The notes under the pieces were generated by a model. It was not told where the DNA came from. It ran no database searches and saw only the letters and a list, made by a program, of their open reading frames with translations. A DNA stretch of 39,978 bases from Alphaproteobacteria bacterium HGW-Alphaproteobacteria-6 (GTDB lineage: Bacteria; Pseudomonadota; Alphaproteobacteria; Rhodobacterales; Rhodobacteraceae): assembly GCA_002841115.1 (NCBI GenBank), contig PHEC01000008.1, forward strand, positions 1 through 39,978, given 5' to 3'. A program made the position numbers and the translations under genes. Shown here in pieces: positions 1-39,978 of the stretch (its first letter is position 1; each line of letters starts with the position of its first letter).

Positions 1-1107
<1,107 letters not shown>

Positions 1108-1157
1108 ACCGGGCCTGAACCGGGCCCGGTCTGCCAACCGCCCGAACGGAGGACGCG

Positions 1158-1316
1158 ATGACGATCACCCGACGCCCCCTTCGCCCGCAACGCGCGGTCC
1201 CGGCGCCGCGCCGCGGCTGCCTCGACTGTCCGGGCTGCACCGGCGCCTGCCTTGAAGCGATCGCGCTGTGGTTCCTGCCCGAGGTGATCCTGCGCCGGTC
1301 CGGTCCGCCGCGATGA
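1158..1316 (+). CDS. small Cys-rich protein between boxB and boxA
   Basis: A 52-aa protein starting at ATG 1158 behind a good Shine-Dalgarno (GGAGGA at about 1148-1153). It ends in a TGA that overlaps the boxA ATG (ATGA at 1313-1316), which implies translational coupling. The basic, Pro/Arg-rich N-terminus (residues 1-20) leads into four cysteines, C21, C24, C27 and C31, spaced CxxCxxCxxxC. A short hydrophobic helix LEAIALWFLPEVIL follows. The Cys pattern could bind a metal or an Fe-S cluster, or be a redox motif. Its place between the oxygenase and its Fe-S reductase suggests a role in electron transfer or in maturation of that pair, but this is inference. I do not recognise the family. Confidence 0.7.
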   Translation: MTITRRPLRPQRAVPAPRRGCLDCPGCTGACLEAIALWFLPEVILRRSGPPR

Positions 1317-2500
1317 CCCAACCGATCAAGCAGCACCTGATCGACCCCGAGATCTGCATCCGCTGCTACACCTGCGAGATGACCTGCCCGCGCCAGGCGA
1401 TCGAGCATGACGGCACCAACGTCGTCGTCGATGCGGCCAAATGCAACTTCTGCATGGACTGCATTCCGGTCTGCCCGACCGGCTCGATCGACGAATGGCG
1501 GCTGGTGGCCGAACCGCATTCGCTGGCCGATCAGTATGGCTGGGGCGAACTGCCGCCGCAGGCCGAGATCGGCGGCGACGCCGGCGGGGCGATCGAGGCG
1601 CTGGATGCCGATGTCGCGGCCCTATTGGCGAAGGCGCACGCGGGTGCGGGCGGGCGGGCCCGCGCGCCGGCCTCGGCGGCCCATCCGACCGTCAACCTTC
1701 ATACCACCGCCAGGCCGGCCGAAGCGGTGGTGCAGGGCAACTACCGGCTGACCGGCGAGGCCAGCGACAGTGATGTGCGCCACATCATCCTCGATCTCGG
1801 CAACCAGCCCTTCCCGGTGCTGGAAGGTCAGTCGGTCGGGGTGATCGCCCCCGGAGCCGATGCGCTTGGCCGCCCGCATCTGCCGCGGCTCTATTCGGTG
1901 TCCAGCCCGCGTGACGGCGAGCGGCCGAACTTCAACAACCTCTCGCTGACCGTCAAGCGCGAGCCGGGCGGCGTCTGCTCGAACCATCTGTGCGATCTGA
2001 AGCACGGCGAGCGGCTGCGCCTGACCGGGCCGTTCGGCGCCACCTTCCTGATGCCCTCCGACCCGGCCGCCCATCTGCTGATGATCTGCACCGGCACCGG
2101 ATCGGCGCCGTTCCGCGCCTTCACCATGCGTCGCCAGCGCGAAAACCCGGCGCTGAAGGGTCGCCTGACCCTGGTCTTCGGCGCCCGGACCCCCAGCGAC
2201 CTGCCCTATTTCGGGCCGCTGAAGAAGGTTCCGGACAGTTTCCTGACCAAGATATTCGCCTTCTCGCGCCAGCCCGAACAGCCCAAGCGCTATGTCCAGG
2301 ACCAGTTGCGCGACCATGCCGATGCCGTGACGGCGATTTTGCGCAACCCCGATGGCCATGTCTATATCTGCGGCCTGAAGGCGATGGAGCACGGGGTCGA
2401 GGCGGCGCTGTCGGACATCGCCCGCGCCGCCGCGCTCGACTGGGCCGGCCTGCGCGACCGGATGCGCGAAGAGGGCCGCTATCATGTGGAAACCTACTGA
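1313..2500 (+). CDS. boxA: benzoyl-CoA oxygenase reductase component BoxA
   Basis: NADPH-dependent reductase that passes electrons to BoxB for benzoyl-CoA epoxidation. The 395-aa protein starts at ATG 1313; a longer GTG frame upstream would overlap the small Cys-rich gene. The N-terminus is a two-cluster ferredoxin: C15/C18/C21/C25 and C44/C47/C50/C54, each [4Fe-4S]-type. A variable Ala/Gly linker (about residues 75-120) leads to a ferredoxin-NADP reductase module with RLYSVSSP (FAD binding), CTGTGSAPFRAF (pyridine nucleotide binding) and the C-terminal VYICGLKAMEHGV and aromatic tail ETY. The architecture and length match BoxA. It is coupled to the preceding small ORF by an ATGA overlap. Confidence 0.95.
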   Translation: MTQPIKQHLIDPEICIRCYTCEMTCPRQAIEHDGTNVVVDAAKCNFCMDCIPVCPTGSIDEWRLVAEPHSLADQYGWGELPPQAEIGGDAGGAIEALDADVAALLAKAHAGAGGRARAPASAAHPTVNLHTTARPAEAVVQGNYRLTGEASDSDVRHIILDLGNQPFPVLEGQSVGVIAPGADALGRPHLPRLYSVSSPRDGERPNFNNLSLTVKREPGGVCSNHLCDLKHGERLRLTGPFGATFLMPSDPAAHLLMICTGTGSAPFRAFTMRRQRENPALKGRLTLVFGARTPSDLPYFGPLKKVPDSFLTKIFAFSRQPEQPKRYVQDQLRDHADAVTAILRNPDGHVYICGLKAMEHGVEAALSDIARAAALDWAGLRDRMREEGRYHVETY

Positions 2501-2581
2501 TGCTCAGCGCGACCCCTTTGCACGCAATCCGCCAGACATCGGCGCGGCCCGCACTGGCGCAACCGCGTCCCGATCCGCAAA

Positions 2582-2652
2582 ATAATGCAGTCGCGCCGGT
2601 CTCCCTGATCGAAATCAATTGAGGATTGCACCAACCCGGCTAGGATTGTGCA
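2582..2652 (+). promoter_or_regulatory. candidate boxR operator/promoter with repeated AGGATTG and TGCA elements
   Basis: The 179-bp gap between boxA and boxR holds a direct repeat AGGATTG at 2622-2628 and 2642-2648, a period of 20 bp or about two helical turns. TGCA occurs at 2586-2589, 2627-2630 and 2649-2652. BzdR/BoxR-type regulators are described as binding repeated TGCA elements. A weak sigma70-like pair TTGAGG (2619-2624), 16 bp, TAGGAT (2641-2646) overlaps the repeats, so bound repressor would cover the promoter. The likely role is autoregulation of boxR; this is inferred from pattern and position only. Confidence 0.45.
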
Positions 2653-2679
2653 GTATTCTACATATCCTGAACGGACGGC

Positions 2680-3597
2680 ATGGGCGAGATCACCAACTTC
2701 CGCGGCGAGGCGACACTCAGCGGTGCGGCAAGCGATGCCGATGCCGCGGTCGCGGCGTTGATCCGGCGGGTTGGCGAAAGGGTCCGCAAGGCCCGCGAGT
2801 TGCGCGGCATCCCGCGCCGGGTGCTGTCCGAGACGTCCGGCGTCTCGCCGCGCTATCTTGCCCAGCTTGAGGCCGGCGAGGGCAATATCTCGATCGGGCT
2901 CCTGCAGCGGGTGGCCTCGGCGCTTGACTACCGGATCGAGTGGCTCACCGGCGATGATGACCCCTGGACCTCGCAGACATTGCAGGCCGCCGATCTGTTC
3001 CGGGTCGCCGACGCCGATCTTCGCGCCCGGGTCATGGCCTTGCTGGCGCCCGGCCCGGCAGAGACCCAGCGGGCGCGGCGGATCTGCCTGATCGGCCTGC
3101 GCGGGGCCGGAAAATCGACCCTCGGCGCGCTCGCCGGTGCCGAACTCGGCATCCCCTTCGTCGAGCTCAACCGCGAGATCGAGGAACAGAGCGGCATGCC
3201 GGTGACCGAGGTCCTGGCGCTTTACGGCCAGGAAGGCTACCGCAAGCTGGAGGCGCAGGCGGTCAGCCGGGTGATTGCCACGCATGAGACGATGATCCTG
3301 GCCGTCGCCGGCGGAATCGTCGCCGAGCCCGAGACCTTCAAGGCCCTGCTGGCGCATTTCCATACCATCTGGCTGCGGGCCAGCGCCGCCGAGCACATGG
3401 CCCGTGTCCGCGCCCAGGGCGACACGAGGCCGATGGCCGGCAACCCCGAGGCGATGGAGCAGTTGCGCGCGATCCTGACCAGCCGCGAGGCGCTTTACGA
3501 CCGTGCCGAGGCGCAGCTTGATACCGCCGGGCGCCGGCCGCAGGACTCGCTTGCCGATCTTCTGGCGCTGATCCGCGCACGGCGGTTTCTGGACTGA
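2680..3597 (+). CDS. boxR: BoxR-type transcriptional regulator (XRE HTH fused to shikimate-kinase-like domain)
   Basis: Benzoyl-CoA-responsive repressor of aerobic and anaerobic benzoate genes (BoxR/BzdR family). The 305-aa protein has an XRE-type helix-turn-helix at about residues 28-90 (with VSPRYLAQLEAGEGNIS). A shikimate-kinase-like effector domain runs from about residue 133, with Walker A GLRGAGKS at 139-146. In this family the kinase-like domain binds benzoyl-CoA rather than making shikimate-3-phosphate. Linkage to boxBA supports this over aroK, and the N-terminal HTH settles it. It lies 179 bp after boxA on the same strand with its own candidate operator, so it may be transcribed both from its own promoter and by read-through. 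Confidence 0.93.
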   Translation: MGEITNFRGEATLSGAASDADAAVAALIRRVGERVRKARELRGIPRRVLSETSGVSPRYLAQLEAGEGNISIGLLQRVASALDYRIEWLTGDDDPWTSQTLQAADLFRVADADLRARVMALLAPGPAETQRARRICLIGLRGAGKSTLGALAGAELGIPFVELNREIEEQSGMPVTEVLALYGQEGYRKLEAQAVSRVIATHETMILAVAGGIVAEPETFKALLAHFHTIWLRASAAEHMARVRAQGDTRPMAGNPEAMEQLRAILTSREALYDRAEAQLDTAGRRPQDSLADLLALIRARRFLD

Positions 3598-3613
3598 CCC
3601 GCCGACCCGGTGC

Positions 3614-4768
3614 TCAGCGCGCCAGGCCCGACAGCGCCGTCACCGGCGCCAGCACGATCTGCGTCGCATTCTGAACCGTCAGCACCACCCCCGGAAGAAC
3701 CCCGGCCCGCCCGGCCCGGTCGGTTGCGAAAGCGGCGTCAACCTCGTTCAGGCGGCCGAGAATGGTCAGAAGACCGGACGAGGTGCCGGCGTTGAAATGC
3801 CCGATGCCCGAGGAAAAGGCCGTGGTGTCCAGCACCGTCACCTTCAGGTCGGCGATCTCGTCGATATCGGCGATGGTGCCGAGGCGGTCACGCTGCCCGG
3901 TCAGCCGTGCCGAAAGCGCCAGCACGCGGTCCTTCTTCGAGGTGAATATGTAGAACGGCTGCGGCAGCGTGCCGATCCCGGCGGCCTGGGCGCGAAACAC
4001 GTCTACATCGATATCGGGCGAGATCAGGATCACCGCCGCGATCCAGTCAAGCAGCGCGCGGTCGCCGGAAATGGCGATCTGACGCAGGGTTTCCATGGTC
4101 AGGGCGGCGCCCATAGAATGGGCGATCAGCAGGATCCGCTCGGCCCCGGCGGCCTGCGTCTGCCGCAACAGATCCGCCAGCCCGTCGCGGGCGAAAAGCG
4201 CGCTGTCGCGGTCATAGGCATAGCCCAGGGGATGGCCGCGCGACGACCAGGCATAATGCACATAGGCGCCGCGCAGGTCGAGGTCGTGGCCGATCTGTGC
4301 CAGCCGATAGGCGCCCTCGGCAAAGGTGTTGTTGAAGCCGTGAACGAAGACCACCGCCTCGCGGGTTCCGCGCCGTTCGCCAAGCAGCACCGAGGACAGA
4401 TCGGCGCGGAAGGCGGCGGGATCGGGGTAGACCTTCTCGGCGGTGGCCAGAAACACGCCGCGCGTATCGGGCCGCATCCGGCCCTGCGGCCAGGCGATGG
4501 TGCCGGGCTTGCGGTCCGGCGGCACCGCGACATCCAGCCGGGCATAGCGGGTCTCGGCGCTGCGTCCGATGCCGAAATCGGTCCCGGTCTCGGGGTCTGC
4601 CGATCGCGTCGTGCCGACGAAGATCGTCTCGACCGTTCCGGTCGCCGCCGCCGCCGGAACCACCACGACGCTGCCACGGGTGCTGCACCCGGCAAGGACG
4701 GCGACCAGCGCCAGCCCGGCGACGATCCGGCGCCAGCCGGACCGACCGGGCCGCGGCCTAGAGGACAT
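3614..4768 (-). CDS. alpha/beta-hydrolase lipoprotein (DUF900 / COG4782 type)
   Basis: Predicted envelope esterase/lipase-like hydrolase of unknown substrate. The chosen start is ATG 4768, giving 384 aa and a classic lipoprotein signal: Arg-rich n-region, hydrophobic [13 protein letters not shown] and lipobox LAGC with Cys28. The frame opens further upstream but would lose that signal. [11 protein letters not shown] supplies the oxyanion strand-loop and AHSMG the nucleophile elbow Ser, both usual in COG4782 (DUF900) proteins. The start overlaps the hslU 3' end by 11 bp, so it is probably co-transcribed behind hslVU. It converges on boxR with a 16-bp gap and no obvious terminator there. Confidence 0.85.
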
Positions 4769-6059
4769 AGCGGCTGAGGTCGGCCGACCGCGCAAGGTCG
4801 CCAAGATGCCTTTCGACAAACTCCGCATTCACCGCCACCTGCTCGCCCGAGCGGTCCGGCGCGGTAAAGGACAATTCCTCGAACACCCGTTCCATCACGG
4901 TATAAAGCCGCCGGGCGCCGATATTCTCGACGCTGCGGTTGACCTCGGCGGCGATATGCGCCAGCGCCGCGATCCCGTCCTCGGGGAAATCGACGGTGAC
5001 CCCCTCGGTCGCCAGCAGCGCCGAATACTGGCGGGTCAGGGCATTGTCGGTCTCGGTCAGGATGCGGACGAAATCCGCCTCGGTCAGCGGCCGGAGCTCG
5101 ACCCGGATCGGCAACCGGCCCTGCAACTCGGGCAGCAGGTCCGAGGGCTTGGCGATATGGAAGGCGCCCGAGGCGATGAAGAGGATATGGTCGGTCCGCA
5201 CCGGCCCGTATCTGGTGCTGACGGTGGTGCCCTCGATCAGCGGCAGAAGGTCGCGCTGCACGCCTTCGCGGCTGACATCGGCACCGCGGGTCTCGGCGCG
5301 GGCGCAGACCTTGTCGATCTCGTCGATGAAGACGATGCCGCCCTCCTGCACCGCGTCAAGTGCCGCGGCCTTGACCGCTTCGTCATCGATAAGCTTGTCG
5401 GCCTCTTCGGCGATCAGTGCCTCGTGGCTTTCGGCGACGGTCATCTTCTTTCTGACCCGCCGCCCACCGAAGGCCTTGCCGAAGATCTCGCCGAGGTTCA
5501 GCGCCCCCATGCCGGGCTGGCCGGGCAGGTCGAGCGTCGGCATCTGCGGCGCGGCTTCGGCCATGTCGAGTTCGATCACCGTGTCGTCCAGTTCGCCGGT
5601 GCGCAGCCGCTTGCGGAACATCTCGCGGGTCTGTTCGCGCGCATCCGTCCCGGCGATCGCCTCGATCACCCGGTCCTCGGCGGCGCGTTCGGCCCGGGCC
5701 TTGACCTCGTCGCGCATCCTTTGCCGGGTCTCGGTCATCGCCGCATCGGTCAGGTCGCGGATGATCTGTTCGACATCGCGCCCGACATAGCCGACCTCGG
5801 TGAACTTCGTCGCCTCGACCTTGATGAAGGGCGCCTTGGCCAGCTTCGCGAGGCGGCGGCTGATTTCGGTCTTGCCGACGCCGGTCGGGCCGATCATCAG
5901 GATGTTCTTGGGGTAGACCTCGTCGCGCAGGTCATCGGGCAACTGCTTTCGCCGCCAGCGATTGCGCAAGGCCACCGCGACCGCGCGTTTGGCATCGCTC
6001 TGGCCGATGATGAAGCGGTCAAGCTCGGATACGATCTCGCGCGGGGTGAGGTTGGTCAT
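4758..6059 (-). CDS. hslU: ATP-dependent protease ATPase subunit HslU
   Basis: AAA+ unfoldase that feeds substrates to the HslV peptidase in the cytosol. 433 aa from ATG 6059, a normal family length. It has Walker A GPTGVGKT at residues 57-64, the pore-loop text [14 protein letters not shown] soon after, Walker [12 protein letters not shown], and a C-terminal tail ending RYVL that fits the HslV-docking position. An open frame upstream would extend it, but ATG 6059 overlaps the stop of the preceding membrane-protein gene (ATGA, 6056-6059) and gives the standard N-terminus [14 protein letters not shown]. hslV lies upstream on the same strand, separated by that membrane gene. Confidence 0.98.
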
Positions 6060-7147
6060 GTCGGCTCCGAATAGGGCGGCAGGCGGCGCTTGCCGGGAAA
6101 GTCGGGCAGGGCGCGCATCAGGCCGGCGCGCAATTGCACCCACCAGGTGCCGAGGACGGTGAAGACGGTGCCGAGGATGATCAGGATCTTGGCCCAGTCC
6201 ATCGCACCGGCCGCGCCGTCGCCGGCCACCGACCAGTAGATCACCGCGCCGATATAGGCGATGCCCGCGGTCAGCATCGAGCGCCGGTCGATGATCAGCG
6301 CGACCAGCGCGAAGACCAGAAGCGCAAGCGTCGTCGGCAGGATCGCCGCAGAGCCGCCGGCACCCCAGAGATTGCCGGCGACCGAGTTGACCAGCGCCGC
6401 GCCGGCCAGAAGGTGCAGCCAGAAGGCAGTCGCCGAATGCCGGCCGATCCGGTGCGGATCCTTCAGGTCGAACCACATCGCGCCGACAAAGGCGCCGACC
6501 CCGAAAACCAGCGAGGCGGCGGTCAGGTTCGCGCGCGGCCGGAAGCTGTTGGCCCAGCTGTCAATGTCGTCGAAACTTCCGCCCGGGTTGAAACGGGTGA
6601 AAAGCGCATAGGTCGCCATCAGCGCGAAAGCCCCGAAGACAAACATCGCAAACGGCAGCCGGAAGCGGCGGAACCAGACCAGGACCGCCGCCGCCGTCAG
6701 CGCCGCCGAGGTGAAGGCAATGCCCTTCAACCCGAGGTCCATCTGGCCGAGCAAGGTCAGCGCCGAGACATAGAGCCCGCCGGAATAGGCACTGACCAGC
6801 ACCATCGAAGGCAGGTTCATCCGCCGCTTCAGCGTGAAATAGCCGGCCATCGCCCAGGCCACGGCGGCGATGATCGCCGGGATCAGGATCAGGATCGCCA
6901 CGCCGCCGATCACGCCGAGAAGCAGGCCAAGACCGCCAAGCAGGATGGCCAGGCCGCTGGCAATGAAGATCTCGGCAAAGCCGCGGAAGAACTCGAAAGG
7001 TTCGTCCTCGGCCGGCAGCAGGGCGCGCTTGCCGGCGCGGTCATCGGCCAGCGCGGTGATGCCGGCCGCCTGCGCCTCGGTGACGATGCCGGCGGCGACG
7101 GCGGCACGAAGGTCGACCGGGCCGAAGGTTGCGGGGTCATCAGCCAC
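6056..7147 (-). CDS. polytopic membrane protein between hslV and hslU
   Basis: Predicted inner-membrane protein of 363 aa. An acidic N-terminal stretch of about 60 residues, likely cytosolic, is followed by roughly ten hydrophobic segments, for example [34 protein letters not shown] and [17 protein letters not shown]. It resembles DUF2157-like multi-pass proteins in overall plan, but I see no catalytic motif and claim no function. It is fused into the hsl transcript: its ATG lies inside the hslV 3' end (8-bp overlap) and its TGA overlaps the hslU ATG. Strict coupling to the HslVU protease suggests stress-coordinated expression, or simply that the operon has captured it. Confidence 0.85.
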
Positions 7148-7697
7148 GGATCGTCTCCACCGTCAGGTTGCCGTTGGTATAGACGCAGATATCGGCGGCA
7201 ATCGCCATCGCCTTGCGGGCGATTTCCTCGGCGCCGAGGTCGGTCTCCATCAGCCCGCGCGCGGCGGCCAGCGCGAAGTTGCCGCCAGAGCCGATCGCGG
7301 CCACCTCATGCTCGGGCTCCAGCACGTCGCCCGCCCCGGTGACAACCAGCAGCGTCACCCCGTCGGTGACGATCAGCATGGCTTCCAGCTTTTGCAGGTA
7401 TTTGTCGGTGCGCCAGTCCTTGGCAAGCTCGACACAGGCGCGCACCAGCTGGCCGGGCGCCGCCTCGAGCTTTTTCTCCAGCCGCTCCAGAAGGGTGAAG
7501 GCATCCGCGGTCGATCCGGCAAAGCCCACCACCACCTCGCGCCCGCCCGGCGACAAGCGCCGCACCTTCTTCGCGGTGCCCTTGATCACCGTCTGGCCCA
7601 GGCTGACCTGGCCGTCGCCCGCCACCACGACCTCGCCGCCCCTGCGCACACCGATGATCGTGGTGCCATGCCAGCCGGGAAATCTGTCGTCGGCCAT
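7140..7697 (-). CDS. hslV: ATP-dependent protease peptidase subunit HslV
   Basis: Threonine peptidase core of the HslVU protease, related to the proteasome beta subunit. 185 aa from ATG 7697, preceded by GGAGG about 6 nt upstream. The pro-segment ends at HG with the catalytic Thr12 in HGTTIIGVR, followed by [16 protein letters not shown] and the conserved [19 protein letters not shown]. It is the first gene of a run hslV - membrane protein - hslU - lipoprotein hydrolase, all overlapping on the minus strand. A terminator for the upstream trxA gene lies just ahead, so hslV must have its own promoter in 7698-7760. Confidence 0.98.
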
Positions 7698-7760
7698 CGG
7701 ACCCTCCGTTCGTCAGGTCCCTATATGGCGGGGACGCGCCCCGCCCGCAACCGGACAAGC

Positions 7761-7782
7761 AAAAGGGCGCCCGAAGGCGCCC
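7761..7782 (-). terminator. Rho-independent terminator of trxA
   Basis: Read on the minus strand, GGGCGCC, a TTCG tetraloop and GGGCGCC's complement GGCGCCC form a 7-bp stem (7765-7782) followed by TTTT at 7761-7764. A UUCG-type loop on a GC-only stem with a T-tract is a textbook intrinsic terminator. It sits 25 bp after the trxA stop and upstream of hslV, so it separates the two units. Confidence 0.8.
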
Positions 7783-7807
7783 GGCTGCCGCCTGTCGCCA
7801 GGCCGGT

Positions 7808-8128
7808 TCAGATCGCGCTTTCGATCCAGCTTTGCAGCGCCGCCTTGGGCGCCGCGCCGACCTTGTTCGACACCACCTGACCGTCCTTGAACAGGAACAG
7901 CGACGGGATGCCGCGCACGCCCATCCGGGCGGGAAGGTCGGGGTTGTCGTCGACATTGACCTTCACGATCTTCACCTTGCCGGCATAATGCGCCGAAAGC
8001 TCTTCCAGCGCCGGGCCGATCTGCTTGCAGGGGCCGCACCATTCGGCCCAGAAATCGACCACGACCGGGATCGTGGACTGGCGGACCTCGGTTTCGAAGG
8101 TGGCGTCGGTGACGGCGACGGTGGACAT
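7808..8128 (-). CDS. trxA: thioredoxin TrxA
   Basis: General cytosolic dithiol-disulfide oxidoreductase reduced by thioredoxin reductase. 106 aa from ATG 8128, which has GGAG 7 nt upstream; the ATG at 8134 is only 1 nt from that site and is rejected. The active site WCGPC gives C31 and C34, with the usual VDFWAEW ahead and the cis-Pro loop GIPSLFLF after. The gene is probably monocistronic: a 110-bp space lies before addA's 3' end and a terminator follows. In phototrophic Rhodobacterales thioredoxin also touches redox control, but nothing here shows that link. Confidence 0.97.
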
Positions 8129-8238
8129 GGGCATTCTCCGATCGGAAAAGGGGGATGGGCAGCAAGGGCTGGCCAGAACCTAGGGTCGTGCCCCGGCCGC
8201 GTCAAGGGAGGCGCCGGACCACCACGCGACAGGGACCG

Positions 8239-11200
8239 TCAAGGGATAGAGGTCGCGGCCAGGGCGGCCCTCACGATGTCGTGAGGCAAAGGCATCAGCC
8301 GCGCCGCCTTTGTCCACAGGATCGCCGTCTCGATCCGCCGTCCGGGATAGATCTGCGCCAGCATCTCCGCATAGGCGCCCATCTGCCGCAAGAGGCCGTC
8401 GGGCACCGCGCCGGCATCGGCCGGGACGATGGCGTTCGACTTGAAGTCCACCGCCAGGATCCGCTCCGCGCCGATCAGCAGGCGGTCGATCGTGCCTTGC
8501 GCCCGGCGCCCGCCCAGCGTCGGCAGGGCGGCGGTCAGTTCGACCTCGGCCAGGGTGCCGGGCGCGAACAGCGCCGCCAGTGCCGGGTCGGTCAAAACGC
8601 GCGCCGCCTCGGCCAGAAGCGGCTCTGTTTCAGCCGGATCAGGCCCGTCTTCCAGCGACTGCACCAGTGCCTCGGCGATCATCGGCCAGTCGGCGCGGGG
8701 CCAGAGCGGCAGATGCTCCAGCAACCGGTGCAGCGCGGTGCCGCGCCGCATCGCCGCCGCCTCGTCCCAGCCGGGCGCGCCGGTCTCGCCGGCCAATGCC
8801 TTGGCGCCGCCCAGCGCCGATGGCGCCAGCACGGCCGCGTCCTCGACCAGTGGTGGTGCGCGGCGGCCGGCCCAATCCGGCAGCGGCGGCAGGGCGGCGA
8901 CCGGCGCGGCGGCGGCCTTCAGATCATCGGGCCAGCGGCCCAGTTCGACCCGCTTGCCCGGCCCGAAGTCGAAGGCGCCGCCGTCGGGCAGCGCCGTGAC
9001 CGCCCCGGCCTTTTCCATCGCCGCCTCGATCAGCGCATACCAGCTTTGCTCGCCGGTGCCGGTGTCGCCGGCGGCGCAGACGATCAGCCAGCTTTCCGCC
9101 CGGGTCATCGCGACGTAAAGCAGGCGCATCCGTTCGGCCGCCTCGCGCGCCGCCATCGCCGACACCGCCGCGGCGATCCGCTCGGGGCTTTCGCCCGAGG
9201 CGGTGCGCCAGACCGCCGGCCCCGGCCCCTCGGCGCCCTCGTCAAGCCGAAGGATTTCCGAGCGCGGCTGCACCGACCGTTTTGCGGTATCGGGCAGGAT
9301 GACGATCGGCGATTCCAAGCCTTTGGCGCCATGCACCGTCATCACCCGGATCGCCCGCGACGCGGTGTCAAGGCGGCGCTTCACATCGGTATCGCCGGTA
9401 TCCATCCAGGCCAGAAAGCCGGTCAGGCTGGGCACTTCCGATTGCTCATAGGTCATTGCCTGGGCCAGAAGCGCGTCGATCCCGTCCTCGGCCTCGGCGC
9501 CAAGCCGGGCCAGAAGCCGCCGCCGCCCGTCATGCCGTATCAGCACCCGCTCGATCAATTCGAAAGGGCGCAGGAAGTCGGCGCTGTCGCGAAGCGCGTG
9601 CAGGGTCGCCAGGGTTTCGGGAAAATCGGCCTCGCGCGCCCGCAGTGCTGCCCATAGATAGGCGCCCTTGGCCCGGCCGTGCGCCAGGTCGTAAAGTGCT
9701 GCCTCGGACCAGCCGAACAGCGGCGAGCGCAGTGCCGCGGCCAGCGACAGGTCATCCTCGGGGGTTGCCAGGAAGGACAGGACCGCGGCGAGGTCGCGCA
9801 CCGCCAGTTCGGCGCCCAGCTTCAGCCGGTCGGCCCCGGCGATGGCCAGGCCCGCCGCCTTGCAGGCACGGATGATCTGCTCGAACAGATCGGAGCGCCG
9901 CTGCACCAGGATCAGGAAATCGCCCTCATGCACCGGGCGGGCACCGTCACCGTCAGGGATCTGCACACCCTCATCGATCATGCCTCGGATCGCGGCGGCA
10001 ATCCGGTCGGCCAGAACCACGACCTCATGGGTCTCGGGCAAGAGGTCAACCGGGTCATACCAGTTGTCCGGTTCGGCCTTGTCGGCCTTCGGCAGCGCCG
10101 CCCAGAGATCGACCCGCCCCGGCCGGTTGTCGTGAAAGGCGAGGTGCTTGGGCGTCCCGCCGAGGCCGCGGTTGACCCGCTCATCGAAGGTCAGGTCGAC
10201 AACCCGCAGGATCGCATCCGACGAACGGAAGGAATAATCCAGTGCCAGCGGCCGCAGCGCCGAACCGGCGGCGGCGAATTTCGCGCCGAAATGCCGCTCC
10301 ATCCGGTCGAAGGCATCCAGATCGGCGCCCTGGAACGAATAGATCGACTGCTTCTTGTCGCCGACGACGAAGATCGTGCGATCCTTGCCGCGCGCGCCCT
10401 CGCCGGCGGTGAATTCCTCGGCCAGACGCTCGATCACCTGCCATTGCGCCGGGCTGGTATCCTGCGCCTCGTCGACCAGGATATGGTCGATCCCGCCATC
10501 CAGCCGGAACAGCACCCAGGACGCGACGCCGCGATCCGACAGAAGCCGCGCCGACAGGGTGATCAGATCGTCGAAGTCAAGCCAGCCATGGGCCGCCTTG
10601 CGCGCGTGATAGCGCGGCAGGAAGGCCGCCGCGAAGCGATGAAGCGCCACGCTTTTCTCGGCCGCGGCCAGCGCGATGCGGCGCGATCGCGCGACCTCGA
10701 CCCGCGTCATCAGCGCCTCGAGTCGCGCCATCAGCGGTGCGGCCGCACCCCGGGCCAGGGCCTTGGTCGGAAAGGCCCCGATCCGCGCCGTGAACGGGGC
10801 CGACCGGGTCGCACCGGCGCCGTAAAGCATCACATCCTCCAGCCCGCGCAGAACCGCCATCCCGTCGCGGCCGACCGGCAAAAGGGACAGCTTTGTCCCG
10901 TCGCGGACATCATGGGCCGAACTGCCCAGGAGCAGCGGTGTCAGCGCCGCCAGCAGATCGGCGTCGTCCGCATCCAGCGTTTCGCGAGAAAGCCTGTCGG
11001 CATCAAAACCGACCGGCAGGCCGAAAAGCGCCAGTGCCGCATCGCGGTCCAGCGGCCGCGCGAAAGCATCACCGAAGCGGCAGAGATCGGCCAGAAGCCG
11101 GCTCAGGTCCTCGGCCCCGACATGGGCGGCCAACGCATCGACCGCGCCCCGGTCAAGCCCCGCCGCCAGTTCCTCGACGATCGCCCCGCGCAGCAGATCG

Positions 11201-11652
11201 GCGCTGCGGTCGTCCATCTCGCGAAACCCCGGCGAGACCCGGGCCTCAAGCGGAAAGCGCCGCAAGAGCGCGTTGCAGAAGGAATGGATGGTCTGGATCT
11301 TCAGCCCGCCGGGCGTCTCGATCGCGCGGGCAAAGAGCCGCCGCGCCCGGGCCAGCGTCGCCGAGGTGATCGCGCCCTCGACGCCAAGATCGTGCAGGGC
11401 GTCGCGCAGCGCCGCTTCGGGCAGCATCGCCCATTGTCCCAGGCGTGCCGAAAGACGGTTCTGCATCTCGGCGGCGGCGGCGTTGGTATAGGTCAGGCAC
11501 AGCACCCGCTGCGGTTCGGTCCCGCCCAGCAACAGCCGCGCCACCCGGTCGATCAGCACCCGGGTCTTGCCGGAGCCGGCATTGGCCGACAGCCAGGTCG
11601 ACTGGTCCGGTTCGGCGGCGGTGACCTGTCTGGCGCTGGCGGGATGGCGCAT
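8239..11652 (-). CDS. addA: double-strand break repair helicase-nuclease subunit AddA
   Basis: Catalytic helicase and nuclease subunit of AddAB, which resects DNA double-strand ends for RecA loading (the alphaproteobacterial counterpart of RecBCD). 1137 aa from ATG 11652; the frame extends 14 codons upstream, but this ATG overlaps the addB stop (ATGA). Walker A ANAGSGKT lies at residues 23-30, ILVDEAQDTSPAQWQV marks the UvrD-type motif II, and MTVHGAKGLESPIVILPD the late helicase motifs. A PD-(D/E)XK nuclease closes the protein, with ILAVDFKSN as the D-x-K signature. It is last in the minus-strand run tsaE-amgK-murU-addB-addA. Confidence 0.97.
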   Translation of the reverse strand: MRHPASARQVTAAEPDQSTWLSANAGSGKTRVLIDRVARLLLGGTEPQRVLCLTYTNAAAAEMQNRLSARLGQWAMLPEAALRDALHDLGVEGAITSATLARARRLFARAIETPGGLKIQTIHSFCNALLRRFPLEARVSPGFREMDDRSADLLRGAIVEELAAGLDRGAVDALAAHVGAEDLSRLLADLCRFGDAFARPLDRDAALALFGLPVGFDADRLSRETLDADDADLLAALTPLLLGSSAHDVRDGTKLSLLPVGRDGMAVLRGLEDVMLYGAGATRSAPFTARIGAFPTKALARGAAAPLMARLEALMTRVEVARSRRIALAAAEKSVALHRFAAAFLPRYHARKAAHGWLDFDDLITLSARLLSDRGVASWVLFRLDGGIDHILVDEAQDTSPAQWQVIERLAEEFTAGEGARGKDRTIFVVGDKKQSIYSFQGADLDAFDRMERHFGAKFAAAGSALRPLALDYSFRSSDAILRVVDLTFDERVNRGLGGTPKHLAFHDNRPGRVDLWAALPKADKAEPDNWYDPVDLLPETHEVVVLADRIAAAIRGMIDEGVQIPDGDGARPVHEGDFLILVQRRSDLFEQIIRACKAAGLAIAGADRLKLGAELAVRDLAAVLSFLATPEDDLSLAAALRSPLFGWSEAALYDLAHGRAKGAYLWAALRAREADFPETLATLHALRDSADFLRPFELIERVLIRHDGRRRLLARLGAEAEDGIDALLAQAMTYEQSEVPSLTGFLAWMDTGDTDVKRRLDTASRAIRVMTVHGAKGLESPIVILPDTAKRSVQPRSEILRLDEGAEGPGPAVWRTASGESPERIAAAVSAMAAREAAERMRLLYVAMTRAESWLIVCAAGDTGTGEQSWYALIEAAMEKAGAVTALPDGGAFDFGPGKRVELGRWPDDLKAAAAPVAALPPLPDWAGRRAPPLVEDAAVLAPSALGGAKALAGETGAPGWDEAAAMRRGTALHRLLEHLPLWPRADWPMIAEALVQSLEDGPDPAETEPLLAEAARVLTDPALAALFAPGTLAEVELTAALPTLGGRRAQGTIDRLLIGAERILAVDFKSNAIVPADAGAVPDGLLRQMGAYAEMLAQIYPGRRIETAILWTKAARLMPLPHDIVRAALAATSIP

Positions 11653-14597
11653 CAGCCGACCTCCTCGGGGCCGGGTGCATCGCCGACCTGCCATTCGCCG
11701 TGCCGTGCCAGATGGTCGTAGGCCCCGGCCTCGCGCCGCTCGAACAGTGCGCGGCGCGCGGTATAGCCGGTCTCGCGCCGGTTGTAGGCCGCGATCAGCC
11801 GGTTCAGGTCGCGCCAGACCTCGGCAATCGTCTCGGCGTCGATCTCATGGCGCCGCTCGGCGCCGTCGCCACCAAGCTGGATATAGCTGACCGCCTCGAC
11901 CCGGCGCGGACCGAGCGCCGCGAACCCGCCGCGCTCGGCCAACGCTGCTTCAAGAAGCAGTTGCTTATCGAACGCCTTCATCTGCGTCGGGCTTGGCGGT
12001 TTGCCGGTCTTGTAGTCGTGGATATGCACCCGCCCGTCGGTCAGAAGATCGATCCGGTCGGGCCGCGCGGTCAGGGTGAAATCGACCCTGTCCAGCCGGA
12101 CAGAGCCCTTTTGCTCGATGATCACCGGTTCGCCGCGCTGCTGCCGCGCGGCTTCGGCGGTGATGAAGCGGTCGGCGATCCGCGCCAGTTTCGCCAGCCA
12201 CAGACGCTGCGCGCCGGGCCAGGAAATCTCGGCCGCCAGCACCTCTTCGGCCAGCGCCAGAAGCCGGGCGCGCGCGGCCTCGTCGGTCTCGCCGGGCGGG
12301 CGCTCGCGGATGAACCGCTCGATGATCCGGTGCACGATCTGCCCGCGCAGCGCCGCCCCCGGTTCGGGTTGCAGCGGATCGAGCGGGCGCAGCCGCAGGA
12401 TCCGTTCGGCATAGACCGCATAGGGGTCGCGGATCAGCGTGCGGATCGCGGTGACCGGCAATTCGCGCGGCCGCGCTGTGACCGGCGGGCGGGGCGAGGG
12501 GCGCCGGGCCGGGCTGACCGGCGCGGCCGGCGTGTCAAGCGCCGCCGCCAGCTGCAGCCAGTGATCGCCGCGCGCCCGCATCATCGCCAGCGCCTCGGGC
12601 CCGCCCGCCGCCGGCAGGCCCTGCAACAGGTTGATCAGCCGCGCCAGCCAGCGCGACGGCACCGTCTCGGCCTCGGCATCGCGGACCGCCCGTGCCAGCA
12701 CCACCTCGGGCGCGCCGGCGGCCTGCTGGAAGTCATGCGCAGAGAGCCCGATCTGGCGTTCCGGCAGCAACAGCCCGGCGCGAAGCCGCATCTGCCGCGA
12801 CATCCAAGGATCGGGCGCCGCGGCCGGCGGCCAGACCCGTTCGTTCAGCCCGCCGAGGATGACCAGATCGCAGCCCTGAACCCGCGCCTCGAGCGTGCCC
12901 CAGATGGCGATCGCCGGATGAGCCGCCTCGGTCTGCCGGACCGTGTCCCCTGCCAGGATCGCGGCCAGAAGATCGCCGTAGCCATCGGCCGAGAAGGTGC
13001 CGCCATGCACTGCCTCGCGCTCAAGCAGGTCCATCGCGCGCCGGGCAATGATCCCGGCCTCGCGTTGCCACAGCCCGCTTTGGCCGGCGTCGCCGGCAGG
13101 ACCAACAGCCAGCGTCTCGGCCAGCACCAGATGAGTGCGGACAAGGCTTGCAAGCGGCTGATCGGCCACCGCGGCGGCGCTGTCCAGCGCCGTGCCCAAC
13201 CAGTCGGCCCAGGCGATCCGGGCGCCGTCGCCGGCGCTTGCCGCCCAGCGCCGGATGTCGTCGCCATCCGGAAAGGCCGGCCCGCGGCGGCGCAGCCGCA
13301 GCTCAAGGTCGCGGGTCAGGCGCAGATGTTCGCCACGATCGCCGCCCGAGGCTGAGAGCGGGTGTTTCAGCAGCGCCAGCAGCGGCGCGAAGGGTGCACG
13401 GTGCCCGAACAGCCCGGCGACCTGACGCAGGAACCGCCCCGGCGGGCTGAGCGACAGTGGTTGGCCGGCACTGTCATCGGGCACGATCCCCCAGCGGTCG
13501 AGAACCGCCGCAACCCGCCGCGACAGCGTCCGGTCCGGGGTGATCAAGGCGGCCCGGCGCCCGGTCTCGGCCGCCTCGCGCAGGATCAGCGCGATCGCCG
13601 TCGCCTCGGCGCGCGGGGTCTCGGCCGCGATCAGCGTCATGCGGCCGGTCGCCTGGTCGAGCGCGGCAAGTTCGGCGCCCTCGCTCAGCCACTGGTCGGT
13701 CACCGGCGCTGGCCGCAGCGCCAGCGAGATGACCCGGCCCCGCGCCGGATCGGGCGCCGCCGATGCCGTCCAGGGCCGGACATCGGCCGGCCCGATCGCC
13801 AGTGCCCGCATCAGCCGCAGGAAGCGGAACTGCGGGTGATCCTCATTCGGAACCGATCCGGAATCGAGACTATTCCAGCCAAAATCAGGCATGTCGAAGT
13901 CAAATCCCGGCAAGATCGCCGCGCCCTGCGGCAGCCGCGCCACCGCCTCGATCAGCATCGCCGTCGTGCCCCGCGACCCGGTCGATCCGGCGACGATCAC
14001 CGGCGCTGTCGGCGGATCGGCCTGCCAGCGCGCGACCAGCGCCGCGACGACCCGGCGCTGGCGCACCTCGGCGTCGGGGGCCGCGTCATCGCCATGATAG
14101 CGCGCGATGATGCGGAGGAAGGCCAGGCTGCGCTCCCAATGGGCGGCGTGATCCTCGGCCAGGCCGGGGGCTTCCAGAACCTCGGGGGAAACCCCTTCGC
14201 CCTGCATCTCGTCCAGCAGCCGGGCCAGGCTGTCGGCCAGATCGAAGGCAGCGTGCTGCGGGGCGATGTCGGGCTCGCGTGCCAGCAGACGGGTGACCAG
14301 CTGCATCAGTTCCAGCCGCCGGCGCAGGGGCGGGACCGGCGGCGCCACCCCGGCCAGCGGCTCGCGGCCAAGATCGGTGATCAGCCGCAGCCGTGGCAGG
14401 AACCGCGCGCCGTGACCGGCAAAGGCCGCGCGGACCCGGCGCAGCATCCGGCCGGTGTTGAGATAGAGCGTCGCCGCCGCCATCGCCTCGGGCGGCTGGC
14501 CGGCCAGGCGGGCGGTGATCCCCTCGACCACCAGACGCGGAAAATCCGCGCCCGGTGGCAGCCCGAAAAGCCGTGGCGTCGGCGCGTCGTCAAACAT
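11652..14597 (-). CDS. addB: double-strand break repair protein AddB
   Basis: Partner of AddA; the second nuclease and Chi-recognition subunit of the complex. 981 aa. The N-terminus is the degenerate helicase fold (FGLPPGADFPRLVVEG) with no intact Walker A GKT, typical of alphaproteobacterial AddB. The C-terminal PD-(D/E)XK nuclease is intact: ERPPGETDEAARAR region, then RPDRIDLL and HIHDYKTGKPP. No cysteines are visible around the nuclease, so it lacks the Fe-S staple known from Bacillus AddB. The start overlaps the nucleotidyltransferase gene by 8 bp and the stop overlaps addA by 4 nt. Confidence 0.96.
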   Translation of the reverse strand: MFDDAPTPRLFGLPPGADFPRLVVEGITARLAGQPPEAMAAATLYLNTGRMLRRVRAAFAGHGARFLPRLRLITDLGREPLAGVAPPVPPLRRRLELMQLVTRLLAREPDIAPQHAAFDLADSLARLLDEMQGEGVSPEVLEAPGLAEDHAAHWERSLAFLRIIARYHGDDAAPDAEVRQRRVVAALVARWQADPPTAPVIVAGSTGSRGTTAMLIEAVARLPQGAAILPGFDFDMPDFGWNSLDSGSVPNEDHPQFRFLRLMRALAIGPADVRPWTASAAPDPARGRVISLALRPAPVTDQWLSEGAELAALDQATGRMTLIAAETPRAEATAIALILREAAETGRRAALITPDRTLSRRVAAVLDRWGIVPDDSAGQPLSLSPPGRFLRQVAGLFGHRAPFAPLLALLKHPLSASGGDRGEHLRLTRDLELRLRRRGPAFPDGDDIRRWAASAGDGARIAWADWLGTALDSAAAVADQPLASLVRTHLVLAETLAVGPAGDAGQSGLWQREAGIIARRAMDLLEREAVHGGTFSADGYGDLLAAILAGDTVRQTEAAHPAIAIWGTLEARVQGCDLVILGGLNERVWPPAAAPDPWMSRQMRLRAGLLLPERQIGLSAHDFQQAAGAPEVVLARAVRDAEAETVPSRWLARLINLLQGLPAAGGPEALAMMRARGDHWLQLAAALDTPAAPVSPARRPSPRPPVTARPRELPVTAIRTLIRDPYAVYAERILRLRPLDPLQPEPGAALRGQIVHRIIERFIRERPPGETDEAARARLLALAEEVLAAEISWPGAQRLWLAKLARIADRFITAEAARQQRGEPVIIEQKGSVRLDRVDFTLTARPDRIDLLTDGRVHIHDYKTGKPPSPTQMKAFDKQLLLEAALAERGGFAALGPRRVEAVSYIQLGGDGAERRHEIDAETIAEVWRDLNRLIAAYNRRETGYTARRALFERREAGAYDHLARHGEWQVGDAPGPEEVG

Positions 14598-15294
14598 CGG
14601 CGCGCCCCTCTGCCGTCAGCACCGCCTCGGCCAGGGCGATTGCCTCGGGCCGGCCGACATCGCACCAGCCGCCGGGGTGGAGCAGCCCGAAAAGCCCGCC
14701 GTCGGCCGCCATCCGGTCCCAGACCGGGTTCAGAGAAAAGCAGCGTTGGGACATCGCCGCAAGCCGATCCGTGGCGATGATCCCGGCCCCGGAATAGACC
14801 AGGTCGCCGCCACGTGTCAGCCGCCCGTCGGCGGCCATGGCGAAATCGCCCGGCCCGGGATGGCCGGTCGCCCGCGGCTTCGGCACCAGAAGCAAGAGCG
14901 CCTCCATCCGCGCCGGATCCCAGGCGTCGCGCAACCGGGTCAGCGGGTTGGCCCCGGTCCAGACCGCATCGCTGTTGAGGGTGAAGACCGGCCCCGGCCC
15001 GAGCAGCGGCAGCGCCAGCTTCAGCCCGCCGCCGGTCTCGGCAATCGGCGCCTCCTCGGGCGAAAAGCGGATATCGGCGCGGCCCGACAGATGGGCGCGG
15101 ATCTGCTCGCCCCGGTAATGCAGGTTGACGACGATGCGGCCGATGCCGGCGGCACCGGCGATGTCGAGCGCATGGTCGATCAGCGCCCGGCCGGCGACCG
15201 CGATCAGCGGCTTTGGCCGATCGGCCGCAAGCGCGCCCATGCGGGTGCCGAAGCCGGCGGCATAAAGCATCAGGGCGTCGGGCTCTGGCCGCAT
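14590..15294 (-). CDS. murU: sugar-1-phosphate nucleotidyltransferase, MurU type
   Basis: Predicted to transfer a nucleotide to a sugar-1-phosphate, most likely UMP to MurNAc-alpha-1-P in the anabolic recycling of peptidoglycan. 234 aa. The signature AAGFGTRM (about residues 12-19) and RPKPLIAVAGRALIDHAL (26-43) are the nucleotide-binding motif of this superfamily. The start at 15294 keeps the conserved lead MRPEPDALML; an internal ATG at 15270 overlaps the stop of the kinase gene and is the alternative. The upstream neighbour is an AmgK-type sugar kinase, and the pair amgK-murU is the known MurNAc salvage route. Mannose-1-phosphate guanylyltransferase is the common alternative annotation. 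Confidence 0.85.
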   Translation of the reverse strand: MRPEPDALMLYAAGFGTRMGALAADRPKPLIAVAGRALIDHALDIAGAAGIGRIVVNLHYRGEQIRAHLSGRADIRFSPEEAPIAETGGGLKLALPLLGPGPVFTLNSDAVWTGANPLTRLRDAWDPARMEALLLLVPKPRATGHPGPGDFAMAADGRLTRGGDLVYSGAGIIATDRLAAMSQRCFSLNPVWDRMAADGGLFGLLHPGGWCDVGRPEAIALAEAVLTAEGRADV

Positions 15295-16289
15295 CGATCA
15301 AGGATCCTCTGCACCCGTGCGGGTGTCGGTTCGGGAATGGTGTCGCGCACCGCGCGGGCCAGCTCGGCCAGGTTGGGATGCGCCAGGTCGCGCTCCAGAT
15401 ACCCCCAGACCCGGGGCATGAAGTCAAGGTAGCGCGGCTTGCCGGACTGCATCGCCAGCCGGGCAAAGACGCCGAGGATGCGCAGGTTGCGCTGCGCCCC
15501 GATCAGCGCGTAGACCGCCGAAAACCGGGTCTGATCCAGCCCTTTCGCGGCGCAGTAGCGGGTGATCTCGCGGGCCTCGGTCACGGCCGGAACCTCGCGC
15601 CGGGCGTCTTGCAAGAGCGAGACCAGATCATAGGCCGGATCGGCCGCGACCGCGTCCTGGAAATCGAGAAGGCCGACCCGTCCGGGCATCGGCCGATCGG
15701 CCAGCCAGACCAGGTTCTCGGCGTGAAAGTCGCGCAGGCAAGTCACCGGACCGGCATGGCAAAGGCGGGCATGGGCGCGCGCGATCAGCCCCGCGATCAT
15801 GCCCGCCTCGGCAGAGTCCCCTTCACCGCAGCCGGGCAGATACCAGAGCAGGACCAGGTCGGTCATCGCGCCCAGCGTCGGGCCGTCGAGCGTGGCAAGA
15901 AAGGTGGCGGCGGGATGGCGGTGAAGATCGACCAGAAATTCCGTTGCCGCGGGGTAAAGATCAGCCTCGCGCCCGGGTTCGGCATCAAGAAGCCGGGCGA
16001 AAAGCCCGTCGCCGAGATCCTCGAGCAGCAGAAAGCCGGCGTCATGGTCAGCCTGCAAAAGCCGGGGCGCCGAATAGCCCTGCGCCAGAAGCCAGTCCGC
16101 AACCCGGACGAAGCGGCGGGTGTCCTGCCCGGCCGCCGGCGGCGCGTCCATCAGGACCGCCCTTTGCGTGCCCAGCGTCAGCCGCCGGTAGCTGCGCGCC
16201 GAGGCATCGCCGGCCAGTGGCCGCGACACCGCGTCCTGCCAGCCGGCGGCACGCAGAAAGCCGGCCGCATCGCGCGCGGCCCCGGTCAT
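15270..16289 (-). CDS. amgK: anomeric sugar kinase, AmgK-like phosphotransferase
   Basis: Aminoglycoside-phosphotransferase-fold kinase, predicted to phosphorylate MurNAc/GlcNAc at the anomeric position for peptidoglycan recycling. 339 aa from ATG 16289, which overlaps the tsaE stop (ATGA); the open frame continues upstream but antiparallel to tsaE logic, so it is not used. The catalytic loop reads CLRDFHAENLVWL (Asp base plus Asn), and the Mg-binding motif is GLLDFQDA, both in AmgK style rather than the HGD of antibiotic kinases. The nucleotide-binding N-lobe begins LAGDASARSYRRL. It is directly followed by the MurU-type gene, which supports the assignment; substrate is inferred. Confidence 0.85.
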   Translation of the reverse strand: MTGAARDAAGFLRAAGWQDAVSRPLAGDASARSYRRLTLGTQRAVLMDAPPAAGQDTRRFVRVADWLLAQGYSAPRLLQADHDAGFLLLEDLGDGLFARLLDAEPGREADLYPAATEFLVDLHRHPAATFLATLDGPTLGAMTDLVLLWYLPGCGEGDSAEAGMIAGLIARAHARLCHAGPVTCLRDFHAENLVWLADRPMPGRVGLLDFQDAVAADPAYDLVSLLQDARREVPAVTEAREITRYCAAKGLDQTRFSAVYALIGAQRNLRILGVFARLAMQSGKPRYLDFMPRVWGYLERDLAHPNLAELARAVRDTIPEPTPARVQRILDRCGQSPTP

Positions 16290-16822
16290 GCCCGGCCGCC
16301 GGCGCTGCCGATCGCGCCGATCAGCGCCGCCCAGCGCGGATCGCCGGCGGCAAACCGGGCGAGGCGTGCGTCCTCGTCGCCCGCGACCGGCGCCAGCGAC
16401 ATCCGCAGGGCCGTGGCCGGCGCACCCCGGCCAAGCCGGTCGGGCCATTCGACCAGGCAGATCGCCGTCGCAAAGGCCTCGTCCAGCCCAAGTTCGCTCA
16501 GGTCGCCGGCACCGGACAGCCGGTAAAGATCGACATGCCAGATCGCGCAGTCGCCGGCCTCGTAGATCTGGACCAGCGTGTAGCTGGGCGAGGGGACATC
16601 CTCGGACTGGCCGAGGGCGGCAAGGCGAGCCTGGATCAGCGCCCGGCAGAAATGAGTCTTTCCCGCCCCGATCGGGCCGTCGATCAGCATGGTGTCGCCG
16701 GCCCGCAACCGTGGTGCCAGCCAGGCAGCCAGCCGTGCCGTCGCCTCGGGCGAAGGCAGCGCGATCTCGGCGGAGAGCGGCGGGTTGTCGGGTGGCAGGT
16801 TGTCGGGTGGTGGTGGGCACAT
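16286..16822 (-). CDS. tsaE: tRNA N6-threonylcarbamoyladenosine biosynthesis ATPase TsaE
   Basis: P-loop ATPase that supports the TsaB-TsaD complex in making t6A at position 37 of ANN-decoding tRNAs. 178 aa. Walker A GPIGAGKT at residues 49-56, then VPSPSYTLVQIY and HVDLYRL, which are diagnostic of TsaE, and the ICLVEWPDRLG strand. The N-terminus contains a short Pro-rich duplication (PPDN twice, encoded by a small DNA repeat near 16786-16815) that is unlikely to matter. It heads the run tsaE-amgK-murU-addB-addA; tsaD sits elsewhere in this window (29220-30314). Confidence 0.95.
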   Translation of the reverse strand: MCPPPPDNLPPDNPPLSAEIALPSPEATARLAAWLAPRLRAGDTMLIDGPIGAGKTHFCRALIQARLAALGQSEDVPSPSYTLVQIYEAGDCAIWHVDLYRLSGAGDLSELGLDEAFATAICLVEWPDRLGRGAPATALRMSLAPVAGDEDARLARFAAGDPRWAALIGAIGSAGGRA

Positions 16823-16881
16823 GGCCCGATCTTACCGGCCGGCGCGGGGCCCGCAAGGCGAATGCTGGCGGGCGTCCGGGA

Positions 16882-18489
16882 TCAGGCCGGCAGCGCGCCG
16901 ATGCCGGCCGGCAGGGTGGTCTCGGGGCGCGGCCTGCGGCTGCGCCGCACCGAGGGCCGATCCGGCTGCGCCTCGCTGAAGCCGATCAGCGTGGCACCCC
17001 CCGACAGCGGCACGAAACGGCAATGCAACACCTCGCCGTCCGGGCGCTGGACCTCGGCCGACCATTCTGCCCGCTCGCCGATGTCGCCGACGAAGTCGCG
17101 CGCATCGCCCCAGGCCGGGTTCGGCCGGGTTTCCGCCTGCCACAGCCGGCACGAATCGACGATGGTGATCCGCCCCAGCGTCGCCCCGGGATCGACCCCC
17201 CAGAGCCGGGCATAGGCCGCGTTCGACAAGGTCAGCTCTCCGGCCGAGGAGAATACCGCGATTGCCTCGTCCAGGCTGTCGACCACTTCCTGCCCCAGTT
17301 CCAGTTCGGAGCGGAAGCGCCGGGTCAGCGACATTTCCGCGCTGATGTCCTCGAGCAGGAAGGCGACCGCGCCGTCGGGGTGCGGGCGGCCGGTGACGCG
17401 GTAGGTCTGGCCCGAGGCAAGCGACCAGGTTTCCTCGAAAAAGCCGGAGGATGCCGCCTTTTCAAGCTCGGTCATCTGCTGGCGCCAGCTGCGGTAATCC
17501 TTGGGCTCGGGGATCACGCGGGCCTCGCGCAGCCGGTCGAGAAAGGCGAAAAGCGTCGGCCGGGCCGACAGGAATTCCGCACCAAGCGTGGTCAGGTCGA
17601 TCAGCGCGGGATTGAAGAGCGCAAGCTGGCGCTGGCGGTCGAAGATTGCCAGGCCGATCGGCAGATGGGCGAAGGTCTTGCTGAGCGTCTGGATGAATTC
17701 GCGCAGCGCGGTCTCGGCCTTGACCACGGCATCGGCCGCCAGGGCATAGTGCAACGTGCCGTCGCCGGCCGGGCGGGCATGGCAGTCATACCAGCGCCCC
17801 GTCGCATTGCCCGGCAGGCTGGCGCACAGCCGCCGCGGGCCGCTTGGCGATGCCGCATCACGGCCAAGGTCGAACAGGCGCGGCAGGGGCCAGGTCAGGT
17901 CGGCCGGGTCGTCCCGGTCCGCACCGGTGGCGGCGCGAAGATAGGCCTGGTTGGCCCAGGTCACCATGCCCTCGCCGTTCTGGCGCCAGATCAGGACCGG
18001 AGCGCTGCCCAGCATTTCGCGCAGTTGCGCCAGCTCTTCGTCCTGCGCGCGCTGGCTCAGGCTGTCGACAAAGACGCCCTCGCCGTCGATCGCCGGGTCA
18101 CTTACCGTCAGCCGCACATGGCTGCCGAGATGCTCGGCGCGAAGGCGCAGCCCGTCGCTGCCCCCCAGATCGACCTCGCCGCGTTCACCGAGGCCGGCGA
18201 TGGCGGCGTCGAAGCCGGAGATGCGCTGCGCGAGATAGCCCGACAGCCGGTTCCAGTCCGATCCCGCCCCCGACATCGTGGCGAGAAGCGCGCGGGCCGG
18301 GGTTGTGGCGTCGACCAGGTCGTCATCCTCGAACAGGAAGATCGCCGGTTCGGCCGCGGTCGTCAGGCCGACCCGCGCCGGGCGCCGGTCGCGGCGTCGC
18401 GGCAGGGCCGACAGGATCAGAAGCGCCACGAGGGCGGCGGCAACCGATGTCATGACGATGACGCCGGCGAGCAAGAGCGAGGTTATCAT
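16882..18489 (-). CDS. membrane-anchored multi-PAS protein without an output domain
   Basis: Predicted sensory protein of 535 aa starting at ATG 18489 (GGGA about 6 nt upstream; a TTG at 18504 is the alternative). One N-terminal transmembrane helix, MITSLLLAGVIVMTSVAAALVALLIL, is followed by two or three PAS-like domains: around SAPVLIWRQNGEGMVTWANQAY, HLPIGLAIFDRQRQLALFNPAL and DSLDEAIAVFSSAGELTLSNAAY. The protein ends in a basic Arg-rich tail. No His-kinase H-box, ATPase, GGDEF or EAL motif follows, so it either works as a scaffold/pseudo-sensor or signals through a partner. It lies 60 bp downstream of no other gene and next to regB, which may be coincidence. Function unknown. Confidence 0.8.
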   Translation of the reverse strand: MITSLLLAGVIVMTSVAAALVALLILSALPRRRDRRPARVGLTTAAEPAIFLFEDDDLVDATTPARALLATMSGAGSDWNRLSGYLAQRISGFDAAIAGLGERGEVDLGGSDGLRLRAEHLGSHVRLTVSDPAIDGEGVFVDSLSQRAQDEELAQLREMLGSAPVLIWRQNGEGMVTWANQAYLRAATGADRDDPADLTWPLPRLFDLGRDAASPSGPRRLCASLPGNATGRWYDCHARPAGDGTLHYALAADAVVKAETALREFIQTLSKTFAHLPIGLAIFDRQRQLALFNPALIDLTTLGAEFLSARPTLFAFLDRLREARVIPEPKDYRSWRQQMTELEKAASSGFFEETWSLASGQTYRVTGRPHPDGAVAFLLEDISAEMSLTRRFRSELELGQEVVDSLDEAIAVFSSAGELTLSNAAYARLWGVDPGATLGRITIVDSCRLWQAETRPNPAWGDARDFVGDIGERAEWSAEVQRPDGEVLHCRFVPLSGGATLIGFSEAQPDRPSVRRSRRPRPETTLPAGIGALPA

Positions 18490-18616
18490 GTCGTTCCCGT
18501 TCAACCCTGTAATGGCCCGAAACCCTTCAGCGCAGGGTTCCCGTAATCCGTTAACGGGCCGTTAATCGCACAACTTTTAGGTGAAATTTCGGCAGAATCG
18601 GGAAAAAACCGGCCGT

Positions 18617-20005
18617 TCAGAGAATCGGCCGGTTGGCGCCAAGCGGCTGCGGCGCCGGCGCCTCGATCCGGTCGCGCGGCCAGCGGATCTCGATGATCGC
18701 ACCACAGCGTTCGGGCCGTTCGGCCTCGGTCAGGAAGGGATCGGCGCCATTGGCGAAACTGACTTCGGCGCCGGTCCGCTCCAAAAGCGTCTTGGCGATG
18801 AAAAGCCCAAGCCCCATCCCCTCGTAACCCTCGCGTCCCGGCGCCGGATCCTCGCGCCGTCGCCGCATGAACGGATCGCCGATCCGGCCCAGAAGCTGCG
18901 GCGGATAACCCGGGCCGTCATCGGCGATGCGCACGGTGATCCGCGCCTCGGTCCATTCGGCTTCGATCCAGACGCAGTCATGCGCGAAATCGACAGCATT
19001 CTGGATGAAGTTGCGCAACCCGTGGATGACCTCGGGCAGGCGCAGGATCTGCGGCTGATCGGCGCCGGGGCCGCTGTCGGGCGGATGAAAGACGATGGTG
19101 CGGCCGCGCGCCTCATGCGGTTCGGCGGCCTCGTGCAGCACCGCCGACAAGGGTGCCGCATGCATGTGCAGGTCATCCTTGCCGGCCCGGCCCATCGACC
19201 GCAGGATCGCCCGGCATCGGTCGGCCTGCTCGCGGATCAACCGCGCATCGGCGCAAAGTGCCGGCTGATCGGCAAGATCCTCGACCAGATCGCCGCTGGC
19301 CAGCATGATCGTGGCCAGCGGCGTGCCAAGTTCATGGGCCGCCGCCGCGACCACCCCGCCAAGGTCGGTCAGCTTCTGTTCGCGCGCCAGCGCCATCTGG
19401 GTCGCCAGAAGCGCGTCGCCCATCGACTGGATCTCGATCGCGACCCGCCGGGCATAGAGCGCCAGGAACACCACGCCGGTCACGATCGCCAGCCAGAAGC
19501 CGAAACCGAAGAGGCCGGGCACCACGATCTCGGTCCCGTCGCGGGTGCGCAGCGGCAGATGCACCACCGCAATCAGCGTGACCAAGGCCACCGTGGCCAG
19601 CGCCACGACGATCGTCGCGCGGGTGCGCAGGGCGGTCGCCGCGATCGTCGCGGGCGCGATGATCAGCACCGCAAAGGGATTGTTCAGCCCGCCGGTGATC
19701 GACAGCAAAAGCGCCAGTTGCGAGGTGTCGAACAGAAACACCGCCGCCGCCTCGGCCTCGGTCAGTCGCTTGCTTTGCGGAAAGACGAAGATCGCCACCA
19801 GATTGGCCAGAACCGCCGGGCAGACCGCCAGGAGTGAAAGGCCAATGTCGAGGTCGATGTCGTAAAAGCGCCAGGCGACGAAGATCACCGAAAGCTGGCC
19901 GGCGATCGCCATCCAGCGCAGAAGGATGAGCGTGCCGAGACGCACCCGGTCACCGCGCGCCGAAACCGGGCCGAACCTTGGGGTTCCGGGGGAAAGCGCC
20001 GCCAT
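18617..20005 (-). CDS. regB: redox-sensing histidine kinase RegB/PrrB
   Basis: Membrane sensor kinase that phosphorylates RegA when the respiratory/quinone pool is reduced; global control of photosynthesis, nitrogen and carbon fixation. 462 aa from ATG 20005 (AGGA 7 nt upstream; a GTG 18 nt earlier is less likely). Six transmembrane segments span about 24-185. The quinone-sensing redox box GGLNNPF is at 105-111, the phosphoacceptor H224 lies in AAAAHELGTPL, and the redox-active Cys is C264 in ADRCRAILRSMGR; each is one position off the R. capsulatus residues, as expected. The ATPase domain has GDPF and GLGLFIAKTLLERTG. Divergent from senC-regA. Confidence 0.97.
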   Translation of the reverse strand: MAALSPGTPRFGPVSARGDRVRLGTLILLRWMAIAGQLSVIFVAWRFYDIDLDIGLSLLAVCPAVLANLVAIFVFPQSKRLTEAEAAAVFLFDTSQLALLLSITGGLNNPFAVLIIAPATIAATALRTRATIVVALATVALVTLIAVVHLPLRTRDGTEIVVPGLFGFGFWLAIVTGVVFLALYARRVAIEIQSMGDALLATQMALAREQKLTDLGGVVAAAAHELGTPLATIMLASGDLVEDLADQPALCADARLIREQADRCRAILRSMGRAGKDDLHMHAAPLSAVLHEAAEPHEARGRTIVFHPPDSGPGADQPQILRLPEVIHGLRNFIQNAVDFAHDCVWIEAEWTEARITVRIADDGPGYPPQLLGRIGDPFMRRRREDPAPGREGYEGMGLGLFIAKTLLERTGAEVSFANGADPFLTEAERPERCGAIIEIRWPRDRIEAPAPQPLGANRPIL

Positions 20006-20040
20006 TGCCGGTCCTCTTGTCACATCGCGGTCGGTTCCGA

Positions 20041-20069
20041 TTGATAGTCCCGCCGCAATGCGCGATCAA
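20041..20069 (-). promoter_or_regulatory. candidate regB promoter in the regB-senC divergent region
   Basis: On the minus strand TTGATC (20064-20069), a 17-bp spacer and TATCAA (20041-20046) give a reasonable sigma70-like pair about 36 bp upstream of the regB start. The two hexamers also form an ATTGAT/ATCAAT inverted repeat (20040-20045 and 20065-20070), so a dimeric regulator could bind the same place. No experimental support. Confidence 0.4.
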
Positions 20070-20125
20070 TGCACCGCGCGCCGGCCGGTCCGGTGCCGGA
20101 CGCGCAAGGCAGCAGGAGGCAAGAG

Positions 20126-20758
20126 ATGACGATTTCGACACGCAGCCTGGCCCTGGCCGCAACCTCGGTCGCGGCCATCGGCCTTGTCGTCACCTATGCG
20201 CTGACCATCGGCGGCGGAACCGATCGCTTTGCCGACTGCCGGGCCACGCGGATCGCCGGTGGCGCCGGCGCCATCGGCGGCCCCTTCACGCTGACCGACG
20301 AGACCGGCCGCCGCGTCACTGACCGTGACGTGCTGACCGGGCCAAGCCTGGTCTATTTCGGCTATACCTACTGCCCCGACGTCTGCCCGACCGATACCGT
20401 GCGCAATGCCGAAGCCGCCGACGTGCTGGAAGAAATGGGCCACGAGGTGACGCCGGTCTTCATTTCGGTCGATCCGCGGCGCGATACGCCGGAGGTGCTG
20501 AAGGCATGGACCGATCTCATTCATCCGCGGATGATCGGGCTGACCGGAACAGCCGAAGAGATTGCCGCCGTCGCCAAGACCTACAAGACCTTCTACAAGG
20601 CGCCCGCGGCGCCGACCGACGAATTTTATCTGGTCGATCACATGACCTATACCTATCTGATGCTGCCCGAAGACGGTTTTGTCGAGTTCTTCGACCGTGG
20701 CCTAGCGCCCGAAGACCTGGCCGCCCGCGCCGCCTGTTTCATCGAAGCCGCAAAATAG
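20126..20758 (+). CDS. senC: SCO1/SenC-family copper protein (PrrC)
   Basis: Periplasmic, membrane-anchored Cu chaperone for cytochrome c oxidase assembly that also affects RegB signalling in phototrophs. 210 aa from ATG 20126 with AGGAGG 7 nt upstream. An N-terminal anchor (about residues 7-27) precedes the thioredoxin-like SCO fold. The Cu-binding pair is C83 and C87 in YTYCPDVCPTD and the distal ligand H172 in FYLVDHMTYTY. It is divergent from regB and 66 bp before regA, the classical Rhodobacter order regB / senC-regA-hvrA. Confidence 0.96.
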   Translation: MTISTRSLALAATSVAAIGLVVTYALTIGGGTDRFADCRATRIAGGAGAIGGPFTLTDETGRRVTDRDVLTGPSLVYFGYTYCPDVCPTDTVRNAEAADVLEEMGHEVTPVFISVDPRRDTPEVLKAWTDLIHPRMIGLTGTAEEIAAVAKTYKTFYKAPAAPTDEFYLVDHMTYTYLMLPEDGFVEFFDRGLAPEDLAARAACFIEAAK

Positions 20759-20765
20759 GCGGAAA

Positions 20766-20794
20766 TTGACCATCCCGGCACGACGCCCTAGAAG
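20766..20794 (+). promoter_or_regulatory. candidate sigma70 promoter for regA
   Basis: TTGACC (20766-20771), a 17-bp spacer and TAGAAG (20789-20794) match the sigma70 consensus at 5 of 6 and 4 of 6 positions. It lies in the short senC-regA gap, about 31 bp before the regA ATG, so regA could be transcribed separately from senC. Confidence 0.5.
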
Positions 20795-20824
20795 CGTTCC
20801 AGACAATGCATTCGGGATGCGCGC

Positions 20825-21379
20825 ATGACCGACGACAGACCGCTCGACCTCGGTCCCGACCGGACCCTGCTTCTGGTCGATGACGACAGCGCCTTCGTGA
20901 CGCGCCTGGCCCGGGCGATGGAGCGGCGCGGCTTTCTGACCGAGACCGCCGAAAGCGTCGCCGCCGGCCGCGCCGCGGCGCAGGCCCGGCCACCGGCCTA
21001 TGCGGTTGTCGATCTCAGGCTTGAGGATGGCAACGGGCTTGAAGTGGTCGAGATGCTGCATGGCTGCCGCCCGGATTGCCGCGTCGTCGTGCTGACCGGT
21101 TACGGTGCCATCGCGACGGCGGTGGCCGCAGTAAAGATCGGCGCGGTCGATTATCTGTCCAAGCCGGCGGATGCGGCCGATATCACCAATGCATTGCTGG
21201 CGCGAACCGATACGATGCCGGCGCCGCCGGAAAATCCGATGTCGGCCGATCGTGTCCGCTGGGAACATATCCAGCGGATATACGAGCTTTGTGATCGCAA
21301 TGTCTCGGAAACCGCAAGGCGGCTGAACATGCATCGGCGCACGCTTCAGCGTATTCTCGCCAAACGCAGCCCGAAATAA
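20825..21379 (+). CDS. regA: response regulator RegA/PrrA
   Basis: DNA-binding partner of RegB; activates or represses photosystem, cytochrome, nif and cbb genes according to redox state. 184 aa, the standard length. The receiver has the acidic pocket LVDDDSAF (18-25) and phosphoacceptor D63 in VVDLRLEDGNGLEV, with T and K switch residues in VLTGYG and SKPADAAD. A Pro-rich linker (PAPPENP) leads to a Fis-like helix-turn-helix ARRLNMHRRTLQRILAKR at the C-terminus, which is near-invariant in this family. Followed 100 bp later by hvrA. Confidence 0.97.
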   Translation: MTDDRPLDLGPDRTLLLVDDDSAFVTRLARAMERRGFLTETAESVAAGRAAAQARPPAYAVVDLRLEDGNGLEVVEMLHGCRPDCRVVVLTGYGAIATAVAAVKIGAVDYLSKPADAADITNALLARTDTMPAPPENPMSADRVRWEHIQRIYELCDRNVSETARRLNMHRRTLQRILAKRSPK

Positions 21380-21481
21380 CCGGATCCGCACCGGCAATTG
21401 CAATCAGGCGCTTGATCCGCAATTCATTTTCAGCCAAGCAGTGCAATGATTGGCACAATCGGGGACAAGGAACCGCGGAAT

Positions 21482-21790
21482 ATGGATATCAATCTGGACA
21501 AGCTGTCACTGAAGGAATTGAAGAACCTTCGCACCAGGGTGACGCAGGCCATCGAAAGCTTCAAGGATCGCAAGAAGATCGAAGCGCGTGCAGAGCTTGA
21601 AGAGCGTGCGCGCGAATTGGGATTCAAGCTGAATGAACTTCTCGGCACGGCGCCGACGCGCAAACCCGGCGTTGCCAGATACGCCAATCCCGCCGACCGG
21701 TCGCAGACCTGGAGCGGGCGCGGCCGCAAGCCGGGCTGGGTCGTGGCGGCGCTGAAGGCTGGCAAGAAACTGGAAGACCTGGCGATCTGA
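21482..21790 (+). CDS. hvrA: H-NS family regulator HvrA
   Basis: Nucleoid-associated trans-acting factor that in Rhodobacter capsulatus tunes photosynthesis (low light) and nitrogen-fixation genes. 102 aa from ATG 21482 (AAGGAA upstream), equal to the known HvrA length; the longer ATG at 21446 is less likely. The N-terminal half is a charged coiled-coil oligomerisation region (LSLKELKNLRTRVTQAIESF). The C-terminus carries the H-NS DNA-binding loop TWSGRGRKP at residues 76-84. Third gene of the senC-regA-hvrA series. Confidence 0.93.
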   Translation: MDINLDKLSLKELKNLRTRVTQAIESFKDRKKIEARAELEERARELGFKLNELLGTAPTRKPGVARYANPADRSQTWSGRGRKPGWVVAALKAGKKLEDLAI

Positions 21791-21816
21791 GCGGACCGGT
21801 CCGATAGCGGCGGCGT

Positions 21817-22413
21817 CTATCCGGGCGTCGCCATCAACGTCTGGCAGCGCGCGGTGAAATCCGCGCGCGTCTCGACCGGCGGGCGCAGGCGGATCGACAG
21901 CCCGCGCAGCATCGTCGCGTCGGGTGCCCCGAAAAGCCTGTCGGCCTCGACCCGGCTGAATCCCGCGATCTCGACCGCCTCAAGCCATGCCGAAACCCTA
22001 TCGGCGCGCTTGATTGACTTCTTGATCGCCGCAGGCAGCACCGCCGGCAGGCCGAAGCGCAGATGCACCGCCGCGCTCAGCCGATCGTCAAGCGCGCCAT
22101 AGTCAGGCCCGATCGCCGCCTTGACCGGGCTGATCATGTCGCCGATCACATATTCCGGCGCGTCGTGCAAAAGGGCGGCCAGGCGCCAGCGCGCGGCGAT
22201 GCCGGGATTGGCGCGCGCAAAGATCACCTCGACCAGCAGCGAATGCTCGGCCACCGAATAGGGCCAGTCGCCGCGCGTCTGGCCGTTCCAGCGCGCGACG
22301 AAGGCAAGGCCATGGGCGATATCCTCGATCTCGATGTCCAGCGGCGTCGGGTCCAGCAGGTCAAGCCTGCGGCCCGAAAGCATCCTTTGCCAGGCGCGCG
22401 GCGGTCGCGTCAT
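21817..22413 (-). CDS. HD-domain phosphohydrolase (YfbR-like)
   Basis: Predicted metal-dependent phosphohydrolase, perhaps a 5'-deoxynucleotidase. 198 aa from ATG 22413; the frame continues upstream without a better start. The metal site is spread over H34 (IAHGLAF), H57 in SVAEHS, the H83-D84 doublet in LLHDAPEYVIGD and a later Asp in ADRVSAW, the YfbR/HD pattern. It is convergent with hvrA (26-bp gap) and lies on the opposite strand within an otherwise plus-strand stretch between hvrA and ahcY. Substrate cannot be read from sequence. Confidence 0.85.
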   Translation of the reverse strand: MTRPPRAWQRMLSGRRLDLLDPTPLDIEIEDIAHGLAFVARWNGQTRGDWPYSVAEHSLLVEVIFARANPGIAARWRLAALLHDAPEYVIGDMISPVKAAIGPDYGALDDRLSAAVHLRFGLPAVLPAAIKKSIKRADRVSAWLEAVEIAGFSRVEADRLFGAPDATMLRGLSIRLRPPVETRADFTARCQTLMATPG

Positions 22414-22637
22414 CGGTAACAGCCCTTCAAGCCGGTTCACGATCCGGTGCGCCAGACTATTACCGGCGCCGCCACGCCATGGCAATTCGCCAGGACAAGG
22501 GATGCGAATCCAGCCGCTTGGCGCGGGAACGCGGACGTGCGGGGGCGTGCATTGTCAAATCCGCCGATCGACCTGACATCTGAATCAGGGCCGGCGGGCC
22601 GCACGCCTCCGGCCTGATGGACGAAAGGAGGACCATC

Positions 22638-22949
22638 ATGTTCAAACGTCTCTTCACCGCCGCCATTCTCTTCGGTCTGGCCGGAACCGCCCCGCCGGCG
22701 GCCCATGCCGAAACCTTCTGCGGCCCGCGCGAATCGATCGTCGAGCGGCTGGAGGAAACCTATGCCGAGGCGCTTTCGGCGCTTGGCTATCAATCCGACA
22801 CCCAGGTCGTCGAGGTCTGGTCGTCGAAAAAGACCGGATCCTGGACCATGCTGATGACCCGTGCCGATGGCGTCAGCTGCGTCGTGGCCAGCGGATCGGG
22901 CTGGAGCCAGGAATTCATGACCCGGATGATGAGCGGCATTCAGGGCTGA
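22638..22949 (+). CDS. small exported protein
   Basis: 103-aa protein from ATG 22638 with AGGAGG 7 nt upstream (22625-22630). A clear Sec signal peptide, KRLFTAAILFGLAGTAPPAAHA, with cleavage expected after AHA, leaves a mature periplasmic domain of about 79 residues. That domain has two Cys (ETFCGPRE and GVSCVVAS) that could form a disulfide. The rest is a mixed alpha/beta sequence with EVWSSKKTGSWTMLMTRADG. I recognise no named family. A weak promoter TTGTCA (22552-22557), 16 bp, TGACAT (22574-22579) lies upstream. Confidence 0.8.
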   Translation: MFKRLFTAAILFGLAGTAPPAAHAETFCGPRESIVERLEETYAEALSALGYQSDTQVVEVWSSKKTGSWTMLMTRADGVSCVVASGSGWSQEFMTRMMSGIQG

Positions 22950-23102
22950 CCGTTGCCGATTTCCCATGTGCCGCGGCAAACTGGCCGGGCGGGCATGATT
23001 ATTCGTGGCACACTCGCGCATCGCGGGTATTGGCGCAGATCAACAGGCCCTGGATGAAGGACCGGGTTGCACGCAAGCCGGACGTGCCGGCCCGGATTGC
23101 GG

Positions 23103-24206
23103 ATGCGCCCCGACGAAAAGTCCCAGATCGAGATCCTCAGGGTCTTTTGCATAACCGCGATGATGTGGGTCCATGTCAGCCCCGGCCTGTCGTCGCCGTC
23201 CTTCGTCTCGACCGGTGATTTCCGCCTGGTCGGGCTGATCCTCGGCGATACGCTTGGCCGGATCAGCGTCTCGGTTCTCAGCTTCATCAGCGGCTATCTC
23301 TTCTGGACTTCGGCGGCATCCAGACCGCTGCTGTCCACCGTCCGGCGCCGCTTTGTCAGCGTCGTCCTGCCGATGCTGGTCTGGAGCGCGATCTTCATCG
23401 TGATGGCGGAAAGCAAGCAAATGGTGATCGGCGCGCCGTCGCGGATGCTGCTGGGTCTGGCGCCGACGCCGATGGCCTTCCTCAACGGCTGGACAGGCGT
23501 CGCCGGGCCGACGGCGAACCTGTCGCTTTTCTTCCTGCGTGACCTTTTCGTGGCGACGCTGATCCTGCGTCTGGTCGCGCCGCTGATCCGGCGGATACCC
23601 TTGCTGATGGCGCTCTTGGTGACGGTTCTGGCGGTGCTGGAATGGACCGCGCCGGTGGTGTTCCGGCCGACCATCCTGCAATTCATGGTGCTTGGTGCGG
23701 TCGCATCGGAGCGCGGGTTGTCGATCACAAGGCTGTCGCGGCCGGCACTGGCGCTGCCGCTTGGCTACGGGCTGGCCCTGGCGGGCTTTGCCGCCATGGC
23801 GCTTCTGCCCGCCGGCCTGTCCGAGGTCCACGCCGTGGCCGGCATCCTGCGCCGTCTCGGCATCGGCTTTCTGGCGCTGGCGCTGGCGCGTGCGTTCCTG
23901 CGCCTTACCCCGGCGCCCTGGATGGTGCGGCTGGGTCGGCACAGCTATCTGGCCTATCTGATGCATGTGCCGCTGATCGCGTTCCTCTGGGCCTTCTGGG
24001 TCCGGATCGTCGGCGGTCCCGGCGATGCGCCCTATCTGGCCTTCTACCTCGCCATGCCGCCCCTGGTCTTCGCCATCGCGCGGCTGGCCGGTCAGGCGAT
24101 CGACCGGCTGCCGGCCCTGGCGCAGCTTTTGTTGCGTGGCAAGGCCCACGGCCCGGCACGAATCGTGCCGGCACGATTGCCGCTGGGCGGCGGCGGTGCT
24201 ATCTGA
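23103..24206 (+). CDS. membrane acyltransferase, acyltransferase-3 family
   Basis: Integral membrane O-acyltransferase that would decorate a surface glycan or similar acceptor. 367 aa from ATG 23103; a TTG at 23067 would add 12 residues. About ten transmembrane helices are visible. The N-terminus has the family start [20 protein letters not shown], with the conserved catalytic-type His in the first helix region, and later [17 protein letters not shown], the hallmark of the YSFYLHH-like segment. The 3' end contains a near-perfect palindrome (24153-24171) that may serve the ahcY promoter 68 bp downstream. Acceptor unknown. Confidence 0.87.
24153..24171. promoter_or_regulatory. 19-bp palindrome upstream of ahcY
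   Basis: CCGGCACGA, one central A, then TCGTGCCGG form a perfect 9+9 bp inverted repeat inside the last codons of the acyltransferase gene. It is centred about 77 bp before the ahcY ATG, and half of it (GCACGATT) recurs directly afterwards at 24171-24178. Operator for a dimeric regulator or an RNA hairpin are both possible. Confidence 0.4.
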
Positions 24207-24238
24207 CTGCCAACCAGCGAATTCAGGGAGAAACGCGC

Positions 24239-25633
24239 ATGACGACGGATTACATCGTCAAGGACATTGCCCTTGCCGGCTATGGCCGCAAGGAACTCGA
24301 TATCGCCGAAACCGAAATGCCGGGCCTGATGGCGCTGCGCGAGGAGTTTGGCGCAGCACAGCCGCTGAAGGGCGCCCGCATCGCCGGCAGCCTGCACATG
24401 ACGGTGCAGACCGCGGTGCTGATCGAGACGCTGACAGCGCTTGGCGCGAAGGTGCGCTGGGCCTCGTGCAACATCTTCTCGACCCAGGACCACGCCGCCG
24501 CCGCGATTGCGCAAAGCGGCGTGCCGGTCTTTGCGATCAAGGGCGAAAGCCTCGAGGATTACTGGGCCTATACCGACCGGATCTTCCAGTTCGCCGAGGG
24601 CACCTGCAACATGATCCTCGACGATGGCGGCGATGCGACGCTTTACATCCTGATGGGCGCGCGGGTCGAGGCCGGGGAAACCGACCTGATCGCGGTGCCG
24701 ACCAGTGACGAGGAAGTGTGCCTTTTCAACCAGATTCGCAAGCGCCTGGCCGAGACACCGGGCTGGTTCACCGCCCAGCGCGCGGCGATCAAGGGCGTGT
24801 CGGAGGAAACCACCACCGGCGTCCACCGGCTTTACGACCTGCACAAGAAGGGCCTTCTGCCCTTCCCGGCGATCAATGTGAACGACAGCGTCACCAAGTC
24901 GAAGTTCGACAACAAGTATGGCTGCAAGGAAAGCCTGGTTGACGGCATCCGCCGGGCCACCGACGTGATGATGGCCGGCAAGGTCGCCGTGGTCTGCGGC
25001 TACGGCGATGTCGGCAAGGGCTGTGCCGCATCGTTGCAAGGCGCCGGAGCCCGGGTGAAGGTGACCGAAGTCGACCCGATATGCGCGCTTCAGGCGGCGA
25101 TGGACGGGTTCGAGGTGATCGTGCTGGAAGACGTGGTCGACAGCGCCGACATCTTCATCACCACCACCGGCAACCGCGACGTGATCCGCATCGAGCACAT
25201 GCGGGCGATGAAGGACATGGCGATCGTCGGAAACATCGGCCATTTCGACAACGAGATCCAGGTGGCTGCCCTGAAGAACCACAAATGGACCAACGTCAAG
25301 GACCAGGTCGACCTGATCGAGATGCCCTCGGGCGCGCGGATCATCCTTCTGTCCGAAGGCCGTCTGCTGAACCTCGGCAACGCCACCGGGCACCCGTCTT
25401 TCGTGATGTCGGCTTCCTTCACCAACCAGGTTCTGGCGCAGATCGAGCTCTGGACCAAAGGCAATGACTACAAGCCCGGCGTCTACATCCTGCCCAAGCA
25501 TCTGGATGAAAAGGTCGCGCGCCTGCATCTGAAGAAGATCGGGGTGAAACTGACCGAACTCAGCCCCGATCAGGCCGAGTATATCGGCGTCGCGGTCGGT
25601 GGGCCGTTCAAGTCGGACCATTACCGCTACTGA
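24239..25633 (+). CDS. ahcY: adenosylhomocysteinase
   Basis: Hydrolyses S-adenosylhomocysteine to adenosine and homocysteine, relieving product inhibition of methyltransferases (including bacteriochlorophyll steps in phototrophs). 464 aa from ATG 24239, GGGAG 9 nt upstream, the normal length. Motifs include [32 protein letters not shown], the NAD-binding [12 protein letters not shown] and the C-terminal [17 protein letters not shown] and FKSDHYRY. In R. capsulatus ahcY lies near regA and hvrA beside the LysR gene hvrB; here hvrB is not in between. A GC-rich hairpin follows the stop. Confidence 0.98.
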
Positions 25634-25643
25634 TCCGAATGGC

Positions 25644-25672
25644 GGCGCTGCCCCCCGGGGGGGGCGGCGCCC
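25644..25672 (+). terminator. GC-rich hairpin after ahcY
   Basis: Starting 10 bp after the ahcY stop, GGCGCTGCCCCCC (25644-25656) faces GGGGGGGGCGGCGCC (25657-25671), a long near-perfect inverted repeat with essentially no spare loop. No T-tract follows, so it may stop transcription weakly, protect the 3' end or need Rho. Confidence 0.5.
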
Positions 25673-25700
25673 GACGCTGCGCTGCGGCGTAATGTCCCAG

Positions 25701-25714
25701 TTGATCCGGATCAA
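25701..25714. promoter_or_regulatory. FNR/FnrL-type box
   Basis: TTGATCCGGATCAA is a perfect match to the FNR-family consensus TTGAT-N4-ATCAA and a perfect 14-bp palindrome. It lies 88 bp before the start of the outer-membrane beta-barrel gene and 68 bp after ahcY. At the class II spacing the transcript would begin near 25749. Low-oxygen control of the barrel gene by FnrL or a Crp/Fnr relative is the natural reading. Confidence 0.7.
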
Positions 25715-25801
25715 GTCGGATACGCGCGATAGGTGATTTCCACATCCCCGGCGATCCTGCGGCAGTTGCAGGGCCCTCGACGAGGAATGGAGATCAAGGC
25801 A

Positions 25802-26767
25802 ATGACAAGAACAAGTGTTTTCAGGACCGGCGCCGCCGTGGCTGCCCTTGTCCTGAGCGGCGCGGCGGCAACACCGGTCGCGGCCGAGGGTGTGTTTGGC
25901 GGCCTCTTCGGCCCGGCGCAGCGCGGGTCTTTCGGCCCGGGCGGCTTTTCGCGCTATGTGCCGCCGGTTTCGCATCCGACGCTGAACGAAAGCCCGTTCA
26001 TCACCACCGAAATCAGGCCGATCTTTGCCTATCACAACATCCCGAACGACTTTCTGACCGACGGCGGCGACGTTCGCGTTGTCGCCCTTCAGGCCCGCTA
26101 TGCGTTCAGTGACCGCTTCGCGCTGATCGCCACGACCGACGGCTATGCCGACCTCAACTTCTCGTCGGTGCTGCCCGACGAGACCGGCTTTCTCGATATC
26201 GCGGTCGGCGCCAAATACGCGGTCTACACCAACCCCGCCAAGGGCGAGATCGTGACCGTCGGCGCGCGCTATACCGCGCCGACCGGCGATGTGACCTCGG
26301 GCGGCATCCAGCTTGCCGGCGACGGCGACGGCTATGTCGATGCCTTCGTCACCGGCGCCAAGCTTTTCGAGGGCGGCACCCAGCTTCAGGGCTCGCTTGG
26401 CCTTCAGGTCGCGGTCTCGGGCGAAAACTGGAGCTATGTCCACGCCCATCTGCACGCCGACCACGAGGTCATGCCGGGGTTCTTCCCGCTGGTCGAGGTC
26501 AACGCGATCATCCCGGTTGACGGTGGCAACCGCTTTCCCGGCCTGCCCTCGAACCTGACCGGCGCCGATCTTTTCGACATCGGCACCTCGGATCCCGATC
26601 CGATCGTGACGGTGGCCGCCGGCTTCCGCTACCGGCCGAACGCCCATTCGATCTTCGGTGTCGCCTTCGAGCAGGACCTGGTCGACAAGTCGATCGACGG
26701 CATCCCGGGGTCGAAATCCTCGGTCTTCGACTGGCGTGTCACCGCCGATCTGACCGTGCATTTCTGA
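25802..26767 (+). CDS. outer-membrane beta-barrel protein
   Basis: Predicted outer-membrane channel or transporter of 321 aa from ATG 25802 (GGAG about 9 nt upstream). A Sec signal peptide (FRTGAAVAALVLSGAAATPVAA, cleavage after VAA) is followed by alternating amphipathic strands rich in Gly and aromatics, for example VVALQARYAFSDRFALIATTDGY, FLDIAVGAKYAVY and LQGSLGLQVAVSG. It ends in a terminal aromatic, DLTVHF, the usual C-terminal Phe recognised by BamA. The overall plan is like MetA-pathway phenol-degradation-type barrels rather than OmpW. It sits behind a perfect FNR-type box, so is probably induced at low oxygen. Substrate unknown. Confidence 0.75.
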   Translation: MTRTSVFRTGAAVAALVLSGAAATPVAAEGVFGGLFGPAQRGSFGPGGFSRYVPPVSHPTLNESPFITTEIRPIFAYHNIPNDFLTDGGDVRVVALQARYAFSDRFALIATTDGYADLNFSSVLPDETGFLDIAVGAKYAVYTNPAKGEIVTVGARYTAPTGDVTSGGIQLAGDGDGYVDAFVTGAKLFEGGTQLQGSLGLQVAVSGENWSYVHAHLHADHEVMPGFFPLVEVNAIIPVDGGNRFPGLPSNLTGADLFDIGTSDPDPIVTVAAGFRYRPNAHSIFGVAFEQDLVDKSIDGIPGSKSSVFDWRVTADLTVHF

Positions 26768-26783
26768 ACCTGCACAACCGGAA

Positions 26784-26806
26784 GGGGCGCCGCGATGCGG
26801 TGCCCC
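26784..26806 (+). terminator. hairpin after the beta-barrel gene
   Basis: GGGGCGCCGC (26784-26793), loop GAT, GCGGTGCCCC (26797-26806) make a 10-bp stem with one G-U pair, 17 bp past the stop. Only a weak pyrimidine run follows (GACCTATTCC). Confidence 0.55.
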
Positions 26807-26943
26807 GACCTATTCCCGCCGCAGGCCGAGGAATCCTTTGCCATCGGCGCGATTTCCCCGCTATCCTTGCGCCCGGGCCGGCGCAATTGGCCAGGATCAA
26901 GGCCCGAACATGCGCAGCGCGCACAGGACAGGTGGAGTAACCA

Positions 26944-27285
26944 ATGGGTAAGAGAGACGAACTGATCGCCAGATATGCGGACGATCTGCGGAACAAGTGC
27001 AAGGTGACGCCGGACATGGACCTGCTGACCAAGGTCACGATCGGCTGTGGCCCTGCCATCTACAACGCGGATTCGGCCACCGTCGCGGCCGGTCAGGCGA
27101 CCGAGATCGCGACGGTCAAGAACAATTTCCTGATCAAGAAGCTGGGCCTGAAGGACGGGCCGCAGCTTGATGACGCGATCAATTCGGTGATCGAGACCTA
27201 CGGCAAGTCCGAGCGCAACAAGTATCGCGCCGTGGTCTACTACATGCTGGTCAAGCATTTCGGCAAGGAAAAGGTCTACGCCTGA
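26944..27285 (+). CDS. DUF2853 family protein
   Basis: 113-aa cytosolic protein of the DUF2853 family, function unknown. ATG 26944 follows GGTGGAG at 26931-26937. The sequence is mostly helical: KRDELIARYADDLRNKC at the start, a central NNFLIKKLGLKDGPQLDDAI and a C-terminal KYRAVVYYMLVKHFGKEKVY, the conserved family end. It stands alone: 175 bp follow the barrel gene's hairpin, and its own hairpin (27304-27333) closes it. Confidence 0.85.
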   Translation: MGKRDELIARYADDLRNKCKVTPDMDLLTKVTIGCGPAIYNADSATVAAGQATEIATVKNNFLIKKLGLKDGPQLDDAINSVIETYGKSERNKYRAVVYYMLVKHFGKEKVYA

Positions 27286-27303
27286 GGGCGATACGACCGG
27301 CAC

Positions 27304-27333
27304 CCGGACCGGGCGGCTGCCGCCTCGGTCCGG
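27304..27333 (+). terminator. hairpin after the DUF2853 gene
   Basis: CCGGACCG (27304-27311) and GGCGG (27312-27316) pair with CCGCC (27320-27324) and CGGTCCGG (27326-27333), a 13-bp stem with loop CTG and one bulged T. It begins 18 bp past the stop and is followed by TTAACG, so the T-tract is weak. Confidence 0.55.
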
Positions 27334-27382
27334 TTAACGCGACCTTTCCGTAACCGGTTGGTGTTGAAGGGAATTGTAGACA

Positions 27383-27526
27383 CTCGGCGCTTGCCCGGAC
27401 CGCAACCCCGGGCTAGGGTGCAACCAACGAGGCCAGGATGGCCGAGGCCCAGTTTCCACACGGTGCAGGGGTGCACATGGGGTGGCGAAGGGTCCCGGTC
27501 GCAAGGTCGGGGCCCTTTGTTTTTCT
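27383..27526 (+). ncRNA. candidate structured small RNA
   Basis: The 284-bp gap after the DUF2853 gene has no credible ORF but holds a series of perfect hairpins that ends in a strong terminator. Hairpins: GCCCGG/CCGGGC (27393-27398 and 27408-27413, 9-nt loop), GGCCA/TGGCC (27431-27435 and 27439-27443, loop GGA), GTGCA/TGCAC (27463-27467 and 27472-27476, loop GGGG), then the terminator. A possible -10, TAGACA (27377-27382), precedes it without a good -35. No match to tRNA, 4.5S or tmRNA signatures is visible. A processed 3' UTR of the DUF2853 transcript is the alternative; 5' end is approximate. Confidence 0.5.
27490..27526 (+). terminator. strong Rho-independent terminator
   Basis: GGGTCCCGGTC (27490-27500), GNRA loop GCAA (27501-27504) and GGTCGGGGCCC (27505-27515) form an 11-bp stem using three G-U pairs, then TTTGTTTTTCT (27516-27526). 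The T-tract is on the plus strand only, so it ends a plus-strand RNA that has no protein gene within 200 bp upstream. Confidence 0.85.
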
Positions 27527-27569
27527 GGCCCCTTTTCGGCACCGCCCTCAGGCACGACGCCGGAACGCC

Positions 27570-27986
27570 TCAGCCCAACCCGCCCAGTTCGCAGATCACC
27601 GCCCATTCCGCCTCGGTCACCGGCTGCACCGACAGGCGGGTGTTGGTCACCAGCGCCATCTTGGCCAGCCGCGGCTCGGCCTTGGCCTCGTCCAGCGTCA
27701 CCGGGCGCTTCAGCGGCCTGACCGCGCGGATGTCGACGCAGTCCCAGCGCGGATCATCGGTGGTGCTGTCGGGGTGGCTGGTGGCGCAGACCTCGACGAT
27801 GCCGACCACCGCCTTGCCGACGTTGGAATGGTAAAAGAACCCCAGATCGCCGACCGCCATCGCCCGCATGTTGTTGCGCGCCTGATAGTTGCGCACCCCG
27901 TTCCATTCCTCGCCGGCGGCGCCCCTGGCGACCTGCTGGTCCCAGCTCCAGGCGTCGGGCTCGGACTTGAAAAGCCAATAGGCCAT
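27570..27986 (-). CDS. EVE domain protein
   Basis: 138-aa EVE-fold protein (PUA-like), predicted to bind modified bases in RNA or DNA. It begins MAYWLFKSEPDAWSWD, the family signature, with GVRNYQARNNMRAM and GDLGFFYHSN forming the binding pocket, and ends VICELGGLG. ATG 27986 overlaps the stop of the YciI-like gene (ATGA). It closes the minus-strand series tsaD-gpsA-yciI-EVE, which starts with a tRNA modification gene. Confidence 0.92.
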   Translation of the reverse strand: MAYWLFKSEPDAWSWDQQVARGAAGEEWNGVRNYQARNNMRAMAVGDLGFFYHSNVGKAVVGIVEVCATSHPDSTTDDPRWDCVDIRAVRPLKRPVTLDEAKAEPRLAKMALVTNTRLSVQPVTEAEWAVICELGGLG

Positions 27987-28255
27987 CAGCCGATCACCTT
28001 CTTCCATTCGCTCACGCGGACGCTGTCGAAGAGCCCGGCCAGACCGTAGGGGTCGCCCGCCGCCCAGGCCTGCGCCGCCGCAAGGTCGCCGGCCTCGATG
28101 ATGACCAGCGAGCCGGCCATCTGCCCCTCTTCGATGAACGGTCCGGCCATCCGCACGATGCCGGTCGCCTCGATATAGGCAAGATGGGCGGCGCGGTTGT
28201 CCAGCCGGACCTGCAGATGGCCGGGCCGGTCGCGGCAGATGACGGCGTAAAGCAT
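27986..28255 (-). CDS. YciI-like protein
   Basis: 89-aa ferredoxin-fold YciI family protein, role unknown. ATG 28255 is chosen because AGGAGG lies 8 nt upstream; the ATG at 28261 is only 2 nt from that site. Family features are LYAVICRDRPGHLQVRLDNRAAHLAYIE, MAGPFIEEGQMAGSLVIIEA with conserved acidic residues, and PYGLAGLFDSV. It nearly touches gpsA (stop 28258) and overlaps the EVE gene by 4 nt. Confidence 0.9.
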   Translation of the reverse strand: MLYAVICRDRPGHLQVRLDNRAAHLAYIEATGIVRMAGPFIEEGQMAGSLVIIEAGDLAAAQAWAAGDPYGLAGLFDSVRVSEWKKVIG

Positions 28256-28257
28256 AT

Positions 28258-29223
28258 TCATTCCCTCCTGAGCGGGCGCGAGAGCAGGCCGCTGGCCGCC
28301 TCGGGCACCGAGATTGATCCCTCGACAAGGGCCGCGACCATCGCGGCCACCGGCATGTCGATGCTGTGGCGCCGGGCCAGGTCGATGGCCGCCTTCGCCG
28401 TCGCCACGCCCTCGACCGTGGTGTCCGCGTCGAACCCCGCGCCGGCACCCAGCGCGTGGCCGAAGCGAAAGTTGCGCGATTGAGCCGAAGTGCAGGTCAG
28501 GACCAGATCGCCAAGTCCGGACAGCCCCGCCAGCGTCTCGTCCCGCGCGCCAAGCGCCTGCGCCAGCCGGTTCATCTCGGCGAAACCGCGGGTCATCAGC
28601 GCGGCGCGGGCACTGTCGCCCAGCCCGGCGCCGATCACCACCCCGGCGGCGATCGCCACCACGTTCTTCAGCGCCCCGCCCAGTTCGGCGCCGGTCGTGT
28701 CGGTGGTGCGGTAAAGCCTGAGGACCGGGGTCGACAGCGCCGCCTGCACCTCGGCGCCGCGCGTCTCGTCGGCACAGGCCAGCGTCAGCGCGGTTGGCAG
28801 GCCGCGGGCGATATCGGCGGCAAAGCTTGGCCCGGTCAGCAGCGCCGGCAGCGCGGCGGGGCAGGTGGCGGCGATGATCGCGCTTGGCCCGCGGCCCGAG
28901 GCCAGGTCGATCCCCTTGGCGCAGGCGATCAGGACGCGCCCATCCAGCCGACCGCCATGATCGGCCAGAAAGCCGGCCAGCGCCTGCATCGGCATCGCCA
29001 GCAGGATCAGCGGAACCGCGTCGAAATCACCGATTTCCGCCGAAACAGACACTGTTTCCGGCAAGGTGACCCCCGGCAGGCGCCGCGGGTTCTGGCGCCG
29101 GTCCCGCAGTGCTGCGGCCTGTCCGGGCTCGCGGGCCCAAAGCCCGACCGCATCGCCACCCCGAGCCAGTGCCACCGCCAGCGCGGTGCCGAAGGCGCCA
29201 GCGCCCAGGACCGCGACCTTCAT
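28258..29223 (-). CDS. gpsA: glycerol-3-phosphate dehydrogenase [NAD(P)+]
   Basis: Reduces dihydroxyacetone phosphate to sn-glycerol-3-phosphate for phospholipid synthesis. 321 aa from ATG 29223, overlapping the tsaD stop (ATGA). The Rossmann motif GAGAFGTAL is at residues 7-15, then [14 protein letters not shown], the catalytic-Lys region [13 protein letters not shown] and [11 protein letters not shown], all standard. Its position between tsaD and a YciI-like gene is common in this order. Confidence 0.97.
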
Positions 29224-30314
29224 GCCTTGGCCCCCCGCTTGCCCGATCCGATCAGCGCCGGCTGCGTCTGGTCCAGCGGCCAGCGCGGCCGCGCCGCAAG
29301 GTCCATGCCGTCGACATGGCCAAGGCGAAAGCGCTCGATCCCGGCCCAGGCGATCATCGCCGCATTGTCGGTGCACAGCGCCAGCGGCGGCGCGACAAAG
29401 CGCAGGTCCAGGTCGGCGCAGACCGCCTGCAACCCGGCGCGGATCCGGGCATTGGCGGCGACGCCGCCGGCCACCGCCAGAACCGGCGCCGCCGGAGCCA
29501 TCGCCAGATAGGCCGCCGCCGCCCGGCGCGCCTTTTGCGCCAGGACATCGGCCACCGCCTCCTGAAACCCGGCGCAGAGATCGGCACGGTCCGCCGCCGT
29601 CAACCCGCCCTTCTCGGCGACAAGGCCGTCGCGAAGCCGCAACAACGCGGTCTTCAGCCCGGAAAACGACAGATCGCAGCCCGGCCGATTCAACAGTGGC
29701 CGCGGAAAGGCAAAGCGCGCCGCGTCGCCGGCCTGCGCCGCGCGCTCGACCTCGGGACCGCCGGGTTGCGTGAGGCCCAGCAGCCGCGCGGTCTTGTCGA
29801 AGGCCTCGCCGGGCGCATCGTCGATGGTGCCGCCGAGACGGCTGAAATCCTCGGGCCCCGAGACGATCAGGAACTGGCAATGCCCGCCCGAGACCAGCAG
29901 CATCAGATAGGGAAAGGCCAGCCCGTCGGTCAGCCGCGGGGTCAGCGCGTGGCCGGCCAGATGGTTGACCCCGATCAGCGGCAGCCCGGCCCCGGCGGCA
30001 AGGCCCTTGGCGCACATCACCCCGGCCAGCACCCCGCCGATCAGCCCCGGACCCGCCGTCACCGCCACCGCATCCATCGCCCGCAGCGGCAGCCCGGCCG
30101 CCTCCAGCGCCTCCTCGACGCAAAGATCGATCCGCTCGGCATGGGCGCGCGCCGCGATCTCGGGGACCACGCCGCCGAAATCGGCATGCAGCGCGTTCTG
30201 CCCCTGCACCACCGACGACAGGATCACGGCCTCGCCGCCCCGCAGCCGCACCACCGCCGCCGCGCTGTCGTCGCAGCTGCTTTCCAGCCCCAGGATGGTG
30301 ATCGTCTCGGTCAT
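29220..30314 (-). CDS. tsaD: tRNA N6-adenosine threonylcarbamoyltransferase TsaD
   Basis: Transfers the threonylcarbamoyl group to A37 of ANN-decoding tRNAs, with TsaB and TsaE. 364 aa, Kae1/Qri7/TsaD fold: [15 protein letters not shown] at the N-terminus, [16 protein letters not shown], and the metal ligands H118 and H122 in [20 protein letters not shown] and [10 protein letters not shown] follow. First gene of the minus-strand set tsaD-gpsA-yciI-EVE, divergent from hemD across 76 bp. The tRNA-Thr(CGT) in this window (36397-36472) reads ACG and would be a substrate. Confidence 0.97.
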
Positions 30315-30368
30315 GGCCCTGCCGGTTGCCTCGGCGCAGTCCCGCAGGTAACACCGGCTGAGACGCCA

Positions 30369-30374
30369 TACAAT
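30369..30374 (+). promoter_or_regulatory. possible -10 element of hemD
   Basis: TACAAT matches the -10 consensus at 5 of 6 positions and lies 16 bp before the hemD GTG in the 76-bp tsaD-hemD divergent gap. No good -35 is found at 17 bp, and the leader would be very short. Confidence 0.25.
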
Positions 30375-30390
30375 CCCGAGGCGGCCCCCC

Positions 30391-31113
30391 GTGACCCCAT
30401 TCCGCCCGACCCTGCTTCTGACCCGGCCCGAACCGGCATCGGCGCAATTCGCCGCCGACTTCCGCGCGCGTTTCGGGGCGGAATGGTCGGTTGTCTGCTC
30501 GCCGCTGATGGCGCTCAGGCTTTTGCCCGCGCCACCGCCGCCGGACGATCTCGACGATGTGATCGTGACCTCGCAGGCCGCGGTGGTCGCCCTTGCCGGG
30601 CTGACCGCCCGGCGCGATCTGCGGGTCTGGTGCGTCGGTCCGGCAACGGCGGCGACGGCCGGTGCCGCAGGGTTCGACGCGGTCGCCGGGCCGGGCGATG
30701 CCGCCGGTCTGGCGGCCCTTGTGGCGGTCGGGCGACCGGGCGGGCGGGTCTACTATCCGCGCGGCACCAAGGTTGCCCGGGACATGGCCGCGCTGCTGCG
30801 TCCGGCCGGGATAGAGACGATCGAGGCCGTGGTCTACGATCAGCCGGCGATCGCGCCGGCGGCCACGGCGCGGCAATTGCTGGCGGGCGCCGACCCGGTG
30901 CTGCTGCCGCTCTTCTCGCCGCGCGCCGCGCAGTTGTTCCACGATGCCTTCGCCGCCCCGCGCGCCCCCTTGCGGATTGCCGCGATCAGCGCCACCGTGG
31001 CGCGCGCCGCCGAGCCGCTGATGCCGGAACGCCTGGCAGTGGCCGCGCGTCCCGATGCCGCCGCCATGCTGGACGCTCTGGCCGAGCTATTTGCCGCAAC
31101 GGACCCGGCTTGA
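30391..31113 (+). CDS. hemD: uroporphyrinogen-III synthase
   Basis: Cyclises hydroxymethylbilane to uroporphyrinogen III, the branch-point tetrapyrrole for haem, bacteriochlorophyll and cobalamin. 240 aa from GTG 30391. HemD is a divergent family; the supporting text is [34 protein letters not shown] (the S/T-rich helix start), [30 protein letters not shown] and AVVYDQPA, in the right order for the two-lobed fold. Followed by the mitofilin-like and HemY-like genes, the usual alphaproteobacterial trio. hemC is not adjacent here. Confidence 0.9.
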
Positions 31114-31209
31114 GACGGTCGCCGGCGCGGGCTAGATTGATGCGGCGGGGGTGCGACGCCGCGACCAGACTGCCCTGCGCCAATCGCCCGGCATGCGAAG
31201 GAGTTCCAG

Positions 31210-32586
31210 GTGGCACGAGCAAAGACGACCGCGACCGCCGATGCGGCGGCAGCGCAGTCGGCCGGCCCGCAGGCCGCCGCCGCCGATGATCCGGCCGCTG
31301 GCGCGACCGAGGCTGTTGCCGGTGATGCGGACAGGGCGGCACCAGAGGCCGAAGCGGCAGCCGTGATCGATGCCGATCCGGTTCCGGCGGATGCCGGGGA
31401 ATCGGATGGTGGAGAATCGGATGGTGGGGGTCCGGACGGGCTCGCCGACCCGGCGCCCGATCCTGTCGCCGACCCGGGCCCCGTGGTCGTAGCACCGCCG
31501 CGGCGCCGTGCGGGCGGTTTCTTGCCGACTGTCCTCGGTGGCGCGGTGGCCGCCGGCCTCGGCTTTGGCGCGGCAATCTATGTCCTGCCGCCATTCCTGT
31601 CGCCGCCGCAGACCGCCGGCGAACTGACAGAACTCTCCGACCAGATTGCCGCCCGCTCGGCCCGCATCGACGAGATCGGCGCCGCCGTCGCCGCCCTGCA
31701 GACCGGCAAGGCCGGCGCCGACGACCTTGCCGGCCTGACCGCGACGACCGCGGATCTTGCCGCCGGGCTGGCGGCGGCGCGCGAAGCCGTTGACAGCCTG
31801 CAAACCGGTCTGAGCGATGCGGCAGCGCGGCTGGCCAGCTTTGAAGCCCGGCTTGCGACCCTGGAAAAACGCCCGGTCGAAGGCGGCGCCGCCTCGGCGA
31901 CCGCGCTCGAGGCCTTCGGCCGCGACATGGCGGCGATGCGCGCCGAGATCGCCGCCGAACGCATCGCCCTTGATGCGGCCGAACAGCGGATCGCGGCCGC
32001 GGCGGCGGATGCGGCGGCCCGGCTGGCCTCGGTCGATGCCGAAGCCCGCAAGCTCCGGGCCGAGGCCGAGGCCGAGGCCCGGCGCGGTGCCGCCCTGGCC
32101 TCCTTGCGCCATGTTCAGGCGGCGCTGGAAAGCGGGGCGCCGATCGGTGATGCGCTGGCCGGCCTGTCGGCGGCCGGCATCGCGGTGCCGCAGGCGCTGA
32201 GCGATCAGGCGCAGGGCATTCCCAGCCTTGCCGCGCTGCGCGACGCCTTTCCCGGCGCGGCCCGTGCCGCGCTGTCCGCCGCCTTGCGGGTGCGGTCGGC
32301 CGATGCCGATACCTGGACCCGGCTTGGCGCCTTTCTGCGCAGCCAGTCGGGGGCGCGGTCGCTTGCGCCGCGGGCGGGCGACGATCCCGACGCCATCCTG
32401 TCGCGCGCCGAGGCGGCGCTGCGGCTCGGCGACCTGTCGGGGGCGATCGCCGCCATCGCCGACCTGCCGCCCGAGGCGCAGGCGCCAATGGCCGAGTGGC
32501 TGGCGCTGGCCGACCGGCGCCTTTCGGCCGCCGCGGCGATCGCCGATCTGGTCGGCGCGGTGACCGGGCAGGAGGCTTCCGAATGA
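31210..32586 (+). CDS. mitofilin-like inner-membrane protein (COG4223)
   Basis: Alphaproteobacterial relative of Mic60, thought to shape and tether intracytoplasmic or inner membranes. 458 aa from GTG 31210 with AAGGAG 6 nt upstream. An acidic, low-complexity Ala/Pro/Asp N-terminus (residues 1-98, including a duplicated ESDGG) precedes one transmembrane helix at about 104-127. A long Ala-rich coiled coil (about 135-290) and a helical C-terminal mitofilin-type domain follow. It sits between hemD and hemY-like, the conserved place for this gene, and its TGA overlaps the next ATG (32583-32586). Confidence 0.88.
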   Translation: MARAKTTATADAAAAQSAGPQAAAADDPAAGATEAVAGDADRAAPEAEAAAVIDADPVPADAGESDGGESDGGGPDGLADPAPDPVADPGPVVVAPPRRRAGGFLPTVLGGAVAAGLGFGAAIYVLPPFLSPPQTAGELTELSDQIAARSARIDEIGAAVAALQTGKAGADDLAGLTATTADLAAGLAAAREAVDSLQTGLSDAAARLASFEARLATLEKRPVEGGAASATALEAFGRDMAAMRAEIAAERIALDAAEQRIAAAAADAAARLASVDAEARKLRAEAEAEARRGAALASLRHVQAALESGAPIGDALAGLSAAGIAVPQALSDQAQGIPSLAALRDAFPGAARAALSAALRVRSADADTWTRLGAFLRSQSGARSLAPRAGDDPDAILSRAEAALRLGDLSGAIAAIADLPPEAQAPMAEWLALADRRLSAAAAIADLVGAVTGQEASE

Positions 32587-34121
32587 TCTGGTCCTTCATC
32601 AAGATTGCGCTTTTCGTCGCCGTCGTCGCGGCGCTGACCCTGGGTGCCGGGCGGCTGGCCGAAACCGGCGCCGGCATCCGCCTATCGCTGGGCAATACCG
32701 AATTTTCGCTGGGCCCGGTGCAGGCGCTGATCGCCGCGCTCGCGGTCTTCCTGGCGGTCTGGCTGGTGCTGCGCCTGATCGGGCTTGCCGTGGCGCTCTT
32801 GCGGTTCGTCAACGGCGACGAGACCGCGATCAGCCGCTATTTCGACCGAAACCGCGAACGCAAGGGCTATCAGGCACTGGCCGACGGGATGATGGCGCTG
32901 GCCTCGGGCGAGGCGCGTCTGGCCCTGTCGCAGGCGACCCGCGCCGAGCGGTTCCTGAGGCGGCCCGAACTGACCAGCCTCCTGACCGCGCAGGCGGCCG
33001 AGGCCGCCGGCGACAGCCGGCGCGCCGGCGAGGTCTACCGCCGGCTTCTGGCCGATGATCGGACGCGCTTTGTCGCGGTGCGCGGCCTGATGAGGCAGAA
33101 GCTGGCCGAGGGCGACACCGAGACCGCACTGAAACTGGCGCAAAAGGCGTTCTCGATGAAGCCGCGCCACGAAGAGGTGCAAGACACCCTGTTGCAGCTT
33201 CAGACCGCGAAGGGCGACTGGTCCGGTGCGCGGCAGGTGATCGGCGCCAAGGCGAAACAGGGTCTCTTGCCGCGCGATGTCTACCGCCGCCGCGACGCGA
33301 TCCTGGCCCTGCAGGAGGCGCGCGGCGTCTTCGACGAGGATGCCCCGATCGAGGCGCGCGAGGCGGCGATTGCCGCCAATCGCGCCTCGCCCGACCTGAT
33401 TCCCGCCGCGGTTCTGGCGGCACGAAGCTATGTCCTGGCCGGCAAGCCGAAATATGCGACCCGCATCCTGAAGAAGGCATGGGAGGCGGAACCCCACCCC
33501 GATCTCGCCGCCGCCTTCGCCGCGATCGAGCCGGCCGAGACCCCGACAGCCCGTCAAAAGCGCTTCTCGGCCTTGCTGGCGCTGCGCCCCGAGCATGACG
33601 AATCGCGGCTCTTGCGGGCCGAACTGGCAATCGCGGCCGAGGATTTTCCCGCAGCCCGCCGTGCCCTCGGCGATCTGGCCGAGCGTCACCCGACCGCCCG
33701 CGCCCTGACCATGATGGCCGCCATCGCGCGCGGCGAAGGCGACGACGATGCCACGGTGCGCGGCTGGTTGACCCGCGCCCTGACCGCGAGTCGCGGCAAG
33801 CAATGGGTCTGCGACAAATGCCATCAGATCCATGCTGACTGGACCCCGGCCTGCGGCAATTGCGGCGGTTTCGACACGCTGTCCTGGCGCGAGCCGGTTC
33901 AGGACAGCGTGCCGATGCCGAAAGGGTCGGAAATGCTGCCGCTGATCGTGGGGAAGCCTGCCACGCCGCGCCGCGCGCCCGACGCCGCCCCGCCGGACTT
34001 TGCCCCGCCCGATGCCGCCCCGGCTGACCTTGATCCGGCGGATGACCAGGCGGCGCCGCGCCGCGTCGACGGGCTGGTCGAGGCCGAAATTCTGGGAGAA
34101 GAGACTGCCGACCGCCGCTGA
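32583..34121 (+). CDS. hemY: HemY-N domain membrane protein with C-terminal zinc ribbon
   Basis: Tetratricopeptide-type membrane protein linked to haem biosynthesis (not the protoporphyrinogen oxidase also called HemY). 512 aa from ATG 32583. Two N-terminal membrane segments (about 2-22 and 40-68) lead into TPR-like helices such as RRAGEVYRRLLADDRTRFVAVRGL and ARSYVLAGKPKYATRILKKAWEA. Near residues 410-430 is a four-Cys knuckle CDKC...CGNC, then a disordered Pro/Asp/Ala tail. Last gene of hemD-mitofilin-hemY; no clear terminator is seen in the 224 bp before the island. Confidence 0.87.
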   Translation: MIWSFIKIALFVAVVAALTLGAGRLAETGAGIRLSLGNTEFSLGPVQALIAALAVFLAVWLVLRLIGLAVALLRFVNGDETAISRYFDRNRERKGYQALADGMMALASGEARLALSQATRAERFLRRPELTSLLTAQAAEAAGDSRRAGEVYRRLLADDRTRFVAVRGLMRQKLAEGDTETALKLAQKAFSMKPRHEEVQDTLLQLQTAKGDWSGARQVIGAKAKQGLLPRDVYRRRDAILALQEARGVFDEDAPIEAREAAIAANRASPDLIPAAVLAARSYVLAGKPKYATRILKKAWEAEPHPDLAAAFAAIEPAETPTARQKRFSALLALRPEHDESRLLRAELAIAAEDFPAARRALGDLAERHPTARALTMMAAIARGEGDDDATVRGWLTRALTASRGKQWVCDKCHQIHADWTPACGNCGGFDTLSWREPVQDSVPMPKGSEMLPLIVGKPATPRRAPDAAPPDFAPPDAAPADLDPADDQAAPRRVDGLVEAEILGEETADRR

Positions 34122-34252
34122 GGCGGGCGACGGACCGTGCCGGGTCGGCGGTTGCCACAGAAGGCCCCGAGGTCTTGCAACAGCCGCAGTCGGCCAAGGG
34201 CAGCCGCCGCGCCGCGCCACCCCGGCCGTCAGGGCAAGGCAGCCGCACCGAT

Positions 34253-34299
34253 CACCTTGAACGCCGAAAGCGCATTCCGCCGACCGAGCATTCAAGGTG
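34253..34299. repeat. inverted repeat in the left flank of the island
   Basis: CACCTTGAA (34253-34261) and TTCAAGGTG (34291-34299) are perfect 9-bp complements 29 bp apart, just outside the left copy of the tRNA repeat. A similar pair CTCTTGAA/TTCAAGAG (34416-34423 and 34468-34475) lies just inside. Shared CTTGAA cores could be arm-type sites or chance. Confidence 0.35.
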
Positions 34300-34345
34300 T
34301 CGGTCTGGCGTGGCAAGGCCGCTGCAGGAGCACGATGTCGGGCGG

Positions 34346-34397
34346 GGATGGTGCCGCACGAGGGATTCGAACCCCCGACCCCATCATTACGAATGAT
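34346..34397 (-). repeat. left attachment repeat: partial tRNA-Thr copy
   Basis: 52 bp identical to 36394-36445. It holds the tRNA-Thr 3' half, from the anticodon loop (CGT) through the T-arm, the acceptor 3' strand and CCA. The 5' half of the tRNA is missing, so it cannot encode a working tRNA. Confidence 0.88.
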
Positions 34398-34487
34398 CAG
34401 GTCTAAGGACTAAACCTCTTGAAATATAACGGTTTTCTTTCAGGCCAGTTCTCCGTTGCAAGCATCCTTCAAGAGTGCCGCCCCCGC

Positions 34488-34937
34488 TCACTTCAACTCG
34501 ACGCCCTCAATCTGGACGTACCACCTTGCAGCATCGCGCAGTCCATTCTTCTGCGCACCTGTGAACTGACGAGCTTCCGTTTTTCTCCAGACCTCCCCAT
34601 GGTATGGGTTGTCCGGTAGCGCTGGATCATCCTTGATCGGATCATATCCGACCATCAAGTCGAGAGCACGAATCTCCGCTGCCGAAAAGGCTACCGCGCC
34701 AGGAAACTCGTCAGAAGTAACGTAATTCGCCGGATCGACACGATGTTTGAGCATAAGTGCCTCAACCTCGACCGACATGCCCTGCTGAGCGCCTGTTGAT
34801 TTGGCGTAGAGTGCCGACGAAATTCTGCGGCGACGCTGGCCTCCGTTGTCGTCCCACACCAGTTGATGCTCGGGAACGCGCCGGATGATCGTGTCTTCGC
34901 CGATTATTTCTGCTTCATCGTATGGTTGCACCGCCAA
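34488..34937 (-). CDS. island gene 3: uncharacterised 149-aa protein
   Basis: Third gene of the island cassette, function unknown. No ATG is available: TTG 34937 is preferred (GGGGG 9 nt upstream in the end of gene 2), with GTG 34931 the alternative. Features are IIRRVPEHQLVWDDNGGQRRRRISSALY near residues 17-44, a GMSVEVEAL stretch at about 53-61, and NPYHGEVW near 112-119. Such basic, H/D/N-containing segments recur in small accessory proteins I have seen in mobile regions, but I cannot name a family. It starts 6 bp after the gene 2 stop, so is co-translated. GC is clearly below the flanks. Confidence 0.72.
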   Translation of the reverse strand: MAVQPYDEAEIIGEDTIIRRVPEHQLVWDDNGGQRRRRISSALYAKSTGAQQGMSVEVEALMLKHRVDPANYVTSDEFPGAVAFSAAEIRALDLMVGYDPIKDDPALPDNPYHGEVWRKTEARQFTGAQKNGLRDAARWYVQIEGVELK

Positions 34938-34943
34938 AGATTT

Positions 34944-35450
34944 TTAGCCCCCAGCTACTTCCTGGAGTTGCACCCGCTCAGCCGCCAGAGCAGCCACCCA
35001 TTCCGCGAGTTCGGTAAAGTCGGTCTGGATTTCGATCTCGTCTTCACTGTCGTTCAGAAGGTCTGCCCGGTAGGCGACTACATCGTAAGGCCCCAAAACA
35101 TCGACTTCTATATCGAACTCGTTCCTGTGCCACTCAAGTCGCATGGTGCCATTGGGCATTGGCACCAGTTGAGGTGCTGGAAGCGAGCGGATGTAGAGCC
35201 TCTCGATCAGGTTAGCCGCAAATTGGGCGCAGGTGAAGGAGACCGGGACGCCAGCATAGCCGTCCCAGCCCCTACGGAGTGACGTCAACACGTCAAACTG
35301 CTTCTCAAGCTCATTCACCCAAGCAGACCTCGGGTGTGTCACGCGAACGCGCGTTCCCCGTGCGCTCAACGACGAAACCCCGTCTGTGATCGCTCGGTAG
35401 TTGGGGATTTCGTCCTGGAATGCAGTCGTGAAGTCGGGTTGTGCGTTCAT
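34944..35450 (-). CDS. island gene 2: WDGY-motif protein
   Basis: 168-aa protein, second in the cassette, function unknown. ATG 35450 overlaps the stop of gene 1 (ATGA), with GGGGGAAAG as ribosome site. The middle reads RRGWDGYAGVPVS (WDGY at residues 62-65), a pattern found in small uncharacterised proteins. Then follow alternating strands APQLVPMPNGTMRLEWHRNEFDIEVDVLG and a strongly acidic segment NDSEDEIEIQTDF. This suggests an alpha/beta fold with a strand-rich core. Tight coupling to the TIGR04255 gene argues that the products act together. Confidence 0.78.
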   Translation of the reverse strand: MNAQPDFTTAFQDEIPNYRAITDGVSSLSARGTRVRVTHPRSAWVNELEKQFDVLTSLRRGWDGYAGVPVSFTCAQFAANLIERLYIRSLPAPQLVPMPNGTMRLEWHRNEFDIEVDVLGPYDVVAYRADLLNDSEDEIEIQTDFTELAEWVAALAAERVQLQEVAGG

Positions 35451-36250
35451 TCGACTTTCCCCCATTTCCTCTGAGCCTCCCTGGTCGTAATCTCGCCAAA
35501 GCGGGTCACGATGGCATCCCTTCCGGCTGCGAGAAACGCCATGGCCGCATCAATACTCGTCCCGGCTGGCTTACCTTTGAATGTCAGCGACAGACGAAAG
35601 GCGCGCTGCTTTCCGTCTGCGGTCAGGACCGACTGGATCTGATGACTGAGACGAGCGAACGGTTTTGCATCTGCACCTTTAATCACTTCGTTGAAGCTCG
35701 TGTTCAGTGCCTCAACTTCGAACGCCCCGCCATTCCACAATTTGAACCAATCCCCCGCATCGGAGAAGCTCTCGACCGGGATGATATTGATGTAAGCGAC
35801 TTCGGCCTGGTTGATGTCCATTCGATATGCAAAATCGGATTCGAAGTGAGTACCAAGCTTCTTGACACTTGCTTCGAAAGTCTTCGCGAGCCCCTCGAAA
35901 CGCGGATATGGCCGAGTATTCGGTTCCCGCCGCCAGTTTGTTAGGAAGCGGTCAGGTTGAAACTGGATTAGATGATTTTCGTCGTCAGACAGGAACCAAA
36001 GGCGACTACCAACTGGAAATGCACCAATTTGGATGCGCGGTCCGACCTGAGCGCTGACGCCGCCAAATGTCTCGAACTGCGGCTCGAGAGCAGGCAACTC
36101 CTGAACCTTCGGAAACTCCGCCCGGAACAGGTCCCAAACCTTCATGGAGTGGACTGACGCGTAGCCTGGCACAGGCGCGAACTGCACGCCAAGGACCACC
36201 TCGTCCAGAGGCGGGTTGGTGAAGTCCGGCAGGTGGTCAGGTCGGCGCAT
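35447..36250 (-). CDS. TIGR04255 family protein
   Basis: First gene of the island cassette. 267 aa from ATG 36250, with AGAGGG 6 nt upstream. The N-terminus LPDFTNPPLDEVVLGVQF (residues 7-24) is the hallmark of TIGR04255, a sporadically distributed family of about 250-270 aa with no established activity. Later segments GPRIQIGAFPVGSRLWFLSDD and DFAYRMDINQAEVAYINIIP fit the family's beta-rich plan. No nuclease or NTPase motif is visible. Sporadic distribution plus a tRNA-borne location is typical of cargo for defence or inter-bacterial conflict, but that is inference. Confidence 0.88.
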   Translation of the reverse strand: MRRPDHLPDFTNPPLDEVVLGVQFAPVPGYASVHSMKVWDLFRAEFPKVQELPALEPQFETFGGVSAQVGPRIQIGAFPVGSRLWFLSDDENHLIQFQPDRFLTNWRREPNTRPYPRFEGLAKTFEASVKKLGTHFESDFAYRMDINQAEVAYINIIPVESFSDAGDWFKLWNGGAFEVEALNTSFNEVIKGADAKPFARLSHQIQSVLTADGKQRAFRLSLTFKGKPAGTSIDAAMAFLAAGRDAIVTRFGEITTREAQRKWGKVE

Positions 36251-36393
36251 GAAATCCCTCTCGGAATCTTTGTAACCAAGGCAGATTCGTGAAGCCAGCG
36301 ATAACTGCGGCTTATAACGAAAAATGCTTGACTCTCCCTTCCATGTGAGTCCGCGAACCCGACTCGACAATGCCGTCCCGCTTCACATGTTGA

Positions 36394-36445
36394 GGATGGT
36401 GCCGCACGAGGGATTCGAACCCCCGACCCCATCATTACGAATGAT
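36394..36445 (-). repeat. right attachment repeat within intact tRNA-Thr
   Basis: 52 bp identical to 34346-34397. It covers the 3' half of the complete tRNA-Thr gene plus 3 bp of its 3' flank. Identity breaks at the anticodon stem on one side and 3 bp after CCA on the other, so crossover must lie between. Confidence 0.88.
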
Positions 36446-36472
36446 GTGCTCTACCAACTGAGCTAGTGCGGC
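36397..36472 (-). tRNA. tRNA-Thr(CGT)
   Basis: Minus-strand tRNA of 76 nt including encoded CCA (36397-36399). Acceptor GCCGCAC (36472-36466) pairs with GTGCGGC (36407-36401), discriminator A. The D-arm has AGCTCAGTTGGTAGAGC, the anticodon stem CATCA/TGATG encloses loop TTCGTAA, so the anticodon is CGT (reads ACG, Thr), and the T-loop is GGTTCGAATCC. It is the integration target of the adjacent island, and its own transcription runs straight into the island genes. Confidence 0.95.
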
Positions 36473-36485
36473 CTGCCGCGCACCG

Positions 36486-36512
36486 TTTAGACGCTTGCAA
36501 AGACTCGCACAA
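36486..36512 (-). promoter_or_regulatory. candidate tRNA-Thr promoter
   Basis: On the minus strand TTGTGC (36507-36512), 15 bp, TCTAAA (36486-36491) lie 13 bp before the tRNA 5' end. The spacer is short, but position and hexamers fit. Read-through from here would also transcribe the three island genes. Confidence 0.45.
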
Positions 36513-36528
36513 GGGGCGGATTGTGCGA
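36505..36528. repeat. inverted repeat over the tRNA-Thr promoter
   Basis: TCGCACAA (36505-36512) and TTGTGCGA (36521-36528) are perfect 8-bp complements, 8 bp apart. It could be the terminator hairpin of the upstream minus-strand SGNH gene (followed by GTCTTT) and it covers the presumed -35 of the tRNA. Confidence 0.45.
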
Positions 36529-36574
36529 CAGGCCGGGTTTGCCGGCGTCGCCCGCGCCGCGCTCGGGGCCGGTG

Positions 36575-37342
36575 TCAGGGTGCGACGGGGCGGCCGCCCG
36601 GGTCCGTGCCGCCCTGATTTGGGCACGGGATGCCGGCGGATCGCGCGGCGACCGATAGGATCGGCGCAAGGACCAGCGCCGCCTCGGCCTCGGGCTTCGG
36701 ATGCACGCCGTCGCGCATCCGGTCCCGTCCGGCGCCCAGCCAGCGCGCCCGCCCGTCGACCAGCCCGAGGTCAAGCGCCTCGGCCAGCCGGTGGTAATCG
36801 GCGTAGTGACGCTCCAGCAGCGGCCGCTTCAGCCTTTGCAGGCCGGTCACCGGATTGGTGGTGAAAAGCACGATGCCGATCCGGGGATTGGCGGCGCGCA
36901 GCGTGGCGACGATGGCGCCGGTGTGCTCGGCTGCGGCCTTGCGCCCGGTCCCGTCCAGCAGGTCGGCGTCGTTGATCGCGAATTCGATGATGGCAAGGTC
37001 GGGCGGCGGGCCTGCCATTGTCGCCACCGCACTGCGTCCCCAGGCCGCGTTGGCGCCGGCGCGGGTCAGTCGTTGCAGCGTGACCACCCGGCCCGAACAG
37101 GCCTGCAACGCCTCGACCAGGGCCTCGGGCCAGATGGCGTTGCGGGTCAGGCTGGTGCCGATGACGGCGATCGTCACCGGCCCGGGGGCAAGCGGCGGTC
37201 GCGCCGCAAGACGGTCGCGCGGCGGCCCGTCCGGAATGCCGGTGCTGGCCACGCCGACCAGCATCCCCGCCGCCACCGCCACCGCGCCCGCCAGCACCGC
37301 GATCCACCGTCGAACCCGGATCCGGCCGCCCCGGCCCGGCAT
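36575..37342 (-). CDS. SGNH/GDSL-type hydrolase, membrane-anchored
   Basis: Predicted extracytoplasmic esterase or glycan deacylase. 255 aa; an Arg-rich N-terminus and one hydrophobic segment (about 13-33) serve as signal anchor. Blocks of the SGNH family are in order: nucleophile S64 in AVIGTSLTRNAIWPEAL, block II-like GANAAWG, block III AINDADLL, and the Asp-His pair in RMRDGVHPKPEAEAAL. The acyltransferase gene ends 3 bp upstream, so the two are one unit, pairing an O-acetyl-adding and an ester-cleaving enzyme. Substrate is probably an exported polysaccharide. Confidence 0.87.
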   Translation of the reverse strand: MPGRGGRIRVRRWIAVLAGAVAVAAGMLVGVASTGIPDGPPRDRLAARPPLAPGPVTIAVIGTSLTRNAIWPEALVEALQACSGRVVTLQRLTRAGANAAWGRSAVATMAGPPPDLAIIEFAINDADLLDGTGRKAAAEHTGAIVATLRAANPRIGIVLFTTNPVTGLQRLKRPLLERHYADYHRLAEALDLGLVDGRARWLGAGRDRMRDGVHPKPEAEAALVLAPILSVAARSAGIPCPNQGGTDPGGRPVAP

Positions 37343-37345
37343 CGC

Positions 37346-37855
37346 TCAGGCCAGGCCCTGTTCGGCCAGCGCGCTTTCGGTCGCATCGGCGGTCAGGAAG
37401 CGGCCATAGGGCCCGACCTCGATATCCGAGCGGATGACCCGCGCCGGATTGCCGGCGACGATCGAACGCGGCGGCACCGAACGGGTCACCACCGAGCCCG
37501 CGCCGATGACGCAGTTGTCGCCGATCTCGACCCCCGGCAGGATCAGGCTGCGCCCGCCGACAAAGCAGTTGGCGCCGATCCTGGTGTGCAGATAAAGCCC
37601 GCGGGTGCGGTCATGGGTCAGGATGCGGCTGTCGAAGGCGACATAGGAATGGGGGCCGACATGGACGCCGGCCGGAAAGGTGCGATCGAACGCCGCGGAA
37701 AGCGAGAATTGTGCGGTCGGATGGATATCCATGCCCCAGACCCGCCGGTAGAGGACGCGCTTGAGGGCGACCAGCAGGTTGCGCAGCCCGCCGAGACGGT
37801 TCAGCCCGCGCTTGCGGGCCTTTTTCGTCGGCGTTGTCGCCGTCCCATCCGCCAT
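37346..37855 (-). CDS. hexapeptide-repeat acyltransferase
   Basis: Left-handed beta-helix acyltransferase, 169 aa from ATG 37855. The open frame runs much further upstream but with non-family sequence; the ribosome site at this ATG is weak, so the start is uncertain. A short basic lead (KKARKRGLNRLGGLRN) precedes hexapeptide turns such as IHPTAQFSLSAAF, GVHVGPHSYV, RIGANCFVGGRSLILPGVEIGDNCVIGAGSVVT and the end VAGNPARVIR, all characteristic of serine-acetyltransferase-like enzymes acting on sugars. It is paired with the SGNH hydrolase and divergent from the polymerase/ligase gene, so a surface-glycan role is likely. Confidence 0.87.
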   Translation of the reverse strand: MADGTATTPTKKARKRGLNRLGGLRNLLVALKRVLYRRVWGMDIHPTAQFSLSAAFDRTFPAGVHVGPHSYVAFDSRILTHDRTRGLYLHTRIGANCFVGGRSLILPGVEIGDNCVIGAGSVVTRSVPPRSIVAGNPARVIRSDIEVGPYGRFLTADATESALAEQGLA

Positions 37856-38219
37856 GCAATGCCCCGCCGTTGCGCCTTCAGCCCCGGCCTTGACCCGGCC
37901 GGCCTGTCCGGCGCCGCGATTGCCGCGCCCCTGTGGCCGACTGGATACGCCCATGCCGCAGCCCGGATCAAGCCCGATGCTTCGCAGCCGCGCGCCGGCG
38001 GGCCGGGTTTGTCCAGCCGGCGGTGACATCGGCCGGCGATTGCGCCGTTCGTGGCGCGGGGGCGGACAATCGCCGCCTTCGCGCGGGTCTGTTCGCGGTC
38101 CGGGGTGGTGGACGATACATTGGCCCCGAAGCGGCGGTTCCGGCTCGCATCCAGCGGGCAATGCCATTATAACCCACGCGGGGCCTGCCCCGTTTCGCCA
38201 GATTGCGTGAACTCCCGCC
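37856..38219. other. 364-bp intergenic region between divergent glycan genes
   Basis: No credible gene: frames here are open only because of high GC and do not resemble families. It must hold promoters for the minus-strand acyltransferase and the plus-strand ligase-like gene. A -10-like TATAAC (38168-38173) faces the latter about 47 bp before its start but lacks a clear -35. No strong repeats or hairpins stand out. Confidence 0.5.
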
Positions 38220-39978
38220 GTGACCGATGCCCGTGCCATCCCCGTTTCAGGCCAGCCCTCGGCCGTCATCGCCGCCGGCCGTGCCCTTGCCGGCCGGATT
38301 GCCCTGCCCGGGCTGGTCTGGCTTTACCTGCTGACGGTGATCCTGCCGATCGGCTTCAATGTCGGCAGCCTGGCGATGACGCTGCTGCGGCTCTTGCTGC
38401 TGATCGTGGTGGTTCCGCTGACCTTCAAGCTGCTGGCGGGGCGCTATGGCAGGCTGTTGCTGGTCGATATCCTGTTCTTTCTTCACATGGGCTGGGCGAC
38501 CGTCGCGCTGGCGGTGAACAATCCCAACCGCGTCGTCGAGAATATCGGCTCGACCGCGGTCGAGTTTCTCGGCGGCTATCTGGTGGCCCGCGCCTGCATC
38601 CGCACGCCCGAGGCCTTTGCGGCGCTGATCCGCGCGCTGCTGCTGCTGGTGGTCCTGACCCTGCCCTTCGCCATCGTCGAATCGCAAAACGGCCATGCGG
38701 TCCTGCCGGCGTTGATCGAGAAAGTGCCGGGCCTGACCTCGGTTCCACAGACGGCCATGGACAAGCGCATGGGGCTGGAGCGGGCGCAGGTGGTCTTTGC
38801 CCATCCGATCCACTACGGCATCTTCTGTTCGGTGGTGCTGTCGCTGGTCTTCGTCGGCCTCAAGGACATCATGTCGCCGGGTGCCCGGTTTCTGGGGGCC
38901 GGCGCGATCGGGCTGGCGGTGTTCCTGTCGCTTTCCAGTGGCGCGCTTCTGGCCTATCTGCTGCAACTCGGGTTGATCGTCTGGGCCTTCATCTTCCGCA
39001 AGGTCGAGAAACGCTGGTGGCTGCTCTTCGGGCTATTTGCGCTGATGTATGTGGTGATCGACCTTCTGTCGAACCGCACGCCGATCAAGGTCTTCATGAG
39101 CTATGCGACCTTCTCGGCCCATAACGCCTACTGGCGCAGCATCATCTTCGACTGGGGCATGCGCAACGTCTGGGCCAATCCGGTGTTCGGGCTTGGCCTG
39201 AACAACTGGGTGCGCCCCCACTACATGTCCAGCGGCAGCATGGACAACTTCTGGCTGGTCATGGCGGTCCGCTACGGGATTCCGGGCTTTGTGCTGATCG
39301 CGCTCGGCTATGCGGCCGGGCTGTGGCGGGTCGCCCGACGCAAGTTCGCCCCGGGCGGGGTGCTGTCGCAGATGCGGCTTGCCTGGATGATCACCTTCAT
39401 CGGTCTCAGCTTTTCGCTGTCGACGGTGCATGTCTGGACGGCGATCTATTCCTTTGTCTTCTTCCTCTTCGGGGCCGGGCTCTGGCTGGTCTATGCCGAG
39501 GATGGCGACAATGGGCAGGATGCTGCACCCGCCCCGGCCGGCGGCCGCCAGCGGCTGGCGTTCAGCCGTTCCGCCGCCGATCGCGCAGCGCGCGGCCCGC
39601 GCGCCGCCGAAGGCGCGGCACGCCGGGGGCAGGCGCACGAAGCGCCCCGCCGAATGCAGACGCAGCATGTACCCGCCCGGATCGAGGAACAGCCGCACGT
39701 CGCCCTCCTCCCCGGCGGCGGGCGCGGCGAGTTCGATCCCCATATGGTCGAGCAGCGGCGTCAGCAGGCTCGTCACGGGCGGATTGCGCGGATCGCCGAG
39801 CGCATGGACCGGCGGCCAGCTCGACAGCGCGTCGGCCAAGATCACGGCCTTGCCGCCGCCGCGCAGATGCGTGTCGATCCGTACCATGTCCTGCGGCGGC
39901 AGCGCGCGCGGGTGGGCCAGGAACAACACGGCGCCGCGCGGCACGCCGCCTTCGAGCGTGTCGACGAGGCGCAGGTCC
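38220..39978 (+). CDS. O-antigen ligase/polymerase-like membrane protein, 3' end abnormal
   Basis: Predicted inner-membrane polysaccharide ligase or polymerase (Wzy/WaaL-like). Starts at GTG 38220, the first start after an in-frame stop at 38208. About ten membrane helices run to residue 430 or so, with the large periplasmic loop containing KVFMSYATFSAHNAYW and NPVFGLGLNNWVRPHY, the conserved H-N and G-x-G-N texts of the family. The frame does not stop: from about 39570 (residue 450) it continues to the window end antisense through a different gene. True protein sequence therefore probably ends, or the assembly changes, near 39560-39570. Confidence 0.75.
   Translation, partial: MTDARAIPVSGQPSAVIAAGRALAGRIALPGLVWLYLLTVILPIGFNVGSLAMTLLRLLLLIVVVPLTFKLLAGRYGRLLLVDILFFLHMGWATVALAVNNPNRVVENIGSTAVEFLGGYLVARACIRTPEAFAALIRALLLLVVLTLPFAIVESQNGHAVLPALIEKVPGLTSVPQTAMDKRMGLERAQVVFAHPIHYGIFCSVVLSLVFVGLKDIMSPGARFLGAGAIGLAVFLSLSSGALLAYLLQLGLIVWAFIFRKVEKRWWLLFGLFALMYVVIDLLSNRTPIKVFMSYATFSAHNAYWRSIIFDWGMRNVWANPVFGLGLNNWVRPHYMSSGSMDNFWLVMAVRYGIPGFVLIALGYAAGLWRVARRKFAPGGVLSQMRLAWMITFIGLSFSLSTVHVWTAIYSFVFFLFGAGLWLVYAEDGDNGQDAAPAPAGGRQRLAFSRSAADRAARGPRAAEGAARRGQAHEAPRRMQTQHVPARIEEQPHVALLPGGGRGEFDPHMVEQRRQQARHGRIARIAERMDRRPARQRVGQDHGLAAAAQMRVDPYHVLRRQRARVGQEQHGAARHAAFERVDEAQV
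39570..39978 (-). CDS. fragment of a GldG-like / ABC-auxiliary protein
   Basis: On the minus strand the last 409 bp encode coherent protein: LEGGVPRGAVLFLAHPRALPP, GGGKAVILADALSSWPPVHALGDPRNPP, LLTPLLDHMGIELAAP and LRLHSAGRFVRLPPACRAFGG. This resembles the soluble domain of GldG-type proteins (ABC-transporter auxiliary component). Protein-like sequence ends abruptly near 39570, where the frame passes into the antisense of the ligase-like gene. The 5' end lies outside the window. Both ends are thus missing. It is a true fragment or a foreign piece joined by assembly. Confidence 0.5.

Follow-up and report, generated by a model that had tools for sequence, protein, structure and literature searches.

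The closest described counterparts of the locus reported here are cis-mobilizable elements (CIMEs), which the excerpts of PMC5704250 present as decayed ICEs or IMEs that join in tandem accretion. Like a CIME in those excerpts, a 2,048-bp cassette in the 39,978-nt stretch of alphaproteobacterial DNA analysed here (the whole stretch is called the window) keeps both attachment sites, attL and attR, and carries cargo only, with no integration or transfer genes; unlike a CIME as described there, it recurs as a ~2.05-kb unit in four genomes and is linked by an attachment arm to phage-like elements. As regards an origin from an ICE or IME, the relatives of its arm or its site carry phage-type genes, Pfam recognised no conjugation family among 18 distinct proteins of the islands in genomes G007 and G020, and the stretches read contained no integrase-bearing element in tandem with any of the four cassette copies. 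Judged by its sequence, the cassette comes closest to a CIME, though one with ties to phage-like elements. With classical tRNA islands, as outlined in the excerpts on Islander (PMC4383910), it shares a regenerated tRNA and a displaced tRNA fragment that mark its ends, and it differs from them in having no integrase: of the hallmarks of a tyrosine-recombinase tRNA island we found the repeats and, in genome G017, the empty site, and no integrase of its own. Phage and satellite defence hotspots, in the excerpts of PMC9122126, resemble it in combining variable cargo with a fixed place in small phage-related elements, whereas the cassette itself contains neither phage nor satellite genes; none of the integrase, replication or capsid-hijack genes of a P4/PICI-like satellite was recognised in it. 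A further parallel is tRNA-dependent lysogeny, which the excerpts of Guerrero-Bustamante and Hatfull (2024, PMC10865867) describe as tested in mycobacteriophages, and from which the cassette departs in leaving an intact tRNA and a perfect 52-nt repeat.

The single tRNA of the window, identified with ARAGORN, is an intact tRNA-Thr(CGT) on the minus strand (36397..36472), which serves as the attachment gene. A perfect direct repeat of 52 nt, beginning 4 nt ahead of the anticodon loop and ending 3 nt after the CCA of this tRNA, is present as a tRNA-proximal copy (36394..36445, minus strand) that covers the anticodon stem/loop to the CCA plus 3 nt, and as a distal copy (34346..34397, minus strand) that represents the displaced tRNA 3' half, with a start-to-start spacing of 2,048 bp. 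A chance origin of such a repeat is not credible (BLAST E 3e-25). The interior (34398-36393) has a GC content of 0.555, compared with 0.727 at 30000-34345 and 0.694 at 36473-39978, and in a scan of 2-kb stretches at 50-base steps the lowest-GC stretches of the window fell in the cassette (window mean 0.683, SD 0.037). Elsewhere in the window, a wider stretch at 20501-27500 has a GC content slightly below its surroundings (0.61-0.68 in 1-kb steps). Genes for HemY (PF07219, E 3.6e-21) and a GDSL lipase (PF13472) lie outside the two cassette ends.

Three minus-strand genes, overlapping or closely spaced, fill the interior. Gene 1 (35447..36250, minus strand) encodes a 267-aa TIGR04255 family protein (NCBIfam E 1.3e-25), the score of 90.7 bits lying well above the family cut-off of 30. 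Gene 2 (34944..35450, minus strand), which overlaps gene 1 by 4 nt, encodes a 168-aa protein that resembles the C-terminal part of the candidate PDC-M32A with partial coverage of the profile (PADLOC, E 9.5e-10); we refer to it as GWDG, a label coined here after its conserved motif. Gene 3 (34488..34937, minus strand; ~149 aa from a TTG or a nearby GTG start) is conserved across the aligned relatives and had no family match in Pfam, NCBIfam, PADLOC or PHROGs, and searches of the same four collections recognised no recombinase among the three proteins. The earlier note had described a 52-bp perfect repeat of the tRNA-Thr 3' half plus 3 bp, about 2 kb of lower-GC DNA between the copies, an intact tRNA beside it, an intact cargo and no recombinase, and all of this is borne out; the end it placed at 36445 is correct for the repeat, but the full tRNA runs on to 36472.

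As the note had anticipated, an empty site and other cargo at the same kind of site are both found in relatives. No cargo match was detected in 21 other genomes of the genus, one of which, G007, matches the distal arm, and 16 of the 19 tRNA-Thr loci of the genus that were examined adjoin hemY. In G017 a single tRNA-Thr(CGT) copy lies beside hemY in the window's orientation; the hemY-side flank is ~74% identical and the far side is not alignable, so that the relative with the empty site is a fairly distant one, as opposed to a sibling strain. The cargo is sporadic on a wider scale, gene 3 being found in 2 of 394 genomes sampled from the family, 5/390 from the order, 4/385 from the class and 2/398 from the phylum (counts that include its own genome each time and come from overlapping samples); the family-sample matches were G000 and G286 only, in a sample that, judging by handle numbers, also included G042, G138, G141 and G234. 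The empty site, the low GC, this patchy distribution and the attachment arm described below all contradict a tRNA fragment duplication that has no connection with mobile DNA and encloses ordinary genes, an explanation that the absence of a recombinase alone would favour and that we find scarcely believable.

A pattern-based scan for gene 1 across 84,980 species genomes, which finds close relatives only, returned six loci, five of which (L005-L009) carry all three genes in order; L010 has gene 1 only within the stretch examined. At three of the five the trio directly follows a tRNA-Thr(CGT) with a displaced 3' half: L005 in a Rhodobacter MAG, L007 in a Paracoccaceae MAG and L008 in a Kiloniellaceae MAG (Rhodospirillales), all of them draft metagenome bins. 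The repeat spacing, 2,048 bp in the window, is 2,049, 2,063 and 2,061 bp in L005, L007 and L008, respectively. L007 and L008 have perfect repeats as well (45 and 48 nt, respectively), each drawn from its own, different tRNA. A general rule by which each distal repeat is a copy of the tRNA beside it fails for L005, whose distal half agrees with its own tRNA at 34/45 nt and with the window tRNA at 41/45. Alignable homology starts ~30 nt past the CCA and ends at the distal repeat, with little beyond; the noncoding left end upstream of gene 1, placed by these alignments at 36251..36393 (minus strand), can be aligned in L005-L008 and more weakly in L009 and in the viral record L038. Between the window and L005, L007 and L008 the cargo proteins are 70-96% identical, compared with 65%, 62% and 33%, respectively, for the adjoining HemY. 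Because the cargo proteins are so much closer than their HemY neighbours, these comparisons indicate that the cassette moved horizontally.

All four cassette copies occupy a hemY-tRNA-Thr locus, a regularity that would be expected if DNA carrying the tRNA and hemY flanks had entered the cell and RecA had swapped the locus, with no site-specific step after the original insertion; a 2-kb unit would also fit small transfer particles, such as the gene transfer agents of the Rhodobacterales. Such homologous recombination is nevertheless difficult to reconcile with flanking HemY proteins that are 33-65% identical beside a cargo at 70-96%, and with the orientation of the tRNA-cassette block relative to hemY, which in the window and L007 is opposite to that in L005 and L008, and we regard it as improbable.

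Several islands at this kind of site bring a tRNA of their own. In G007, G020 and G010 the hemY-side tRNA-Thr(CGT) is interrupted within its anticodon loop and has not been restored, with a complete tRNA-Thr(CGT) past the break; the far 3' half is present in G007 and G020, and the G010 contig ends before it. This combination of a split tRNA-Thr(CGT) and a full copy carried by the island fits tRNA-dependent lysogeny as the excerpts of PMC10865867 portray it. A cut tRNA-Thr copy is also found ~90 nt from an intact one in G001. Such tRNA-Thr(CGT) genes, broken at the anticodon loop and left unrepaired, are found at L055, L056, L057 and L058, with an intact tRNA-Thr(CGT) nearby or in the island.

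The islands of G007, G042 and G138 end in tRNA-Thr, cargo, arm and 3' half, the order that would be expected if the cassette had formed the right-hand terminus of a bigger, phage-like island whose other genes, including the integrase, had been deleted, in which case no 2-kb unit would have moved. L005 speaks for such a remnant most directly: since its tRNA is identical at 75 of 76 positions to the island-borne tRNAs of G042 and G138, L005 resembles one end of an island that replaces the tRNA, with TIGR04255 cargo where those two have a SocAB pair, and its distal half fits its own tRNA poorly, as given above. The same locus is thus the best hint of cargo exchange and the best support for a remnant. 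Decay of this kind would not, however, predict a nearly equal length in four genomes, nor the genes that adjoin both ends, which are ordinary chromosomal ones in the window (HemY and the GDSL lipase) and in L008 (HemY and an enoyl-CoA hydratase), and HemY and an ArsR-type regulator in L007; and the three copies with perfect repeats of their own tRNA are unexpected from a tRNA-replacing island. We therefore consider a remnant unlikely. Of the two options offered in the earlier note, a minimal island moved in trans is the one we favour, and a single decayed island is less favoured, with decay possible as the origin of the cassette.

The noncoding DNA next to the distal repeat provides the link to other elements. 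The stretch of ~100 nt that separates gene 3 from the distal loop can be aligned in the window, L005, L007, L008 and G007, the last being an island with different cargo yet an alignable arm. A sequence profile of these five arms (R1), which contains no sequence beyond the anticodon loop and whose E-values are rough owing to a shortened calibration, together with its matches places the distal attachment arm (attR arm) of the window at 34398..34487 (minus strand). R1 matched 5 of 335 genomes of the family, namely the window genome and four from other genera (G042, G138, G141 and G234), and in addition the viral record L072. All five new arm sites abut a tRNA-Thr-like 3' half, even though R1 includes none of the sequence past the loop. 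Since G007 was part of the R1 training set, its close resemblance to G042 and G138 means that these two are not independent support; independent support comes from G141, G234 and L072, at ~36-38 bits each. L072 contains no complete tRNA, and the identity of its halves was read from the TGT loop. R1 had no match in the G020 island. As plain DNA, the G007 arm found only G007 in a scan of the genus (1/22) and missed the arm of the window itself, and the arm written as an exact degenerate pattern found nothing in viral contigs, where the profile did match L072. A weak inverted R1 match (L055 2848-2906, E 0.02) adjoins the cut tRNA at the opposite end of the G007 island.

The space between tRNA and arm holds different cargo in different genomes. 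In G042 and G138 a SocAB-like pair, 93-96% identical to that of G007 and with the SocB gene of G042 split over two frames, occupies the space from the tRNA-Thr(CGT) to the arm. In G007 itself the two proteins match SocA_Panacea (E 1.5e-19) and, in NCBIfam, SocB (E 7.1e-95); PanAT as a name for the pair was dropped, since NCBIfam names the second protein SocB. A pair resembling SocAB, a type VI toxin-antitoxin system (NF047746, PF13274), fills the same tRNA-Thr/arm slot in these three genomes, with cargo other than the operon of the window. In G141 the arm directly follows the tRNA with no cargo, as an empty slot, and upstream lie a GWDG-like gene (PDC-M32A, E 2.9e-4) and a very divergent TIGR04255 gene (E 1.1e-22) that the gene 1 profile built here did not recover. 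The corresponding stretch of the G141 locus (L068 4682-6538, reverse complement) comprises the divergent TIGR04255 gene, the GWDG-like gene and a third open reading frame.

The arms also contain a short repeated motif. Sites matching CTTGNAAC occur 66-79 nt from the core, as a pair 11 nt apart in four of ten right ends (L005, G007, G042 and G138) and singly in three (window, G141 and G234), and no site was found in the right ends of L007, L008 and G020. The window copy, a candidate arm-type recombinase site with the sequence CTTGCAAC (34455..34462, minus strand), lies 69 nt from the distal anticodon loop and belongs to a motif that was picked after viewing the sequences. Attachment zones, which are largely homologous to one another, contain 14 CTTGNAAC sites in 3,680 nt, compared with 16 in 179,197 nt elsewhere, for a motif chosen post hoc. 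These figures hint that the sites are candidate arm-type integrase sites.

Two of the elements with an arm encode an integrase. In G234 a tRNA-Thr(TGT) is associated with a perfect 49-nt repeat at a spacing of 5,406 bp, and in L072 a perfect 46-nt repeat is spaced at 6,305 bp, an integrase-bearing 6.3-kb unit (8805-15155) being flanked by a pair of perfect tRNA-Thr(TGT)-like 3' halves; no recognisable tRNA 5' half precedes the left one, a tandem-like geometry. Their integrases are 44-45% (G234) and 45% (L072) identical to the integrase of the G020 island, which matches PF13356 and PF00589 and belongs to an island sitting in the loop of tRNA-Thr(CGT). Next to its split tRNA, G010 carries a fragment of a G020-type integrase, the only occurrence in eight genomes searched: no such integrase was found in G007, G001 or G017, nor in any of the four genomes with the cassette (window, L005, L007 and L008; 0/4), the window genome being 87% complete with three PF00589 matches, two of them over the cut-off.

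Movement in trans is the explanation that we consider probable. The 2,048-bp unit would be a discrete, non-autonomous, att-flanked mobile cassette, recombined in trans at the anticodon loop of tRNA-Thr by a tyrosine integrase of the type that the G234 and L072 elements encode, as does the G020 island, where the arm was undetected. The integrase would recognise a short core at the loop together with the ~100-nt distal arm retained by the cassette, and the product would be an intact tRNA followed by a displaced copy of its 3' half. We favour this reading because of the near-constant length in four genomes and the distal arm held in common with integrase-bearing elements; the action of this integrase on the cassette, like a vehicle between cells, is something we infer. 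The case is weakened by the absence of a G020-type integrase from all four carrier genomes, by the location of G234 and L072 in a TGT-type and not a CGT-type tRNA-Thr sequence, by the arm searches that gave no match in G020 and, with G007 arm DNA, missed the window, and by an enrichment of arm repeats that is post hoc, drawn from homologous zones and absent from L007, L008 and G020. Moreover, the identical halves in three copies despite differing host tRNAs would need spread within species or conversion. A broader scheme can be put forward tentatively, with a good deal of doubt, in which a tRNA-Thr, in some cases island-borne, and the shared attR arm bracket a slot where one integrase family, acting in trans, exchanges recombinase-free cassettes (the TIGR04255 operon, SocAB or none), in an integron-like manner and in at least two alphaproteobacterial orders.

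The trio is not confined to tRNA-Thr. In tRNA-Leu(CAG) islands it is accompanied in G450 by a 16-nt repeat and an integrase at 18611, with gene identities as in the Marivita record L006, and in G520 by a 25-nt repeat and an integrase at 257916. It also lies beside tRNA-Glu (G698), tRNA-Met (G733) and tRNA-Ser (G286), where no repeat was found in the stretches read, the G286 contig ending near the trio, and no tRNA was found near it in the stretches read of L009, G607 and G889. The arm model had no match at any trio copy away from tRNA-Thr. Inside its tRNA-Leu island, L006 has the degraded remains of a tRNA-Thr 3' half immediately ahead of the trio (5821-5849; 25/29 nt, score 38, compared with a maximum of 22 in 60 shuffles). 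The whole trio is carried by the viral record L038, which has a terminase, and homologues of all three genes occur in order beside a mobF relaxase gene on the Mycobacterium paragordonae plasmid L047 (4983-6722). As its presence in islands, a viral record and a plasmid shows, the trio is a conserved module carried by mobile elements.

Low dN/dS ratios (0.04-0.15 for the cargo where computable, with dS saturated for several distant pairs, and 0.04-0.11 for gene 1 where defined) indicate that the cargo is under purifying selection. Searches for a function gave few leads. By sequence, nothing convincing was found among solved structures for any of the three proteins (best E 0.04), and gene 3 had no Foldseek match in the PDB at E <= 0.001. 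For gene 1, Foldseek returned three PDB chains of one Rep protein (E 5e-4 to 8e-4, TM ~0.25) and 18 viral models at E <= 0.001, led by an unnamed 202-aa protein (E 2e-8, TM 0.49/0.62), and we drew no function from either set. The phage collection gave no match to any of the three proteins, and among plasmid records gene 1 and gene 2 matched one each and gene 3 none. The operon matched no described anti-phage system, the one resemblance being that of gene 2 to part of the PDC-M32A profile. The excerpts of PMC12429752 list PDC-M32A as a candidate defence protein in a Sinorhizobium prophage. In a partial literature collection TIGR04255 was named in no paper, and no description of the three-gene cassette appeared among the matches listed.

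What the operon of TIGR04255, GWDG and the small third protein most likely does, in our view, is act against phages or competing elements, an assignment that we make with modest confidence. It is suggested by the sporadic occurrence of the operon on islands, a phage record and a plasmid, by purifying selection combined with a slot shared with a toxin-antitoxin pair, and by the resemblance of gene 2 to a candidate defence protein.

The data describe a real, recurrent, recombinase-free tRNA-Thr cassette, with movement and a defensive function as predictions. Islands that lack an integrase are easily dismissed as decay; here a ~2.05-kb unit has been kept in four genomes. If it is moved in trans, it would be a very small tRNA-targeted mobile unit and would offer a simple model for the spread of defence-like genes that have no machinery of their own. 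For the TIGR04255 family, the finding means that it becomes testable as a three-gene system.
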